Shown piece after piece: positions 1-64,000 of a stretch of DNA of 64,000 nucleotides (positions are counted from its first letter, which is position 1; every line of letters starts with the position of its first letter). The notes beneath the pieces were generated by a model that had not been told where the DNA came from, ran no database searches, and saw nothing but the letters and a program-made list of their open reading frames with translations. Where the stretch lies: NCBI RefSeq assembly GCF_017298635.1, contig NZ_CP071182.1:1-64000 (forward strand). Direction: 5' to 3'. This stretch comes from Paenalicyclobacillus mengziensis (GTDB lineage: Bacteria > Bacillota > Bacilli > Alicyclobacillales > Alicyclobacillaceae). The position numbers were made by a program, and so were the translations under genes.

Positions 1-1167
1 TCCCTCCATACCCGTGACCTCCCGATAGCCAAATCCGGAAAGGCGTTTCTGCATGGTCACCCGTGCAGGAATGAGGCCAACCAGGTCATGCGGAGTCCCC
101 GCCAGGTCCGTCAGTTGTTCCGTGAGGTACATATACCCTCCACACTCTGCGTAGGTCGGTAAGCCGTTTCGAATTTTCTCTCGAAAGTCATCCCGAACAT
201 CTTTCATGGAACTCAGTTGAGCTGCAAACTCTTCAGGGAATCCTCCGCCGATATACAAGCCCCCTGCATCTTCCGGAATCTTCTCCCCGGAGAGTGGACT
301 GAAGAACACAAGTTCCGCCCCGAAGTGCTCAAGTAGCTCCAGGTTTTCTTCGTAGTAAAAGTTGAAGGCAGCATCCTTGGCGATGGCAATCCGGGTCTTT
401 CGCATATCGTCCGACGCAGTGTCTTTCGATAAAAATGACGGGTACACCTGGCCTTTTTCACTCTCTGGTATCTCCGGTGCAGCCTGTGCTAAAGAGAGCA
501 CCGCATCCAAATTAATCGTAGACGATGCCAGCGCGCTCAGTTGTTCCAGCAACAGAGTGTGTTCTCCCCGTTCGATAGCTGGAACCAAACCTAAGTGTCG
601 TTCAGGGATTTCGATTTCCGAATGCTTCGACAGGTACCCCACGACGGGTATACCGCATTCATGTGCCACCACCTGTTGAATGAGGCGAAAGTGCCCTTCC
701 CCGCCTACACGGTTTGCAATCACCCCAGCGATGTTCACGCGACTGTCCAAGTCTTGATACCCTTTCACCATCGCCGCAGCACTTCGGGCCATCCCAGAAC
801 AATCGACAACCAGAAGGACGGGGCAATAGAGCAAAAGGCTGATCTCAGCAGTGCTTCCCTCATTCGACAAGACATCCTTGCCATCGTAAAATCCCATCAC
901 ACCTTCTACAATAGAGACATCCGCATCAGCCGCAGCATGGACGAAGATATCCCGAACCATCTGTTTAGCTAGCATCCAACTGTCCAGGTTCCTCGATGTC
1001 CTGCCGGTAATGGCCGTGTGATAACTTGGATCAATGTAGTCCGGCCCGACTTTAAAGCTTTGTACGCATAGCCCGCGCTGACGAAATGCGGCCATGAGGC
1101 CCAGAGAAACGGTGGACTTCCCCACACCGCTATGCGTGCCTGCGATGACGATTCGAGGTAGATTCAA
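1..1167 (-). CDS. cbiA: Cobyrinic acid a,c-diamide synthase, CbiA/CobB family (partial, 3' end outside window)
   Basis: This gene would amidate the a and c carboxylates of cobyrinic acid with glutamine and ATP, an early corrin-ring step in the cytoplasm. Translating the complement gives an N-terminal P-loop, IAGTHSGVGKS, then FKVGPDYIDPSYH and EGVMGFYDG, and about 250 residues further the glutamine amidotransferase signature GLYIGGGFPEEFA with the likely nucleophile in TYAECGGYMYL. All are CbiA hallmarks. 389 codons are present; the family is usually about 450 residues, so the C-terminus lies beyond base 1. A TTG at 1167 is preferred as start because GGGAG sits about nine bases upstream; a TTG at 1176 has no room for a ribosome site. 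It is divergent from cobC by only 35 bp. Confidence 0.93.
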   Translation of the reverse strand, partial: MNLPRIVIAGTHSGVGKSTVSLGLMAAFRQRGLCVQSFKVGPDYIDPSYHTAITGRTSRNLDSWMLAKQMVRDIFVHAAADADVSIVEGVMGFYDGKDVLSNEGSTAEISLLLYCPVLLVVDCSGMARSAAAMVKGYQDLDSRVNIAGVIANRVGGEGHFRLIQQVVAHECGIPVVGYLSKHSEIEIPERHLGLVPAIERGEHTLLLEQLSALASSTINLDAVLSLAQAAPEIPESEKGQVYPSFLSKDTASDDMRKTRIAIAKDAAFNFYYEENLELLEHFGAELVFFSPLSGEKIPEDAGGLYIGGGFPEEFAAQLSSMKDVRDDFREKIRNGLPTYAECGGYMYLTEQLTDLAGTPHDLVGLIPARVTMQKRLSGFGYREVTGMEG

Positions 1168-1202
1168 TGATTTCAACTCCCTTTCAAACTGGAGGACTCA
1201 AT

Positions 1203-1847
1203 GTGACGACGCTCATCTTCGTGCGGCATGGTGTGACAGCAGAGAACCTGAACTATACCTTGATTGGTCATACTGACCCTCCGTTGCATGAGTTTGGCGT
1301 CTTGCAGGCCAAAGCTGTGGCAAACGCGCTACAGAACGTATCTGTCGACTGCCTATACTCCAGTCCGCTGAAGCGTTGCTTGCAGACAGCCAGTGTCATA
1401 GCAGAGAGGCGCAGAAATCTTGAGATAAACACATGTCCGGCTCTGAGCGAGATTCACCTTGGTATCGTTGACGGGATGTCTTCCTTCCTCGCGTATGATC
1501 AGTACAAGTCTCTGATGGACGCCGCGCTTGACGATTCCTTGTCGGACTTTCAGTTTCCATCCGGTGAGTCACGCAGTGCAGCGCTGCGCCGTTTTCAACA
1601 AGGGCTTGACTCCCTTGTCGCGAAGCACAAAGAGGGTACGGTGTGCATTGTGACGCACGGCGGACCGCTGGGCCTTTGGCTGGCAGACTACCATGGCGAT
1701 CCGCTAGGACGGTTTCGGCACTGGCAACCTCATCATGCATCGATCGCACGTGTCACGTACCGCGACAGAAGATTTCACGTAGACACTCTTGACAGCACGG
1801 AACATTTGTCAAATGGACTCATGAAGCCTCCATCACAGCCTTCGTAA
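1203..1847 (+). CDS. cobC: Histidine phosphatase, probable alpha-ribazole phosphatase CobC
   Basis: A 214-residue histidine-phosphatase-superfamily enzyme. The catalytic LIFVRHGVTAEN is at the N-terminus, the mid-protein SSPLKRCLQTA motif follows, and VTHGGPLGLWL supplies the second histidine. Its placement inside a cobalamin cluster points to removal of the 5'-phosphate from alpha-ribazole phosphate or adenosylcobalamin phosphate. The GTG at 1203 is chosen because GGAGGA lies about seven bases before it; a longer reading from 1167 would run through that site and through the cbiA start region. It is the only plus-strand gene in the cluster, ending 7 bp from the end of cobD. Histidine phosphatases are hard to tell apart by sequence, so the substrate is inferred from context. 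Confidence 0.85.
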   Translation: MTTLIFVRHGVTAENLNYTLIGHTDPPLHEFGVLQAKAVANALQNVSVDCLYSSPLKRCLQTASVIAERRRNLEINTCPALSEIHLGIVDGMSSFLAYDQYKSLMDAALDDSLSDFQFPSGESRSAALRRFQQGLDSLVAKHKEGTVCIVTHGGPLGLWLADYHGDPLGRFRHWQPHHASIARVTYRDRRFHVDTLDSTEHLSNGLMKPPSQPS

Positions 1848-1854
1848 GGCATCA

Positions 1855-2943
1855 TTAAAGGCGTTCCACAAAGGCGTTCCACATTCGCTCGTTATCTTCG
1901 CGAGACCGGATTGCGATTCGAATGTCAAACGCCCCGAGCCCCCTGAAATTCCCACAGCGGCGGACAAATATTCCCTCTCGCTCGAGTCGTGCGAAAATGC
2001 TCTCAACAGGCAGGTCTTCCCGTACGTGAATCAAGAAGTAGTTGACACTGGGGATGTAGAGTTGGACGGCCCTATGTTTGCCCCACGTCTCAAGAACGAA
2101 CTGTTGTTCTGCTTGTAGCCAATCCCAGGTCTCTCGAACAAATTTTTCATCCTGGTACGCTGCGATGGCCGCAGCCTGTGCCAGATGATTGACACTCCAC
2201 CTGTCTCGATTCACTTCAATTTTTCGGACCAGATCTGCATGCGCTACGCCGAAGCCAAACCGAAGGCCCGGGATGGCGTACATCTTCGTCGCGGATCGCA
2301 CAACAATAAGGTTTTTCAGATGCTCTGTGTCTGGCATGACTGTTCTCTCCGACTCGTCGGGTCGAAAATCCATAAATGACTCGTCTACGAGAACCACAGC
2401 CTCTCTCTCACCAAGCTTGTCAACGAAGCGGATGAACTCCTCTCTCCGCCAGCATAGGCCCGTTGGGTTGTGCGGATTGTTGATGACCACCAAGTCGTTT
2501 GGTCTGCTGCGGCTTACAATATCATGTAACAATTCTCCGAGATCAGTCAGGGATTCTCCGAACGACGCTCCTGCAAAGAGGGGGATATGGACAACCTCGG
2601 CTCTAACCCGCTCTGCAGCCTGTTGATATTCCGCAAACGCGGGTTCAAATAGAAAAACTCGTCTTGGAGCTAGTGCACGGATGGTCAAATCAATCACCTC
2701 CGACGCACCGTTACCGCAAAAAACGCTCTGTGCAGCCGCAATCGGATACTTGCTGCAAATAGCCTGGATCACCTTAATATGCCGGGCGTCCGGGTAATGT
2801 CGAATGCCACCAAGCGCACCTCTGATGGCCGTCATAACGCTTTTGGGAGGTCCCATCGGATTGATGTTTGCACTAAAATCAAACACGTGGTCAGAGCTTC
2901 GTCCGCTCTTCTCTGCGTACTCGTAAATTCGTCCGCCGTGCAT
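1855..2943 (-). CDS. cobD: Threonine-phosphate decarboxylase CobD
   Basis: A 362-residue fold-type-I PLP enzyme of the histidinol-phosphate aminotransferase family. Features are DFSANINPMGPP near the N-terminus, NNPHNPTGLCW in the middle, and SATKMYAIPGLRFGFG holding the likely PLP lysine. CobD makes (R)-1-aminopropan-2-ol phosphate, which CbiB attaches to cobyric acid. The ATG at 2943 directly follows the cobS stop codon, so the two are translationally coupled. The neighbours cobS, cbiB and cobU separate it from a true histidinol-phosphate aminotransferase. Confidence 0.92.
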   Translation of the reverse strand: MHGGRIYEYAEKSGRSSDHVFDFSANINPMGPPKSVMTAIRGALGGIRHYPDARHIKVIQAICSKYPIAAAQSVFCGNGASEVIDLTIRALAPRRVFLFEPAFAEYQQAAERVRAEVVHIPLFAGASFGESLTDLGELLHDIVSRSRPNDLVVINNPHNPTGLCWRREEFIRFVDKLGEREAVVLVDESFMDFRPDESERTVMPDTEHLKNLIVVRSATKMYAIPGLRFGFGVAHADLVRKIEVNRDRWSVNHLAQAAAIAAYQDEKFVRETWDWLQAEQQFVLETWGKHRAVQLYIPSVNYFLIHVREDLPVESIFARLEREGIFVRRCGNFRGLGAFDIRIAIRSREDNERMWNAFVERL

Positions 2944-3702
2944 CTATCGCGCCCCTTCATGGATCATGGCTGCAAATACCATCCAACCAACCCATTCCGT
3001 GATTTCATTTAAAGCACCGTACGTATCTCCTGTCGTTCCTCCGAATTTCCGCACCATCCAACCGTTAAAAAGTGACACTGTTACGACAAAGTAAACAAGC
3101 ACCCATAGTGCGTCCTTCAATGGTAGAATGAAAACACATACAGCTCCGCTAAAAATGGTCGCTCCTGCCAAGACCCACACAGGCACCCTTCGTGCAAAAA
3201 AACTGCCTAACCCTTCCTGTCGGGCAGAGCGAGACGCCGCCATCGACCAGAGCATTGACAGCCTAGACGTCATTGGAACAACGATAAAGGGCTCCCAATC
3301 TTGCGGGGAAACACTCGATATTGCTGTCAATTTCCCAATGAGGATGAGGATGGCAGCCACAGCTCCCATGGCTCCAATGCGGCTGTCTTTCATAATGTGG
3401 AGCGCCTCTTCGCGCGGTCGTCTGCTACCAATGGCATCGGCAGTATCCATCAGGCCATCCAGATGAAGCGCTCCTGTAAGAAGGGTGTACACCGTCAGTG
3501 AAACTGCCGTGGCAGGCAAGTTTGGCACATGTCTCGTGAGAAGATATTCCACACCCCAAAGAACGCACCCAAGCGCTCCACCGATAAAAGGGAAAAAGAG
3601 CACGCTGTTTCGGACATCACTGTCACTTACAGTCCGGATAGAGGGTGTTGGAATCACTGTTGCGAATTGTGTCGCAAGAATAAACCATCTTACAATCGCC
3701 AA
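2944..3702 (-). CDS. cobS: Adenosylcobinamide-GDP ribazoletransferase CobS
   Basis: An integral membrane enzyme joining adenosylcobinamide-GDP to alpha-ribazole (phosphate), the last condensation of cobalamin synthesis. The signature HLDGLMDTADAIGSRRPREE followed by KDSRIGAMG is the conserved acidic active-site region, with hydrophobic segments on both sides. The reading frame is open to a GTG at 3747, but TAGGAGG lies inside that stretch and ends nine bases before a TTG at 3702, giving 252 residues that begin LAIVRWFILATQF as in homologues. The start overlaps the cbiB end by 13 bp. Confidence 0.92.
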   Translation of the reverse strand: MAIVRWFILATQFATVIPTPSIRTVSDSDVRNSVLFFPFIGGALGCVLWGVEYLLTRHVPNLPATAVSLTVYTLLTGALHLDGLMDTADAIGSRRPREEALHIMKDSRIGAMGAVAAILILIGKLTAISSVSPQDWEPFIVVPMTSRLSMLWSMAASRSARQEGLGSFFARRVPVWVLAGATIFSGAVCVFILPLKDALWVLVYFVVTVSLFNGWMVRKFGGTTGDTYGALNEITEWVGWMVFAAMIHEGAR

Positions 3703-4652
3703 ACCAACACACCTCCTAGCCCTGCCATGACCAAAATCACGATACACGTGACATGAACAATAAGAATCGTGCGCCCAATATCGGAGGCTTGCAAAGTTCT
3801 GCTGGGGTCGCCCATCGTCGCTCGCCGGGATTCAATACCTCCATAGAAGTTGACGCCGCCTAGTTGAACGCCGAGTGCACCTGCAACCATCGATTCCGGG
3901 ATGCCGCTGTTGGGACTTGGGTGTTTACGAGCATCTCTCTGCATGATTCGGATGGCCTCGCGTGCGTTGTTCTTTGTCATCCACGTCGCAATCCATATGA
4001 GACCGATGGTCAGACGGGCCGGGATGAAGTTCAATACGTCATCAAGCCGAGCAGAGCACCATCCAAAGTCCACATAACGCTCATTTTTGTACCCGACCAT
4101 AGAGTCGAGTGTATTAGCTGCCCGATAAAAGAGTGCCAATGGGGCCCCACCGATACAGGCGTAAAAGACGGGAGAGACAACTGCATCTACGATATTCTCG
4201 GCGAGGGTCTCGACCGTGGCTCGTACCACGTCCGATTCCGATAGATGTTCCGTATCACGGCCGACAATCATGGATACTTCTCGCCGCGCAGCTTCTATCC
4301 CCTCTGTTTGTAACTGATGGAGCACGCCCCAACCTGCCTTCACTAACCCTTTCCAAGCTATCGTTGTAGAGATGAGAAACACGTTTATCGTCCAACCGAA
4401 CCACACCGTCGTGTATTGTTTCAGCAGAAAAAGGAACAACCACGGGATAATGCTTGCAATCAATACGGTTGTGACGGTAAGGAAGATACCCAAGGCGCGT
4501 TTTACGTTGCGCGAGGCAACAGCTCGGTTCAAGCGGCGGTCAAACAGCGTGATGTACTTGCCAATCCATACAACGGGATGTGGAATCAATCTCGGGTCAC
4601 CCATGATTCTGTCAACGAAAAGAGCCAGGCCAGCAGCAAAGAAGAGATTCAT
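3690..4652 (-). CDS. cbiB: Adenosylcobinamide-phosphate synthase CbiB
   Basis: A 320-residue polytopic membrane protein that condenses adenosylcobyric acid with aminopropanol phosphate from CobD. The N-terminal DRIMGDPRLIPHPVVWIGK and the central VETLAENIVDAVVSPVFYA, ANTLDSMVGYKNERY and SPNSGIPESMVAGALGVQLGG are family signatures. The ATG at 4652 overlaps the cobU stop (ATGA), which fixes the start better than the in-frame codon at 4706. Beside cbiZ it completes a remodelling route: CbiZ gives cobyric acid and CbiB rebuilds the side chain. Confidence 0.93.
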   Translation of the reverse strand: MNLFFAAGLALFVDRIMGDPRLIPHPVVWIGKYITLFDRRLNRAVASRNVKRALGIFLTVTTVLIASIIPWLFLFLLKQYTTVWFGWTINVFLISTTIAWKGLVKAGWGVLHQLQTEGIEAARREVSMIVGRDTEHLSESDVVRATVETLAENIVDAVVSPVFYACIGGAPLALFYRAANTLDSMVGYKNERYVDFGWCSARLDDVLNFIPARLTIGLIWIATWMTKNNAREAIRIMQRDARKHPSPNSGIPESMVAGALGVQLGGVNFYGGIESRRATMGDPSRTLQASDIGRTILIVHVTCIVILVMAGLGGVLVWRL

Positions 4653-5200
4653 GGAAGGGATACCTGGAGTTTTCGTAAATCTACTGGGATGCCCGCAACA
4701 ACCCAAATCACCTTCTCAGCACATTGGGCCATCTTCTGATTCATGACACCGAGCCAATCCCGGTATCGGCGTGACACACCATCCCCAGGGACAATGCCTT
4801 GCCCAACCTCATTGCTGACAACAATCACCCGGTGCTCCGATTCCGCCATCGCCGCAACAAGCGCGTCAATTCGGGTAAGGACCTGCTCTTCGTCACAGCC
4901 TTCGAGGAACATCCAGTTGTTTAGGAGCAGGGAGAGACAGTCAAGCAGAATAACCTGTGGCGTACGCTCTGTTTGCAGCCAACTGGAAACGTCGAGTGGG
5001 ATTTCAGCCGTGTACCAATGTGGCGGCCTCCCTAAACGGTGACGCTGAATACGCTCCTCCATCTCATCATCGCTGGCTTGTGCGGTTGCCACGTACGTAA
5101 CATTCATGGAATGGATCTCGGATATGCGCAGTGCCAGTTGTTCTGCGAACGAACTCTTTCCACTACGCGCACCGCCAAGAACAAAGGTATATCCCAACAC
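4649..5200 (-). CDS. cobU: Adenosylcobinamide kinase / adenosylcobinamide-phosphate guanylyltransferase CobU
   Basis: A 183-residue cytoplasmic enzyme that phosphorylates adenosylcobinamide and then transfers GMP to it. The P-loop FVLGGARSGKSSFAE is at residues 6-20; YVATAQ, RIQRHRLGRPPHW, LLDCLSLLLNNW and VVSNEVGQGIVPG follow in family order. The GTG start at 5200 follows a GGGAGG ribosome site. It lies 12 bp after the btuD stop and overlaps cbiB by four bases. Confidence 0.94.
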   Translation of the reverse strand: MLGYTFVLGGARSGKSSFAEQLALRISEIHSMNVTYVATAQASDDEMEERIQRHRLGRPPHWYTAEIPLDVSSWLQTERTPQVILLDCLSLLLNNWMFLEGCDEEQVLTRIDALVAAMAESEHRVIVVSNEVGQGIVPGDGVSRRYRDWLGVMNQKMAQCAEKVIWVVAGIPVDLRKLQVSLP

Positions 5201-5212
5201 AATTTCCTCCCT

Positions 5213-5983
5213 TCAAGGCGAATAACTCACACGCAGGTGTCCGCCAAATGGATCTGCATACGTTTTCGCTTTCACCTGAAACACCTCTTCTAAAGCACGC
5301 TCTGACAGAACCTCCTGCGGAGGTCCTTCGGCGTACACCCGACCTGATTGCAGCAGTAAGAGCCTGTCGCAATACCTGGCGGCAAGCTCGAGATGGTGAA
5401 TCGCGATGACGATGAGCCGCCCCTCTTCGGCCAACCTTTGCAGATGAAGAAGGATATCCAGTTGGTAGTGAACATCGAGGTTTGCAATCGGTTCATCAAA
5501 CAGAATGATTGGACTGCCCTGAGCCAGACAACGTGCAACGCCTGCACGCTGCCTCTCTCCACCGGATATTTGATCAAGCCGGGCGCTTCGAAAGGACAAC
5601 AAGTTCAGGCCAGTCATCGCTCGATTCACAGCTTCACGACTTTCCCTATCGAGGCCTCCAAAGAGTGTCCGATAAGGGAAGCGCCCCATCTCTACGTACT
5701 GTTCAACCGTAAAAGATGCGTTGTCCGGCATCTGTTGCGGCAGATAAGCCACGTGCCTAGCCCGGTCCTTCGGAGATATTTTGGAACTCGACTGGCCACG
5801 GACATAGATTCGACCTCGGGTCGGTCGATTCACACCCGCGAGTAGACGTAATAGCGTTGATTTACCTGCTCCATTCGGGCCCACAAGCCCGACAACTTGT
5901 CCGCCCATCCATTCACAGTGAATACATTCCAATATACTGCCGAAAGATATGTCCTCTATGAAAAGTGCTGCAGTTTGGTTCAT
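5213..5983 (-). CDS. btuD: Corrinoid ABC transporter ATP-binding protein BtuD
   Basis: A 256-residue ATPase of the FecCD/BtuCD importer type. Walker A is GLVGPNGAGKSTLLRLL, the Q-loop YLPQQMP, the ABC signature LDQISGGERQRAGVARCLAQ, and Walker B IILFDEPIANLDVHYQ, followed by the H-loop IAIHHLELA. The frame is open to 6073, but GGGGTGAGGA just before the ATG at 5983 and the btuC stop five bases upstream fix the start. It powers uptake by BtuC with substrate delivered by BtuF. Cobalamin rather than siderophore specificity is inferred from the riboswitch and neighbours. Confidence 0.92.
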   Translation of the reverse strand: MNQTAALFIEDISFGSILECIHCEWMGGQVVGLVGPNGAGKSTLLRLLAGVNRPTRGRIYVRGQSSSKISPKDRARHVAYLPQQMPDNASFTVEQYVEMGRFPYRTLFGGLDRESREAVNRAMTGLNLLSFRSARLDQISGGERQRAGVARCLAQGSPIILFDEPIANLDVHYQLDILLHLQRLAEEGRLIVIAIHHLELAARYCDRLLLLQSGRVYAEGPPQEVLSERALEEVFQVKAKTYADPFGGHLRVSYSP

Positions 5984-5987
5984 TTCC

Positions 5988-7004
5988 TCACCCCCGGTAG
6001 ACGCTCGACTCTTGACGGCGCAACAAGAACAGAAAGAACGGTGCCCCAAGCAAAGACGTAATGATGCCCACATTCAACTCAGCCGGCAGGAGTATCATTC
6101 GCGCGATGAGGTCCGCGAACAGCATCAGGACCGCACCTCCAACGGCTGAGGAAAGGATGAGCTGCCGATTTGCGGGTCCGATCCAAATCCGTAACAGGTG
6201 GGGTACAACCAATCCAACAAACCCAATCACTCCTGTAGCACTAACACATGCGCCGACCACAAAAGCAGAGGTAACGAGCACAACCTGCTTTGTCAGCTGT
6301 GGCGACACCCCAACCCCTTGCGCCTGCTCTTCGCCTAAGGACAACACATCCAGTGCATGTGCCTGTGTCAGGTAAATCCCAATCGCGATAACAACAAATA
6401 CAAGGAGCATCAACACTTCGCGCCATGTACTTCCATCCAGCCCGCCCATTAACCAAAACAGCATCTGTTGCATGGTCTCGAGCGGCGCGAGTGACAGAAC
6501 CAATGTCACGATAGAACTGCACAGTGCGCTAAATGCAACACCTGACAAAAGCAATGAATAGATAGATGTTTTTCCATGCACGGTGGCAATGCGATAGATG
6601 ACAAACACCACAATCAGTCCACTCACGAACGCTCCTGCAGGGGTATACCACTCGTTCAGTTGCGACAGCCCAAGTTGGATGGTCAACACCGCCCCGAGGG
6701 AAGCCCCGCTTGACACCCCGATAATCGATGGATCAGCCATTGGATTCCGAAAGACTGCCTGTAGGACGGCACCGGTGGTGGCCAATCCCGCTCCAACGAG
6801 TGCCGCAACAAGCAGTCGCGGCAAACGAATGGCTCCAATGACAATGGCGTTGGTATCATGCACACCCTGAAAATAGCCCCATGCATCTGGAATGAGTTGG
6901 CGAACCGGGATACTCACAGGTCCCAGGGACAGCTCTAATGCTGCCCCTACCAACAGTGCCATACCGAGAGCAACAAAAGCCCACCGAATCCGTTGCTTAC
7001 TCAT
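5988..7004 (-). CDS. btuC: Corrinoid ABC transporter permease BtuC
   Basis: A 338-residue FecCD-family permease with about ten hydrophobic segments. Typical family stretches are LVGAGLATTGAVLQAVFRNP, ADPSIIGVSSGASLGAV and GVIGFVGLVVPHLLR. The ATG at 7004 lies within the last codons of btuF (an ATGAGTAA overlap), so the two are co-translated; the longer frame to 7055 would overlap btuF much more. With BtuD and BtuF it forms a cobalamin/cobinamide importer in the cytoplasmic membrane. Confidence 0.92.
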   Translation of the reverse strand: MSKQRIRWAFVALGMALLVGAALELSLGPVSIPVRQLIPDAWGYFQGVHDTNAIVIGAIRLPRLLVAALVGAGLATTGAVLQAVFRNPMADPSIIGVSSGASLGAVLTIQLGLSQLNEWYTPAGAFVSGLIVVFVIYRIATVHGKTSIYSLLLSGVAFSALCSSIVTLVLSLAPLETMQQMLFWLMGGLDGSTWREVLMLLVFVVIAIGIYLTQAHALDVLSLGEEQAQGVGVSPQLTKQVVLVTSAFVVGACVSATGVIGFVGLVVPHLLRIWIGPANRQLILSSAVGGAVLMLFADLIARMILLPAELNVGIITSLLGAPFFLFLLRRQESSVYRG

Positions 7005-8007
7005 TCCCAATCTGTACATTCGGATACAACAGCTTTGCCACATCTTGCACTCCACGTATCACATACTGCGACACGCTTGTCAAATCTGCGCTGTTAACAC
7101 TATAGACGCGGTGATTCTTAACCGCGGAAACATCTTTCAAGGCGGGGTCTGAAAGGATTTTGTGAACAAATCCTTTGTCATTATTTGCGTCGATGATTAC
7201 ATTCGGATTTAATTTCACAATTTCTTCGTCGGTAATCTGCTGCCATCCATTCAGCTTTGCCGCGGCGTTAATTCCACCTGCATCCACAATGACATCGTTT
7301 ACTGTCGTCGATGAGCCAGCCGCATACCCATAGGAACTATAGTCAAGAACTTTCACTTTTTTCTGGCCTTTGACTGCATTTTCCACCCTGTGCAATTGAG
7401 ACTGCATGGTCGTGACAACCTTCACGGCCTTTGCTTCTTGTCCAACCAATTTGCCAACGATCTCAATGTTTCGTTCGATATCCTCAATGGAATTAAAATT
7501 ATTAAACTCATATGTCGGAATACCTGCTTGTTCAATCTGACTGACCACACTCTGCTTCGCATAGGAGGCCGTCAATACAAGGTCCGGCTTCACAGCAATG
7601 ACTTGCTCCGCATTGAGATTCTGGATGGTGGGAATTCCTTTGACAAGAGACGTCACATTTGAATACTGCGGATTATCTGCGTAGCTCGTTACGAGAACGA
7701 TATCCTGTTTCGGGACTAACGCTGTCAGAATCTCGTCCGTCCCTTCCGTTGTCGAGGCGATGCGCTGAGGCTGCTTGGAGATGGTCACCGTATGGCCTGC
7801 ACCGTCTTTTAACGTCACTGGGAACGACGCAGATGCAGCCGTAGTAGCTTGCGAGGATGATGACGCTTGATTGGCTGTGCTGACTGAAGACCCTGTGGAC
7901 GTTGTTGCAGCATTTGCATTACCGGATGCGGTATTCGTACCACAACCTGCAACACCCAGTGTCAAAGCAGTTAACACGGTGGGGATGATGAAGACAGACT
8001 TTTTCAT
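6997..8007 (-). CDS. btuF: Corrinoid-binding lipoprotein BtuF
   Basis: A 336-residue extracellular substrate-binding lipoprotein. The N-terminus MKKSVFIIPTVLTAL leads into a lipobox LGVAGCG, so the mature protein would start at cysteine 22. A Ser/Thr/Ala-rich linker of about 35 residues follows, then a periplasmic-binding-protein fold starting FPVTLKDGAGHTVTI with TEGTDEILTAL and the closing helix region. GGAGG stands before the ATG. This is the first gene after riboswitch 1, so the importer is expected to be switched off when cobalamin is plentiful. Confidence 0.9.
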   Translation of the reverse strand: MKKSVFIIPTVLTALTLGVAGCGTNTASGNANAATTSTGSSVSTANQASSSSQATTAASASFPVTLKDGAGHTVTISKQPQRIASTTEGTDEILTALVPKQDIVLVTSYADNPQYSNVTSLVKGIPTIQNLNAEQVIAVKPDLVLTASYAKQSVVSQIEQAGIPTYEFNNFNSIEDIERNIEIVGKLVGQEAKAVKVVTTMQSQLHRVENAVKGQKKVKVLDYSSYGYAAGSSTTVNDVIVDAGGINAAAKLNGWQQITDEEIVKLNPNVIIDANNDKGFVHKILSDPALKDVSAVKNHRVYSVNSADLTSVSQYVIRGVQDVAKLLYPNVQIGNE

Positions 8008-8045
8008 CGAGATACCTCCTGAGATAGGTCATGAGGCGTCCCCTT

Positions 8046-8078
8046 CAAAAAAGAAAATCTCTGCCATAGGCAGAGATT
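8046..8078 (-). terminator. Intrinsic terminator of riboswitch 1
   Basis: On the minus strand AATCTCTGCC and GGCAGAGATT form a ten-pair stem with a three-base loop, followed by TTCTTTTTT. It stands between the B12 aptamer and btuF, so it is the likely expression platform: ligand binding would favour this hairpin and stop transcription before btuF. Confidence 0.88.
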
Positions 8079-8136
8079 GTTTGGTCGGATAATAAATTCC
8101 CTATCCTCGCAACCTCTCCTCGAAGGTTTCGCTCTG

Positions 8137-8297
8137 GCTCTTCAGGCAGGTCTCCTGACTCTCAGCTCGGCTTATTCAACACCTTCCCACGTATTGCAGT
8201 GGTGTTGTACCGAAAGACGCTGATTACAGTGGCGGGACCGTACCGGGATTGCACCGGTTTCCCTATTATCTCTGTTTCCAGAGCACCTGAAGGGGTG
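8137..8297 (-). promoter_or_regulatory. Cobalamin riboswitch 1 (upstream of btuFCD-cobU operon)
   Basis: The complement contains the B12-box core of AdoCbl riboswitches, GTCCCGCCACTGTAAT, preceded by the conserved GGGAAACCGGTGCAATC and ending with AGTCAGGAGACCTGCCTGA. The outer strands pair (CACCTGAAGG at one end, CTTCAGGCAGG at the other). The layout promoter - aptamer - terminator - btuF argues for transcriptional attenuation by cobalamin. The 3' limit is approximate. Confidence 0.95.
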
Positions 8298-8314
8298 GAT
8301 TCAATTCGTTAGTA

Positions 8315-8343
8315 ATCCTATTGAATATCGGCTAGTACGTCAA
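8315..8343 (-). promoter_or_regulatory. Predicted promoter of riboswitch 1 transcript
   Basis: TTGACG and TAGGAT are separated by exactly 17 bp on the minus strand, placing the transcription start a few bases before the aptamer. It lies immediately after the cbiZ stop, so btuF-cobD can be transcribed separately from the upstream cblS-cbiZ unit. Confidence 0.7.
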
Positions 8344-8346
8344 GTA

Positions 8347-9063
8347 TTATTTTTGCTGCCGCAGGATATACCGTCGCCCAGACTCACAAATCGCAGTGTA
8401 CACAGCCGTGGCGAGTCGCTCTCCAAACTCCGTAGCAAGCCCTGTGTACTCGATGGGGCACTCCCTTTGATATCCGGGGGTTTGTGTAGCCCCGACGACC
8501 ACAGCATCTGTCGTTGTACCCGTTGCGATTCGCCCGTCAACACAAGTCACTGCGAGATCGGAAAGCGCCGCAGCCTTTGCCTCAGTTACTGTGATCACCG
8601 ATTCAACGAATGCTTCTTCAGTCATGTATCCATCAACGATAGCAATCGTATTAATCGTGCCGGGCTCCCAAGACTTGAGGTATTCGGAGCCAACACGGGC
8701 TGCATTCGAAAATCCGGCTGTAACACATACTAAAATACTCCACTGTGCCCCTTGCACTTCCGCCCATCCAGCATCGTCGAGACGCGCAGCCGTCATGAGA
8801 GCTGCTGCATCATTCTCCTGAATCCCCAACTTAGACAGCCGGAGAGACAGGTCAAGTTTCGGGGCTTCGCAGTGATACGTCCTTGGAACTTTGAAGTTCA
8901 CGATATCATACAGATTGTTCATACCTCCGCCGTGGATGGCTGAACTGATGGTGCGTAATCTGCTATCGGATTTGATATGAATCAGCCGGCTATTTTGTAC
9001 CCAACGAACACCACGATTTGCCCAGAACAGCTTAGATTGCTGAGGGTCTTTGACACAAAACAT
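8347..9063 (-). CDS. cbiZ: Adenosylcobinamide amidohydrolase CbiZ
   Basis: A 239-residue CbiZ-family hydrolase. It cleaves the aminopropanol amide of adenosylcobinamide (in some bacteria also of pseudocobalamin), releasing adenosylcobyric acid that CbiB can re-use. Recognisable stretches are RTISSAIHGGGM, TAARLDDAGWAEVQ, VCVTAGFSNAARVG, NTIAIVDGYMTEEAF, and TTTDAVVVGATQ, in the order typical of the family. The ATG at 9063 is used: the pduO stop is at 9068 and GGAG lies upstream; the frame to 9183 would run into pduO. CbiZ beside btuFCD is a known salvage arrangement. Confidence 0.88.
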   Translation of the reverse strand: MFCVKDPQQSKLFWANRGVRWVQNSRLIHIKSDSRLRTISSAIHGGGMNNLYDIVNFKVPRTYHCEAPKLDLSLRLSKLGIQENDAAALMTAARLDDAGWAEVQGAQWSILVCVTAGFSNAARVGSEYLKSWEPGTINTIAIVDGYMTEEAFVESVITVTEAKAAALSDLAVTCVDGRIATGTTTDAVVVGATQTPGYQRECPIEYTGLATEFGERLATAVYTAICESGRRYILRQQK

Positions 9064-9067
9064 CCGA

Positions 9068-9667
9068 TTACAACTCCGTAGTGGTGCTTGAATCGTTTTT
9101 TCCTTCTCGGAAAACTTCTGCACTATTCTCATAAAGGATATCTTTTTGTTTGCGTCTCGCATTGACGGCTCGCGCGAGCACAAAGAGCAAATCAGAGAGA
9201 CGATTCAGGTATTTAAGCGTTGGTTCGAAGATATTTTCGACCTGCATCAGTGCGACCACTTGCCGCTCAGCTCGCCGGACAACCGTACAGGAAACATGAA
9301 GCGTTGCCGCCGCTTTATCACCGCCGCGTAAGATGAATTTTGTAACCTTGTCTGCCTCCTCCTTATACTCGTCAATGAAAGGTTCGAGTTCTCCCGCTGC
9401 CTCTTCCTTCGTCCGAAATGTGTACTTGGCGCTAGGAACCGCAGCCAAGTCAGCTCCAACATCCCACAAGGTTTGCTGAACCTGATAGAGCAAATGGATG
9501 ATATCGGCATCCTTAGACTCATTCAACTCACTGATTGCCATGCCAATAAATGCCCCTGCCTCGTCCACTGTTCCATAGGCTTCAATGCGCAAGTCATGCT
9601 TGAACCGTCGTTCACCGCCGATCAGTGCCGTTTTCCCTTTGTCTCCACCTCGTGTATAAACTCTCAT
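9068..9667 (-). CDS. pduO: PduO-type cob(I)alamin adenosyltransferase
   Basis: A 199-residue ATP:corrinoid adenosyltransferase that puts the 5'-deoxyadenosyl group on reduced corrinoids. The N-terminal MRVYTRGGDKGKTALIGG is the ATP-binding signature; AYGTVDEAGAFIG follows, and the helical C-terminal part carries LRGGDKAAATLHVSCTVVRRAER and YLNRLSDLLFVLAR, standard for PduO. The ATG at 9667 follows GAGGAGG at about eleven bases; a start at 9694 would precede that site. It is four bases upstream of cbiZ and about 105 bp downstream of the NCS1 permease. Confidence 0.93.
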   Translation of the reverse strand: MRVYTRGGDKGKTALIGGERRFKHDLRIEAYGTVDEAGAFIGMAISELNESKDADIIHLLYQVQQTLWDVGADLAAVPSAKYTFRTKEEAAGELEPFIDEYKEEADKVTKFILRGGDKAAATLHVSCTVVRRAERQVVALMQVENIFEPTLKYLNRLSDLLFVLARAVNARRKQKDILYENSAEVFREGKNDSSTTTEL

Positions 9668-9772
9668 GACTTTGTATCCTCCTCGTTTCCCCAATAGTGT
9701 TATCGAGTATCGTTACTTCTTTGACCGAAAGTAGAAGTGGTTTTAGGTCCGTTTGCACGAAGCAAGTACTCC

Positions 9773-11203
9773 CTATTTGTCGATCACATCCATGTTCTCG
9801 TTTCTGGGTTCATTGATAGAAGTGTATTTCGTATGACCACCCAACCAGCGTTCTCCACCACTCTGCAGTGATATACCGACAAAAAAAGCCACGATGATCC
9901 CCAAATTACTCGTTGCAAATACTCCTTTCGCTAGCGGACCGGTATAAATGGATGTCGTTGTGAGAAGTAGTCCGGTAACAACACTGATCGCCCAGCTTGC
10001 AACGGCACACCAGTGAATGGGTCTCTGAACTTCGGTTCGCTGCAAGAAACCACGAGCAAATCTTTGTCTGAACCCCCCACCAAGAAATACACCTGACCAT
10101 GCTGCCAGGCTGACACCCATCAATGTCAGAAAAGATTCAAATGGAGAGAAAAAGTTTTTGCGGACAAAAATCACGAATACTGTAACGGCAATCGTAATGA
10201 CGGCATCGATCCAAATGGTTTTCTTTCGTGGCAATCGAATACCTATCCCCATTAAATTTAGGCCAGATGAATATAAGCTCAAATTTGCCTCAGCTATCAA
10301 TCCACCGATGACGGTAACAAGGTACAATGGCTCCATCCATCCCGGCAATGTATTGCCAATTGTCATGATGGGATTGGATGATGCTGCTAAATTAGCAATG
10401 TGATCCGTGATTAAAATACCGGTAAACATTAAAACAAACAGTGGTATCGCGCCTCCCGAGGTAACAGCCCATATCAAACGTCCCGTTTTTGTACGGTGAG
10501 AAACATAGCGGCTATAATCTGCAGCAGCAGGGGCCCAGCTGATTCCAGTTCCTGCAACAATAATAGAAACTGCAGGAAAAAATCCAGTGACCCAATGTCC
10601 AGGAGACACCAAGATCGCTCCTGTCCATGTCGCATGGTGCAAAAGAAGAACGATAACCAACAAAGTTAATGCACCGAATGCCCATGAAGCTACTTTTTGG
10701 ATAAAGACTAATGTTGTATACCCGAACAAACTGAATGAGACTACCAAGCCAGCAAATACCGCGACACTGATGATACCGATTACCAAACTAGTCGGAACGC
10801 GAAAAATAATTGAAATCAACGCTTGCAGTGTCAGAGAACCTGTGATTACCATCACCGATTCCCAGCCAAGTAGGTTAATCCAATTCACCACACCCGGTCC
10901 CCAATTCCCACGATATCCAAAAATTCTTTTGGATAACACAAACATTGGCTCGCCCCCGTCTCGTCCAGAGACGCTTAGAACTCCCACGAGAACGAAAGAC
11001 AAAGACCCAATTGCTGCAGCTAGGATAGATTGTAAAAAACTCAGCTGAAATCCAACAATAATCGCACCGTATAAAATGCCCAAAATACCGATATTAGCTC
11101 CAAACCAAAGCCAAAATAAGTCACGCGGTGTAGCCGTCCTTTCGTCGTCCGGAATCATATTTACGCCGTTCAGTTCTGATTTCCAAAGCTGCTCCCAATC
11201 CAA
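9773..11203 (-). CDS. NCS1-family permease, candidate alpha-ribazole or benzimidazole importer
   Basis: A 476-residue membrane protein with about twelve hydrophobic segments, of the nucleobase:cation symporter-1 family (cytosine, uracil, allantoin, thiamine carriers). The early GANIGILGILYGAIIVGFQL and the later AGTGISWAPAAADYSRYV are family-like stretches. The TTG start at 11203 follows GAGGAG. It lies 65 bp after the cblS-like gene under the same B12 riboswitch and is followed by pduO and cbiZ. The family call is solid. The substrate is inference: in other Firmicutes the partner of cblS is the unrelated transporter CblT, so here an NCS1 carrier could supply alpha-ribazole or its benzimidazole base. 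Confidence 0.85.
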   Translation of the reverse strand: MDWEQLWKSELNGVNMIPDDERTATPRDLFWLWFGANIGILGILYGAIIVGFQLSFLQSILAAAIGSLSFVLVGVLSVSGRDGGEPMFVLSKRIFGYRGNWGPGVVNWINLLGWESVMVITGSLTLQALISIIFRVPTSLVIGIISVAVFAGLVVSFSLFGYTTLVFIQKVASWAFGALTLLVIVLLLHHATWTGAILVSPGHWVTGFFPAVSIIVAGTGISWAPAAADYSRYVSHRTKTGRLIWAVTSGGAIPLFVLMFTGILITDHIANLAASSNPIMTIGNTLPGWMEPLYLVTVIGGLIAEANLSLYSSGLNLMGIGIRLPRKKTIWIDAVITIAVTVFVIFVRKNFFSPFESFLTLMGVSLAAWSGVFLGGGFRQRFARGFLQRTEVQRPIHWCAVASWAISVVTGLLLTTTSIYTGPLAKGVFATSNLGIIVAFFVGISLQSGGERWLGGHTKYTSINEPRNENMDVIDK

Positions 11204-11268
11204 GTCTGCTCCTCAACTCCCGTCTTTTTGTAGCCCGATTAGTTTATCGTGAATCTGGTTGAAAACCC

Positions 11269-12078
11269 TCACTTACCTTTGAGTTGGCCAATCACGGTCA
11301 GGGGCGTTTCAATTTTCTCAGACAAGTGGTCAATATCAGTACCGCGCCAGGAAAACACGACACAAGTGCTTGGACCTCCGGACGTTTGAAGTGAAATGCT
11401 CACGTCATTCTCCAACTGTATTTGCAGTTTGGCTGAGCGGGCCAACTCCTGTGTCTCGTACAAGATGCCTTTTGACCCCACAGGAATCATGTCGATGACG
11501 CCTGTATCTGCCCGAAGAACCTCAAGATCTCTAAAAGAAATAAGTTCCCGATCAGTCGGTGTGACCTCATGATGCGGGGCACTTTTTGGAAGCCCACCTA
11601 CAATGAGGAGGTCTCCTGGTCTCGAATCATTCCCTTGGAGCCGGGAACTTTTTACAACACCAACCACCGTTATACCAACACCAGTTTGCGCGACTGGTAC
11701 ATTCTCTTCCGTACTGCCATTAAAGTGAACGGCGTCCTCTAGCCCCAATGTGTCCGCAATACGACGGATTTCTGTAAGAATCGCTTTCCCATACGGTTCT
11801 TGCTCTACGCTTAGATTGTCGATGATGAGAAAGGGCAGCGCGCCCACAGACAGGATCTCCATGAGTGGAACTCGAAGAGCAAAATATCCTACTGTCTCAG
11901 GGGAAGCTTGAACGAAATCAAGAGGTTTAGATCCAATACCTCCCAGAGAATCATTGGCAATAACCAAGAAGTGTTCCTCATCTACTCGAAGGCAAGTTAA
12001 ATCACGATGACGGATTAAATAGTTGCTTACACTCTGGTGCTGTTGTAACCGCTGATAGAAATCGCTCCATTCTGCCAC
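11269..12078 (-). CDS. cblS: AIR-synthase/ThiL-like kinase, probable alpha-ribazole kinase CblS
   Basis: A PurM/ThiL-like ATP-binding protein of about 269 residues. ANDSLGGIGSKPLD is the AIR-synthase-type N-terminal motif and GSTEENVPVAQTGVGITVVG the central one; GDLLIVGGLPKSAP begins the second half. CblS phosphorylates alpha-ribazole to the phosphate used by CobS, bypassing CobT; the B12 riboswitch and cobalamin neighbours support that role over ThiL. The frame is open to 12303, but that reading would cover the riboswitch and its terminator. The GTG at 12078 has GGAAGGTGGG six bases upstream and is preferred; an ATG at 12105 is the alternative. cobT is absent from the window. Confidence 0.78.
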   Translation of the reverse strand: MAEWSDFYQRLQQHQSVSNYLIRHRDLTCLRVDEEHFLVIANDSLGGIGSKPLDFVQASPETVGYFALRVPLMEILSVGALPFLIIDNLSVEQEPYGKAILTEIRRIADTLGLEDAVHFNGSTEENVPVAQTGVGITVVGVVKSSRLQGNDSRPGDLLIVGGLPKSAPHHEVTPTDRELISFRDLEVLRADTGVIDMIPVGSKGILYETQELARSAKLQIQLENDVSISLQTSGGPSTCVVFSWRGTDIDHLSEKIETPLTVIGQLKGK

Positions 12079-12162
12079 AGCAGACCCACCTTCCGAGGAC
12101 AACATTTTCTCTGACTTTGGAGAAACCAATAAAACAAAGCTAGACACAGACCGACATGAAAT

Positions 12163-12190
12163 CAAAAAAACTCCTCGCATGAGGAGTTTA
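12163..12190 (-). terminator. Intrinsic terminator of riboswitch 2
   Basis: On the minus strand AAACTCCTC and GAGGAGTTT form a nine-pair stem with a four-base loop, followed directly by a run of T. It lies between the second B12 aptamer and the cblS-like gene, so it is the likely off-switch, and it excludes any start codon upstream of it. Confidence 0.9.
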
Positions 12191-12249
12191 CGTGGATCGG
12201 GGTATAAAGCCGCCCAACACCCCCTATCGACCGTAGGTACATGGTGTAT

Positions 12250-12418
12250 CTCGAAAGGCAGGTCTCCTGGCTCGAGGTCATTGTCATTGGTTCCCCTTCC
12301 CAAACGCGAAAGCGTTCAGTGGCTTGGAACCTGACTCCCCCATACAGTGGCGGGACCGCACCGGACTTGCACCGGTTTCCCTATTTTGTCCACTTCTCAG
12401 TGAACACCTTTCCTGACT
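12250..12418 (-). promoter_or_regulatory. Cobalamin riboswitch 2 (upstream of cblS-NCS1-pduO-cbiZ)
   Basis: The complement holds GGTCCCGCCACTGTAT (B12 box), GGGAAACCGGTGCAAGTCC just upstream, and CCAGGAGACCTGCC at the 3' end. It is strongly similar to riboswitch 1 in the conserved core and different in the variable arm (CGCTTTCGCG here). It controls the unit that supplies the lower ligand and adenosylates corrinoids. Confidence 0.95.
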
Positions 12419-12428
12419 ATGAAGTTGT

Positions 12429-12457
12429 CTATCAGAACACTTCCATCGTAATCGCAA
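12429..12457 (-). promoter_or_regulatory. Possible promoter of riboswitch 2 transcript
   Basis: TTGCGA and TGATAG stand 17 bp apart on the minus strand, ending just before the aptamer. The hexamers are imperfect, so this is a position-supported guess. Confidence 0.4.
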
Positions 12458-12548
12458 CAGATGCCCCTGTCTAGTGCTGAGGAAACTCTAAGGATATGAA
12501 CACCAATTGTCCTTTCTACGCAGAGTGGTGTTAGGTTGTAATACTGTC

Positions 12549-12785
12549 TCAAGATATGTCTATTTCTACAACAGATCCATTCGGTACAATCGGTGGAAAA
12601 TCATCTATTCTCGTGATGACGTGCGTAGATTTAATGGAAGTTGTTCTGGTCATCATCGTAAGTAAACGAATCACGCTTCCGTGCGTAACCAGTAAAATAC
12701 GCTCCTCAGAATACTGTTTTGTGAGCCTCCTTAGTCCTGCGTCCAGGCGCTCTCAGAACCCCAGACCCATCAAGGGAAGCTCATT
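12549..12785 (-). pseudogene. Histidine phosphatase remnant (CobC-like C-terminus)
   Basis: The complement reads ERLDAGLRRLTKQYSEE, then ILLVTHGSVIRLL, and ends after about 50 more residues at a TGA at 12549. VTHG-x-V-I-R is the second catalytic histidine motif of histidine phosphatases. Nothing of the N-terminal RHG half is present: an in-frame TGA occurs at the upstream edge and the sequence then abuts an IS1182-type transposase fragment. It is thus a truncated gene. Its place directly upstream of the B12-riboswitch unit suggests a lost second alpha-ribazole phosphatase, but the original substrate is unknown. Confidence 0.75.
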
Positions 12786-12789
12786 CTGG

Positions 12790-12925
12790 AGGCGCCATGA
12801 TGTGCGTCTTGTATCCATCTGTTTTCGCACTGGTTGTCTTATGACCATGGCGCATCTCTTCGTCAACTACTGAAATCACGCGGTCCTTTGCTACCTTTTG
12901 TGCAATACGCACAGTCTCATATATT
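12790..12925 (-). pseudogene. IS1182-family transposase fragment
   Basis: About 44 codons read VRIAQKVAKDRVISVVDEEM and HGHKTTSAKTDGYKTH, nearly the same as the middle of the intact transposase at 13316-14710 but with several synonymous and a few amino-acid changes. It is a remnant of another copy, joined at its downstream end to the broken histidine phosphatase. Confidence 0.85.
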
Positions 12926-13158
12926 GAACGACAGATATAGAGGTCGTGCCTGTAGCCAATGGCTCGAGACTGCGGACGTGGTACCTATCCAGCCCCTTGT
13001 CATGATGCTGTGATCCGTAATTTCGAAAATCATTGGAGAGGCAGCCAAGCGACTGTCTAATTCAACCGATCGATCAAGTTGGACATAGATCAGTCCTCCA
13101 ATTCAATCTTATCCATGCAGGTGATAACCTCGTCCCAGGTAATATCCTCATCTTCTAG

Positions 13159-14798
13159 GGGTCCTGTGATAAACGTTCTTGATTCCTCTGTTCTAGCTTT
13201 TGGGGAGTTTTTAATTTCCTAAATGTGGGGTTTTATGGTGGGGTTGAGCACTCTATTCAGTGTTCGGGGTCATTTTTAGCCCACCTCCGTGTGGTTTTTG
13301 CTTCCTTTGGCGTTTTTAGGCGCACTTCTCCCGTTGTCGTGGTGATGACTCTCGTAAGGCGGCTACTCGAGCCAGTTCATTAATGTTGTGGCCCGTCGCA
13401 CACATCCGCTCTTGAAACTCTGTCTTGCGTTTCCCGAAATAGCGGGCTTCTCGTCCGCCGTGGCGTACCATATTTTCGTTGACGTGTTCAACCCGACTCC
13501 GTTCTCGGTAGTGCTCTGTCCATTCGGACGTCCTCTGTTTTGCCCGCTTCTCTTGTACCTGTTTCTCGTCAGCCCGAACCCGAATCGAGCGCGGCCCCTT
13601 GCCATTCACACACTGGGCACGCAGAGGGCACTCTTGGCATTTGGCTTCGTCCATGAACACGACCTGCTTTGGCTTCATATTCGGTCTTGGTTTCTTCGGA
13701 ACATACGATATCGTGTGTCCCGCCGGGCATGTTACCGTATGGGCATCCGTGTCAATCACGAAGTCGGATTTGCTGAAATGTCCTGCTTTATTTACGGCTG
13801 GTGGAACTGGAGCCACCACAGACGTCTCTTTGGATACTTCCCGAACCCTTTCCTGCACAGCTTCGCTCCCGTAGGCGGTATCTCCCATCATTTGTTTGGG
13901 AGCTGCGCCCGTGAGATAAGTGCGCTCCGCCACCAACTCGCCGGCCACATCTCCGTCGGGAACGTTGGCTCCCGTGACCACTACTGAGGTGACCAGCCGA
14001 GGTTGATCAGATGTCACATTTGGCGTCATGAGGTGGGTCTTGTATCCATCCGTTTTCGCGCTTGTCGTCTTGTGGCCATGACGCATCTCTTCGTCGACCA
14101 CGGAGATGATACGGTCTTTCGCTACCCTTTGTGCAATACGTACTGTCCCGTCTGGCAAAGTCTCAATGTCCTGTCCTGTGACGGCGCAAAGAAGGTCCAG
14201 TTTCTGTTTCAACTCTTCCGACAGACCAGGTTGATCCTTGAGTGCTGTAGTCAGAGTGCGTGAATCCGTCACCAGGTCCTCGTCATCAGCCAGCAATCCT
14301 GCCGTTGCCGCTCCAAGCAGAGACTGCTTCAATATGGCTCTGTCCAAATCGTTCACGAGTGCTCGCGCACGGAACTTGCACAGGGTAGAGCGATCACAGG
14401 AGACTTCTGGCGTACGACTCACACCGAGGGCATACTTCACGCGGTCATCGAACATAGCAGCTTCAATCGCTTGTCCGTCACTCCAGCCCTCACGTGTCTG
14501 GATAATCATCAACACTGTCATATATGTAGGGGGAACCGAAGGCCTGCCAATCTCAGAATACATGTGTGCAAACATGCTATCCCGCAGATTCTCATCTGCC
14601 CAAGCTCTGATACGATACCAAAATGACTTCTTCGGGATCTTTTCATACCAGCCATCGGTATCGGCAAACGACAATTGGCGAACATGTTCACGCAACATCC
14701 GAAACACCACACCCGAGCCTTCGACTTATGATGATTATACCATTTATAGAATATATTAACTAACGATCGAGGAAGCTTCGCACTTTTTCACAGGACCC
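13159..14798. mobile_element. IS1182-family insertion sequence, complete with target duplication
   Basis: The element is 1,640 bp. Its ends are an 11-bp perfect inverted repeat, GGGTCCTGTGA at 13159-13169 and TCACAGGACCC at 14788-14798, flanked by CTAG at 13155-13158 and 14799-14802. It carries one intact transposase gene on the minus strand. Removing the element and one CTAG restores continuous similarity to the antitoxin at 24747-25160, which proves the boundaries. The clean ends suggest a recent insertion. Confidence 0.93.
13316..14710 (-). CDS. IS1182-family transposase
   Basis: A 464-residue DDE transposase. The N-terminal region has the DUF772-like stretch RPSVPPTYMTVLMIIQTREG; the DDE core includes TDSRTLTTAL, MMGDTAYGSEAVQER and the acidic HYRERSRVEHVNENM. 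A cysteine cluster CQECPLRAQC lies near residue 370. The frame is intact from a GTG at 14710, with an ATG four codons later as alternative. It mediates cut-and-paste movement of the surrounding element. Confidence 0.93.
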   Translation of the reverse strand: MVFRMLREHVRQLSFADTDGWYEKIPKKSFWYRIRAWADENLRDSMFAHMYSEIGRPSVPPTYMTVLMIIQTREGWSDGQAIEAAMFDDRVKYALGVSRTPEVSCDRSTLCKFRARALVNDLDRAILKQSLLGAATAGLLADDEDLVTDSRTLTTALKDQPGLSEELKQKLDLLCAVTGQDIETLPDGTVRIAQRVAKDRIISVVDEEMRHGHKTTSAKTDGYKTHLMTPNVTSDQPRLVTSVVVTGANVPDGDVAGELVAERTYLTGAAPKQMMGDTAYGSEAVQERVREVSKETSVVAPVPPAVNKAGHFSKSDFVIDTDAHTVTCPAGHTISYVPKKPRPNMKPKQVVFMDEAKCQECPLRAQCVNGKGPRSIRVRADEKQVQEKRAKQRTSEWTEHYRERSRVEHVNENMVRHGGREARYFGKRKTEFQERMCATGHNINELARVAALRESSPRQREKCA

Positions 14799-14970
14799 CT
14801 AGAACGTGATATAGACAAATCCCCGATATCGCCTTTGCGCTGCAGTGTAACTTCGAGCATATAGAGGTCAACGGCTTGTTCCGTTTTTTCCACAGCCAGG
14901 GATACACCCACTTTCAAACCCTCGTTTTCTCAGTGTATGACCATCAGATTCAACGCGGATTCGCCTACTC

Positions 14971-15492
14971 TCACGCTTCCCCGTCATCTTCAACTTCATC
15001 GTCCTCTTCGTCAAACCACGGGTACTGACTCAACGCATCGCCGTAGGACAACACAAGCCTGGGGTATTTCGCGCCCAATTCGGGGGTGGCTTCTCCCATC
15101 CTTTGCACAATAAACCGCCACTCGTCACCATAATCAAAGAGGAAGAGCAACTTCTTCTTATTTACATCGAATGCCGTTTCTACCGCCGTCTGTTTGACAC
15201 TCTTTGCCGACGTATCCAGCCAAGGGTCTGCGGCCATATCGGGATCGTCCTTAAATAATTCGTACCTCTCCTTCGCACCTGGCCAACTTCTCAGATTGTC
15301 ATAGAAGCCATACATATGGTCGTTCACAAAGCTAAAGCTGTCCAGGATGGCAAGCGCCAAGTCATTCAGTGACTGGTTTGCCAGGATTTCAATCACGCGG
15401 TACGGATAACCACGAACGTGAGCTTGCCAATCACTCTGTGTCACTTTGAACTTAAGAACGGTTGTACCCTTCGCTGCCTTCATTTGCTTCAT
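14971..15492 (-). CDS. pRiA4b ORF-3-like protein
   Basis: A 173-residue protein of the pRiA4b ORF-3-like family, whose function is unknown. Typical stretches are YRVIEILANQSLNDLALAIL, NDHMYGFYDNL, LLFLFDYGDEWRFIVQ and PRLVLSYGDALSQYP, with an acidic tail. The ATG at 15492 follows GAGGTG; the one at 15501 precedes it. Members of this family are common in accessory regions. It is one of the few intact genes in this stretch. Confidence 0.85.
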   Translation of the reverse strand: MKQMKAAKGTTVLKFKVTQSDWQAHVRGYPYRVIEILANQSLNDLALAILDSFSFVNDHMYGFYDNLRSWPGAKERYELFKDDPDMAADPWLDTSAKSVKQTAVETAFDVNKKKLLFLFDYGDEWRFIVQRMGEATPELGAKYPRLVLSYGDALSQYPWFDEEDDEVEDDGEA

Positions 15493-15680
15493 ACAGTTCA
15501 CCTCATTTACTCAGATTACCAGGTCGTTTCCAAAGGGTTAGTCGGACGTATTCGTGTCGTCAATTGTTTCGAATGCGGCGACCAATCCTTCGCTGCGGTG
15601 CAATTTGAAAAACGCAACATACTTACGCACACCGGCACTGTCTGCAGGTATTTTTTTCATGACGGTTTTGTGCCGCTTTA

Positions 15681-16614
15681 TCAGGTATTTTTTAAGGTCT
15701 GCTTTACAGGTCCCACGGTTGGTGCAGGCAGCAAGGTGGTAAACGTGTTTCCTGCAGACTGTGCACTTTCTGTCCCATCCCCCGCAACCGCCGTGACCGT
15801 TACCGTATAGTTGCTGTCTGGTTGCTCCTTCGTAAATGTGTACGAGGACTGAACGTTGAACCAACCTTGGTGCCGTTCAGATATGAGTTGTAGGTACTGG
15901 CCCCGTCCACGCTTCCCCAGGTAGTGGTGCATCCTGAGGAACTCAAGTTCGAGTTCGACAGACCTGTTAGCGCAGGGAATGTTGTATTCGGAGTCAGGGA
16001 GATGGACTCTACCGAATAGTTAAAACCCTGCATACGAAATGATAATGCCGTCTGGAACGTGTTCAATGCTCGACTCAACCGTCTTTGCATTGCCTCCGTT
16101 TTCCTTCAACGTTGCTTCAATCTGCCCCTGCTCGATACCCGATGGATTGCTAATTTCTCAGAATTTTCTAAGTGCGCTTGCGGGTAAAAAGGGGTGGCCA
16201 TGTCCCGTCATTGATGTTTGCAGGTGGTGGTGTCTGCGTCCAGGAGGTTGCGACAGGTGATCCTTCGAGCGTAATCACCTCCGTACCTCCAGACTGACTC
16301 GGTGGTGTAATGCGTCCATTCTCCGGAAATGAGCCTGATGCCGTCTCCGTAATCGGTGTAAAGTCGCCCGGTGCCTCCACCTTCACGGTGACATCGTCAC
16401 CTGGGTTGATGACGAGTGATGACAGATCATAGCTCCCATCTTTGTTCTGCAGTTGGACCGACAGGTCACCATTGTTGAGCGTGCCGTTCGCTGTCAGGTT
16501 AGCTGGCGCTGGCGATCCGTTGACCGTGATGGAGTCGACCTTGACGGAGTGTTCCGCAGCAGCGCTCACTGTTACCCCCTGTTTGACCAGTTGGAGCGCA
16601 ATGTCTGCCTTCAA
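15681..16614 (-). pseudogene. Broken paralogue of the large surface protein at 26056-29508
   Basis: Three frames are needed to read it. 16168-16614 gives a domain ending VITLEGSPVATSW and DGTWP, matching the middle of the intact surface protein (VIDLVGTPATAAF ... NGTWP). About 15830-16000 gives WGSVDGASTYNSYLNGTKVG, and after a frameshift SNYTVTVTAVAGDGTESAQS, together a fibronectin-III-like module matching WNAVHGASAYNVYVNGTKVA in the intact protein. The signal peptide, Ig-like repeats and C-terminal domains are gone. Downstream, 15538-15660 holds a 40-codon frame beginning MKKIPADSAGVRKYV of unknown meaning. Confidence 0.75.
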
Positions 16615-17048
16615 GTTGCTGTATAACTACGAAACATCTGTATCCGTAATCTCCGGATTTAAGGCCGCAAAGTCGAAATGGGGTTGATGTAAGGTGTTGG
16701 CTGCAGCCGTACTATCCTCAGTTGGTGCGACTCTATGGCATTGCCATGTGTCAACACATGGATGCTTGGTGCCAAGAGAGTCAACGTGACTTGAAGTCGT
16801 TGCTCTTGCCAGCTTGAAACTGCCCCAATCATACCATCTCCAGCGATGACTTTTGAAAAAGCGGGTTCGTCGTCGCTTTGTTTGCTATACCCTTTTTCAA
16901 GGAACAAACTTAAATCAAGCCAATTTCCAGTTGCTCTATGGAATTTGTTCTAACTTATGTCATTTTCCTACACCTCAATGCCGAGAGGCTATGGGCGTAT
17001 GAGCTTGTTCGCAAATGAATGCTTAATGAGGTGCTGGATCTGAAACGC
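16615..17048. other. Gene-poor stretch upstream of the HEPN-MNT pair
   Basis: The minus strand has an 82-codon frame at 16659-16907 (begins MFLEKGYSKQSDDEPAF) that may be the eroded N-terminal side of the surface-protein pseudogene, but I cannot align it convincingly. The rest holds no gene or structure I can support. Confidence 0.4.
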
Positions 17049-17075
17049 TTTACGTGTTCGACAGCATGGTATAAT
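17049..17075 (+). promoter_or_regulatory. Predicted promoter of the HEPN-MNT pair
   Basis: A consensus TATAAT at 17070-17075 is preceded by TG plus one base (extended -10). TTTACG lies 15 bp upstream, so the -35 contact is weak. A leader of about 95 bases would separate it from the HEPN start at 17177. Confidence 0.5.
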
Positions 17076-17176
17076 TTTGCCAAGAACATGAGGCAACTGT
17101 TTGACTGGCTAATACACATTCATTGCTCTGCATGATAAGCGGATCATGACAACGCCGTCTGAACGGAGGAAGCCGA

Positions 17177-17596
17177 TTGGATAACACGGAAAAATACTCC
17201 CATTGGGAAGACATCGCATCGTATGACTTGGGAACAGCCGAAGCTATGTTCGATAGCGGCCGATACTTGTATGTTGTCTTCATGTGCCAGCAAGCAATTG
17301 AAAAGTTATCAAAAGGTTTGTACGTATACTACACGAACCTTGAAGCCACCAGGACGCATAATATCAACATCGTTCTTAGCCCGCTATTTCAAGAAGGTTC
17401 TGCATTACATGCGGAAATATCTACTTTCAAGAACCTGTATGCTCCGTTCTTCGCAGAACTTCTAGCATATTACATCTCAGAACGATATCCATCATACAAG
17501 GAAAGGCTTTCGAGTGCCATAGGGCCTGAACAAGCCAATAGTGTGCTACAACGTACCAAGGAGGCTTTTAAATGGCTGCAATCCCAGAAAAAGTGA
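17177..17596 (+). CDS. HEPN-domain protein (probable toxin half of a HEPN-MNT system)
   Basis: A 139-residue all-helical HEPN protein. The N-terminal YDLGTAEAMFDSGRYLYVVF and CQQAIEKLSKGLYVYY are the HEPN signature, and RTHNINIVL corresponds to the TH-x-L segment of the PF05168 group. The polar R-x4-6-H RNase motif of HepT toxins is not obvious, so catalytic activity is uncertain. The TTG start follows GGAGGAAG. It overlaps the nucleotidyltransferase gene by 25 bp, the usual tight linkage of HEPN-MNT pairs, in which the MNT protein neutralises HEPN by nucleotidylation. Confidence 0.83.
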   Translation: MDNTEKYSHWEDIASYDLGTAEAMFDSGRYLYVVFMCQQAIEKLSKGLYVYYTNLEATRTHNINIVLSPLFQEGSALHAEISTFKNLYAPFFAELLAYYISERYPSYKERLSSAIGPEQANSVLQRTKEAFKWLQSQKK

Positions 17597-17898
17597 AACG
17601 TACAATCCGCGAATACCTCGAGATGTTAGAAGCGGAAATCCCTGTAAGCAAGGCGATTCTCTTTGGCTCTGTCGCCAATGGAACCTTCAATGATGGAAGT
17701 GACGTGGACTTAGCGATATTCTCCGATCATTTTGAACATATGTCACGAGTGGATAGTATTTCCTATTTACTGAAAAAAGCGATTGATTTCCCCATAGACC
17801 TTGAGCCGATAGCTTTTACTAACGGGGAATACCACGAACGGCTGGGCATTGTTGACGAGATTATCCGAACTGGAATAGAAGTAAAGGACCTCCAATAA
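17572..17898 (+). CDS. MNT-type nucleotidyltransferase (probable antitoxin)
   Basis: A 108-residue minimal nucleotidyltransferase. The signature is AILFGSVANGTFNDGSDVDLAIF: GS, then a D-x-D pair about ten residues on, with a third acidic residue in PIDLEPI. Such proteins transfer nucleotides to the HEPN partner in MntA-HepT-like modules. A GGAGG just before the ATG, inside the end of the HEPN gene, supports coupled translation. A 43-bp hairpin 67 bp downstream may end the transcript. Confidence 0.85.
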   Translation: MAAIPEKVKRTIREYLEMLEAEIPVSKAILFGSVANGTFNDGSDVDLAIFSDHFEHMSRVDSISYLLKKAIDFPIDLEPIAFTNGEYHERLGIVDEIIRTGIEVKDLQ

Positions 17899-17964
17899 GC
17901 ACACCGTGAACCTGCGGCTGCAAGTATCCTCTTTGCGAACTGGACAACATGGAGAATCCGACCC

Positions 17965-18007
17965 GGTTAAAGAGGGATATGGATGACGCCCATATCCCTC
18001 TTTAACC
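17965..18007. terminator. Long perfect hairpin, candidate bidirectional terminator
   Basis: GGTTAAAGAGGGATATGG is followed seven bases later by its exact complement: an 18-bp stem. It lies downstream of the plus-strand HEPN-MNT pair and at the stop codon of the minus-strand recombinase fragment. Two more hairpins with a GGATAYGG core lie at 24095 and 25409. Confidence 0.6.
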
Positions 18008-18155
18008 AACAGGGTAGTCTTGGTTGGTTCGTTCTTCCCGTACCTGGCGCAATTCCAATCCAGTGTTTACTGGAAGGTAACCCTCGGTCGCCAGAAATTT
18101 TGTGCACGAGCGAATGCCCCGAATGCGCTCGTTGACGATATATCGATTGAACATT
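18005..18155 (-). pseudogene. Tyrosine recombinase fragment (N-terminal core-binding domain)
   Basis: About 50 codons read MFNRYIVNERIRGIRSC, then TKFLATEGYLPVNTGLELRQ, ending at a stop inside the hairpin at 17965. The pattern fL-x-x-x-gyL-x-x-N is that of the SAM-like N-terminal domain of phage-type integrases. No catalytic domain follows. The downstream sequence resembles that after the recombinase C-terminus at 24163, so both may derive from the same element type. Confidence 0.5.
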
Positions 18156-18195
18156 ATGAGTGAACCTAAGGAGGAGGGATCGACTGGGGCAAAAT

Positions 18196-18463
18196 AACAT
18201 TAGAGAAACGGGAGAGGATAAACGAGATTGCGCGAAGTATGGGGCACACAACGTTCGTGTCGTTGGCTCTCAACTGCGTGGTGAAGAGGTGTGGATAGTG
18301 ATATTGACCTCCTCATCGAATTCGAAGTCCTAACTTGTTAGAACAAATAGCCATGAAGAATGAACTGGAAGATAAATTGGGGTTACCAATCGACCTACTC
18401 ACTGAGGAATCTCTGCATCCGCTTTTACGGAATGAAATTCTTGGCGAGGCCCAAGAATTATGA
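18196..18463 (+). pseudogene. Second MNT-type nucleotidyltransferase gene, frameshifted
   Basis: One frame gives KYGAHNVRVVGSQLRGEE, another gives SDIDLLIEFE, and a third gives LLEQIAMKNELEDKLG followed by PIDLLTEESLHPLLRNEILG to a stop at 18463. In order these are the complete MNT domain (GS-x-x-x-G, S-D-x-D, then the C-terminal part), broken by at least two frameshifts. A strong AAGGAGG lies about 25 bp upstream. No HEPN partner remains. Confidence 0.8.
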
Positions 18464-18480
18464 ACAGTGACAGGCTTTAT

Positions 18481-18873
18481 CTACGACTCTATCTCTACAT
18501 ACCGAGCCACGTCATGATGGCAGACCGGACACTTACCCCGAAGAACGATGTCGGGTCCAGCAGGTTCCACGGTATATTCTTTTAACCGGATCTCTCCACA
18601 CCGGGAACACCACACATTGTTCAGCAGCAGCTCGCGAGCATATTCCGGTATGGCCTTCCATTTCTGAAGGGCGGCAATAGGAGAACAATTATCTCCATCA
18701 ACTCGCCCTTGTCTAAGGTCCTTAGTTGGCTGCGTTGAATACACCGGATCGCCCCAACTGTTGTATTCTTCCTCTTCGTCATCTCAGAGATTAGATTTAA
18801 ACATCTGCTCAGCTCCCATCACCACATTCGAGACGCCCTCCTCGAAATATCGGACCGCTTCGAGCGTGTCCAT
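18481..18873 (-). pseudogene. Small zinc-ribbon protein gene with one in-frame TGA
   Basis: From an ATG at 18873 the frame reads MDTLEAVRYFEEGVSNVV and 11 more residues, then a single TGA, then continues DDEEEEYNSWGDPV and on to a stop at 18481. The C-terminal half has two CxxC pairs, NVWCSRCGEIRLKEY and RGKCPVCHHDVARYVE, an evident zinc ribbon. Total length would be 130 codons. Apart from the stop nothing is disturbed, so this is a young nonsense mutation, a sequencing error or, less likely, recoding. A GTG at 18744 could still start an 87-residue zinc-ribbon protein. Confidence 0.65.
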
Positions 18874-18885
18874 GCCTACTAGCCC

Positions 18886-19020
18886 TCACTTCATATCCTG
18901 TCTGGTCTGAAAGCGGTCAAACCAAAGCGAGATATGCTCCGCGAGTTTCGGTTTGTCTTGCAGCGCGAAGTCGATGACCTCCAAGAGGTCCTCGTGCAAA
19001 AGAGTGGACAACAACGTCAT
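18886..19020 (-). CDS. Short hypothetical protein
   Basis: A 44-codon frame beginning MTLLSTLLHEDLLEVIDFAL and ending FDRFQTRQDMK. Composition looks coding (amphipathic helices) and it lies between two other minus-strand genes, but no good ribosome site precedes it. It may be the frameshifted end of the gene at 19060. Function unknown. Confidence 0.35.
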   Translation of the reverse strand: MTLLSTLLHEDLLEVIDFALQDKPKLAEHISLWFDRFQTRQDMK

Positions 19021-19059
19021 CACACTATCCGTTGTAGGTGCTGGCCTTTCGCCGAACCA

Positions 19060-19314
19060 TTACCTTTTACATGACTCCAAGTGGCCTATCACTTGGCGAA
19101 TCATCGCCCGAACCTTCTTATAGTCAATGGGTTCCCATTTCAGAAGAAGCGGCAGATACTTTGGGTCATGGGATTGCTTCACCTTGTCCAGGAACAACGT
19201 GATGAGACCGCGGTTACGGTCCTTGAGGTAGCCCATGTTTGCCACCGGCACACCGTTGTCTATCCATTCGTCCCACTCACGCAGGAACTCATTCGCCCGC
19301 AATTCACGTTCCAT
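19060..19314 (-). CDS. Hypothetical protein, probably 5'-truncated
   Basis: An 84-residue frame from the first ATG; the frame stays open upstream to about 19420 and reads QNPAYGGLSQYTLSEITDKG before that ATG, with no convincing start codon. The upstream part looks like the tail of a winged-helix motif, so the original protein probably began further out and was cut where the plus-strand recombinase remnant begins. The remainder (FLREWDEWIDNGVPVAN, LPLLLKWEPIDYKKVRAM) matches no family I know. Confidence 0.4.
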   Translation of the reverse strand: MERELRANEFLREWDEWIDNGVPVANMGYLKDRNRGLITLFLDKVKQSHDPKYLPLLLKWEPIDYKKVRAMIRQVIGHLESCKR

Positions 19315-19433
19315 TTCCCAGCCCTTGTCGGTGATTTCGGATAAGGTGTACTGAGATAAACCTCCGTACGCTGGATTTTGATGGAGTTCGAGGTCCTGGG
19401 CCAGTGCAAGCAGTCCCTTTTACTATTTCAGAT

Positions 19434-19694
19434 GTTGGAGAAAGGCGTCCAAGTATTAGCCGTCAGTCCCGTTACCAACATGAGGCAGGGAGAAATTCTA
19501 GGCTTACGGTGGGTCGATGTGGATTTAAAAGATGAGGTGTTGTCTGTGCGTATTCCTGAGTCAAAAGGTTTCATGACCTTCGCCACACGCATGCCTCACT
19601 ACTCCTCAAGATCAACATTCATCCGAAAATCGTTGCCGAACGACTTGTCCACGCATCAGTCAAGACCACGGCACGAGTTGCCCGCTACGTATGA
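19434..19694 (+). pseudogene. Tyrosine recombinase (integrase) with internal deletion
   Basis: The first part reads MRQGEILGLRWVDVDL, the box-I region with the catalytic arginine (usually GMRRGE). After a break the other frame gives FHDLRHTHASLLLK, box II with H-x-x-R, and then HPKIVAERLVHASVKTT to a TGA at 19694. The stretch between boxes I and II is missing about 60 residues and the frame changes, so the enzyme is dead. The TPR-protein gene begins 28 bp downstream. Confidence 0.8.
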
Positions 19695-19722
19695 TAAAAT
19701 GTCTACAAAGGAGGGGCGCTCA

Positions 19723-20418
19723 ATGCGAATTGGTGTATTTCTTATTTCCGCATTTATTGTGCTGCTCACTATCCTTGGTTTTATTGCTCCATTTCTCACA
19801 CATCATTTGATAGATGCAAATTACCTGTTAACTGTTATAGCCACTGCCGGAGCATTAGGTGGCATTGCCTTTGCAATATATGGATGGTATTCGTCCAGGG
19901 AACTGCCGAAGATGATCGACCAAAAGGTCAATGCCCAACTGGAGTCCGCACTCGCCCGTTTTAATGAACGTCTCATCAAACAACAGGAAGCGATGCAGAA
20001 AGTTATCGCGTCATACCAAGTGAGTGACACGGATCGCAAGATCGACTTATTGCAGCAGGCGATTGATCTCGACCCGACCGTATACAATGCCCTTGTCAGC
20101 TTAGGGTACGTGTATTGGTATGATAAAGACGACTTTCTCGCGGCTGAACAGTGTTTTCAGCAGGACATGGAATACCACCCTGACAATTACCAAGCGGCAT
20201 CCGACTTGGCTGCTTTGTACGCACATTACAACCAACTATTGAGTTCACTATCATGGATCAGAAGGACTCTGGAGTTAAATCCAGCAGCTTGGAAGTCGGT
20301 TGACGAGGATACCCGATTCGACGCTGTCAGGCAAAAACACTTTGACGACTACGAAAAACTAATCAAGCGAGCGAAGTCAGTACGTCATGGATACGATGGA
20401 CTTTGGGGAGGTAAATAG
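19723..20418 (+). CDS. Membrane-anchored TPR-repeat protein
   Basis: A 231-residue protein. Two membrane segments lie at residues about 3-25 and 33-53 (GVFLISAFIVLLTILGF and LTVIATAGALGGIAFAIYG), followed by a charged coiled-coil stretch and TPR-like helices from about residue 105 (KIDLLQQAIDLDPTVYNALV, AAEQCFQQDMEYHPDN). The ATG at 19723 has AAGGAGGGG upstream; the frame is open further but that part is the recombinase remnant. Function unknown; TPRs suggest a protein-protein scaffold at the membrane. Confidence 0.8.
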   Translation: MRIGVFLISAFIVLLTILGFIAPFLTHHLIDANYLLTVIATAGALGGIAFAIYGWYSSRELPKMIDQKVNAQLESALARFNERLIKQQEAMQKVIASYQVSDTDRKIDLLQQAIDLDPTVYNALVSLGYVYWYDKDDFLAAEQCFQQDMEYHPDNYQAASDLAALYAHYNQLLSSLSWIRRTLELNPAAWKSVDEDTRFDAVRQKHFDDYEKLIKRAKSVRHGYDGLWGGK

Positions 20419-20585
20419 GAGCCATAAAATCATGAACACATGAAATTGATCTTATCACTCTCGCGTATTTGTCGAAGACGCGTCAACATACCCATGTAAG
20501 GTTTGACCCGATTCGACGCCTTTTCACCCCAGGTCTTCAACCATGAGCAAGTACCTGTCGAGTGTCCATTCGATGGCTTCTGCGG

Positions 20586-21287
20586 TTAGAACAATAAACG
20601 GTTCGTCGTCTCCTTAACCTCCTCACTGTCAGGCACCCATTCCAACAAGTCACCAAGAAACCGAAGCAGAATGAACATCTTTACTTCATCATCCGTCTCC
20701 AGGTAGTGTTCCTTAAACGAACGAACCGCTTCTTCTTCGTCAAACAGACTCATATGGATTCGGAACGTGAGTGTAGCCAGATTCTGAATGGTTCTTTTGA
20801 GTGCATAGCTCTGTGAACTGTACTTAACGGACTGCTTCGCGTCTGTACTTCCAAACCGCTTTTGATAGATCCCTTCCGCATTCAGGAGCAGCGACCTACA
20901 AACATCCAAGGCGGTCTCACGAAGCGGCGGTGTACGAAGCAAGCCCTGCAGGGTGTCCATCAAGTCTGTGTACAACGTTTCTCTATCAAGCTCTTGATGA
21001 ATGATGAGTAGAATTGCCTCTTCAATGAACTTGTCTGTTGGTTGGATCTGGTGTTTGAGTCGGATGACCCTGTCGTAGAAGTCAACTTGAGTGATGCCAA
21101 CGGATCGAAAGGGATCATCTGAAGAAAACAAGTACACTCCGCAGGCTTGGCAGAGCAACTTATACAACTCCTCCATCAGTTCTGCCGCAACAGTCTGCCT
21201 AGCCTCGTCAGGATGTACAGCCTGCAACTCATTGACGTATCGTTTGACAAGAAAGCGCCACTTAGGCCGCTCCTTTTTAGAAATCAC
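20586..21287 (-). CDS. Hypothetical protein downstream of the TOTE helicase, possible C-terminal frameshift
   Basis: A 233-residue, largely helical protein that I do not recognise. It starts MISKKERPKWRFLVKRYVNE, 86 bp after the TOTE primase-helicase, so the two may form an operon. At its end the frame closes after ETTNRLLF, but the alternative frame across the same bases continues DDEPFIVLTAEAIEWTLDRY and on to a stop at 20524, which looks like natural protein. A frameshift near 20600 may therefore have removed about 25 residues. No catalytic motif is visible. Confidence 0.7.
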   Translation of the reverse strand: MISKKERPKWRFLVKRYVNELQAVHPDEARQTVAAELMEELYKLLCQACGVYLFSSDDPFRSVGITQVDFYDRVIRLKHQIQPTDKFIEEAILLIIHQELDRETLYTDLMDTLQGLLRTPPLRETALDVCRSLLLNAEGIYQKRFGSTDAKQSVKYSSQSYALKRTIQNLATLTFRIHMSLFDEEEAVRSFKEHYLETDDEVKMFILLRFLGDLLEWVPDSEEVKETTNRLLF

Positions 21288-21373
21288 ACGATTATCGCCA
21301 TATGGAGCTTCCCCTCTCTTCAGACGTTTTTGAGATTATACCACTTGGATAACACAATGTTCTGTCATACGCA

Positions 21374-23860
21374 TTAGCCTTGGCGTGGAGAGTAACCCAT
21401 CGCCTGGTATCCCTTCAGCCTCTTTTGATACATAACTTCCAACATGGGGACTTGGTCATCCACATAATCATATATCCGCACTTCATCTTTCTGGTTATGC
21501 AACCGGTGTAGTCGTCCCGCATACTGCTGCAAGGTACCCTTCCACGAAATTGGCATAACGAGAAACAACGTGTCCAGACGCTCGTCGTCGAAGCCCTCTC
21601 CAATATATCTTCCGGTCGCGAGTAAAACGCGTTCCTCGTTTAGCGGAATAGATTTGATCTTTTCCTGCACAGCTCTTAACTGCTTCTTCCCCATGCCTCC
21701 GCGCAGGACGATGATGTTCTTAGCGAATCCTTTCAAGCGATGTTCAAAATACTCAAGATGCGCAGTTCTCTCCGTCAGGAGAATCGGCGATCTTCCCTGG
21801 TCCAGCGCTGTTAACAAATCATCAAAGATCATGTCATTTCTTGATTCATCAGACATCAGTCGGTCATATATTTGCGAAATTCCGAGGTCTGACTCAGAAT
21901 CTACAAGTTTGAAACTTGTTTGTCGCGGAATCAGTACATGATCGAACGGTCGTAGCATCGCCTGAGACTTGGCACTCGTTTTGTACCGAACAGGACCACA
22001 CTGCATGAGGACAATCGGATGTTTACCATCTTTCCGAACTAATGTTGCTGTAAGCCCAAGGACATATCTAGCCGTGGCACGCTTCAGAACCTGTTCAAAA
22101 CTAACGGCAGAAATGTGATGACATTCGTCGACAACGATGTGACCATACTCTGTAACAAAGTCTTTCACCTGACGGTTTGTATAGACGCTTTGGAGCAACG
22201 CAATATCGATGCGTCCCGTTCTATTTGACCGTCCCCCGCCAATGAGGCCGATTTCTTTCGTAGAGATATTCAAAAAAGCAGCCAGTCGTTCTCTCCACTG
22301 TTCCAGCAATTGAGTTTTGTCGACCAATACCAGCGTATTGGTGCCCCTCTGTGCAATCATCCAAGCTCCAACAACGGTTTTGCCGAAAGCGGTCGAAGCT
22401 ACGAGTGTGCCCATGTCACTCTCCAGCAAATTACGTGCCGCCTTCATTTGTTCGTCACGTAGTTTCCCTTGGAAAGTCACATCAATTTTCGATCCGCCAT
22501 TTCGTTTGTCTTCAATCTGCACGTCGATATCGTGGTTTTGGAAGAGGGGGACAAGCTCGTCCTGACAACCACGTGGCAAGGCAATGTACTCTGAGCTCTC
22601 CTCGGAGCAATCAATAATTCTCGGCTTTCTGTATGTGGAAAGTCTCATCGCCTGAGCCTTGTAAAACTCAGGATTTTGAAATGCAGCTAACCGTCGGATC
22701 ATGTTAACCTGGGCCGAGCTCAAACCACTTTTCTGTACATACATCATATTCGCAAGGACAAGCCTTAATGGGTTCGGTAGAATACCAGGTAACCCTGGCC
22801 CAGCTTCATCAGGACCTTTATTCCAAGGCTCTGTTCTATCTTGGTCGTTCGATAGAGCCGCAATCCCAGTGACATGACCGCGCAGTTCAGCCTCGCGGAC
22901 AATAGCTTCGACCTCCGACACACTCATTTTTCTTACCGATGACAGATATACCCATTGGTCAGGGTAGGGATCCCCATCACTATCGATAAATAGACTATTC
23001 CCCTGTTTACCAGCCAATCGCTGAAAGGGTAACGCGATGAGATTCCCCAACTTTTTACCCTTTGGTAGCGTATCTTGATTGGGAAACATTCTGTCATATG
23101 AATCTAGTCCGACCTCATGTCGCTTGGTCAGCGTATGCGTGAGTAAGGCAGATCCTAACCTGCGGGCAGTCCGAGCGGGTACCGCTTCCTCAAAAAAGAT
23201 CCAGACGTGACCACCGTTTCCCGAGCGTGAACGTTCCATGGCAGCTGGAACGCCGAACTCTGTACATGTTTGCATAAAGGCGGTTGAGTCATCTTTCCAA
23301 GTTGACTTGTCAAAATCTATGGCCAACAGCCAGCAGGTCTCATCGTGCAATAACGGATAGAGTCCAATTGTCACAGGATTCTTCTCGTCCGCCAAGTGAG
23401 CGCGAATTGCATCATCAGTTAGAGGTATTGTGTCACCCAGAACTACCTCTCCCGATTCGGTACGACGAGACCGACGTTTAGGGTAGTACGGTGCTTTACC
23501 TTCCCGTTCTCTTCCTCGGACTGCATATACATCATCTCTGCCTCTAAAGTAACTGCGAAACAGCACAACTTTGTCATGAATTGCAGATTTCTTGGTTACT
23601 TGGTTTTGAACACGCGATAGGTTCGCTGCTGTATCAACAGGTACAGTGTCGCTTGTTGTTTCCTGAGGATATCTGATGGCGGAGTCTGCGATAACTGCTT
23701 GTCGCAGTCTTGCCAGTTCTTCGGATAAAGCTGCATTCTGAACCCGTAACCGTTTATTTTCAATCTGCAGATGAAGGTTCTCCTCCATGAGTTTCTGAAT
23801 GTCGCTCGATTCCGGAAGTAGCAGATTCAGTTGCTTTGAACCTCGACTGTTCCGACGCAT
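21374..23860 (-). CDS. TOTE-conflict-system primase-helicase
   Basis: A protein of 828 residues. A coiled coil (LMEENLHLQIENKRLRVQN) lies near residue 30. Next is an archaeo-eukaryotic-type primase domain of the TOTE kind: LLAIDFDKSTW near residue 182 supplies the D-x-D pair and RSGNGGHVWIFFEEA near 215 the histidine motif. A superfamily-2 helicase follows: VASTAFGKTVVGAWM (motif I, about 490), VVDECHHIS (motif II, about 578), LGLTATLVRKDGK (motif III), QQYAGRLHR (motif VI, about 781). The ATG at 23860 follows GGAGGG; the frame to 23971 extends beyond it. Such proteins are described from conflict/defence islands; the trigger and effector here are unknown. Confidence 0.88.
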   Translation of the reverse strand: MRRNSRGSKQLNLLLPESSDIQKLMEENLHLQIENKRLRVQNAALSEELARLRQAVIADSAIRYPQETTSDTVPVDTAANLSRVQNQVTKKSAIHDKVVLFRSYFRGRDDVYAVRGREREGKAPYYPKRRSRRTESGEVVLGDTIPLTDDAIRAHLADEKNPVTIGLYPLLHDETCWLLAIDFDKSTWKDDSTAFMQTCTEFGVPAAMERSRSGNGGHVWIFFEEAVPARTARRLGSALLTHTLTKRHEVGLDSYDRMFPNQDTLPKGKKLGNLIALPFQRLAGKQGNSLFIDSDGDPYPDQWVYLSSVRKMSVSEVEAIVREAELRGHVTGIAALSNDQDRTEPWNKGPDEAGPGLPGILPNPLRLVLANMMYVQKSGLSSAQVNMIRRLAAFQNPEFYKAQAMRLSTYRKPRIIDCSEESSEYIALPRGCQDELVPLFQNHDIDVQIEDKRNGGSKIDVTFQGKLRDEQMKAARNLLESDMGTLVASTAFGKTVVGAWMIAQRGTNTLVLVDKTQLLEQWRERLAAFLNISTKEIGLIGGGRSNRTGRIDIALLQSVYTNRQVKDFVTEYGHIVVDECHHISAVSFEQVLKRATARYVLGLTATLVRKDGKHPIVLMQCGPVRYKTSAKSQAMLRPFDHVLIPRQTSFKLVDSESDLGISQIYDRLMSDESRNDMIFDDLLTALDQGRSPILLTERTAHLEYFEHRLKGFAKNIIVLRGGMGKKQLRAVQEKIKSIPLNEERVLLATGRYIGEGFDDERLDTLFLVMPISWKGTLQQYAGRLHRLHNQKDEVRIYDYVDDQVPMLEVMYQKRLKGYQAMGYSPRQG

Positions 23861-24094
23861 AGTACCTAGTACCCTCCATACAAAGCCCGATATGTTGATG
23901 GGTGTGATTCCTACTGCCCCTAACGTGGGAATAGCGATAATACGACGGGCAAGCGTTAAATCGCACTTCAATGGGCTGCTCTGGGAACTTTCCCTCTACA
24001 TTGTAAAACCGTTCCAGCATACAACTCTAATCTAGCGATATTTTAGCACCAGAATCAACTTGCCTTATCCCTTTACGGGACTACCATCATTGTA

Positions 24095-24134
24095 GCCAAA
24101 AAGGATATGGGAACATCCCATATCCTCCTTTGGC
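24095..24134. terminator. Strong hairpin after the recombinase C-terminal fragment
   Basis: GCCAAAAAGGATATGGGA and TCCCATATCCTCCTTTGGC pair almost perfectly around a three-base loop. It follows the minus-strand recombinase remnant, with a TTTTTGGC tail inside the stem. Its core matches the hairpins at 17965 and 25409. Confidence 0.6.
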
Positions 24135-24162
24135 CAGCAAGGTCCTTCTTAAGCGTTCGCGG

Positions 24163-24336
24163 CTACCACGTTGAGCAGACTCCGTAGAGACTATTGGTCA
24201 TTCGATGTGATTCTCCAGAAAACTGAAACTTCCAATGCTGTTCCTCGATGTCGCTCCAAAACAATTCGACGTACAATCGAACCATATCTACTGAGCTGTG
24301 GCCAAGGATCCGCTGAAGACAAGATATGTCTCCATC
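24163..24336 (-). pseudogene. Tyrosine recombinase C-terminal fragment
   Basis: The frame reads DGDISCLQRILGHSSVDMV, then RLYVELFWSDIEEQH, ending with TAG at 24163. LQ-x-x-LGHSS is the box with the second catalytic histidine of integrases, but the catalytic tyrosine expected in the next helix appears only as RLYVEL and everything upstream is missing. It is a dead remnant. Confidence 0.75.
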
Positions 24337-24365
24337 GATAGAATACAGGACTTCGCATCGTCGGG

Positions 24366-24743
24366 TTACTTATCCATTTCACCAAAGAATTCAATCAATC
24401 TTCGCACAGCCATACGATACACCTCGTCCTTATCCCTAGGTCCGATAGCGATGACTTCCATGATGACTCGTCCATTATTCTGCCGCGGTCTGTAAACAAT
24501 CCTCAAAGACAAATCCTTGTGCTTAATCTTTGCAAAACCCGCCAATTCCTTGTGCAACGGAGTACCGTTCCCATCGGGCTTTAACAATGGGCCCTTTTTC
24601 GCTTGCAGAGTCAACATGGCAAGAATATTGATTTTCTCGCCCTTGCCGTATGACTTAAAATCCTGATTGGCCCTCCTAGAGAACCTGACCTCCACACCAT
24701 ATTCGCTCAGTGTCTGATTCAGCCGTTCGATCAAGTCGGACAT
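24366..24743 (-). CDS. RelE/ParE-like toxin of a type II toxin-antitoxin pair
   Basis: A 125-residue basic protein resembling RelE/ParE-superfamily toxins: EVRFSRRANQDFKSYGKG near the N-terminus, LHKELAGFAKIKHKDLSLRI in the middle, VYRPRQNNGRVIMEVIAIGP at the strand that ends the fold. Such toxins cleave mRNA on the ribosome or block gyrase; which one cannot be told. Its ATG lies three bases after the antitoxin stop, with GGAGG before it. A destroyed second copy is at 13057-13086. Confidence 0.75.
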   Translation of the reverse strand: MSDLIERLNQTLSEYGVEVRFSRRANQDFKSYGKGEKINILAMLTLQAKKGPLLKPDGNGTPLHKELAGFAKIKHKDLSLRIVYRPRQNNGRVIMEVIAIGPRDKDEVYRMAVRRLIEFFGEMDK

Positions 24744-24746
24744 CGA

Positions 24747-25160
24747 TCAGTCCTCCAACTCAATCTCATCCATGCAAGTGATGACCTCATCCCAGGTAAT
24801 ATCCTCATCTTCCAGAACGTCGGATATAGACATATCCCCAACATCGTTTTTCCGTTTCAGTGTAACTTCGAGCATGTGAAGGTCAATGGCTTGTTCCACA
24901 ATCTCCTGATACTTAAGAAGTTTTTGGAAGTACTCCAGATCGGACAAAACCGCCTTGGCATTCTTGTTTTTTCCGTTCTGGACAACAAAAATCTCATCAC
25001 TGACCGTATCTGCGTAGGAATCCAAGATTTCGCTGAGCTTCTTTGTCCGAACCAAATCAGTAACGCTCAATACATGATTTTGTACGAACTGAAGAACATC
25101 GCTTGTCACGGGGCTCTTCGTACCTTCATGATTTTGTTCCATCGTCAGGGATGCACCCAC
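24747..25160 (-). CDS. Antitoxin of the RelE/ParE-like pair (Phd/YefM-like)
   Basis: A protein of about 137 residues. The middle reads VTDLVRTKKLSEILDSYADT, then EIFVVQNGKNKNAKAVLSD, the usual Phd/YefM pattern of a DNA-binding fold that also quotes a neighbouring protein's name motif (VVQNGK). The acidic C-terminus (DEDITWDEVITCMDEIELED) would wrap the toxin. The frame is open to 25202; a GTG at 25160 has GAGGG six bases before it and this part is conserved in the broken copy, where the upstream codons contain a stop. The true start remains uncertain. Confidence 0.7.
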   Translation of the reverse strand: MGASLTMEQNHEGTKSPVTSDVLQFVQNHVLSVTDLVRTKKLSEILDSYADTVSDEIFVVQNGKNKNAKAVLSDLEYFQKLLKYQEIVEQAIDLHMLEVTLKRKNDVGDMSISDVLEDEDITWDEVITCMDEIELED

Positions 25161-25216
25161 TTTCAAACCCTCTTTTCCCCAGTGTATGGTCATGAGATTC
25201 AATGTTATACATCAAC

Positions 25217-25267
25217 ATCACACATTACACGTCCTGTATTGTACGTGAATTATCACATATAATACGT
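25217..25267. promoter_or_regulatory. Operator-like direct repeats before the toxin-antitoxin pair
   Basis: ATCACACATTACACGT at 25217-25232 and ATCACATATAATACGT at 25252-25267 agree at 13 of 16 positions and lie 35 bp apart; a partial third copy (TATTGTACGT) lies between. The second repeat overlaps the predicted -10 element, as expected for antitoxin autorepression. Confidence 0.55.
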
Positions 25268-25278
25268 GCTGTTTTCAA
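25250..25278 (-). promoter_or_regulatory. Predicted promoter of the toxin-antitoxin operon
   Basis: TTGAAA and TGATAA stand 17 bp apart on the minus strand, about 90 bp before the antitoxin start. The -10 side overlaps an operator-like repeat. Confidence 0.55.
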
Positions 25279-25408
25279 CACATATTCCACAAGTAATCGT
25301 GTTCTTTCCGAAACACTGTATCCTGTTCTCAGAATTTCTACTTGCACTTGCTTGACGCATCATTGGTCAATCTGAAACCCGAATAGCTTGCCAGATTGCC
25401 ATGCGACA

Positions 25409-25439
25409 CAGAAGGATACGGTTGCCCCGTATCCTTCTG
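25409..25439. terminator. Hairpin after the IS110 transposase fragment
   Basis: CAGAAGGATACGG and its exact complement enclose a short loop. It directly follows the stop codon of the truncated IS110 frame, and shares the GGATAYGG core with the hairpins at 17965 and 24095. Confidence 0.55.
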
Positions 25440-25443
25440 CTGC

Positions 25444-25650
25444 TTATTCGGCATACTGGCGAACGGCTTGTTGGTCGTTGCTGAACACACACTCTTTGCC
25501 AAGCTCAATCCCACGGAAGTCAATGGCTCTCGCTACATGTGTTTGCTTTGCAATGTCAGCTCCCACAATGATGGTAGCGTTGGTAATTTGTTGAATTCGT
25601 TGATTTTGCTTCTGTTGCATCTTATACTTCACGTTGAGCGTCCTCCTCAA
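25444..25650 (-). pseudogene. IS110-family transposase N-terminal fragment
   Basis: A 68-codon frame with ATIIVGADIAKQTHVARAID and FRGIELGKECVFSNDQQ, the start of the RuvC-like DEDD domain of IS110 transposases (first aspartate in GADIAK). Intact members have about 400 residues; here it stops soon after the first domain segment and is followed by a hairpin. No C-terminal serine domain is seen. Confidence 0.8.
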
Positions 25651-25973
25651 TTAGGGAATGAATGTCTTGCATTCGGAACCCAGCATACAGGAGGCGCTCT
25701 TTTTGTTTCAAACCCGAAATTAATTCATTACAGGAATGGCTCCTGAGAATATATAATGCCATGGTGTTTATGGCAAATCCGTCCACATTGATCTAGTTTT
25801 GACACGTGTAGCCAAAGTAGACCATGGTAGAGTCATTTTACCATAATTCTTGTCAGATAATGTCAGATTCTGAATATAACTTACTGTTATTTCCTTTTAT
25901 TCCGCATCTATACAGTTGCTCATTAATTTATTACAAGATACACATTCACGCATCCTATCCTTTCGACATGTAA
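25651..25973. other. Intergenic stretch without recognisable gene
   Basis: AT-rich sequence between the IS110 fragment and the terminator of the surface-protein gene. I see no gene, only short poly-A/T tracts. Confidence 0.5.
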
Positions 25974-26000
25974 GGCCCGGCAGCACTTAGCCGCCGGGCC
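25974..26000 (-). terminator. GC-rich hairpin after the large surface-protein gene
   Basis: GGCCCGGC and GCCGGGCC pair around an 11-base loop 56 bp after the stop codon of the surface-protein gene. The following T-run is weak. Confidence 0.65.
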
Positions 26001-26055
26001 CTCACATTCCAATAGTGTCAACCTCTTCCTCTTTAACACTTCCCACGTTACACGA

Positions 26056-29000
26056 CTATTTCTGCGCCAGTGTCCACGTGGTTCCGTTCCAGGCACTGTG
26101 AATGCCCGCCTGGTTTAGAAGTTGCATGACATACCATATCGGCATGTATGTGGTATCGCGGTGCGAGTTCGGATCGACAGCCTGTGCCCCATGCACGTTC
26201 TCGACCAACTTGCCATTCAGGTAGAGGCCCATTGCACTGTGATTCGGCGACACAGCTTTAGGGGTCACGGAGGCATCGGTCGTGATGTGCCAGTTGTGTC
26301 CATCCCACGTACTCGTCAGTCCCATGGATTTCAGCAACTGCATGACGTAGTAGATGGGCATAAAGGTAGTATTGACTCCGGAATCCTTGCGTATCAGGGC
26401 AGGTACGACACTGGTCTGCCCGTTTTCCGAGATGACCCGCTCTCCCGACTTCAGTGCCACAATGACAAAGTCTGGGTCACTGCTGAAGGAGATGACCGCC
26501 TCTCCGTTCGAAACCTTCGCTTGCACCGGAACGAGCGATCCGTTGCTCAGCAGCTTATAGACCGCTGCCTCGGAAGGAATGCTCGGGTTGTGAATGGTCA
26601 GCGTGACCGGTGTCTTCGGGTTGGATCCAGAGAAGTTGATGCCGATGACGGCTGCCACTCTGCTTGCTGGCAATCCATGTACAAATTTTGTGACAACGGA
26701 CGGTGTACCCGACGTGACCGTAACCGTCTCTGGCGTTGTGAAAGCGTCGCTCGGGACTGTGACTTGAATCGTCGACTTGCCCGTAGCCACGTCAATACTG
26801 CTCGCCTGCTTGTCGACTTGAACCGACTTCAGGACAGAAGGCAACTGCGGAGCAACAGCAGGCGAGGTTCCACTTGATGGGTTCCCGCTTGATGGGTTCC
26901 CGCTTGATGGGTTGCCACTTGGTGGGTTCCCGCTTGATGCGTTGCCACTTGATGGGCTCCCGCTTGATGGGCTCCCACCTGATGGGTTGCCACTCGATGG
27001 GCTCCCACCTGATGGGTTGCCGCTCGGTGGGTTGCCGGTCGGTGGGTTCGCCGGAGTAGCCGCGGTCGTGGTCACGGTGTCTGCCGTTGAAGCTGGTGTC
27101 TCATTGCCGTTGACGACTGCCGTAACCGTGACAGAGTACTGCGTATTTGCTGACTCGCCGGTGACGTTATAGCTTGTCGACGTGACATTCGACGCGACTT
27201 TCGTCCCATTGACGTACACGTTGTACGCACTCGCCCCGTGAACAGCGTTCCAGCTTTCTGTCCAACCACTTGACGTCACAGCGGTATGCGTCAACCCTGT
27301 TGGAATCGGCTGAATGGAAATACTATCGCCGGAGTACTGGAATCCCTGGTAGTTCACCATGACACCGGTCACCTGGCCGCCATTGGTCACCGTCGACACC
27401 TGAGGTACCACCTGTGTGGTGCCCGAAGTGTTGTCCGTAATCGTTGCGCCGAGCGATCCGGTAGTCAACGACGACACATCACTGATTCCCCACTCGTTGT
27501 GAATCAGCGCAATTGGAATAAAGGCATTAAAGAAGCCGACCTGCGGCGTAGTACCGTTGCTCATGAAGTGTGGTCCACCAAGCTGGAAGGTGATGCCGCC
27601 TGTCGTGGGGTCATAGGTCGGATCGGAAAAGGACTCCGCATTCGTCCCGACGTATGCACCTTGCATGTCTTGCTCATATTGGGTCGGTGACTGCCCAGAA
27701 TCAGCCACCGCAAACGTCAACATCTCGTGATAGTCGGTGTCAGCCGTTTGTGGCCACGTTCCGTTCGGCGACGTTGGCGGATCATTGACGAACGCCGCTG
27801 TTGCGGGTGTGCCAACGAGATCGATGACACTCTGGCCGTTCACCGTCTTCGTCGGGGTAAAACTGAGAATGTTTCCGGTTGAAACCGCATCCTGCGGTGT
27901 AAATCCCGCGGGGAGAGGTACCTGCACTTCAATCCTGTCACTGCTCGTGAGCCCGTCAGCGCTGAGGTCTTGGCCCCCATGCGACCACAACTGTATCTGC
28001 AGTAACCCGTCTTCCATAAACGTCGCGAGTTGAACGCCTGCAGGGTCTTCCTGCCCATTGACCCACACGTGTCCATCCGGCAGGACGTTTATGGAAGCTG
28101 AGCTCTGAACCAAGGTTAGCGCGCCGTAGACCTCTCCCGTGACAGTGACCGGTCCGGGCAACATTGGCGCCTGTAAAGTGGAGGTGAATGCCCCGCTACT
28201 GTCTGTGTTGACCATGGATGGGACCACTTGGCCTTGCCCGTCTAGAAACAGCTCAACGGTTGCATTCGGCACAGCCTGTCCATTGCTGTCATACACGCTA
28301 CCCGTGACCGTCGCTTGTTGGTCTGTTTTGATGGACGTTGGACTGATGTTCAGTGTCATCCCTGCAGCGTTCGTTCCCGCCTGAGGTGCCGTGACGGCGA
28401 CAGGGGCACTGTTTGACACATTGGTGCCATCCACAGTTGCCCTGACCACGTCACTACCCGCTGAAGGCCCAGCCGTGTAGACCGTCGTGAACTCGCCGTT
28501 TGCGTCGGTGACCGGGGTCGTATCTTGCAAGGCGCCATTCCCTGCCTGCAAGTCCACCTGCGTGTACGCCATGGGCTGATGGTTCGCGTCGTACACGTAG
28601 CCTGTGACGGAAGCTGTCCCATTTTCCGGAATGGATGACGGGGATACGGACAACGCGACGCTGGAAGCAACTTGGGGTGCCGGCTGCTCGTCCGAGATGG
28701 TAATGGACTTGGCCCCCGTCACATCGGTACCATACACCTGGCCCGTCACCGTATAGCTCCCATTAGAAGGCGCATAGAAGTACGCGTTGAACTGGCCACT
28801 GTCATTCGTTGTGACGGTCGGAGACGGCAGTGTCACGCCCGTGGCACCGAGCGAAACCGTTGCATCGGCGACAGGCGCCCCGTTCGCACCGTACACCAAT
28901 CCCGTCACTGTGACATTGCCTGGGTTCGATGCATCCTCTTGCATGTTCAAAGACATTCCAGTTGGCGTTGGCGATCCGCTTGTTGGCGCGTTAAACGTAA

Positions 29001-29508
29001 TTTGCCCACCTTGCGTTGCCGGACTTGCTGCACCATCCACCGCTGTAGCCACCGAAAACTGATTGTCTGGATAGCTTCCGACCGGTGGATTGGTCACGTC
29101 CGAAATCTGGACCTCCACATTCGCCGATGCCGGGATACTCTCTGGGACTGGAATCTGCACAGTGTCTCCGTTCACAGTGACGCTCGAGGCTGATGTTCCG
29201 CTGCCGTCTACCGTCACGGTGTAGTCACTGGCATTGCTCGGCAGATGCGTCCCTGTCGGCACCTTCACGGTGATGTCCTCACCCTGGGCCAACTGTCCGC
29301 TACTTGACGTCTCAAACGAGACCTCCCATTCCGCCGCCATTCCAGCCACGAATACGCCCGGGTCAAATCCGACACCGCTCAGCGACGAAGACGGCGTACT
29401 TGCAAGTGCCGCTGGTGACGCAAGCCACGTGACCAGGGCAAGGGCCAGCATACCCGCACCTGTCTGACGGACAGCATACCTTGCCTTTGATGTTGAATCC
29501 TTTTGCAT
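26056..29508 (-). CDS. Large secreted surface protein with Ig-like, Fn3 and CuAO-N-like domains
   Basis: A 1150-residue exported protein, possibly the main glycosylated surface (S-layer-like) protein. The signal peptide is GAGMLALALVTWLASPAALA, cleaved near residue 37. An N-terminal beta domain of about 150 residues follows, then three or more carboxypeptidase-regulatory/Ig-like modules (VTGLVYGANGAPVADATVSL, VTGYVYDANHQPMAY, VTGSVYDSNGQAVPNATVEL), a central domain, an Fn3-like module (WNAVHGASAYNVYVNGTKVA), a Pro-Ser-Gly-Asn repeat linker, a ZU5-like stretch, and two C-terminal CuAO-N-like repeats (FMPIYYVMQLL, YMPIWYVMQLL). AAAGGGGG precedes the ATG at 29508. Sugar genes follow upstream; the Ser/Thr-rich chain suits O-glycosylation. 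A broken paralogue is at 15681-16614. Confidence 0.85.
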   Translation of the reverse strand: MQKDSTSKARYAVRQTGAGMLALALVTWLASPAALASTPSSSLSGVGFDPGVFVAGMAAEWEVSFETSSSGQLAQGEDITVKVPTGTHLPSNASDYTVTVDGSGTSASSVTVNGDTVQIPVPESIPASANVEVQISDVTNPPVGSYPDNQFSVATAVDGAASPATQGGQITFNAPTSGSPTPTGMSLNMQEDASNPGNVTVTGLVYGANGAPVADATVSLGATGVTLPSPTVTTNDSGQFNAYFYAPSNGSYTVTGQVYGTDVTGAKSITISDEQPAPQVASSVALSVSPSSIPENGTASVTGYVYDANHQPMAYTQVDLQAGNGALQDTTPVTDANGEFTTVYTAGPSAGSDVVRATVDGTNVSNSAPVAVTAPQAGTNAAGMTLNISPTSIKTDQQATVTGSVYDSNGQAVPNATVELFLDGQGQVVPSMVNTDSSGAFTSTLQAPMLPGPVTVTGEVYGALTLVQSSASINVLPDGHVWVNGQEDPAGVQLATFMEDGLLQIQLWSHGGQDLSADGLTSSDRIEVQVPLPAGFTPQDAVSTGNILSFTPTKTVNGQSVIDLVGTPATAAFVNDPPTSPNGTWPQTADTDYHEMLTFAVADSGQSPTQYEQDMQGAYVGTNAESFSDPTYDPTTGGITFQLGGPHFMSNGTTPQVGFFNAFIPIALIHNEWGISDVSSLTTGSLGATITDNTSGTTQVVPQVSTVTNGGQVTGVMVNYQGFQYSGDSISIQPIPTGLTHTAVTSSGWTESWNAVHGASAYNVYVNGTKVASNVTSTSYNVTGESANTQYSVTVTAVVNGNETPASTADTVTTTAATPANPPTGNPPSGNPSGGSPSSGNPSGGSPSSGSPSSGNASSGNPPSGNPSSGNPSSGNPSSGTSPAVAPQLPSVLKSVQVDKQASSIDVATGKSTIQVTVPSDAFTTPETVTVTSGTPSVVTKFVHGLPASRVAAVIGINFSGSNPKTPVTLTIHNPSIPSEAAVYKLLSNGSLVPVQAKVSNGEAVISFSSDPDFVIVALKSGERVISENGQTSVVPALIRKDSGVNTTFMPIYYVMQLLKSMGLTSTWDGHNWHITTDASVTPKAVSPNHSAMGLYLNGKLVENVHGAQAVDPNSHRDTTYMPIWYVMQLLNQAGIHSAWNGTTWTLAQK

Positions 29509-29817
29509 ACTTTTCCCCCTTTCTAGATGGTCGTGAGATAGAAAACGGCCGACAAAGGTTGCCAAAATACAACAACTGTCGACCTATCATTTATACCATG
29601 CATTTCAGAAAATTATCCAGAAAGGGAACATGTAAGGATCCCATGTAGGTATAACTTCACTGCCTACATTCGCTGTCTATAAGTAAACTTATAAGCATGT
29701 TACAGGTTTGCCTCACTCTCCTTAGTTTTTCTTCAGAAGAGATATCCCGCGTTTTACGCTTGCGGAAAGACGCCCCTAGGCGATGAGACCTCATAGAATC
29801 ATGCCCCAGACGTCGCA
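29509..29817. promoter_or_regulatory. Upstream region of the surface-protein gene
   Basis: It holds TATAAGT-AA-ACTTATA (29678-29693), a 7+7 inverted repeat, and TGTAGG...CCTACA (29644-29668), both candidates for a regulator site or hairpin. A TATAAA preceded by TGG about 85 bp from the start codon could be an extended -10. No small gene is visible. Confidence 0.35.
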
Positions 29818-30897
29818 TTAAAGTCGACGAATTGCGTCTGTCAATGGTTGCACAGGACCACCCAGTTCGAGTGCAGATTGATAAAATGCCCGTGCAGTCC
29901 TGACATCTCCACGAAGTTTAGCGAGATCTCCGAGTGTCATATCCCCTTTCCACGTTGCAATCGCTTCGTCCGTCACTTCTTGGCCCGAATAGGATTGTGC
30001 GGTCTGTTTGGCACGTTCCATGGCGGACTTTGCCTCTTTGAGCAGCTTTTCAATGCGCCGGATGATAAGACGTGAGTGGAGATAATGACCATCTGGATAG
30101 TTCGGGAATAACTCCGTCATCTTCTGTGTCACAGTTTGTGCGTCGTCGAAGTACGCAGATGCCTCATACGCCATGGCGAGTGTGCGATAAACCACCGGAT
30201 GTTCAGTGTGATGATTGGATGACTCTAGCATTTGAACCGCAATCCTAAGATGCGCAATCGCATCTTCGTTGTTCGCGGTTTCCAGCGAGTCACGTCCAAG
30301 AAAGAAATGTCGACTCCAATCGTTCGGGTGTTCATCTACATCAAGGCGCAACAAGCGAACATTCCGCATGGCCTTATCGTACGTCGAAACCTTCTGCTTG
30401 TTATATCCGTCGTGCAGCAATCGGATTACACTGGGAGTTGTATGCGGGACAATCCCGTTGACTGATAGTTGTTCATGTGCTCGGTATATCCAACGTCCAG
30501 CAGTTCGGTTATAAATGCGTGCGGTCCCGTGCTGATTCCCGATGTCTCCAGACACAAGATAGTTTACCTGTGTAATCCCGAACACAACTTCGGGAGTAGA
30601 CGCGAAGACGACATCGCGCAGTTTTTGTACATCGTCAGGGTGGAGTGTCTCATCTGAGTCGACTGCGATGATCCAATCGTGCGTAGCGAGTGAATGCGCG
30701 TAGTTGCGAGCCGCAGAAAAGTCATCTATCCAGTCAAAGTGATAGACTGACAAACCTAGCGATTCGACGATGGGTACCGTTTCGTCGTAAGAACCCGTGT
30801 CTACAACGACAATTTCATCAACAGCAGGCCGAATCGCTTCAATACAGTGACGAATAGTACGGGCGCTATCGCGTGTCAGAATACAAGCCGCTATCAT
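29818..30897 (-). CDS. Family 2 glycosyltransferase with C-terminal TPR-like helices
   Basis: A 359-residue protein of the GT2 group that includes SunS-like and WaaE-like enzymes. MIAACILTRDSARTIRHCIE opens the GT-A fold, EIVVVDTGSYDETVPIVESL is the nucleotide site, and DWIIAVDSDETLHPDD carries the D-x-D. The second half is helical with TPR-like spacing (DDAQTVTQKMTELFPNYPDG). The ATG at 30897 follows AGGGAAG. With the similar gene at 30950 and the surface protein at 26056 it forms a group that may glycosylate that protein in the cytoplasm before export. Substrate unknown. Confidence 0.85.
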   Translation of the reverse strand: MIAACILTRDSARTIRHCIEAIRPAVDEIVVVDTGSYDETVPIVESLGLSVYHFDWIDDFSAARNYAHSLATHDWIIAVDSDETLHPDDVQKLRDVVFASTPEVVFGITQVNYLVSGDIGNQHGTARIYNRTAGRWIYRAHEQLSVNGIVPHTTPSVIRLLHDGYNKQKVSTYDKAMRNVRLLRLDVDEHPNDWSRHFFLGRDSLETANNEDAIAHLRIAVQMLESSNHHTEHPVVYRTLAMAYEASAYFDDAQTVTQKMTELFPNYPDGHYLHSRLIIRRIEKLLKEAKSAMERAKQTAQSYSGQEVTDEAIATWKGDMTLGDLAKLRGDVRTARAFYQSALELGGPVQPLTDAIRRL

Positions 30898-30949
30898 CAG
30901 CCACACTTCCCTGTATTTTTCATGTGTTCATCGCAAAAAATGTTCACTG

Positions 30950-32188
30950 CTATACGGTAAAGAGTTGCGGAAAAGCTCGGCGGAGACGAGGGAGAATGGT
31001 CTCGTCCAGAAGATAGCCATCCCGGTACTGCTGAAGTAATGACAAATAGTGTATTGCGTAGTCCTGTGACGACTCAAGGAGTGCAAGCCAACCCCATCCA
31101 TCCGGGAACTCAGGCGTGCGTTCGGTCATCCCACGAGCCACCATCTCTGCCATATCGGGTTGCGAAGTTTCAATCGACAGATGGGTGTACTTGGTTTCAA
31201 CCTGGGAACGTGCACCAGGCAGCATGGAATTACCGTATTGCTTCAACAGATGTTCAAACTGTTCTCTGGCTTCGGTATAGTTCTTGATGGTCATCAAGTC
31301 GCGACCAAGAAAGAAGCGCGCCCTTGCATCATCCGGGTTCGCTTGTACAACCTCACGTAAAATCCTGATGTTGCGGCCTCGCTTTGATTCCAGGTCGACG
31401 GCATCAGCGTCATATCCATCGTGTTTAAATCGGATCGGCGCGGCAGGAACACTTCCAGACACGCTGAGTGTTTCGTGCACTCTTCCAGACCACAGCAGGT
31501 CGCGTTTGTACAGGCGTTCCATGAATGTGACATGAGTTTGACCAGCCGCAGTATTATGCACAGCGACGCGAACCGCCTCGACTGGCGACCCGTTGTACAC
31601 GGCCGCCACTTTTCTGACCGCAGGAGCATCTTCGGGGAAGAGAATTTCATCAGAATCGACTGCGAGGAGCCAACCGTGAGTTGCGAGCGACTGTGCATAG
31701 TTCCGTGACGCAGAGAAGTCATCAACCCATTCGAAGTGGTGGACATGAAAGCCGAGTGATTCGACAATCTCCACCGTATCATCCTTCGACCCCGTGTCTA
31801 CGACAACAATCTCGTCGACAGCAGGTATCAGTGCTTCCATGCACTGACGGATTGTGCGCGAGCTGTCTCTTGTTAGGATGCAAGCCGAAACAGACACATT
31901 TGAAAGCTCAAGCAGTCTCAAGGTCTGTTTGTCGCTCGCACCGTTTGAAACGTTCGTGGCATCTTGCCATGCCTGATTAATCCACGTGGCAAAGGGGTCT
32001 AAAAGCGCCACTCGTTCAAAGCATTTGCGTGCCATGTCGCCGCGCTTAAGTCCCACCATTGCCTGTCCCAGAAACGCCCATGCTTGCGCGTCCATGCGGC
32101 TTTCGGTCAGACGGTCGATACAAGCATAACGTGCGCTGTCAAATTTACGTTGTTGGATGAGTTCGATAATCTGTTTGTTCGTCTTCAT
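30950..32188 (-). CDS. Family 2 glycosyltransferase with N-terminal and C-terminal TPR-like helices
   Basis: A 412-residue paralogue of the neighbouring enzyme. About 90 residues of TPR-like helices (DAQAWAFLGQAMVGLKRGDM) precede the GT-A domain VSACILTRDSSRTIRQCMEA, with VVVDTGSKDDTVEIVES and LLAVDSDEILFPED (D-x-D). Similarity to the gene at 29818 is strong across the catalytic part, so a tandem duplication is likely. The ATG at 32188 is preferred over a TTG six codons upstream, though neither has a good ribosome site. An IS element ends 57 bp upstream and may have removed the original promoter. Confidence 0.85.
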   Translation of the reverse strand: MKTNKQIIELIQQRKFDSARYACIDRLTESRMDAQAWAFLGQAMVGLKRGDMARKCFERVALLDPFATWINQAWQDATNVSNGASDKQTLRLLELSNVSVSACILTRDSSRTIRQCMEALIPAVDEIVVVDTGSKDDTVEIVESLGFHVHHFEWVDDFSASRNYAQSLATHGWLLAVDSDEILFPEDAPAVRKVAAVYNGSPVEAVRVAVHNTAAGQTHVTFMERLYKRDLLWSGRVHETLSVSGSVPAAPIRFKHDGYDADAVDLESKRGRNIRILREVVQANPDDARARFFLGRDLMTIKNYTEAREQFEHLLKQYGNSMLPGARSQVETKYTHLSIETSQPDMAEMVARGMTERTPEFPDGWGWLALLESSQDYAIHYLSLLQQYRDGYLLDETILPRLRRAFPQLFTV

Positions 32189-32205
32189 GTATCCATCGTA
32201 GCACA

Positions 32206-32244
32206 AACGAAGGTCCGACAGCCTGAAGCCATCGGGCCTTCGTT
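32206..32244 (-). terminator. Long hairpin just upstream of the second glycosyltransferase
   Basis: AACGAAGG and CCTTCGTT pair, with inner pairs CCGA/TCGG. It abuts the end of the IS element exactly. It may be the terminator of a gene lost when the IS entered, or an RNA leader structure. Confidence 0.45.
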
Positions 32245-32272
32245 CTCGGCTTCGACAGTCGTAGATATACGA

Positions 32273-32311
32273 AATCCCGGAATCCGTTGCCGTGCTTGGG
32301 ATTCCGGGATT
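32273..32311 (-). terminator. Terminator-like hairpin of insertion sequence A (left)
   Basis: AATCCCGGAATCC and GGGATTCCGGGATT pair around a 12-base loop, 22 bp beyond the transposase stop. Confidence 0.65.
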
Positions 32312-32332
32312 GTGGATAACTTCGTGTAGTGC

Positions 32333-33979
32333 CTACGGCTTGCCTGTGGATATCTTCTGTATGAGAGCAGGTTCCTTATAACCGAGTGCCTTCAGAATCT
32401 CAGCCTGCTCCGGTGTAACCTCGGTGCGTTGACGAACTGTGTTGTTGCCTGACTTGGAAGTGATTAAGTGCATCGCGTTCATGGTCTGGCGAATTTCTCT
32501 CCAGGTGCGCCCTGTGCGGTTCTCTGCGACCCGGACGAGTAGAAGTGACAGCCAGCAGAGCAAGACATGCGCACGAATACGGTCGTCCTTGCGATGGTAC
32601 ATCGGACGCAATTCAATGGTCTGCTTCAGGGACCGAAACGCGGCTTCAACCTGCCAGAGCTGCTTGTAACCTAAGGCGACATCTTCTGCAGATAACGTAT
32701 CGTCCGAAGTACGAATCAGGTACTTCCCGTCCAGGCGCTCCGCAGCCTTGACCGCTTCCTTATCGATCCTCAAGTTCCCGTGCTTGTCCGATTTCAGAAA
32801 TCGTTTGTACGTCTGGTGGCTCTGTAGCGCACAGTGCGCCTTCGTGTGTGCATCACCATCCAGTTCTTTTAACCTGGACAGTTCACACTCAAGTCGTTTC
32901 AGATGCGCTTCCCTGCGTCGTTCATCACGCCGTGCCTCATCCAGATTTCGGACCAAGACGTAGCGCGTTCTGGCCTCACCGTCACCGACCACAACTTCCT
33001 TTACTTCCAGGTTGTCGCGTACTGTCTTGAACCGACCTGGTCGAGCCAGCGCGTCTTCGACGGTCTGCTTGCCAGATGACATCTTCTCGCCAGCGATGTA
33101 GTGACCACCGGTCTTCTGCAGTTCTCGTAAGTTGGTTTCGCTGTTGAAACCACGGTCTACAACGGTAATCACACGACCTAACCGCCAGCCAATCAGATCC
33201 TGTTTGACCTGTGGGATGACGGACATATCTGACGTGTTTCCAGGCCATACCCAGCACCGAACCGGGATACCATCTCTGGTGACCGCAAAGCCGATCACAA
33301 CCTGGGGAAGGTCTGGCCTGTGGTCCTTGGAATAGCCTCGTTGCTTGATGCTGCCCTCTTCAGGTTCATCGTCCATCTCAAAGTAACTGGAGGTTGTGTC
33401 GAAGAACAGGAGGTCCACCTCAAGATTCAGCAGGTCAGCCACTGTTTCGTAGACTTCCCGTTGAATCTCCTCATCGGACTCAATGAGGAAGTCCATGGCA
33501 CGATATCCCTGATGAACCTCGAAGAGTTCTACGCCAGGTAACGCCACTTCGGTCTTGACCCAGTCCTCCACAGCACGTTTACTCGACGGGTTCAGCGCTC
33601 GATTGGCCACCATGGCGAACAGCACCCGCTCGATGGGTGCTTCATACTTTCGCTCAGCCAAACGTTTTGAGAGGACCTTGTCGATCCCGAGTTCCTGCCA
33701 CAGGGACTGCAGCACGTATCCTGTACCGAACTGCTTGCTGTCCAGAAGGCTTGTTTGAACGCTCTCCTGAGTCACTTTGGGGGCATCGCCAACGAAGCGG
33801 GAGATACTCTCTGCCAGACGGCGCAGGTTGTCCATGTCCACTTCATCCCCACGACCGAAGGTGTAGTAGACCTTGGCCTGAGGATTTCCGGTCACAGGAT
33901 TGCGTTCGTTATGGGCCAACTGCACGTATGAGGTTACAGTGCCGTTTTTATTTTTCCGAGATATTCTCCGTATGTACAT
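32333..33979 (-). CDS. IS1634-family transposase (element A)
   Basis: A 548-residue IS4-superfamily transposase. The N-terminus MYIRRISRKNKNGTVTSYVQ is typical of IS1634; LLFFDTTSSYFEMDDE holds the first catalytic aspartate, RVITVVDRGFNSETN the second and YKQLWQVEAAFRSLKQT the YREK-like glutamate motif. The frame is intact. Confidence 0.93.
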   Translation of the reverse strand: MYIRRISRKNKNGTVTSYVQLAHNERNPVTGNPQAKVYYTFGRGDEVDMDNLRRLAESISRFVGDAPKVTQESVQTSLLDSKQFGTGYVLQSLWQELGIDKVLSKRLAERKYEAPIERVLFAMVANRALNPSSKRAVEDWVKTEVALPGVELFEVHQGYRAMDFLIESDEEIQREVYETVADLLNLEVDLLFFDTTSSYFEMDDEPEEGSIKQRGYSKDHRPDLPQVVIGFAVTRDGIPVRCWVWPGNTSDMSVIPQVKQDLIGWRLGRVITVVDRGFNSETNLRELQKTGGHYIAGEKMSSGKQTVEDALARPGRFKTVRDNLEVKEVVVGDGEARTRYVLVRNLDEARRDERRREAHLKRLECELSRLKELDGDAHTKAHCALQSHQTYKRFLKSDKHGNLRIDKEAVKAAERLDGKYLIRTSDDTLSAEDVALGYKQLWQVEAAFRSLKQTIELRPMYHRKDDRIRAHVLLCWLSLLLVRVAENRTGRTWREIRQTMNAMHLITSKSGNNTVRQRTEVTPEQAEILKALGYKEPALIQKISTGKP

Positions 33980-34090
33980 GTCTACATTTTACAATATTAC
34001 AGTACAAAAACGCAATCATGTGGATAACTATATAAGTTATACACAGAATTTCGCATGCCTACAAATTTTTGAAAAAATGCCTACGTAAAA

Positions 34091-34124
34091 AACTCGGAAA
34101 CCGCGCCGTTGCGGGATCCGAGTT
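34091..34124. terminator. Hairpin at the right side of insertion sequence A
   Basis: AACTCGGA and TCCGAGTT pair around an 18-base GC-rich loop, between the transposase start and the right inverted repeat. It would stop transcripts entering the element from outside. Confidence 0.55.
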
Positions 34125-34174
34125 ATCCACACATGCTTATAAAGGGGTTGTAACTGTCGAAGCCGAGCTTGCGG

Positions 34175-36144
34175 CGCATCTTCCGCGCTGTAACCTAAGG
34201 TTCTAAGTGAATTTTTGCAGGGAAGTTAGTCGTCTGGGTCGAAATATCCCCCTTGGTTGTTGTAGGCCAAGGAGGATTTCCAGTTGCTCGATGATCTTAA
34301 GCTTACAAGCAAGAAGCTCGGTTCGGGGCCCATCTGGTCCTGGATGATTGACCAACTTGGTTGGGTCGGCAAGGTGGATGAGCTTGTTGGTGTTGCGCCT
34401 GAGGACTGTCGGATTTCCGTTGGCCAACGAATCAAAGCATTGTTGGTCAACATCTTGACGGACCGAAAGGCCCTATATAAAGTGCAGGAGTTCTACGAAG
34501 AATACGATGTGCAGTCGCTTGTCGGTTCCGATGTTGCGTCGGATGCTCTGAATGACGACGCTCTTGGCCGCGCCCTGGATGCAGTGCATAAGTCCGGTAT
34601 AGACGGGGTATTGACTGCAGCCTCATTCTCAGCACTGGAGTTTGCCTCTGTACCCTTGAACCGCCTGCATGGAGATACCACGTCCGTGTCGTTCTACGGT
34701 CATTATCGACAGTACCGGAGTGCCCCGGATGATGAGGAAGGCAGTCGTCTCGAGATTACCAGGGGGTATTCCAAAGATCACAGACCCGACTTGAAACAAG
34801 TCATCTTCGGCATGGTCACCGCACACGGTATCCCGCTTCTGGCGAGTCCCGAGAACGGGAATCTCGACGACAAGACGTGGAATGCGCAAACAATCGCGAA
34901 GCTGGCAAAGAGTCTTCCAGAACAGAAACTTAGCCAGATCCTTTATATCGCGGATTCTGCAGCTGTTACCTCGAAGAACCTGCCACTGTTCCACGAACAT
35001 GGTGTTCGGTTCATCTCTCGCTTGCCCAGTACATTTGCTATGTGCGACAAGGTCAAGCGCAGTGCATTGGAGAGAAACCGATGGGAAGACGTTGGCAGAT
35101 TGGGAGAGCGGCAAGATTCAGCCACTTACCGCATTCAGTCATTTCACCGGGAGATGGAAGGGTTACGCTACCGATTTATTGCGGTCCAGTCCAGTGCGTT
35201 GGATGAACGCAAAAGGAAACGATTGGAGAAGCTCATTGAGACGGAGTACAGGGAGTTCACCAAGGCAGCGGCTGAAGAAAGTGAACGCAGCTACTCCTGC
35301 CGGGAGGATGCAGAGCGAGCTGCTGCGGAATTGCCCAAGCAGTTCAAAGGTTACCACACAATTGAGGTCAGCACAGACGAAGAGGTTGAGACGCTCAAAC
35401 GCCCGACTCGAGGAAGACCACGCAAGGATACCCCGGTGCCAACGCGTAAGGTATTTCGCAACCACGTCACCATCCATGAGCCCAGTCCGGAGGCACTGGA
35501 AGAAGCGAGACGGGTCGCATCGATGTTTGTGCTGATTACCAATGTGCTCGATGAACAGGCCATGAGCAATGTAGAAGTGCTGCAGGCCTACAAGGAGCAA
35601 ATCGAAGTAGAGTACCGTTTCCGTTTCCTGAAAAGTCCCTACTTCGTGGGACCTGTGTACCTACAAAATCCTGACCGGGTGGAAGCATTGGCGTGTTTGA
35701 TGCTCATGGCCGTTATCCTATATGCCACCTTTGAATACATGGTTCGAGTGCAGATGGCCAAAGAATCCGAACCGCTCATCTTGCCGGGCAAGAGAAAGAG
35801 TATGCGCCCAACAGGGACGTCGATGTTGGAGATGTTCGACGGTTTGGCAATGGTGCTCATTCACCTCGAAGAGCGGATTATTCGTAAAGGGCCTCAGGTC
35901 GATGGCCAACGTGAACGGATTCTCAACATGCTTGGCGCCGGCACGAAGGTGTACACCGAGATGAATAAGCTGGCCTAAGCGGCCAACCGCAACGCGTAAA
36001 GTTTATTTCCAGTTCCGATCAAATTTACAAATGATCGCAGTTTCACAGAACCAGAAAACGGAAGACAAATGGGATGCCTCAATCGACTCTACTTACAGGT
36101 GTAATTTCCAGTTGGTTAGCCTAGGTTACAGCGCGGAAGATGAG
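34175..36144. mobile_element. IS1634-like (DUF4277-type) insertion sequence B with target duplication
   Basis: About 1,970 bp. The ends are CATCTTCCGCGCTGTAACCTA near 34177 and the complement at 36122-36142, flanked by TTGCGG at 34169-34174 and 36145-36150, a 6-bp target duplication. One transposase lies on the plus strand. The target is one base outside element A, so B entered after A. Confidence 0.88.
34284..35978 (+). CDS. IS1634-family transposase with DUF4277 domain (element B)
   Basis: A 564-residue transposase. The first 110 residues (GPIWSWMIDQLGWVGKVDEL) form the DUF4277 domain; LHGDTTSVSFYGHY holds the first aspartate, ITRGYSKDHRPDLKQVIFG follows, YIADSAAVTSKNL the second, and YKEQIEVEYRFRFLKSP the E-containing motif. 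The TTG start at 34284 follows AAGGAGG. It is only distantly related to element A. Confidence 0.9.
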   Translation: MLDDLKLTSKKLGSGPIWSWMIDQLGWVGKVDELVGVAPEDCRISVGQRIKALLVNILTDRKALYKVQEFYEEYDVQSLVGSDVASDALNDDALGRALDAVHKSGIDGVLTAASFSALEFASVPLNRLHGDTTSVSFYGHYRQYRSAPDDEEGSRLEITRGYSKDHRPDLKQVIFGMVTAHGIPLLASPENGNLDDKTWNAQTIAKLAKSLPEQKLSQILYIADSAAVTSKNLPLFHEHGVRFISRLPSTFAMCDKVKRSALERNRWEDVGRLGERQDSATYRIQSFHREMEGLRYRFIAVQSSALDERKRKRLEKLIETEYREFTKAAAEESERSYSCREDAERAAAELPKQFKGYHTIEVSTDEEVETLKRPTRGRPRKDTPVPTRKVFRNHVTIHEPSPEALEEARRVASMFVLITNVLDEQAMSNVEVLQAYKEQIEVEYRFRFLKSPYFVGPVYLQNPDRVEALACLMLMAVILYATFEYMVRVQMAKESEPLILPGKRKSMRPTGTSMLEMFDGLAMVLIHLEERIIRKGPQVDGQRERILNMLGAGTKVYTEMNKLA

Positions 36145-36150
36145 TTGCGG

Positions 36151-36567
36151 GAGTATGCGATGGACCAGATTTGCATAATCATCTGGATTGACAGACTCAC
36201 AATCAACACATACGATAGGCATACAAGAGTGCCATTTCGGCCTCGAATTAGGGAATGGAAGGGAAGGCGGCCAAACCTTTTTTGTACCCTTCCGTTACCC
36301 TGCGCAGATGGAAACGCCACCTGGACCTACTCGGCTCAGATGGCGTTTTCTCCATTTATCGACAAATTCCTGCACTCTTGGATTACGACACGCATTCATA
36401 GTCAACTTGCCGACAATGACGACAAATAATCAGGGCGTAAACAGCCTTCCTCTGATAACGCTAGACGGGTTCGTAGAGTTATTGCGACAGATGCTACCGG
36501 CAACCTTCAAACATCGAAGATATCTAGGATGTGACCTGTGGTAAAGATCTGACCACTTACCCCGCGA
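36151..36567. other. Gene-free stretch between insertion sequence B and the glycan operon
   Basis: It contains GGGAATGGAAGGG...CCCTTCCGTTACCC (36248-36301) and AAACGCCA...TGGCGTTT (36311-36348), two wide-loop inverted repeats that may end the glycan operon. No gene is supported. Confidence 0.4.
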
Positions 36568-37419
36568 TCAGAGCATCTCATGCCAAGCCTTCAAGCCCTG
36601 ATATAACGTATAAAGTGGAACAAAGCTCAGTTCTTTCCTGATGCGTGAAGTATCGGCGACACATACCGAGACTTCAGACTTACGAACCAGATTTGCACTG
36701 TGGATCGGTTTTTGAATTCCTGTCACCTCGAAAATCGTCTCAATAACATCCCGTACACTTGCCGCCGCGCCGCTCCCGACATTATATACGCGATACAACT
36801 CATTCGGGTTAAGCGTAGCCAGCATCGCACTTGTCACATCATCAATATAAACATAGTCACGCCTAGGCTCGAGATCCATGACTGATACTTCCCGTACAGT
36901 GTCGTCCACAACCTGGGCGTATATTTTAGGAATTAAAAAATGCGAACTTTGACCTTGTCCATAGACATTGAAGATCCGAAGAACTGTTGTCTTAACGTTG
37001 AACTGCTTGCTGTAGAATTCCGCAAGTTCTTCCGCCATAATCTTGGATTGGTGATACGGCGACGCAGCGACAAGCGGATGCTCTTCATTTACGGGTAGAT
37101 ATTGGGGTTCCCCGTATACGTAAGTACTTAATAGGGTAAGAGATGCACCAATCCGTCGGCAGAATTCCAAGACGGTAACCATCCCCAAGATATTGATGCG
37201 AAAATAATCATGTGGGTTGCTCCAACTCTCAGGAACAAAGGTTTTTGCCGCAAGGTGAAATACGTGCTCGACATTATCGTATCCAGACAGCGCATCCCTT
37301 TCTGAAATATCCCCGTCCTTGGAAGAGAATTCAACAACAGCATGACCTTCCCTGGTGAGACGTCGAACCAGATGTTTCCCGATAAATCCAGATGCCCCAG
37401 TGACCAATATCCGACTCAT
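36568..37419 (-). CDS. NAD-dependent epimerase/dehydratase (sugar nucleotide)
   Basis: A 283-residue extended SDR. ILVTGASGFIGKHL binds NAD(P), VFHLAAKTF is the adenine-ring motif and SPYHQSKIMAEE the Y-x-x-x-K catalytic pair; the usual second-position serine/threonine is in LLSTYVYGE. Extended SDRs of this kind act on nucleotide sugars as epimerases, dehydratases or reductases. The ATG overlaps the stop of the nucleotidyltransferase upstream (ATGA). It is the last gene of the glycan operon. The exact reaction cannot be read from the sequence. Confidence 0.85.
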   Translation of the reverse strand: MSRILVTGASGFIGKHLVRRLTREGHAVVEFSSKDGDISERDALSGYDNVEHVFHLAAKTFVPESWSNPHDYFRINILGMVTVLEFCRRIGASLTLLSTYVYGEPQYLPVNEEHPLVAASPYHQSKIMAEELAEFYSKQFNVKTTVLRIFNVYGQGQSSHFLIPKIYAQVVDDTVREVSVMDLEPRRDYVYIDDVTSAMLATLNPNELYRVYNVGSGAAASVRDVIETIFEVTGIQKPIHSANLVRKSEVSVCVADTSRIRKELSFVPLYTLYQGLKAWHEML

Positions 37420-38126
37420 AGAAACATCTGCTTCTTGTCACTAAAATCCTCGGTCGCTCTTTGGTAATCTTCTGGGCGACCGATATCAAGCCAATATCCG
37501 TTGAAAAGTTCGATCTTTACTTTCTGGTTGTAGCGTATAAGTTTTAACATTAGATCATCAAATCCAAAAGGAGTATTTTTCGGAATGTGTTCCAGCGCAG
37601 CACCCGATACCGAATATATTCCCATGCTTACTGTGTAATGAAGTAGTGGTTTTTCCTCAAATCCCACAAGTACCCCATCTTGGTCAGAGTGCAGAACCCC
37701 ATAATCCACCCGATGGTCTCTTTGGTAGGCTGATATCGTGAAAATGCTTCCTGCTCGAATATGGTTCTCGAGAAAAGCATCATAGTCGAGGTCAGTTAAG
37801 ATGTCACCATTCATCACAATAAAGCTTTCTGGCAGATTGTCTATATTGCTCAGTGGCCCCATTGTCCCGAGTGGTTCCGTTTCTAAGGAATATTCAATAT
37901 CAATACCCCATTTTTCACCGTGCCCAAAATATGCCATGATCAAATCAGCCTGATGATTTACTGTGAGTATTATCCTAGTGAACCCTCTACTTGACAATTG
38001 TCGGATGATAATCTCCAGAATTGGATAATCGCCAACTGGAACCAATGGTTTCGGCATTGCAATAGTATATGGGCGAAGTCTGGTACCTCGTCCCCCTGCA
38101 AGTATAACAGCACACTTTTCAGACAT
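37416..38126 (-). CDS. Sugar-1-phosphate nucleotidyltransferase
   Basis: A 236-residue NTP_transferase. CAVILAGGRGTRLRPYTIAM is the NTP-binding signature, KPLVPVGDYPILEIII the activating lysine region, ESFIVMNGDILTDLDYD the metal aspartate and GYWLDIGRPEDYQRA the C-terminal motif. It makes an NDP-sugar that the neighbouring SDR enzymes could modify. ATG 38126 has GGGGA before it; the longer frame to 38180 overlaps the upstream gene by 62 bp. The two genes overlap by eight bases. Confidence 0.87.
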   Translation of the reverse strand: MSEKCAVILAGGRGTRLRPYTIAMPKPLVPVGDYPILEIIIRQLSSRGFTRIILTVNHQADLIMAYFGHGEKWGIDIEYSLETEPLGTMGPLSNIDNLPESFIVMNGDILTDLDYDAFLENHIRAGSIFTISAYQRDHRVDYGVLHSDQDGVLVGFEEKPLLHYTVSMGIYSVSGAALEHIPKNTPFGFDDLMLKLIRYNQKVKIELFNGYWLDIGRPEDYQRATEDFSDKKQMFL

Positions 38127-39114
38127 TGTAGATCCCCGCCTTGTACTTTTTAAGATTGTCATGATCCATAAACCACTCAACTGTCTTGCTCAGACCCTCG
38201 TCTAATGAATAGCGTGGAGCAAACCCAACCAACTCACGAATCTTGCGATTATCACACCACAGTCGAAACACTTCGCTGCCTGTGGGACGAAGTCGCAACT
38301 CGTCGGTAACAATGACCGCCTGACTCCCCATAATTCCCCTTATTTTATTGACGGTATCGAAAACGCTGATCTCATAATTTGACCCAATATTGACAGTCTG
38401 ACCATTTACCTTATCACTGTGTCCAAGCATGCAAAGACCTAGGCAAGTGTCCTCTACGTAATTGAAATCTCGGGTCGGAGTTCCATCCCCAATTTTAATT
38501 TCCTTCATACCAGCCGCAATTTGTGTGATAACAGTGGGTATAACAGCGCGGGCAGACTGACGGGGGCCGTATGTATTAAACGGACGGGCTATTGTTACCC
38601 CTAACCCAAACGCGTTATGAAAGCTCATGGCAATGGCATCGGCTCCAATTTTACTTGCGCTGTAGGGCGATTGAGGCTGTACGGGGTGTTTTTCATCAAT
38701 TGGGACATATTGGGCCGTACCATACACTTCGCTAGTCGAGATCTGCACAACTTTTTCAACATCGTTGCTAACGGCTGCCTTACAAACGTTGAGCGCTCCT
38801 TTGACGTTTGTATCAACATAACTCTCTGGGGCTACATAGGAGTAGGGAATGGCGATCAGGGCAGCTAAATTAAAAATAATATCCTGCTTTTTACAAATTG
38901 TGTTGCAATATGCTGCGTCGCGTACATCTCCCGTAACAACCTCTATATCATCGAGAACGCTAACGTCCTCCAGCCATCCCCAATTGTTAAACGAGTTGTA
39001 CTGCGAGAGAGCCCGAACCGTCGCACCCTCCCTCACGAGCATTTCAGCTAGATGAGACCCAATGAAACCGTCGGCGCCAGTGACCAGCACTCTTCGGCCC
39101 TCAAACATTGCCAC
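38119..39114 (-). CDS. Nucleotide-sugar 4,6-dehydratase-like SDR (LegB/GDP-mannose-dehydratase type)
   Basis: A 331-residue extended SDR. VLVTGADGFIGSHLAEML binds NAD, SQYNSFNNWGWLE is a stretch seen in LegB-like 4,6-dehydratases, QISTSEVYGTAQYVP holds the threonine/serine site and SPYSASKIGADAIA the Y-x-x-x-K. The GTG at 39114 follows GGAGG at seven bases; an ATG two codons on is possible. Together with the next genes it probably yields a deoxy or amino sugar for the surface glycan. The substrate base (GDP, UDP, CMP path) is not certain. Confidence 0.85.
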   Translation of the reverse strand: MAMFEGRRVLVTGADGFIGSHLAEMLVREGATVRALSQYNSFNNWGWLEDVSVLDDIEVVTGDVRDAAYCNTICKKQDIIFNLAALIAIPYSYVAPESYVDTNVKGALNVCKAAVSNDVEKVVQISTSEVYGTAQYVPIDEKHPVQPQSPYSASKIGADAIAMSFHNAFGLGVTIARPFNTYGPRQSARAVIPTVITQIAAGMKEIKIGDGTPTRDFNYVEDTCLGLCMLGHSDKVNGQTVNIGSNYEISVFDTVNKIRGIMGSQAVIVTDELRLRPTGSEVFRLWCDNRKIRELVGFAPRYSLDEGLSKTVEWFMDHDNLKKYKAGIYNV

Positions 39115-39182
39115 TTCGCATCCTCCTTTGCTTACTTGAATGAAACTGTGCCGATTCAACACCACTCAATTTTTAAGTCACG

Positions 39183-40658
39183 TCACTTGTCAGACTTGCC
39201 CCCTTCCAATTTTGATATCCGATCCGTCAATTCTTGAATGGTGCGATCTTTGTCGCTCGCCTGGGTCTGCCAGTACAACTTTGCCTCTTCCAATTGCGAA
39301 GTCCATTCCTTTAGATCGGAAATGTTAGCTTCAAGGCTTTGTGCCTGTGACCACCAAAAGGTCTTGGCGCTTTCAAGATCTACTACCCATTTGTGCAGTT
39401 GATTCAGTTCGCCTTGCAGTGATTCATTGGCAACTCTGTTGTCGGCTACGCTTCGCATAATCTCATTAATCGACTCATCGCGATTTGTGATTTGCCTCTC
39501 CAAAAAGACTTTCGCTTCTTGCAATTGTTGGTTCCAGTGGCGCAGCTCGCTAATAATTGAGCACTGCTGCGCGCTCTTCTCTCGGTAATTGGTTAATTGC
39601 TGTAAGATGTAGGCCTTCGACTGGAAAAGTTCTTTGTTATTGAGAGCCTCGATCTCGTCAGTAAACTCTCGACATGCCAATGCTGTTTCAAGAGAATATT
39701 CCGACCGGCTACTGACATCCGGGTTCTGATGGCACTTCGGGATGGCGTACAGCACCGTCTCATCAGTATTTGTTTGATGATGTCGCAAACGGAAAGTATA
39801 TTCCGAATTGATACTATTGATTAACTGAGCCACTTGCCACAAGTCACTTGGTAAGTGGTACACACAAATGGCCAACATCGGCGTGTCCGCCTTTATGTGT
39901 TGCTCCGCTCCCCTTAAGGCTTGTTTCTCACTTCCTTCGATATCCATCTTGATAAACTGAATTGGTTCAGAAATGTCGGCGTCCAGAGAGACAGCAGGAA
40001 CTGTAACTTCCCCAAGTTCAGAAGCCCTCGAGCTCCCCTTCACATTCACATCAAAGCTCAAGTTTCCATTGAAATTTGTAACAGCCGCATTTCTGACTTC
40101 AATGTTATCCACATTAAACTTCCTAGTGTTTTGCAGACACTCCTCATAGTACTCCTTTATTGGTTCGTATATATATATTCGTTTATATGACGGACATTGG
40201 AGCATGAATTTAGCCGCTGTGTAGCCGTCGAGCCCACCACAATCAACATACACACAGTCCTTCTCAAAGAGGGCGACGGTTGAGTCGAAGTACTGCTCAC
40301 AGTCCGGGGAAAAGGCCGATAAAATGAACTCCTGGCGGCGTGTAACCCGATAGGCTAGAATGTCAAACAGCACTTGTCTAGACTTTTCGTCTTCGAGCAT
40401 CTTGTAATACAAGTTTTCTATTTCTGGTAAGTGCTCTTTAATATCCCATATTTCCGCCTGAATCGTATCCCCTACAACTACGGAATACCGACCTCGAGTG
40501 ATTTCATTTAATTGCTTCACCAGAATCTGCGGTTCACTGGACTCTGAGAAACAGTCTTGGTAGAGCAACAATTCATTTTTCAGTGCAGGAACCAGGATAG
40601 TCTCAACGGATTGTTCTCTGACATATCTGCACAACGCATCGAAATTTTCGAATCTCAT
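39183..40658 (-). CDS. FkbM-family methyltransferase with C-terminal coiled coil
   Basis: A 491-residue protein. Residues about 130-310 are an FkbM S-adenosylmethionine methyltransferase: DCVYVDCGGLDGYTAAKFM (SAM site), IYIYEPIKEYYEECL, VSLDADISEPIQFIKMDIEG and SEKQALRGAEQHI. An N-terminal region of about 130 residues is unassigned, and the last 150 residues are heptad-rich coiled coil (SLQGELNQLHKWVVDLESAK, repeated). It would O-methylate a sugar of the glycan, and the coil may dock it with the large glycosyltransferases. Confidence 0.86.
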   Translation of the reverse strand: MRFENFDALCRYVREQSVETILVPALKNELLLYQDCFSESSEPQILVKQLNEITRGRYSVVVGDTIQAEIWDIKEHLPEIENLYYKMLEDEKSRQVLFDILAYRVTRRQEFILSAFSPDCEQYFDSTVALFEKDCVYVDCGGLDGYTAAKFMLQCPSYKRIYIYEPIKEYYEECLQNTRKFNVDNIEVRNAAVTNFNGNLSFDVNVKGSSRASELGEVTVPAVSLDADISEPIQFIKMDIEGSEKQALRGAEQHIKADTPMLAICVYHLPSDLWQVAQLINSINSEYTFRLRHHQTNTDETVLYAIPKCHQNPDVSSRSEYSLETALACREFTDEIEALNNKELFQSKAYILQQLTNYREKSAQQCSIISELRHWNQQLQEAKVFLERQITNRDESINEIMRSVADNRVANESLQGELNQLHKWVVDLESAKTFWWSQAQSLEANISDLKEWTSQLEEAKLYWQTQASDKDRTIQELTDRISKLEGGKSDK

Positions 40659-40670
40659 ATGAACGTCCCT

Positions 40671-43055
40671 TCAGTCACTTAATACAACATTTAATATTCT
40701 CCGAAGCACCTTACCTGTACGCGTATAATCCATGAATCTGCGGTACCGTTGAATCAGCCTCCAACTGCGCATTTGATAAATCTCGTGTAATTCAGCCTCT
40801 AACCGTGCCTGGTCTGTGTGAGAAGTACCAGGATTGGGCTCGACTGAAGCAGCGGCCGCAACTTGTAGATCGCGTCTTGTTGAAATCTGTTCTTCGTAGA
40901 GTTGCCTGTACCATTCTCTCCCGCTCCAGATTTCAAGGGACTCTAGATCCTTAGTTTGAAACGCCTCAAACAAAGTAATGTAATCTAGCAGAAGCGGTTC
41001 CATGGTTCCTAGAGACTTAGACAGAGTATGCCTTTGGCGGATAGCGTCAGGTCGTACGAATGCAACAAACGCTTTTTCCATAGTCTCAATCAGGGTGCTT
41101 AGTGTGAACCCATTTAATACTTTTTCACGACATGCTTGTCCCATGTTGGACCTACGATCGGCGTTGGTAATTAACTCGCAGATCGCGTTTGTGTAATCCA
41201 GGATCTCTTCACGAGGAAACGTACGTCTGTCAAAATCCTCCGATTCGCTTTGTCTGCACGAAACGAGTATTCCCGTGTCTTGTGTAACAAGTTCATACTG
41301 GCTTCCCACGTCAGCACTGATTACTGGTTTCCCCATCAACATGGACTCTATTGTAGTAAGTGACAGCCCTTCTTTAATGGAGGTTAATAAAAACAGGTCA
41401 CTCACCTTATAGTACGGTCGTATATCAGCTTGTGCACCAGCTATATACACGTGGTTGGTCAAACCATAGTCATGAACCTTTCCCTTGAATTCTGACATCT
41501 GAGGGCCATCTCCAACCACAAGAAAGCACACCTCTGGAAGACGTTTCTTTACTTCTCTGGCGACCTCCAGCATCAAAAATGGGCGTTTTTCAGGAGCTAT
41601 TCTACACAAAAAAAGAACCGTAGGGCGATCCTCTTGGATGTTGTACTTCTCCTTAATTCCCTCGCATTCTACTACAGCTGGATTAAATTCAATTTCGTCT
41701 ATCCCAGTGTAGATCACCTGTGTCTTCGACCATTCTTTTCCGTATTTCTCCACCATTATATTGCGGGTAAACTCGTTCGTAACAAATGTCTTGTCTATCA
41801 CACTATCCACTGCAGCCGAAACACGGGGGTATCCACCCGCGCGCCAGTACTGCCCTTCCGCATGGACACAATCGATAATAGCCAACTCCGGAAACTGTGT
41901 TCTCAGCCATGGTAATGTGTAGTAACCATAATAGCTGCTTATGTTCCATAGAATGTTAACTTTTCTTGACTGAAGGTAATAGTGAATAAACGCACTCCAA
42001 TCGTTCATATCCAAGAATGATGGGAGCTCGAATATATCATCTGCCCACTGCATAAATTGCTGTCGCCATTCACTTTCCGCGGGTACGGTTGTTATTACAC
42101 CAATTTCATATTTATCGCGGTTAATATTCTTTAGAATATCCAGGTTGAACTTATCCGCCCCACCTCGTTCCATATGCGGTAAAAGCATTAAGATCCGAGT
42201 CTTTTCCTCTGCAAACGGAAGCGTTTTATTCCAGTCCCACGTATGTGGTTTTTCAAATTCCTTCGCTCGCCTGCCGCTAAAGGTAATCGCCTGAATTTCA
42301 TCCGGAACATCCTTGGCTACTTGTGCCATAACTCTCTTATTGTTCTTAATCAGTTGTTCATCTTTCTGAAACCTGGCTAAAGCCCCCGTATCAGACCACC
42401 GATACCAGAAGAGAGGCTTTTCAATGTGCACAGGCCTTCTATGTTTGGCCAACAGCTTTAGCCAAAAATGCCAATCCTCGTTAAAATGTTGGCCAATGTC
42501 AGTATAACCGCCTACCTCCTCAAGAGCCTCTCTTCGAATTGCAGCAGAGTATATGGCAATATTTTCATTTTTCATTACTTTCCCGGAAAAAACTTGCTGC
42601 CATAAGTACTCTTCGTCTCCAAATGTAGCGTTATCTGTGTAAGCCCAACTTGCATCAGGATGAGTTACAAGTGACCAATATAAATACTCTAAATAACTGG
42701 TCTCTATCAAATCATCTGCATCTAAAGGCACAATGACTTCAGTCCGTGCCTGGCTTATCCCTAAGTTCCTTGCTTGAGCAATACTCAATTCTCCCGTATT
42801 GAACACCCGAATACGGTCGTCCAACTTAGCAAGTTGCTCTAAAGTCTCACGATCTGCGTCTTTTGTTCTTGCATCATTAACAATAATCCACTCATAATAA
42901 GGGAATGTCTGATTCAATACGCATCGGTATGTTTGTTCAAAGCGTGCACCCGAATTAAAATACGGGGTTATAATACTCACAAGCGGATCGTCCGTTACCG
43001 CCGCAAACCGATTTGATAAACTTCCCCCAGGTTCCAGATTATAATCAAATCTCAT
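40671..43055 (-). CDS. Bifunctional GT2-GT4 glycosyltransferase (copy 1)
   Basis: A 794-residue protein. Residues about 1-250 are GT2: LVSIITPYFNSGARFEQTYR, YYEWIIVNDAR and EVIVPLDADDLIE (D-x-D-D). Residues about 290-660 are a GT4/GT-B enzyme: MLLPHMERGGADKFNLDI, ENIPTVLFLCRIAPEKRPF-like DRPTVLFLCRIAPEKRP, VGDGPQMSEFKGKV and SIKEGLSLTTIESMLMGKPV (E-x7-E). The last 120 residues are unlike copy 2 and end in positively charged helices. The first 674 codons sit in a 2,024-bp direct repeat with 46285-48308. It would add two sugars to the lipid-linked glycan. Confidence 0.88.
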   Translation of the reverse strand: MRFDYNLEPGGSLSNRFAAVTDDPLVSIITPYFNSGARFEQTYRCVLNQTFPYYEWIIVNDARTKDADRETLEQLAKLDDRIRVFNTGELSIAQARNLGISQARTEVIVPLDADDLIETSYLEYLYWSLVTHPDASWAYTDNATFGDEEYLWQQVFSGKVMKNENIAIYSAAIRREALEEVGGYTDIGQHFNEDWHFWLKLLAKHRRPVHIEKPLFWYRWSDTGALARFQKDEQLIKNNKRVMAQVAKDVPDEIQAITFSGRRAKEFEKPHTWDWNKTLPFAEEKTRILMLLPHMERGGADKFNLDILKNINRDKYEIGVITTVPAESEWRQQFMQWADDIFELPSFLDMNDWSAFIHYYLQSRKVNILWNISSYYGYYTLPWLRTQFPELAIIDCVHAEGQYWRAGGYPRVSAAVDSVIDKTFVTNEFTRNIMVEKYGKEWSKTQVIYTGIDEIEFNPAVVECEGIKEKYNIQEDRPTVLFLCRIAPEKRPFLMLEVAREVKKRLPEVCFLVVGDGPQMSEFKGKVHDYGLTNHVYIAGAQADIRPYYKVSDLFLLTSIKEGLSLTTIESMLMGKPVISADVGSQYELVTQDTGILVSCRQSESEDFDRRTFPREEILDYTNAICELITNADRRSNMGQACREKVLNGFTLSTLIETMEKAFVAFVRPDAIRQRHTLSKSLGTMEPLLLDYITLFEAFQTKDLESLEIWSGREWYRQLYEEQISTRRDLQVAAAASVEPNPGTSHTDQARLEAELHEIYQMRSWRLIQRYRRFMDYTRTGKVLRRILNVVLSD

Positions 43056-43057
43056 CT
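41034..43057. repeat. 2,024-bp direct repeat, copy 1
   Basis: It matches 46285-48308 at an offset of 5,251 bp, with the same orientation, and I found no difference in the stretches compared. It covers the start codon and first 674 codons of the glycosyltransferase and ends two bases before the start codon. Recombination between the copies would delete or duplicate gmhA, hddC-gmhB and hddA. Confidence 0.92.
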
Positions 43058-43630
43058 TTTTTCTCCTAAGGTATTGTAAAAAATGCTCATCATCAAATGA
43101 TTGAATATGAGATGTACATCTTCCGTGATCTGCATGTCGTGAATAGGCACATGAAGCGAAATATCACACAACGCAGCCACCTTCCCACCATCATATCCAG
43201 TAATTCCGATGGTGGTGACTCCGAACTCCTTACTGTACTCAATCGCTCGCACCACATTGGCCGAGTTGCCGCTTCCCGAAATTCCTATGACTAAATCCCC
43301 CAGGTTCAACCTCCCGCGCAGTTGTTCATCAAAAACTTGACTATAGCTTAAATCATTGGCTATGGCCATAAGTGTCGCAATATTGTCGTTCAGACATACG
43401 AACTCAAATTTCCGTTTTGATACTTGTGAAACACCTTTGTTAAAGTCATTCGTAAAGTGAGAAGCCGTCGAAGCACTTCCACCGTTGCCAAAAATATAAA
43501 TCCTTGCCCTGCGTTCGTACGCTAATTCAATGGCATTCATAGCATCGTTAATTGCATTGACGTCCAACTTTGAGAGAATTTCCGTCTCTCTCTTTAGGTA
43601 TTCTTCTATTGCTGACTGATACTGTTTCAT
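43052..43630 (-). CDS. gmhA: Phosphoheptose isomerase GmhA (SIS domain)
   Basis: A 192-residue SIS-domain enzyme. IYIFGNGGSASTASHFTNDF is the sugar-phosphate site; DLVIGISGSGNSANVVRAIE and the C-terminal ITEDVHLIFNHLMM (histidine and glutamate of GmhA) follow. It converts sedoheptulose 7-phosphate into D-glycero-D-manno-heptose 7-phosphate, the first step toward GDP-heptose. The stop overlaps the start of the GT2-GT4 gene by four bases. The three other pathway genes are directly upstream. Confidence 0.92.
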   Translation of the reverse strand: MKQYQSAIEEYLKRETEILSKLDVNAINDAMNAIELAYERRARIYIFGNGGSASTASHFTNDFNKGVSQVSKRKFEFVCLNDNIATLMAIANDLSYSQVFDEQLRGRLNLGDLVIGISGSGNSANVVRAIEYSKEFGVTTIGITGYDGGKVAALCDISLHVPIHDMQITEDVHLIFNHLMMSIFYNTLGEKR

Positions 43631-43711
43631 TTTGACTTGTACCTCCTTAAATAGTCAGTAACTAGTGGTTTTCTTAGTTACCCGTTGATTTTTAGAACTT
43701 CAGGACCTATG

Positions 43712-45010
43712 TTAGGAGAGTTGGATGATTGTTTGCACGGCCTCAAACAGATTTCGCGATGTTATGTCTGGCTTCACATCGTATTTACCATCCATCCCCC
43801 GTTGGCCAGTTTGGACCAGCACTGTCTTCATTCCAGCGGCAATTCCCGTTTGAATGTCCACCGTCGTATCGCCAATAATCCATGACTGACTCAAATCAAT
43901 ATTGTACATTTGTGCTGCAAGCTGTAACATTCCTGTCTTTGGTTTCCTACACTTGCAATCGATTTTGTAGACTCGATTTTCTTCCGGATACCCAAGGTCC
44001 GGATGATGAGGGCAGTATAAAACGTCATCAAGGTACGCTCCCTGATTGCCTAGAAGGGTTTTCATTTTCCTATGGATCTGGTCTACATCATCGACTGTGC
44101 AGAGACCTCGTGCTACGACGGGTTGGTTGGTAACCACAATACACAAGTATTTCGATTGGTTAATAGCCCGGACAGCATCTAAGGTCCCCTCCTCAAGCTG
44201 AAATTGTGACTCGTGATAGATGAAGTCTCTATATTGGTTAAGGGTTCCATCTCGATCCACAAAAATACATTTTTGAGGTAGGCTTAAGTTGCGGCTGGTC
44301 ACTATTCCAGTCATAATGTCTGATTCCGCATCTCGAATTCGCTCAGGCGTTCCTAAATCTCTCACATATTCTGGAGAACGGTACCCAAACACTTTCGATG
44401 AGTGAATGAGTCTTGTTATGACATCTCTCTCTAAATCAGTGGATGTCGGCTCCGACACGTACGGGAGTACGTCCGGTGAAAGCAAAAATATCCCCGCGTT
44501 AACATAGTTATCGAAGTAATAGTTCCGAGTGTTAGTTTTTGAATCCAGTCTTACAACGCGATCGTTGGAATCTAAAACAACCAAATCAGAATCATACGGG
44601 TGAGAATTCGGATGCACAAATAAGGTTACGACGGAATGTTTTTGCCGATGAAATTCGAGCATTTTAGTCATGTCAATGTCATAAATAATATCACCATATA
44701 CAAGAAAGAAGTCGTCATGGACGCGATTGCGCAGGTAGTATAATGCACCAGCTGTACCTAAGGGCAATTCTTCCTCAATGTACTCAATACTAACCCCAAA
44801 TCCAGCTCCGTCCAAAAAGTAATTGGAAATCGCCGAACTTCTATGCCCCACTACAAGCGTGATGTCAGTGATACCGTGCTTTTTAAGCACGTCGATTTGA
44901 TGTTCCAGTATCGGCTTACCGCATATGCTTAGCATAGGCTTAGGAATCTCATCGTTCGTAAGTGCCAAGACCCTAGTCCCTTTACCACCAGCCATAATAA
45001 CTGCCCTCAC
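43712..45010 (-). CDS. Fused heptose-1-phosphate guanylyltransferase (HddC) and heptose-bisphosphate phosphatase (GmhB)
   Basis: A 432-residue two-domain enzyme. Residues 1-230 form a nucleotidyltransferase (MRAVIMAGGKGTRVLALTND, KPMLSICGKPILEHQID, FFLVYGDIIYDIDM). Residues about 250-430 form a HAD phosphatase of the GmhB/HisB-N type: CIFVDRDGTLNQYRDF (D-x-D-G-T), VVTNQPVVARG, the zinc-site cysteines in YCPHHPDLG and KIDCKCRKPKTGML, and WIIGDTTVDIQTG. In known pathways these are separate proteins HddC and GmhB. The fusion gives bisphosphate removal at C7 and GDP transfer in one chain. The GTG start follows AGAGGG. Confidence 0.87.
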   Translation of the reverse strand: MRAVIMAGGKGTRVLALTNDEIPKPMLSICGKPILEHQIDVLKKHGITDITLVVGHRSSAISNYFLDGAGFGVSIEYIEEELPLGTAGALYYLRNRVHDDFFLVYGDIIYDIDMTKMLEFHRQKHSVVTLFVHPNSHPYDSDLVVLDSNDRVVRLDSKTNTRNYYFDNYVNAGIFLLSPDVLPYVSEPTSTDLERDVITRLIHSSKVFGYRSPEYVRDLGTPERIRDAESDIMTGIVTSRNLSLPQKCIFVDRDGTLNQYRDFIYHESQFQLEEGTLDAVRAINQSKYLCIVVTNQPVVARGLCTVDDVDQIHRKMKTLLGNQGAYLDDVLYCPHHPDLGYPEENRVYKIDCKCRKPKTGMLQLAAQMYNIDLSQSWIIGDTTVDIQTGIAAGMKTVLVQTGQRGMDGKYDVKPDITSRNLFEAVQTIIQLS

Positions 45011-45027
45011 AGCGTGTCACGTCCCTC

Positions 45028-46017
45028 TTAACGACCTATATACGGCTCATTCACGAAAATAATGGAGGTTCCGTCATGCTCGAAGCTGAACTCAAGTTCC
45101 CTAAGCCCAAGTGCATTTCGTAATCGTTCTTGATTCTGCTCCTCACAATAAAACAGCAAGAATCCACCACCACCTGCCCCTAACAACTTCCCGCCTAGAG
45201 CACCGTTGCGCATGGCAATGTCGTAAAGCTCATCGACGCTGTCCGTGGTGATGCCGTTGGCTAGTGTCTTTTTCAGCAGCCAATTCTCATGCAAAATTCC
45301 ACCGAACGATGTGAGATCGCCTCGTTCTAAGGCATCGCGCATGTCAGAAGCTAACGTGCACATCGCCTGAAGATTTCTAACCTTGTCTTCATCGGACATG
45401 TTCTCGTTTTGTTCCTTAAGGATGGCACTGGCAGAACGAACATCCCCGGTGTAATACATCACGAGGTTTTTCTCAAGCGACTTGTAAGTCTCTTTGGCAA
45501 GAAGAACTGGTTCAACAACGACGCTATCGTCGGGATTAAATCTTATAAAATTCAACCCTCCGAATGCAGCTGAATATTGGTCCTGCTTCCCAATAGGATT
45601 TCCAAGCTTCTCAATCTCCACCTCGCAAGCTTCTTTCGCAATCTGGGGCTTAGAAACCCGTTGGCCCTGATACACATAGAGAGCATTCAGCAAGGCAGTG
45701 GTAAACGAACTCGATGATCCCAGGCCGGTTCCCGCGGGTATATCGGCCATACTTGTTATCTCAACACCCGTTAAACCAAAATCCGTCAGTACCTGTTTGA
45801 ATATACGATGGTCTATTTTGTCTATATCATCCACCAGCTCAGTTTGCGAATACTTAAGCAGTGTTTTATGTCCGTAAAAGTACGGATGAACTGAGATATA
45901 GACGTAGTAGTTAATCGTTGTGCTAAGTACGCACCCACCATGTTTTCGATAGAACGATGGAAGATCGCTTCCACCGCCACAAAAACTGATTCGAAACGGC
46001 GCTTTTGATATAATCAT
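45028..46017 (-). CDS. hddA: D-glycero-alpha-D-manno-heptose-7-phosphate kinase HddA
   Basis: A 329-residue GHMP kinase. ISKAPFRISFCGGGSDLPSF opens the protein, DIPAGTGLGSSSSFTTALLN is the phosphate-binding loop, and GALGGKLLGAGGGGFLLFYC the C-terminal motif. HddA makes the alpha-1,7-bisphosphate in the GDP-D-alpha-D-heptose branch known from S-layer glycan synthesis in Aneurinibacillus thermoaerophilus, as opposed to the ADP branch of Gram-negative LPS. The ATG follows GGAGGATG. The following gene is the fused hddC-gmhB, 17 bp on. Confidence 0.92.
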   Translation of the reverse strand: MIISKAPFRISFCGGGSDLPSFYRKHGGCVLSTTINYYVYISVHPYFYGHKTLLKYSQTELVDDIDKIDHRIFKQVLTDFGLTGVEITSMADIPAGTGLGSSSSFTTALLNALYVYQGQRVSKPQIAKEACEVEIEKLGNPIGKQDQYSAAFGGLNFIRFNPDDSVVVEPVLLAKETYKSLEKNLVMYYTGDVRSASAILKEQNENMSDEDKVRNLQAMCTLASDMRDALERGDLTSFGGILHENWLLKKTLANGITTDSVDELYDIAMRNGALGGKLLGAGGGGFLLFYCEEQNQERLRNALGLRELEFSFEHDGTSIIFVNEPYIGR

Positions 46018-46035
46018 TCATGTCATCCTCCTCGG

Positions 46036-48306
46036 TCATCTCATCAGGAGATTTGCCTTGATTTTCTTGAAAAGCAATTTAACTATAGGTTTATCTGTTC
46101 TACTTTGGATGTCTCTTAGTATCGAGAAGATAGAACGTCGGAACGTCACTAGATCCCGTATGTAAGATAGAAATAAATGTGTCCCTCGGAAGTATACCTG
46201 CGAGTTCTCATATTCAACGTAAACGGTTAAAAACTCCTCACAGAGCCGTTCAACCACCCGAAGGCTCTCTGACGTTCCGCACCGTTGGCGGATAGCGTCA
46301 GGTCGTACGAATGCAACAAACGCTTTTTCCATAGTCTCAATCAGGGTGCTTAGTGTGAACCCATTTAATACTTTTTCACGACATGCTTGTCCCATGTTGG
46401 ACCTACGATCGGCGTTGGTAATTAACTCGCAGATCGCGTTTGTGTAATCCAGGATCTCTTCACGAGGAAACGTACGTCTGTCAAAATCCTCCGATTCGCT
46501 TTGTCTGCACGAAACGAGTATTCCCGTGTCTTGTGTAACAAGTTCATACTGGCTTCCCACGTCAGCACTGATTACTGGTTTCCCCATCAACATGGACTCT
46601 ATTGTAGTAAGTGACAGCCCTTCTTTAATGGAGGTTAATAAAAACAGGTCACTCACCTTATAGTACGGTCGTATATCAGCTTGTGCACCAGCTATATACA
46701 CGTGGTTGGTCAAACCATAGTCATGAACCTTTCCCTTGAATTCTGACATCTGAGGGCCATCTCCAACCACAAGAAAGCACACCTCTGGAAGACGTTTCTT
46801 TACTTCTCTGGCGACCTCCAGCATCAAAAATGGGCGTTTTTCAGGAGCTATTCTACACAAAAAAAGAACCGTAGGGCGATCCTCTTGGATGTTGTACTTC
46901 TCCTTAATTCCCTCGCATTCTACTACAGCTGGATTAAATTCAATTTCGTCTATCCCAGTGTAGATCACCTGTGTCTTCGACCATTCTTTTCCGTATTTCT
47001 CCACCATTATATTGCGGGTAAACTCGTTCGTAACAAATGTCTTGTCTATCACACTATCCACTGCAGCCGAAACACGGGGGTATCCACCCGCGCGCCAGTA
47101 CTGCCCTTCCGCATGGACACAATCGATAATAGCCAACTCCGGAAACTGTGTTCTCAGCCATGGTAATGTGTAGTAACCATAATAGCTGCTTATGTTCCAT
47201 AGAATGTTAACTTTTCTTGACTGAAGGTAATAGTGAATAAACGCACTCCAATCGTTCATATCCAAGAATGATGGGAGCTCGAATATATCATCTGCCCACT
47301 GCATAAATTGCTGTCGCCATTCACTTTCCGCGGGTACGGTTGTTATTACACCAATTTCATATTTATCGCGGTTAATATTCTTTAGAATATCCAGGTTGAA
47401 CTTATCCGCCCCACCTCGTTCCATATGCGGTAAAAGCATTAAGATCCGAGTCTTTTCCTCTGCAAACGGAAGCGTTTTATTCCAGTCCCACGTATGTGGT
47501 TTTTCAAATTCCTTCGCTCGCCTGCCGCTAAAGGTAATCGCCTGAATTTCATCCGGAACATCCTTGGCTACTTGTGCCATAACTCTCTTATTGTTCTTAA
47601 TCAGTTGTTCATCTTTCTGAAACCTGGCTAAAGCCCCCGTATCAGACCACCGATACCAGAAGAGAGGCTTTTCAATGTGCACAGGCCTTCTATGTTTGGC
47701 CAACAGCTTTAGCCAAAAATGCCAATCCTCGTTAAAATGTTGGCCAATGTCAGTATAACCGCCTACCTCCTCAAGAGCCTCTCTTCGAATTGCAGCAGAG
47801 TATATGGCAATATTTTCATTTTTCATTACTTTCCCGGAAAAAACTTGCTGCCATAAGTACTCTTCGTCTCCAAATGTAGCGTTATCTGTGTAAGCCCAAC
47901 TTGCATCAGGATGAGTTACAAGTGACCAATATAAATACTCTAAATAACTGGTCTCTATCAAATCATCTGCATCTAAAGGCACAATGACTTCAGTCCGTGC
48001 CTGGCTTATCCCTAAGTTCCTTGCTTGAGCAATACTCAATTCTCCCGTATTGAACACCCGAATACGGTCGTCCAACTTAGCAAGTTGCTCTAAAGTCTCA
48101 CGATCTGCGTCTTTTGTTCTTGCATCATTAACAATAATCCACTCATAATAAGGGAATGTCTGATTCAATACGCATCGGTATGTTTGTTCAAAGCGTGCAC
48201 CCGAATTAAAATACGGGGTTATAATACTCACAAGCGGATCGTCCGTTACCGCCGCAAACCGATTTGATAAACTTCCCCCAGGTTCCAGATTATAATCAAA
48301 TCTCAT
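46036..48306 (-). CDS. Bifunctional GT2-GT4 glycosyltransferase (copy 2)
   Basis: A 756-residue protein. The first 674 residues equal copy 1 (40671-43055), with the same GT2 and GT4 domains. The last 82 residues are new (CGTSESLRVVERLCEEFLTV, then FRRSIFSILRDIQSRTDKP) and basic. The switch of C-terminus occurs right after FVRPDAIRQR. Two enzymes with the same catalytic parts but different tails suggest either a recent gene-conversion event or a shared reaction docked to different partners. Confidence 0.87.
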   Translation of the reverse strand: MRFDYNLEPGGSLSNRFAAVTDDPLVSIITPYFNSGARFEQTYRCVLNQTFPYYEWIIVNDARTKDADRETLEQLAKLDDRIRVFNTGELSIAQARNLGISQARTEVIVPLDADDLIETSYLEYLYWSLVTHPDASWAYTDNATFGDEEYLWQQVFSGKVMKNENIAIYSAAIRREALEEVGGYTDIGQHFNEDWHFWLKLLAKHRRPVHIEKPLFWYRWSDTGALARFQKDEQLIKNNKRVMAQVAKDVPDEIQAITFSGRRAKEFEKPHTWDWNKTLPFAEEKTRILMLLPHMERGGADKFNLDILKNINRDKYEIGVITTVPAESEWRQQFMQWADDIFELPSFLDMNDWSAFIHYYLQSRKVNILWNISSYYGYYTLPWLRTQFPELAIIDCVHAEGQYWRAGGYPRVSAAVDSVIDKTFVTNEFTRNIMVEKYGKEWSKTQVIYTGIDEIEFNPAVVECEGIKEKYNIQEDRPTVLFLCRIAPEKRPFLMLEVAREVKKRLPEVCFLVVGDGPQMSEFKGKVHDYGLTNHVYIAGAQADIRPYYKVSDLFLLTSIKEGLSLTTIESMLMGKPVISADVGSQYELVTQDTGILVSCRQSESEDFDRRTFPREEILDYTNAICELITNADRRSNMGQACREKVLNGFTLSTLIETMEKAFVAFVRPDAIRQRCGTSESLRVVERLCEEFLTVYVEYENSQVYFRGTHLFLSYIRDLVTFRRSIFSILRDIQSRTDKPIVKLLFKKIKANLLMR

Positions 48307-48308
48307 CT
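46285..48308. repeat. 2,024-bp direct repeat, copy 2
   Basis: The partner of 41034-43057. The junctions are sharp: TTGGCGG at the left end of both, and the two sequences part right after ATCTCATCT around the start codon. Confidence 0.92.
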
Positions 48309-48339
48309 CGATCTTCCTTAGGATTAATTAGTATGCATG

Positions 48340-49083
48340 TCAAGAGTTGTTGTAGGCACCACAAACCTCTTTGGCGCTACCCATCATGACTATCCTTCCG
48401 TTCTTTATCCAGACTGCCCTTTGGCACAGATCCAGTACCTGTTCTATGGAGTGCGAGACAAATATGACCGTGGCACCCGTCCCGATAATTTCTGAAATCC
48501 TGTCCTCACACTTCTTCTGGAACTTAAAGTCGCCAACTCCCAAAATCTCATCGACAATCAGGATGTCTGGACGACTAGACGTCGCTATGGCAAAGCCCAA
48601 CCTTGCTATCATCCCAGATGAGAAGTTTTTAATCGGTACATCCACAAAGTCCCAGAGTTCAGAGAAGTCCATAATGGAATCAAACCGCCTGCGCATTTCA
48701 GAACGGTTCAGGCCTAAGACAGCGCCATTTAGAAAAATGTTTTCCCTAGCCGACAAATCCATGTCAAATCCAGCACCCAATTCAATTAACGGTGCTACCG
48801 AACCGAATACCCGTACCTCCCCGTTGGTCGGTTTCATCACGCGAGCAATAATCTTCAACAATGTACTCTTTCCCGATCCATTAAGCCCTACTATCCCAAT
48901 AGATTCGCCGCGTTTTATGTTAAAGGAAATATCCCGAAGAGCCCAAAACTCTTCAAAAAATAGTTTTCTCTGAAATACACGCACGAGGTACTCCTTAAGG
49001 TTGTCCACCTGCTCCTTACTGCGGTTGAACAACATCGATACCCCATCGACTTCAACGATGTTCTCACTCAACGGCGGGTACAC
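48340..49083 (-). CDS. Polysaccharide ABC exporter ATPase (Wzt/TagH-like)
   Basis: A 247-residue ATPase. ESIGIVGLNGSGKSTLLKII is Walker A, LIELGAGFDMDLSARENIFL the feature typical of polysaccharide/teichoic acid exporters, KNFSSGMIARLGFAIATSS the signature region and ILIVDEILGVGDFKFQKKCE Walker B. There is no C-terminal carbohydrate-binding domain. With the permease next to it, the protein would flip the lipid-linked glycan across the membrane. The GTG at 49083 sits directly after GGGAGG; a TTG at 49071 has better spacing. Confidence 0.9.
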   Translation of the reverse strand: MYPPLSENIVEVDGVSMLFNRSKEQVDNLKEYLVRVFQRKLFFEEFWALRDISFNIKRGESIGIVGLNGSGKSTLLKIIARVMKPTNGEVRVFGSVAPLIELGAGFDMDLSARENIFLNGAVLGLNRSEMRRRFDSIMDFSELWDFVDVPIKNFSSGMIARLGFAIATSSRPDILIVDEILGVGDFKFQKKCEDRISEIIGTGATVIFVSHSIEQVLDLCQRAVWIKNGRIVMMGSAKEVCGAYNNS

Positions 49084-49088
49084 CCTCC

Positions 49089-49880
49089 CTATATGTTCAA
49101 GATAAACTTATCCTGTTTTTTATAGAAGAAATAAAGGCCGACGAGCAGAAATCCCAGGCCGATCAAAAAACAGGACAAATTAGCACTGGGCCCAGGTACC
49201 CTATCTTGCAGGACCAGCATTCGCATGTACTCTATAAAATGATACATAGGATTGATCTTTAGTACCCATCCAAACTTGTTCTGACTAAGCAAGGTATTTG
49301 GGTAAAAAATGGGAGTAAAGTACATCCAGGCTAGCGTAAAGACACCGTATAGATGGGCAATGTCCCGAAAGAACACCATTAACGTTGACAATATTAATCC
49401 AAGACCAGTAGTGAACAACAGTAAATAAAATACCAACAAAGGTGACATCAACATCGCAGCACCAACTGACACCCTTGTAACCAGCATGATGATAATCATG
49501 GCTATATAAGCAAAGAATAAGTTTACCAGACTCGAGAGAGCTTTCGAAACAGGAAAAAGATATTTTGGTATGTACACTTTTTTAATTAAGCTTGCATTCC
49601 CGACAACTGAGTACAGTGAGTTTGTCGTTGCTTCAGTCATAAAAGTAAAGACGATGTTTCCGGCAAAAAAATATATCGGAAAGTGAGGTATATCAAACCT
49701 GAATAGCTTAGAGAAAATAGCGGTCATTACCGTCATCATTAGTACGGGATTCAGGAGAGTCCACAGTAAGCCAAGAACCGAGCGACGATATCGGATTTTG
49801 ATGTCTCTCACGACTAACTCGTACAACAGATACCTGTATTTCAAGAGGCCTGTAGTCAAATTTGGTTTCATGTCCTTCAC
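49089..49880 (-). CDS. Polysaccharide ABC exporter permease (Wzm/TagG-like)
   Basis: A 263-residue ABC-2 permease with six hydrophobic segments. LVVRDIKIRYRRSVLGLLWT and LLNPVLMMTVMTAIFSKLF are the family's N-terminal pattern. The first codon (GTG 49880) adjoins the stop of the glycosyltransferase upstream; an ATG three codons on is equally possible. It pairs with the ATPase 6 bp downstream. Confidence 0.9.
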   Translation of the reverse strand: MKDMKPNLTTGLLKYRYLLYELVVRDIKIRYRRSVLGLLWTLLNPVLMMTVMTAIFSKLFRFDIPHFPIYFFAGNIVFTFMTEATTNSLYSVVGNASLIKKVYIPKYLFPVSKALSSLVNLFFAYIAMIIIMLVTRVSVGAAMLMSPLLVFYLLLFTTGLGLILSTLMVFFRDIAHLYGVFTLAWMYFTPIFYPNTLLSQNKFGWVLKINPMYHFIEYMRMLVLQDRVPGPSANLSCFLIGLGFLLVGLYFFYKKQDKFILNI

Positions 49881-50687
49881 CTATTTGTAGTATTTTAGTT
49901 TCATCCATCTTAATAGTTGCACGGGTATAAGACCCACAATCAACGGTTTAAGGGCATAGACGAGACCCCGAGGCATCAACCCCAACGTTTTGAAGCCCTT
50001 ATACTTTACCACACATTCATTGAAACGATATTTGTATCTTCTGCGCTTATAGGTATTGTCATCCAGTCGTATGAGATACAAAACCTCAGGGATGTTTGCC
50101 CCCCGGTAACCAGCGGCATATAGACGCATGAGTAAGTCGTAGTCTTCGGACCTCGTGGCCACACGAGCCTCGGTGTAGCCTCCAATTGCCTCGAGTGCCT
50201 CCCGTCTAAACATGAGCGATGCATGCACAAACGGTAGAGTGAACAAAAAATCAATCTCTCGCGGACGTTGACAGAACCAGTAAATCCCCAAATTCTCGTA
50301 TGGCCATAAATTAAAGTACTGTCCCTTTACTCCAACAAAATCGTATTCGGGAAAATCGATTAGGAATTGAACTTCCTTTTGCAGCCGGCACGGAGCCGAA
50401 AAGTCATCCGAGTCCATGATGGCTATAAATTTTCCTCCAGCCAAACGTATGCAGGCATTTCTAGCAACAGCAGCTCCCATATTGATTTGATTCCTGACTA
50501 GAATAATTCTATCGTCCTGTCTGGAAATTTCCTGCAACAGTTCATATGTGTCGTTGGTTGAACCGTCATCACAGATAATTAGTTCAAAATTGCTAAATGT
50601 CTGGCGAAGCACGGAATTAATCGCAGTTCTCAGGATTTGCGTGTCTGGAATGTTGTACGTAGCCATTATTACAGATACTAGGGCCAT
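49881..50687 (-). CDS. Family 2 glycosyltransferase
   Basis: A 268-residue GT-A enzyme. VSVIMATYNIPDTQILRTAI, FELIICDDGSTNDTYELLQE and KFIAIMDSDDFSAPCRLQKE (D-x-D-D) are diagnostic, followed by the ASLMFRREALEAIGGYTE region. It adds one sugar to the growing glycan on the cytoplasmic side; donor and acceptor are not deducible. Confidence 0.9.
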   Translation of the reverse strand: MALVSVIMATYNIPDTQILRTAINSVLRQTFSNFELIICDDGSTNDTYELLQEISRQDDRIILVRNQINMGAAVARNACIRLAGGKFIAIMDSDDFSAPCRLQKEVQFLIDFPEYDFVGVKGQYFNLWPYENLGIYWFCQRPREIDFLFTLPFVHASLMFRREALEAIGGYTEARVATRSEDYDLLMRLYAAGYRGANIPEVLYLIRLDDNTYKRRRYKYRFNECVVKYKGFKTLGLMPRGLVYALKPLIVGLIPVQLLRWMKLKYYK

Positions 50688-50739
50688 TGTCTCACTCCAA
50701 TACAGTCCATCTCAGAATTCGCATCAGATACCGATGCAG

Positions 50740-51858
50740 TTATATGAGAGTACTATAAGCTCGAATTATGTGCGATTGAGCATCAGCCAGACAATATGGT
50801 TTTACGTCTCTCAAGTTCTCCCTTACGACGTAAGCTCTCAGTTGGGGCTGTGTACGAAATTTCCAGAGACGTTCTGCGAGATCTGATTCGTCTCCTAAGT
50901 TGTATAGACATGCATCTTGTACATGACGCAAAAGATCAACATGTCCCTTGATCTTGGAGGCAATCACCGGCACACCACTGCACATGGCCTCCATAACGTT
51001 AAACGGAAGCCCCTCGCTGCGACTTGTAGAAACGACAAGATCGCATGTCTGGTATAGCGTTGCCACATCACGCACATGTCCCAGAAAGGAGACACGATCT
51101 GCTACGCCATTTTCAACGGCTACCTCCATGTAATATCTCTGCATCCCACCTGTACCCGCAAGGAGAAGTCGTACAGAAGGGTCCTTAAGGGCAACCTGCG
51201 CAAACGCGCGTATGAGCTCACCCTGGTTTTTTCGTGCACTCATCTCTGCCACACAGGCGATGAGGAAGTCACGCTCCCGGTATCCCGCCTGGTTCTTCAA
51301 AGCTCCCTTATCAACCCCTGTATTCTCATAGAAACGCCTCGAATCGACCCCCATTCCAGGAATCAGTTCAACGACTTTGCCCAATTGATACCGCTTCGCG
51401 ATCTGCAGGTCCTCATCATTCATAACTAGCAGCAGATCGGTAACAGGCGCCAACATTCGCTCCAAGTATAAATAAGGTTTTCGCCACATCGCATCCTTCT
51501 TGCTAAAGAAATATCCGTGGGATGTATATGCTACTTTAAAAACCCGGTTTCTCGTCAGTGATACTCCCAGTCGAACAACAGCACCTGCGAGCGTGGTATG
51601 CACAGTAATCAAATCATAATGCTCCTCCGTTAAGAGCTGGTGAACTGCATAGACAGCTCGGAAATTGCTAATACTTATCTGCCGCTTCTCTATAGGAAGT
51701 GCAATAACCCGATCCGTAAAGGGAAGGTGTACACTATCACCACTATCTCCGACTACAACATCGACTTTGAAGCCCTGCTGCTTAAAGTACTGCAGATAAG
51801 GTATATGAAAATTGACTATATGCGAGACTGTTGACGCACAGTAGAGTATTCGGGGCAA
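50740..51858 (-). CDS. Family 4 glycosyltransferase (EpsD/PglA-like)
   Basis: A 372-residue GT-B enzyme. The N-terminus RILYCASTVSHIVNFHIPYL and YTSHGYFFSKKD resemble EpsD-type enzymes; the C-terminal domain has EMSARKNQGELIRAF, RLLLAGTGGMQRY and STSRSEGLPFNVMEAMCSGV (E-x7-E). The TTG start follows GGAGGT. It belongs between the initiating transferase and the exporter. Confidence 0.88.
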   Translation of the reverse strand: MPRILYCASTVSHIVNFHIPYLQYFKQQGFKVDVVVGDSGDSVHLPFTDRVIALPIEKRQISISNFRAVYAVHQLLTEEHYDLITVHTTLAGAVVRLGVSLTRNRVFKVAYTSHGYFFSKKDAMWRKPYLYLERMLAPVTDLLLVMNDEDLQIAKRYQLGKVVELIPGMGVDSRRFYENTGVDKGALKNQAGYRERDFLIACVAEMSARKNQGELIRAFAQVALKDPSVRLLLAGTGGMQRYYMEVAVENGVADRVSFLGHVRDVATLYQTCDLVVSTSRSEGLPFNVMEAMCSGVPVIASKIKGHVDLLRHVQDACLYNLGDESDLAERLWKFRTQPQLRAYVVRENLRDVKPYCLADAQSHIIRAYSTLI

Positions 51859-52055
51859 AGGGAATTACCTCCACATCATTCAACATCCGTTAAGCTATTG
51901 CCTCCAGGAGCCAGCGACACAGACTCCTTCGCTCTATTATTATATTGCGGAATATATGACGAACCTCTTCATTGTAACAACAAACGGTCCGACCGCTGGT
52001 CTGGAAATCTTGCGAGAAGTACGTACCATTTCATCACAGTTGAAATGTACAAGTC

Positions 52056-53453
52056 TCAGTAGGCGTTTTTGTGGCCAAATCCAGATAGTACAGTTCGAGC
52101 AATAATCCGCAAATCCATACCAAACGTCCAGTTTTCAATATATTGCAAATCGTAATCTATTCTTTTAGCAATTGAAGTATCGCCCCGCCAGCCGTGTATC
52201 TGAGCCCATCCTGTGATCCCAGGCCGTACACGATGTTTTACCATATAGCGAGGGATTGCCTCACGAAACTGTTCGACAAAGTAGGGACGCTCGGGCCTGG
52301 GTCCAATTACACTCATATCCCCTATGAGCACATTCCAAAACTGTGGTAATTCATCCAGACTCGTTTTGCGAAGAAATGCTCCAAACCCGGTACATCGCGG
52401 ATCGTTGGGTACGGTCCAGTTCTCATCACTGCTCTTATCATTCGGAGTATCAAGATGAACCATTGTCCGAAACTTATACATTGTAAACAAACGGCGATTC
52501 CTGCCAGCACGCTCTTGTCTAAACAAAACAGGGCCAGGCGAAGAAAACTTGACTCCAATGGAAATTCCCAAGAAAATTGGTGAGAGTAGAATCAAGACCG
52601 ACAAGCTAAATAAAATGTCAAAGGTTCTTTTAAAAAAAGCATTAACCGCGTCATCTAATGGTACGTACCTCGTGTCGATCAGGGGCATTCCCGCGAAGTT
52701 TTCAAACCTTGGTTGGGACGGCAGAAGATCGAAGTAATCGGGTACAATCAGAGATTGGACACCTACACTTTCACAATAGCTTAGTACCTGAGGCATCCTT
52801 GAAACCTCTCCTCTGGGCAGACAAATTAGAACATAATCTACCAAGTATGCCTGCAGAACTTCCGGAAACTTCGATAGATCTCCTAGATGCGGTGCATGGA
52901 TACCAGCCTCCACGTCACCACAATACCCAAGAACATGGTACCCAAACCATGGATTAGCCTCTAAGTTTTCCAAGAACCTCTGTGCTGCAGCTGACCATCC
53001 AACAATGACCACGAACTTCCGATTCATACCATGCCTACGTAACATCCGTAACGCAAACGCAATGCCAACGTGCTTTGCGTAGCTAAGGAATGTGTAAAAC
53101 ACTCCAAATAGCGCCAGGACAGTTCGAGGAAATTGAGAGACATGTATGAAATATAGAAAGCTCATAAACAGCAAGAGGCCAAGAATGAGGCTGCGAGTTA
53201 ACGCTGATGCAAGTGTCCAAAAGGACCTTGAGCGCATTGGCTTATAGAGACCCAACATCCAATTGGCGCAAAGAAATGCCGGAACGGCAGCAAGTATAAT
53301 TGGAAAATAATGAGCAAAAGACTCGTGACTACTAAATGGGAGCAAGCCAGAACGAAACTTCACGTACCACGACACCGCAAAACTCAGAATTACCGCAACG
53401 GCGTCCAATAGCTGATAGATGCGGTTCCACAACACCTGGTACGTCCGGAACAC
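52056..53453 (-). CDS. Polyprenyl-phosphate sugar phosphotransferase (WbaP/WcaJ-like)
   Basis: A 465-residue membrane enzyme that starts glycan synthesis by moving a sugar 1-phosphate onto undecaprenyl phosphate. Four to five membrane segments occupy residues 1-125, a CoA-binding-like Rossmann domain the middle ([20 protein letters not shown]), and the bacterial sugar transferase domain the end: [59 protein letters not shown] and [16 protein letters not shown]. It probably primes the surface glycan. About 200 bp without a gene separate it from the GT4 downstream. Confidence 0.92.
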
Positions 53454-53626
53454 GCCAACACATCCCCTTGCAGTTTTAAGATAATGAAGTAACCCCTAAA
53501 ACCATATAGTATTAACTGGAAAAGCAGAAATCCAGGCGCCCTCGCTGAGCTCGCCTGCAGGGCGTCACGAGGAGCCACACCTGACCCGTCAGCAGACATG
53601 TCCGGATGTCTCTTCATGCAAAAAAT
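53454..53626 (-). promoter_or_regulatory. Structured leader between the O-antigen-ligase-like and priming genes
   Basis: Read on the minus strand it has AGACAT-CCGGAC-ATGTCT, then a CAGG...CCTG outer stem around GCCCTGC...GCGAGGGC, followed by TTTCTGCTTTTCC. It may be a terminator or attenuator for the eleven or more genes downstream. I do not recognise a known riboswitch. Confidence 0.35.
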
Positions 53627-55924
53627 TCATCCGTTATGTATGGATGCCAGAGCTTCAAATTCGTTCAGCATCTGCGGCGTCCGATTCGGCAATTGGCTGA
53701 CCAAATTAATCGTCGGTTGGTGATTCATATTCGCCTTGTCCAACAGTCTGACCATCTGTGTTAGGCTCGTCGTATTTGGGTTTTGGTTTGCCTTTGGCAG
53801 TGATTTCAATGCATTCAACGATTGCTGGAAGTTCCCCAGTGCGTACTCCGCAGTAGCCATGTACACGGTCATCGGTGCATCCGTCGTCAACTGCCACTCC
53901 TGTTGGACTTCTTTCGGCAGATGCTGCAATCGATTTTCATTGGCTTGTACTTCTTGGTAGGTGTTCACAACAGATTGAAAGACGCTTTTAGCATCAGTTG
54001 GGTTTTTCGAGGCCTCTCCGACTCCTGACCACAAGGCCACACCCAGAAATGTCTCACTGTACTTCGTCGTTAACTTTCCATCTTGATAAGACCTTTGGGT
54101 CCAGTGATACGCCTCTGAGACATGGCCCAGGTTGTATGCAATGACTCCTGTCGTCTCAAGTACTGACGGATCCCAAATCCCCCGTCGGCTTGCCCACTGC
54201 GTCTCTTGCCATGCATCTTCCTGGTCACTGAGTGCCCGAGACTGGAGATAGTTGTTGTAATACAGCTCTGCCAATTGCAAGTGCGGTTGAACAGTATAGG
54301 GTGCATAGCGCTGTGCGGACTGCAGTTTTGCAATCTTTGCATCTGTGTTTGTGATTCCATTGGCTGCTTGGAGTTGAATCTCCGACACCCCCAGCGTGCC
54401 GCCAACGTAGACGAGCCCAAGAGAAGCGACACCTGGCAGCAAGAGCCACCATGCCTTCTTCGTCAAATTGCCCTCTATACTTCTTGCTGCACTGCTGGTT
54501 TCATACACAGGCAGCAGCGACGGCGTCGCAGCCACAGCAACCAAGACGAATACCACAAACACCACGGTGGCAAAGTTCATGTCGAAGTCGAACACACTAT
54601 GGATGAGAATCGCAAGTAGAGCGAGGATTGCAGTCAGAGACAAGAGACTGTCCTCACTGCGGTTGCGCACAATCTTTCCTGTGCTGCGAAACGCAAAGGC
54701 CAAAAACCCGAGCCAAAGAATGAGACCAATCAGTCCAAAGCTGACGAGTTGACTCATGACAACGCTGTGCGTCATCGTGGACCAGTACGGAAACTGTTGA
54801 TACGCCTGAAACTTTGCGTTCCAGGCACCGGCACCTGCCCCAAAGATGGGGTTATGCTCCCACATATGCATGGCAGCCCCGTAGAACCAGAACCTCTGGC
54901 GCATGCTCCAGCTACTCAAGGTGATGCTTCCGATCCGCTTTGAGACCGAGGAGAATTTTGATGCCTCCTTGTGGACCAACACGACTGCCACAACGAGCAC
55001 AAAAACCGTAAAAAGCGAGGGGATGACGACCTCCTGCCATTTCTTCTTGATCTTGCTGACTCCAAGCAGAACCAGCGTGCCAATAACCGCCCCAACAAGA
55101 GCGATGACAAGGACAACGCCAAACTCTTTCTTGGAAGCGTGGCGCATGGCGGTAAGGGCGAACGGGCTCGCGGCCAAGGCCGGTAAGACCGTAAACACCA
55201 GGGCATAAAATCCGTCACGCGTCCGTTTTATGGAAACGAGGGACACAAAGGAAAGGACAATCATGACGGCGGTCAAAATCCAAACCCACCGTGAGTAGGA
55301 AACGACAACACCCACGATTGAGAGTGCACCGTTCAGTAGGTACCAGGCGCGTAGATAAACATTTGAAGTGCGTACCGCGAGCAGGGCCCCAATGAGGGCT
55401 GCTGCAAGTGAGAAAGCCCCAAAGGTGTTGTGATACTGAAACACGGAATCCATAAAACCCGTCTGGATAGCATTGGTGTAATGGTAGTACTTCAGCGCTG
55501 CCCCCATCGCAAACAGGTAGAGCGCCGGGCCGAAAAACGCAATGATGGACAGAAGCCAAGTACGCCATGTCCGAGTGAGCAAGGGCACAAACGCAGCCAA
55601 CCCGACAGCCGCAGTGTCAATCAAGGCGCCTTGCACCGCGTATTCGGCGTTTGCGGCCCAAAGCGTCGTCAGCCACGCGTATGCAGTGTAGCCAAACATG
55701 AGCCAAAGGAACCATGGCACTCGATAATGTTTTCGAAGTGGCCGATAAAACGTGACAATAATTCCTGTAATCAGTGCGCCTGCAACCACAATGGTACTTG
55801 CTGTCACCTTTTCCGGCGCAAAAAACAGCCCGCGATGGAGCAAAGCAATCGCCATCAATATCGTGAACAATAGTATGTAGGTGAAACCAAATATCTTGTC
55901 ACTCGTCAAAGCCAATCGTTTCAA
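53627..55924 (-). CDS. O-antigen-ligase/polymerase-like membrane protein with TPR tail
   Basis: A 765-residue Wzy_C/WaaL-type protein. About twelve hydrophobic segments fill residues 10-500; the conserved loop with GSITLSSWSMRQRFWFYGAA and NPIFGAGAGAWNAKFQAYQ is the ligase signature. The final 230 residues are extracellular TPR-like helices (YAPYTVQPHLQLAELYYNNY). It would polymerise or transfer the finished glycan, for example onto a surface protein. The TTG at 55924 follows AGGAGG; the frame to 55948 lacks a site. It is the first gene of the glycan operon. Confidence 0.85.
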   Translation of the reverse strand: MKRLALTSDKIFGFTYILLFTILMAIALLHRGLFFAPEKVTASTIVVAGALITGIIVTFYRPLRKHYRVPWFLWLMFGYTAYAWLTTLWAANAEYAVQGALIDTAAVGLAAFVPLLTRTWRTWLLSIIAFFGPALYLFAMGAALKYYHYTNAIQTGFMDSVFQYHNTFGAFSLAAALIGALLAVRTSNVYLRAWYLLNGALSIVGVVVSYSRWVWILTAVMIVLSFVSLVSIKRTRDGFYALVFTVLPALAASPFALTAMRHASKKEFGVVLVIALVGAVIGTLVLLGVSKIKKKWQEVVIPSLFTVFVLVVAVVLVHKEASKFSSVSKRIGSITLSSWSMRQRFWFYGAAMHMWEHNPIFGAGAGAWNAKFQAYQQFPYWSTMTHSVVMSQLVSFGLIGLILWLGFLAFAFRSTGKIVRNRSEDSLLSLTAILALLAILIHSVFDFDMNFATVVFVVFVLVAVAATPSLLPVYETSSAARSIEGNLTKKAWWLLLPGVASLGLVYVGGTLGVSEIQLQAANGITNTDAKIAKLQSAQRYAPYTVQPHLQLAELYYNNYLQSRALSDQEDAWQETQWASRRGIWDPSVLETTGVIAYNLGHVSEAYHWTQRSYQDGKLTTKYSETFLGVALWSGVGEASKNPTDAKSVFQSVVNTYQEVQANENRLQHLPKEVQQEWQLTTDAPMTVYMATAEYALGNFQQSLNALKSLPKANQNPNTTSLTQMVRLLDKANMNHQPTINLVSQLPNRTPQMLNEFEALASIHNG

Positions 55925-56002
55925 GCTACAGAGCCTCCTAGTTTTCACCTTGGTGTCATGTCGAGTTGCGTCACGGTTTGGCGAACGCTGTTTGTCCCTA
56001 TG

Positions 56003-56030
56003 ATTCTATCACACGTACAATGGTACCGAG
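56003..56030 (-). promoter_or_regulatory. Possible promoter of the glycan operon
   Basis: TAGAAT preceded by TGA (extended -10) lies about 80 bp before the first gene. The -35 region is not convincing. Confidence 0.35.
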
Positions 56031-56236
56031 AAGATATTACGATCTTGCAATATGGAACATTATGTAATTTCTTGTCTAGTTGGTTTTGGGATAGCTTTGA
56101 AACTTGAGACCATACGCGTTGGTTTGGGCTACGGCGAGTCAGGTTGTAAGAGTGGATTACGGGTGGTAATGGATTGTAAGGAGTTCTAAGTGAGTTGTAA
56201 TTAGGTTATAACAAGCTGCAAGTGGGTCGTTAGTGA

Positions 56237-56264
56237 GTTGTAGGTTGTAGGTTGTAGGTTGTAG
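56237..56264. repeat. Four tandem GTTGTAG heptamers
   Basis: Exactly four copies in a row, within a wider G+T-rich stretch (56120-56280) holding further GAGTTGTA-type variants. It is in a 500-bp gene-free interval between the glycan and efflux operons. No function is evident. Confidence 0.7.
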
Positions 56265-56364
56265 GCAGTAGCAGTTACGTTGTCGTTCCTACTCGACACC
56301 TGTATGACAAAGCGGTCATCGCGACATTCTTTCAAACTGAGGTCTTTGGCCTGTGTTTAAAGCG

Positions 56365-56393
56365 TGGCCGTACCATCATGTGGCACGGCCATC
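56365..56393 (-). terminator. Intrinsic terminator of the MacAB-like operon
   Basis: GGCCGT...ACGGCC forms a stem with inner CA/TG pairs, 28 bp after the permease stop; followed by CGCTTT on the minus strand. Confidence 0.6.
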
Positions 56394-56420
56394 AGAGTTG
56401 TCTACATGGGTCGTTTCTCC

Positions 56421-57635
56421 TTACTCATATCGTAACGCCTCAATCGGCTTCAGGTTGGCGGCCTTGCGCGCCGGGTAGACGCCAAACACGATGCCAACGA
56501 GGATGGAAAACACCACGGCGAGGACCATGGCAGGTACGGAAACCACGTTGCCTATCTTGAGTACCACATTACCAATGATTTCTGCGGCGACTCCGGCAAC
56601 AACCATCCCGATGACCGCCCCAGACAGACTCAAGGTCAGCGACTCGAGCAAAAACTGGGTTGAGATGGTTCCCTTCTTCGCGCCAATGGCCTTGCGAATG
56701 CCAATCTCTCGAGTACGCTCGGTGACAGACACGAGCATGATGTTCATGATGCCGATGCCGCCAACGAGCAGTGAGATGGCGCTGATGCCGTCAAGCAGCA
56801 CCGTCAAGATGGTGGTAATGCTGCTGAGGGCCCCAAGGATGGTCGCCTGGTTCAGAATCGAAAAGTCATTGGCTTCAGTCGGCAGCAACTGGTGCGTCAC
56901 GCGCAAGGTTGCGGCCACTTCGCGCTGCGCTTCATCCATCACAGCGGAAGACTTGGCAGAGACGACAATCTGCTGGACGTTGGTCGTACCCGTCAGTAAG
57001 TTCTGCTCGGTCGTGTATGGAATTGCGATGGCGTTATCCGGGCTCTGGAATCCCTGCGCACCTTGCGTGGCGGCGACGCCGATGACCGTAAACGGAATGG
57101 AGTTGATGTAAATGGTCTGCCCAACAGGTTGTCTCATTCCGAGCGTTCCCGGTACATTCGCTCCGAGCACGGCCACGTTCGAGGAATGGGTGACCTCAAC
57201 AGGTGAAAAATACTCGCCATCCGCCATCGTGATGTCTTTGATCTGCGGGTACTGCGCACTCGTCCCCTCAATCGCAGTCGATGTGTTGTTGCTGCCATAC
57301 ACCACCTGCGCGTTGCTGGACACCAAGGGTGACGCAGCTGCCACCTGCGGGTCTTGGGCGAGAATGGCGTTTGCGTCGTTCGCAGTCAGCGTGGTGGCTG
57401 AGCCGATACCGCGATTAATCCCGCCCGATCCCGATGAACCCGGCATGACCGTCAGGATGTTGGAGCCGAGACTCTCGACCTTCTTCGTGATCATCAGTTT
57501 GGCACCCGTACCGACGGCGGAACTGCCCATCACAGCCATGACACCGATGATGATGCCAAGCATGGTGAGAAATGAACGCATTTTGCTTGCACGAATACTG
57601 CGCCACGCTACGCGAAAGGTCTCCGTCCAAATCAT
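56421..57635 (-). CDS. MacB-type ABC efflux permease
   Basis: A 404-residue FtsX/MacB permease. RVAWRSIRASKMRSFLTMLG at the N-terminus leads into the first membrane segment, a MacB-type extracytoplasmic domain follows (residues about 45-270), and three membrane segments end the protein with VTERTREIGIRKAIGAKKGT and VFGVYPARKAANLKPIEALR. The ATG overlaps the ATPase stop (ATGA), so the frame to 57716 is not used. It works with the ATPase and the adaptor upstream to export peptides, lipids or drugs. Confidence 0.92.
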   Translation of the reverse strand: MIWTETFRVAWRSIRASKMRSFLTMLGIIIGVMAVMGSSAVGTGAKLMITKKVESLGSNILTVMPGSSGSGGINRGIGSATTLTANDANAILAQDPQVAAASPLVSSNAQVVYGSNNTSTAIEGTSAQYPQIKDITMADGEYFSPVEVTHSSNVAVLGANVPGTLGMRQPVGQTIYINSIPFTVIGVAATQGAQGFQSPDNAIAIPYTTEQNLLTGTTNVQQIVVSAKSSAVMDEAQREVAATLRVTHQLLPTEANDFSILNQATILGALSSITTILTVLLDGISAISLLVGGIGIMNIMLVSVTERTREIGIRKAIGAKKGTISTQFLLESLTLSLSGAVIGMVVAGVAAEIIGNVVLKIGNVVSVPAMVLAVVFSILVGIVFGVYPARKAANLKPIEALRYE

Positions 57636-58381
57636 GCGCTTCCGCCTCCCTGTTCGGCCGGGGCGTGAACCGCAACTGCCTTGCCGTGCGGGTCTTCCCC
57701 AGTTTGGCTGTCCCACTCCACACGCCCGTCGCGAAAGCGCACGATACGCTTTGCATGCGCCCCGACTTCATTCTCATGCGTGACGATGACAATGGTGTTT
57801 CCCTGCGCATGTAACTCCTCGAACAGATGCAGGATTTCGTCCGTCGTGTGGCTGTCCAAGGCACCGGTCGGTTCGTCTGCCAGGATGAGTGCGGGGTGGT
57901 TCACCAGTGCGCGGGCAATGGAAACCCGCTGCTGCTGACCACCGGATAACTCGTTCGGTCGATTGCCGAGGCGATTGCCGAGCCCGACGCGCTCAAGCGC
58001 CTCAATCGCGCGAGCACGCCGCTCACGCGCAGGAACCCCGGCGTACATCATCGGCAGCTCGACGTTTTCGAGCGCGGTCGTCTTTGGCAAGAGATTAAAA
58101 TTCTGAAACACAAACCCAATCTTATGATTGCGCAGTTCTGCGAGTTGGTCCTCCGACAGCCCGGACACATCGTAGCCATCGATGACATACGTTCCGGACG
58201 TGGGCAAATCCAGGCAGCCAATCATGTTCATGGCCGTTGATTTGCCTGAACCGGACGGTCCCATAATGGCGACGAACTCGCCGTGCTCCACGGTCAAATC
58301 GATGCCATCGAGCGCACGAATGACTTCGTCGCCAATCACGTACTCGCGGACCAGGTTCCGTATTTCAATCAAAGCGCCCAT
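57632..58381 (-). CDS. MacB/LolD-type ABC efflux ATPase
   Basis: A 249-residue ATPase. FVAIMGPSGSGKSTAMNMIG is Walker A, YDVSGLSEDQLAELRNHKIG is typical of the family, RPNELSGGQQQRVSIARALV is the signature and LILADEPTGALDSHTTDEIL Walker B. Its start codon shares one base with the stop of the adaptor gene (TAATG), and its stop overlaps the permease start: a tightly coupled three-gene operon. Confidence 0.93.
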   Translation of the reverse strand: MGALIEIRNLVREYVIGDEVIRALDGIDLTVEHGEFVAIMGPSGSGKSTAMNMIGCLDLPTSGTYVIDGYDVSGLSEDQLAELRNHKIGFVFQNFNLLPKTTALENVELPMMYAGVPARERRARAIEALERVGLGNRLGNRPNELSGGQQQRVSIARALVNHPALILADEPTGALDSHTTDEILHLFEELHAQGNTIVIVTHENEVGAHAKRIVRFRDGRVEWDSQTGEDPHGKAVAVHAPAEQGGGSA

Positions 58382-60552
58382 TAGCCTTTGCCGCCTCCTC
58401 CGCCTAGGCGACGCGCTGCACCAGCTCCTGGGCCGCCGAACTGAAGAGCACTACTCTGGGCGGCACTCGCTGCGGCAGCTGCCGGGAGTTGCACAAGGAT
58501 TTTCTGCCCAGCCTGTAGACCAGAGGTGATTTGGACTTCACTGGTTCCAAACAGGCCAACCTTCACAGGCTGAAAATGAACGTCCTTCGGCAGCCCGTTG
58601 GTGATCGATCCGCCGGTGAACCGACCGCTAAAGCCACCGGTCTGGCCATTTTTGAATCCACCACCGCCAAAGCCGCCGGCCGCGTTCCCACTACCGTTGC
58701 CGTGACCGGCAAAGTTACCACTCGTGCTGTTCCCTCGTCCAGCGGCGCCCTGACCGCCACTTCCGCCCGAAGACGTGCTTCCTGTGCCTTGACCGGATTG
58801 ACCGCCCGATGGGCTGCCAGTGCTCCCACTGCTTCCGCCTGAAGAAGCATCCAACACGTACACGCCTTCGATGGAGCCTTCCTGCTGGAGTGCAATCGCC
58901 GGCACGGTCACCACGTGGTTCGCGGTTGCGGTTTGGATGCTCACGCTGGCCGTCATACCGTCTTTTAGTTGCCCGGTCGTATCTTTCACCGTGGCGACCG
59001 CGGTGTACTGTGTCACGTTGGATGTGGTTGTCGGAGTGGGATAAATCTGCGTGATGGTCCCTGGGTAGGTCTTGCCAGGCAGAGCAGCGACGGTCATCGA
59101 CACCGCATCTCCCGTGTGAACTTCACCAATTTGGGACTCGCTGATTTGTACCTGAACCTGCAAGTCGTTCGGATTGGTATCGACGATCTCGATAAAAGGA
59201 CTGCTGGCAGAGCCCGTTGTGCTGCCACTGCTTGGAGTTTGTCCAACCTGGCCGTTCACTTGCGACACCACGCCGTTAATCGGGGCAATCAGCTTCGTTT
59301 GACTCTCTGCAATCTGTGCAGTGATGAGTTTGTCTTGCGCCGACTGCACGTTCGCCTTCGCCGAGGCGACACTGGCCTCGGCACTCGAGACGGTTGCTGC
59401 ATCCGGTGGTTGCTCATCCGTGGTCAATTGGTCCTGTGCACTCTGGAGGGCGAGTTGGTCTTGTTGAATCTGGTTCTTCGCAGTCGCGAGTGACTGTTGC
59501 GTTGAACTGGTGTCGTTCACCTGTTGCTCGACCAGTTTGAGGTTTTGCTGGTCCACCACAACCCGCTGTTTCGCTTGGGCGAGTGCAGTCTGCGCACTGG
59601 TCAAACTCTGCTGGTCCCTTTGTATCGCCTGCTGGTCGCTGGTGACTTTCTGCTCGGCTGTCTGCAGTGCCGAGTATTCAGTACTCAAAGTGCTGTAGGT
59701 TGTCTGGTCTAGGGTGTCTGCGGCAGCGTATGGATTTTGTCCCACCTGTTGACCCTGGAGCCACTTTTGCGAGAGGCCATTTTCATATTGATACTGCTGC
59801 CAGGCCTTTTGGACCTGCGCTTCGGTCACTGTGCCGTACTGGGCCTGCAGATTTTTGAGCGTCTGTTGGTCGCTCGTGAGGGTCTGCTGGTCATTGGATA
59901 ATTGCAATTGCGCTGCACTCACGCTGGAAGTATTACTCGCAGCCTGCTCGTCCGTTTGCAGTGTTGTCTGTGCGCTCAAAATCTTTTGCTGCTGGCTTGC
60001 TGTGTCCTTTGATGCGGCCAGTTGCGTCTGATACGACTGTTGTGCATTCTGTAGATTGAGTTGCGCCTTTTGAATGGCCTGCTTATCCGCCAATATCTGA
60101 GAACTGGTTGCACCCTGCATCGTCTTTGTCAGGTTCGCTTCGGCGGATGCAAGTCCAGCCTGGGCCTGAGCCACACCAGCCTGGGCCGCCAACAGGGCAG
60201 CTCGGGTTGTGGAGTCGTCTTCTACGGCGAGCACTTGGCCTTTTTTCACGGTCTGACCAATCTTTACGTTGATTTGTGTGACAGTGCTTGTTGAGTCTGC
60301 AAAATTCAAGTCCGCCGTTGCGGCAGGCTGGATTGTGCCAGAAGCACTGACCGATTGGACGATACTCCCGTATCCGACCGTGTAAATCATCGGTCCGGAA
60401 ATCGTCGCTCCACCTTTCAGTCTATGGATTGTGACGGGGATGCCCACCCCCAAAACAATCACGACTGCTGCGCCAGCATAAAGCCATTTGCGCTTTGACT
60501 TCTTGAACATCGGTCGCACAATGGAAGACCCAGATTCGACCTGCGGCTCCAT
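58381..60552 (-). CDS. MacA/HlyD-type membrane-fusion adaptor, unusually long
   Basis: A 723-residue adaptor, about twice the usual MacA size. One membrane segment (WLYAGAAVVIVLGVGIPVTI) lies near residue 30. The biotinyl-lipoyl halves are DLNFADSTSTVTQINVKIG with GQTVKKGQVLAVEDD, and KLIAPINGVVSQVNGQVGQT. Between them about 300 Gln/Ala-rich residues form a very long coiled-coil hairpin (DQQTLTSDQQTLKNLQAQYG). Beta-barrel and proximal domains follow; near the end comes a Gly/Ser-rich insert (SSGGSGGQGAAGRG) and a Gly-rich tail. GAAGGGG precedes the ATG at 60552. In a one-membrane cell the hairpin must cross the wall or S-layer rather than meet TolC; that use is inferred. Confidence 0.87.
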   Translation of the reverse strand: MEPQVESGSSIVRPMFKKSKRKWLYAGAAVVIVLGVGIPVTIHRLKGGATISGPMIYTVGYGSIVQSVSASGTIQPAATADLNFADSTSTVTQINVKIGQTVKKGQVLAVEDDSTTRAALLAAQAGVAQAQAGLASAEANLTKTMQGATSSQILADKQAIQKAQLNLQNAQQSYQTQLAASKDTASQQQKILSAQTTLQTDEQAASNTSSVSAAQLQLSNDQQTLTSDQQTLKNLQAQYGTVTEAQVQKAWQQYQYENGLSQKWLQGQQVGQNPYAAADTLDQTTYSTLSTEYSALQTAEQKVTSDQQAIQRDQQSLTSAQTALAQAKQRVVVDQQNLKLVEQQVNDTSSTQQSLATAKNQIQQDQLALQSAQDQLTTDEQPPDAATVSSAEASVASAKANVQSAQDKLITAQIAESQTKLIAPINGVVSQVNGQVGQTPSSGSTTGSASSPFIEIVDTNPNDLQVQVQISESQIGEVHTGDAVSMTVAALPGKTYPGTITQIYPTPTTTSNVTQYTAVATVKDTTGQLKDGMTASVSIQTATANHVVTVPAIALQQEGSIEGVYVLDASSGGSSGSTGSPSGGQSGQGTGSTSSGGSGGQGAAGRGNSTSGNFAGHGNGSGNAAGGFGGGGFKNGQTGGFSGRFTGGSITNGLPKDVHFQPVKVGLFGTSEVQITSGLQAGQKILVQLPAAAAASAAQSSALQFGGPGAGAARRLGGGGGKG

Positions 60553-60764
60553 ATGAATTCCCCTTCCCTCAACCCAGTGCTTGTGTGCCGTCTGGACCGT
60601 CAGAGTTGCTCGGCATTTGATGATTGCTTTGCAGTCTTGATGAAGATTTATGAGTCCAATACTTTGCACACTAAATCAATTATGAAGTTTAGTATATCTC
60701 CTTCGAAAAGCAAGTGTTGGTCTTTGTGTGGAGGTTTTATGGACTTTCGTGGAGAAATGACAAA

Positions 60765-60806
60765 CATCGCAAGGGCCTGTGGCAGATGCACAAGGTCCTT
60801 GCGATG
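60765..60806 (-). terminator. Intrinsic terminator of the repeat-protein gene
   Basis: CATCGCAAGG and CCTTGCGATG pair perfectly, with CAAGG/CCTTG-like inner pairs, 32 bp after the stop; on the minus strand the stem is followed by TTTGTCATTT. Confidence 0.8.
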
Positions 60807-60838
60807 CGTTCATTTGAGGAGAGATGTCGCGTACGCTT

Positions 60839-62764
60839 CTAGTTGAGACTCAGGCGTTTGACGACCACACCTGACGATGTCCATGATATCTGAATTTCAC
60901 CGAGCGTGACGGACCCACCGAGAGACGGTATCTGCTCGTTGAATGACAGGGTCACACCCGAAGTCTTCGGCACACTGAGCAGTACCTGCGTGACATTGGC
61001 CGGAAGGTCTGCAGCGACAATGTTGCGGCCGTCAAAAACGGGTGCACTGACCCAAGACGCACCGTCGCCGTTGAACAAGTTGTACTCGATGTCCCCACTT
61101 GTCCCCGCATAAGCAAAGTACGGCGTATTGACTGTGCTTGGCATCGATATGACAAGGTTATTACCAGATGGCGTGACAGTGACGCTGTTGAAGAACTGGT
61201 AGACCTTATCTATCACCTGACTCGCACTCGACTGCGAATAGACGGGGGTTCCACTCACGGTCAATTGACTGAACGTTGCGTTGTACTCATCCTGTGGCGG
61301 ATAGTAGATACGCCACAACGTAGATGTCCCATTCGACGTTTTCGCGAAGCCGTGTGTCAATGCCTCGAGATTTCCCAGCACCTGAGTGACCTCAGTGCTG
61401 GTCAAAGGGCTGGTGCTGCTGACACCACTTGGATTCAGTCCAATGGACTGTGCCCAACCAGCGACGGACTGCCCTGGTTGGTACGAGACATGCCCCATAT
61501 TCATCCACGTCCAGTACATGTTGTCGACCATGTTCAAGGTCACGGCATCATTCGCACCAAAATGTGTCTGACTGTCCGGTGAAATGAACCCATCTTGCAG
61601 CGCCGCACTGATGTAGGCCCACGAACTGTCTGTTGCCTTCACATCGTTATACGGGGTTCCGGTAGATGCTGGCGCTGACGACGACCCCGACGACCCCGAC
61701 GACCCCGACGACCCGGATGTGCTTGATGTGCTTGATGTGCTTGATGTGCTTGATGTGCTTGATGTGCTTGATGTGCTTGATGTGCTTGACGTGCTTGACG
61801 TGCTTGACGTGCCTGACGTGCCTGACGTGCCTGACGTGCCTGACGTGCCTGACGTGCCTGACGTGCCTGACGTGCCTGACGTGCCTGACGTGCCTGACGT
61901 GCCTGACGTGCCTGACGTGCCTGACGTGCCTGACGTGCCTGACGTGCCTGACGTGCCTGACGTGCCTGACGTGCCTGACGTGCCTGACGTGCCTGACGTG
62001 CCTGACGTGCTCCCTGCCTTCGCTGACCCGGTAGCAGTACTGCTCTTCGGAGCAGGCTGAACGACTGCACTCCAGTCTGCCGGGATGCCAAGCGTGATCA
62101 TAAAGTCCTGGATGAACCCGGCCTTGGTGGTCCCAGGTACAATCGAGACGCTGCGCGTCTGTGTCAGTCCCCACGTGACGCCGTTCCAGGTGGACTGCAC
62201 GCCGATGCGCTTTAAGAGCTGCATGATGTACCAGATGGGCATGAAGGTGGTGTTCGATTTGGAACTCGGGTCCTTCGCCACCAATCCGGCCACCCGTTCA
62301 ACCACGGTGCCGTTTAGTGTGACACTCATCGGCCCCTTACCGGGATTCACGTTCGCCAGGTCTGGTGCGAGACTCGCTGGCGCCGTAATCGTCCACGTCT
62401 GCCCGTTCCACGTGCTTTGCACGCCAATTTGCGTCAGCAGTTGGCTGACGTACCAAATCGGCATGTAAGTGGTCCCGCCATACACAAACGAATCCGGGTG
62501 AGAAAACGGTTTTCCCTGCCAAACGATGCTTGCGGTTTTCATGGTATATGTGGGTGTCTTTGTTGTTGATTTGGCTGTTGACTTTGTGCTCGATGTTGTC
62601 GTTGTATTGGTGGTTGATTTCGTCGTTGATGTTGCCTTTGTCGTTGAAGTTGTGGCTGTTTTTGTGCTTGCATAGGCAGGGACCAAAGCAGTCATCAACC
62701 CCATGGCAGCGACGCCAACCCCCACGCCTACAGTGGCATAAAACCGTTTCCGATTGTGATTCAT
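60839..62764 (-). CDS. Secreted protein with CuAO-N-like domains and Ser-Gly-Thr repeats
   Basis: A 641-residue exported protein. Signal peptide: GVGVGVAAMGLMTALVPAYA, cleaved near residue 32. A Thr/Ser/Lys-rich stretch follows, then two copper-amine-oxidase-N-like repeats (YMPIWYVSQLLTQIGVQSTW, FMPIWYIMQLLKRIGVQSTW), a low-complexity array of about 22 SGT then 10 SST triplets and four SGS-type ones, an SLH-like segment (YNDVKATDSSWAYISAALQD), and a C-terminal beta domain. The array would be an extended, possibly O-glycosylated spacer. It shares its domain type with the surface protein at 26056. Function unknown. Confidence 0.82.
   Translation of the reverse strand: MNHNRKRFYATVGVGVGVAAMGLMTALVPAYASTKTATTSTTKATSTTKSTTNTTTTSSTKSTAKSTTKTPTYTMKTASIVWQGKPFSHPDSFVYGGTTYMPIWYVSQLLTQIGVQSTWNGQTWTITAPASLAPDLANVNPGKGPMSVTLNGTVVERVAGLVAKDPSSKSNTTFMPIWYIMQLLKRIGVQSTWNGVTWGLTQTRSVSIVPGTTKAGFIQDFMITLGIPADWSAVVQPAPKSSTATGSAKAGSTSGTSGTSGTSGTSGTSGTSGTSGTSGTSGTSGTSGTSGTSGTSGTSGTSGTSGTSGTSGTSGTSGTSSTSSTSSTSSTSSTSSTSSTSSTSSTSSTSGSSGSSGSSGSSSAPASTGTPYNDVKATDSSWAYISAALQDGFISPDSQTHFGANDAVTLNMVDNMYWTWMNMGHVSYQPGQSVAGWAQSIGLNPSGVSSTSPLTSTEVTQVLGNLEALTHGFAKTSNGTSTLWRIYYPPQDEYNATFSQLTVSGTPVYSQSSASQVIDKVYQFFNSVTVTPSGNNLVISMPSTVNTPYFAYAGTSGDIEYNLFNGDGASWVSAPVFDGRNIVAADLPANVTQVLLSVPKTSGVTLSFNEQIPSLGGSVTLGEIQISWTSSGVVVKRLSLN
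61715..62010. repeat. 9-bp tandem repeat array (about 33 units)
   Basis: Units on the plus strand are TGCTTGATG (about seven), TGCTTGACG (about three) and TGCCTGACG (about 22), arranged in blocks. They encode SST, SST and SGT on the minus strand. The 9-mer has no stop codon in any frame, so long open frames in other frames are artefacts. Block structure indicates slippage expansion with a spreading point change. Confidence 0.95.
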
Positions 62765-62789
62765 GTTAAAGTCCCCGTTTCATGCGGTG

Positions 62790-64000
62790 TTATTTTACGC
62801 TCGTGTTTTGAATGAAATTGTAGGTGTTGTCGTAGACGGCCCGGAGGTAGGGCTGAGACGATTGCGCCGCTTGCACCAGCCCTTTACTGCCGGCGTAAAA
62901 CGCGTGCGACACACCGCCGCCAAACTCGTCTTGGGTGAGTTGATTAAGGGTGTTGTTGTAGAACGTTGCCGCGGTCGGCGTAATCGAACCCGCTGCCACC
63001 TCGAGTTCCATGCCAAGTCCGTACGTCGCAGCCAGTTGTTCCGCGTTGGTGAGGCGGGAAGTGTTATTCGTTCCCAGTTCCACATAGTTTGGTTGCAGCC
63101 AAGCCGCGTCAAAACCAAAGGACCGCCAGCTGTCGAGACCTGAGGCGTCGTAGAACGGGATCCAAAAAATCGGCAGGTTCTGTTGGTGCACATCATTGAC
63201 TGCGTCCTGAACGATTTGTACCTCTCCCGGAGCACTGTAGTCAATTTGCTCATTGTCCCAGTAAATCCCGGTCAGTTGTAAATTGGCAAAATTGGCAGAA
63301 TGCCAATCCTGCAAGAGCAGGTTCAGGTACCAGGACATGGCGGCGTCGCGAGCGCCGCGCGCCACAGGGTCACCCACAGATCCACTAAAGTTGATTTCCT
63401 GACCGTTAATCGTCCCCCAGTTACCGTCACCAAATTTCGGATACGGCATCGTCAAAACCACTTTCACCTTGCGGTTCGGTGTGTTCAGGGCTTGATTGGC
63501 TTGTCCGACCGCCGCGTTTAAAGCAGCGAGTTGCTGTTTTGGCGTGAACAAATTGGTGATGTACCCCGACCACCCTGCTTGAGTGTCCGCAAGAGAGTTA
63601 TAGGGCAGGAACAAGAACGTATCGAACATCTTGCCGTTCAGCGTTCCGTTTGGCTGTTGATGAGCTACCATCGGCAGGAAGTCTGAGGTCGACCACACAG
63701 ACTGCGATGCAGTGGCACCGTCCGTGTACACCAACAACATATTGTGAATACCGTGCGCGGCCGTCGACGTTGCGAGCATTGGGGCTGTGCTCTGTGACGG
63801 GACCGGATTCAGGGTTGCGGGAATGGAACCCGAACTTGCTGTGGCAGGGTTGCCTTGCACGTCCACGTTGCGGGCGAACACCCACACATCAACTGGAAAA
63901 TGTATCCGCACCTTTTGCGCCGTGATGCCTAATGCGTTCACGGAAAAGGTCTGGACGTTCGTGACCACGTTCGTTGTCGGTACCGCAGGATGAACGGTCC
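62790..64000 (-). CDS. DUF4855-like secreted protein (partial, 5' end outside window)
   Basis: At least 403 residues with the frame open to the right edge. The stretch LQLTGIYWDNEQIDYSAPGE, then LPIFWIPFYDASGLDSWRSF and FDAAWLQPNYVELG, is typical of DUF4855, a family of bacterial extracellular proteins with a likely glycosidase-like barrel. An upstream part (VRIHFPVDVWVFARNVDVQG) resembles a beta domain. The stop lies 25 bp before the repeat-protein gene, so the two may be co-transcribed. The start codon is not in the window; the GTG at 63968 is not necessarily the start. Confidence 0.8.
   Translation of the reverse strand, partial: TVHPAVPTTNVVTNVQTFSVNALGITAQKVRIHFPVDVWVFARNVDVQGNPATASSGSIPATLNPVPSQSTAPMLATSTAAHGIHNMLLVYTDGATASQSVWSTSDFLPMVAHQQPNGTLNGKMFDTFLFLPYNSLADTQAGWSGYITNLFTPKQQLAALNAAVGQANQALNTPNRKVKVVLTMPYPKFGDGNWGTINGQEINFSGSVGDPVARGARDAAMSWYLNLLLQDWHSANFANLQLTGIYWDNEQIDYSAPGEVQIVQDAVNDVHQQNLPIFWIPFYDASGLDSWRSFGFDAAWLQPNYVELGTNNTSRLTNAEQLAATYGLGMELEVAAGSITPTAATFYNNTLNQLTQDEFGGGVSHAFYAGSKGLVQAAQSSQPYLRAVYDNTYNFIQNTSVK

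Follow-up and report, generated by a model that had tools for sequence, protein, structure and literature searches.

A cobalamin-riboswitch operon of Paenalicyclobacillus mengziensis pairs a CblS relative with an NCS1 permease, a predicted lower-ligand importer

The window analysed here, which comprises the first 64,000 nucleotides of contig NZ_CP071182.1 of Paenalicyclobacillus mengziensis, holds an operon in which a cobalamin riboswitch precedes a gene for a CblS kinase and a gene for an NCS1 permease, and in this genome the permease takes the place of CblT, the partner of CblS elsewhere. We consider it likely that the permease imports alpha-ribazole, perhaps along with free benzimidazoles, and that CblS phosphorylates it, the two genes forming a salvage module repressed by B12; the substrate, the symport and the kinase activity are all predicted.

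According to this proposal, the riboswitch would permit transcription of the cblS-NCS1 module when B12 is scarce, and the permease would then import the lower-ligand nucleoside alpha-ribazole (and perhaps free benzimidazoles), probably by cation symport. CblS would convert alpha-ribazole to alpha-ribazole phosphate, which CobS would attach to activated cobinamide, and CbiZ, PduO, CbiB and CobU of the same region would contribute to making the latter. In this scheme the permease would have the role played elsewhere, beside CblS, by the ECF component CblT.

Organization of the operon

The relevant features of the window are as follows:

12240-12426, minus strand: cobalamin riboswitch aptamer, 5' of cblS-NCS1 (Rfam RF00174, full model 1-189)
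12168-12189, minus strand: intrinsic terminator of this riboswitch, its expression platform (9-pair stem AAACTCCTC/GAGGAGTTT, then a T run)
11269-12078, minus strand: cblS, kinase of the AIR-synthase/ThiL superfamily, predicted alpha-ribazole kinase (Pfam AIRS; CblS alignments)
9773-11203, minus strand: NCS1 permease, predicted importer of alpha-ribazole, a lower ligand (PF02133; predicted fold; clade)
9068-9667, minus strand: pduO-type cob(I)alamin adenosyltransferase (PF01923; TIGR00636 above cut-off)
8347-9063, minus strand: cbiZ, adenosylcobinamide amidohydrolase, cobamide remodelling (PF01955, E 5.7e-51)
8128-8305, minus strand: second cobalamin riboswitch, upstream of btuF (RF00174, 109.7 bits)
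8056-8078, minus strand: terminator of the second riboswitch (10-pair stem, then a T run)
6997-8007, minus strand: btuF-like corrinoid-binding protein (PF01497)
5988-7055, minus strand: btuC-like permease (PF01032)
5213-6073, minus strand: btuD-like ATPase (PF00005)
4649-5200, minus strand: cobU, cobinamide kinase/guanylyltransferase (PF02283)
3690-4706, minus strand: cbiB (PF03186)
2944-3747, minus strand: cobS, which joins alpha-ribazole phosphate to the corrinoid (PF02654)
1855-2943, minus strand: aminotransferase-fold protein, cobD-like (threonine-phosphate decarboxylase; PF00155, name from context)
1167-1847, plus strand: histidine phosphatase, cobC-like (PF00300, name from context)

The first riboswitch (12426-12240) scores 121.5 bits against RF00174 (E 5.8e-30), above the gathering threshold of 31.5, and on the minus strand the order runs riboswitch-terminator-cblS-NCS1-pduO-cbiZ, then the second riboswitch and btuF-btuC-btuD-cobU-cbiB-cobS-aminotransferase. 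The permease gene begins with TTG and has GAGGAG upstream. A preliminary description of the sequence had given the same anatomy (a B12 riboswitch with terminator, an AIRS-type kinase, an NCS1 permease, pduO and cbiZ) and had placed the permease gene under B12 control, and both statements hold; its interval, 9773-12078, is exactly that of the cblS and NCS1 genes.

Just upstream of the operon, positions 12791-12916 are a remnant (82.5%) of an IS1182-like transposase, an intact copy of which lies at 13316-14710. Elsewhere in the window, a 2,027-bp repeat with 99.95% identity (41031-43057 and 46282-48308) lies inside two glycosyltransferase genes of a polysaccharide cluster.

The CblS kinase and the NCS1 permease

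The kinase (12078-11269) has 269 residues and only just reaches the Pfam AIRS score, and, because this match is marginal, we compared it with genes whose context is known. Against CblS of the Lactiplantibacillus (L. plantarum) plasmid pMF1298-5 it shows 33% identity (91% coverage, E 3e-23); the plasmid gene comes after one for an ECF S component and is itself followed by cobS and by a gene for a phosphatase, and the operon has been named cblT-cblS-cobS-cobC (PMC6722938). Identity to Listeria homologues is 29-31%; the genes of the Listeria and Cytobacillus relatives are accompanied by pdu/cob genes or by an ECF-S gene, and alignment with these relatives shows that the glycine-rich and PVGS motifs are kept. 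The kinase first described as CblS-like is, in fact, a genuine CblS relative, and we treat it as CblS, with a predicted alpha-ribazole kinase activity.

CblS domains also occur in fused form. In G000, G018 and G032, one CblS copy carries an additional, fused domain of the siroheme-synthase type and is encoded within a de novo corrin operon before cobQ; such fusions, in which the added domain is of the NAD-binding type, are found in corrin operons at L041:8117-9544 (source genome, 1.41 Mb), L046 and L047. Triple fusions of BtuD, CobU and CblS are present at L221 and L222 (genomes G118 and G313).

The permease matches PF02133 with 118 bits (E 6e-34; curated cut-off 23.5), and its AlphaFold model (pLDDT 89) has the LeuT-type fold of CodB and Mhp1, with a VIA-align Z of 40.1 against CodB (2.7 A over 396) and of 35.6 against Mhp1. 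Sequence searches of the PDB returned no close relative of either the CblS or the NCS1 protein. The motifs GWES, GTGISW..AADYSRY and EA.LSLYSSG, which by analogy with Mhp1 we take to lie at the substrate site, are common to the window permease and the proteins of Bacillota cassettes described below, while the actinobacterial proteins differ. A column comparison found only two positions separating the NCS1 proteins of the B12 clade from those of the cassettes, and thus the specificity is not revealed by the NCS1 sequence alone.

Co-occurrence with CblS and displacement of CblT

Among 41 genomes of the family, CblS is found in seven (G000, twice, and G018, G029, G032, G038, G039 and G040), which span five genera, and NCS1 matches better than 1e-75 are found in exactly the same seven. 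The naive p value of this co-occurrence, 4e-8, is an overstatement, given that the genomes are related and that the cut-off giving seven genomes was picked after the list was seen. The two genes are adjacent in five of the seven; in G038 and G039, a riboswitch precedes cobT and then the NCS1 gene, with CblS located on a different contig.

A CblT profile had no match in any of the 41 family genomes. As a positive control, the same profile finds CblT in 107 of 398 genomes of the phylum, the source genome not being among these 107, and in the 398 genomes CblT lies no more than 1 kb away from 87 of 100 CblS genes. Since such a neighbour is the rule, and both CblS copies of the source genome are among the genes without one, NCS1 takes the place of CblT in this genome. 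The window protein is not an ECF S component by its sequence. As had been suggested in the preliminary description, then, CblS has NCS1 as its partner instead of CblT.

Other CblS genes that have no CblT within 1 kb have other neighbours. At L225, CblS adjoins an MFS carrier, and at L226 (genome G152) it is flanked by nucleoside hydrolases of the IUNH type, two in number, and an ADP-ribosylglycohydrolase, beside ABC permeases, which is a second link between CblS and riboside metabolism. The BtuD-CobU-CblS fusions of L221 and L222 belong to these exceptions too.

In a bootstrapped tree, the window permease belongs to a ten-member clade (support 98/96), and all ten members lie in B12 operons, while the surrounding subfamily is otherwise found in ADP-ribosylglycohydrolase-NCS1-PfkB cassettes. 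Within this subfamily the B12 context has been gained about five times, a count that takes in the riboswitch-NCS1-PfkB operons described below. Together, these data indicate that NCS1 is a repeatedly recruited, putative lower-ligand importer in place of CblT. CodB and AllW of E. coli fall outside the group of the window permease, but on long branches, and NCS1 genes with purine riboswitches form a firmly separate branch. The preliminary description had counted against its own proposal the combination of cblT and cobT elsewhere in the genome with a place for the permease among cytosine or allantoin carriers; only cobT was found. Some cases do count against our reading: in G029 the partner of CblS is a divergent NCS1 protein outside the main clade, and for the CblS-NCS1 pairs of L061 and L090 Rfam detected no B12 riboswitch.

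Members of the NCS1 family at large have come under the control of three or more riboswitch classes, as NCS1 genes also occur under TPP riboswitches (L080, L091) and purine riboswitches (L050-L054).

Lower-ligand synthesis in the source genome

The absence of cobT had originally been taken to fit lower-ligand salvage. That absence is confined to the window: the genome has two cobT genes (PF02277), both fused to bluB, the gene for DMB synthase (TIGR02476, 243 bits; cut-off 150), so the source organism can make and activate DMB itself. The fusions, at L042:8062-9867 and L040:8129-9955, couple the synthesis of DMB to its activation, and frames of about 600 residues occur in many relatives. As this genome can make DMB, salvage is redundant here, and this counts against the salvage reading. 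The original observation was sound and its premise of a missing cobT was wrong, while independent evidence has strengthened the case for an importer, a role that is a prediction.

The B12 operon is duplicated (8.2 kb, 92% identical; window 1539-12754 against L042 7473-18000), with a swap between riboswitch and pduO. The second copy, at 1.60 Mb, matches window positions 1539-9698 with 92% identity and positions 12253-12754 with 87% identity; in it, cobT::bluB stands where 9699-12252, the cblS-NCS1 segment, would be. Behind the same riboswitch, one slot is occupied by either of two supplies of alpha-ribazole phosphate, cobT::bluB or cblS-NCS1, and this modular swap counts in favour of the salvage reading.

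Cargo of the permease

Genome G040, which is 100% complete, has the order riboswitch-cobB-cobQ-cblS-NCS1, and profile searches found in it no CobT, no BluB above cut-off and no CblT, which favours alpha-ribazole over free DMB as the cargo. Predicted import of alpha-ribazole with phosphorylation by CblS is the sole visible lower-ligand route in this genome. CblS-NCS1 is also present without CobT in the MAGs of L072 and L075, and no BluB was found in G038. Of the two expectations for genomes with the pair, lack of cblT was seen in all 41 family genomes, while cobT is missing in G040 and present in the source genome. The two cargoes first put forward, alpha-ribazole and dimethylbenzimidazole, can be ranked in favour of the former through G040, although not through the argument from a missing cobT, and the substrate is a predicted one.

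It has also to be asked whether the permease imports a free base (5,6-dimethylbenzimidazole or another) for CobT and adjoins CblS only through their shared part in lower-ligand supply. NCS1 carriers of known structure, CodB and Mhp1, bind bases, and the NCS1 gene lies beside cobT in the riboswitch-cobT-NCS1 operons of G038 and G039, in riboswitch-NCS1-cobT at L084 and in NCS1-cobU..cobT at L102; all four count against our preferred reading, and the last two, from genomes without CblS, fit free-base import. Moreover, CblT of Geobacillus reportedly also transports DMB (PMC6167548), so one carrier for both alpha-ribazole and DMB is plausible. Nevertheless, we regard a purely free-base role as rather unlikely, given that the pair occurs without CobT in G040 and in the genomes that hold L072 and L075, that CobT is also lacking in four genomes with riboswitch-NCS1-PfkB operons (L069, L078, L081, L083), and that G038 and G039 carry CblS elsewhere.

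Still less probable is that an unrelated nucleobase, nucleoside or vitamin precursor (a purine, HMP or nicotinate riboside) is carried by a permease that the B12 operon has captured. The family does contain NCS1 genes with purine riboswitches, neighbouring branches contain some with TPP riboswitches, and the window permease has a weak similarity to CytX, but its score against TIGR02358 is 87.8 bits for a cut-off of 309.85, the purine-riboswitch genes sit in another branch, and neither the repeated gain of the B12 context nor the exact co-occurrence with CblS suits an unrelated cargo. The score, the tree and the repeated recruitment led us to reject the accidental capture of a CytX or a purine carrier. 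Uptake of corrinoids or of B12 itself, which the company of btuFCD and cbiZ under B12 riboswitches might suggest, is hardly credible: btuFCD is already encoded in the same operon, for which reason this candidate was discarded, NCS1 pockets hold small ligands, and the permease co-occurs with CblS and not with corrinoid uptake.

Cassettes with ADP-ribosylglycohydrolase and PfkB

The nearest relatives of the window permease belong to hydrolase/ribokinase-type cassettes. The order ADP-ribosylglycohydrolase-NCS1-PfkB prevails among 80 genome loci that encode NCS1 relatives and is found from Bifidobacterium to plasmids of Plesiomonas; upstream of the 13 scanned cassettes that contain the hydrolase, Rfam found no B12 riboswitch. 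These negatives rest on Rfam, as a pattern scan missed two B12 riboswitches that Rfam found (L045, L048). Hydrolase-less NCS1-PfkB pairs do have a B12 riboswitch directly upstream at L069, L078, L081, L083 and L076 (Rfam), and in the first four of these, which come from MAGs, neither cobT nor cblS was found in the genome. Such operons predict a second, unrelated alpha-ribazole kinase, and their simplest reading would be that PfkB phosphorylates alpha-ribazole directly.

The ADP-ribosylglycohydrolase family cleaves alpha-N-ribosyl bonds. It is possible, and we suggest it only tentatively, that alpha-N-ribosides, alpha-ribazole among them, are the cargo of the NCS1 subfamily as a whole; the glycohydrolase would degrade them in the cassettes and their yegTUV analogues, whereas in B12 loci the hydrolase would have been lost and the kinase partner would be CblS or, at the five riboswitch-NCS1-PfkB loci, PfkB. 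The E. coli yegTUV genes encode the same enzyme classes as the cassettes, but with an MFS carrier (PMC10819704).

Significance

The exchange of lower ligands shapes the forms of B12 that a microbial community can make, and CblT is the sole alpha-ribazole importer named in the open-access literature examined, in which we found no earlier description of NCS1 with a cobalamin riboswitch or benzimidazole. If our reading is true, a second, unrelated carrier would add species without cobT and cblT to the predicted salvagers, and an NCS1 gene after a B12 riboswitch would be a ready marker for them. A new kinase would also be predicted, and the widespread ADP-ribosylglycohydrolase-NCS1-PfkB cassettes would gain a first functional handle.

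Comparison with known systems

The closest known parallel is the CblT-CblS salvage of alpha-ribazole in Listeria, Geobacillus and Lactobacillus (PMC4086397, PMC6167548, PMC6722938), which, like the window, has a CblS-family kinase in a B12-related operon. Both provide a cobT-independent route to alpha-ribazole phosphate, a predicted one in the case of the window, but the transporter of the window operon is an NCS1 permease with a LeuT fold, where the known systems use an ECF S component, and its genome has no CblT. The cytosine transporter CodB and the hydantoin transporter Mhp1 have the same fold as the window permease (Z 40 and 36), from which they differ in sequence (18-19% identity), branch and context. 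CytX, the hydroxymethylpyrimidine carrier of the thiamin regulon, is likewise an NCS1 permease under a vitamin riboswitch and can serve in place of an ECF S component to which it is not homologous, while the window protein falls far below the CytX cut-off and is found with a B12 riboswitch and with CblS or CobT as neighbour. Finally, the ADP-ribosylglycohydrolase-NCS1-PfkB cassettes hold the closest NCS1 relatives, with the same putative pocket motifs in their Bacillota members, and differ from the window operon in having the hydrolase and, at the 13 loci scanned with Rfam, no B12 riboswitch upstream.
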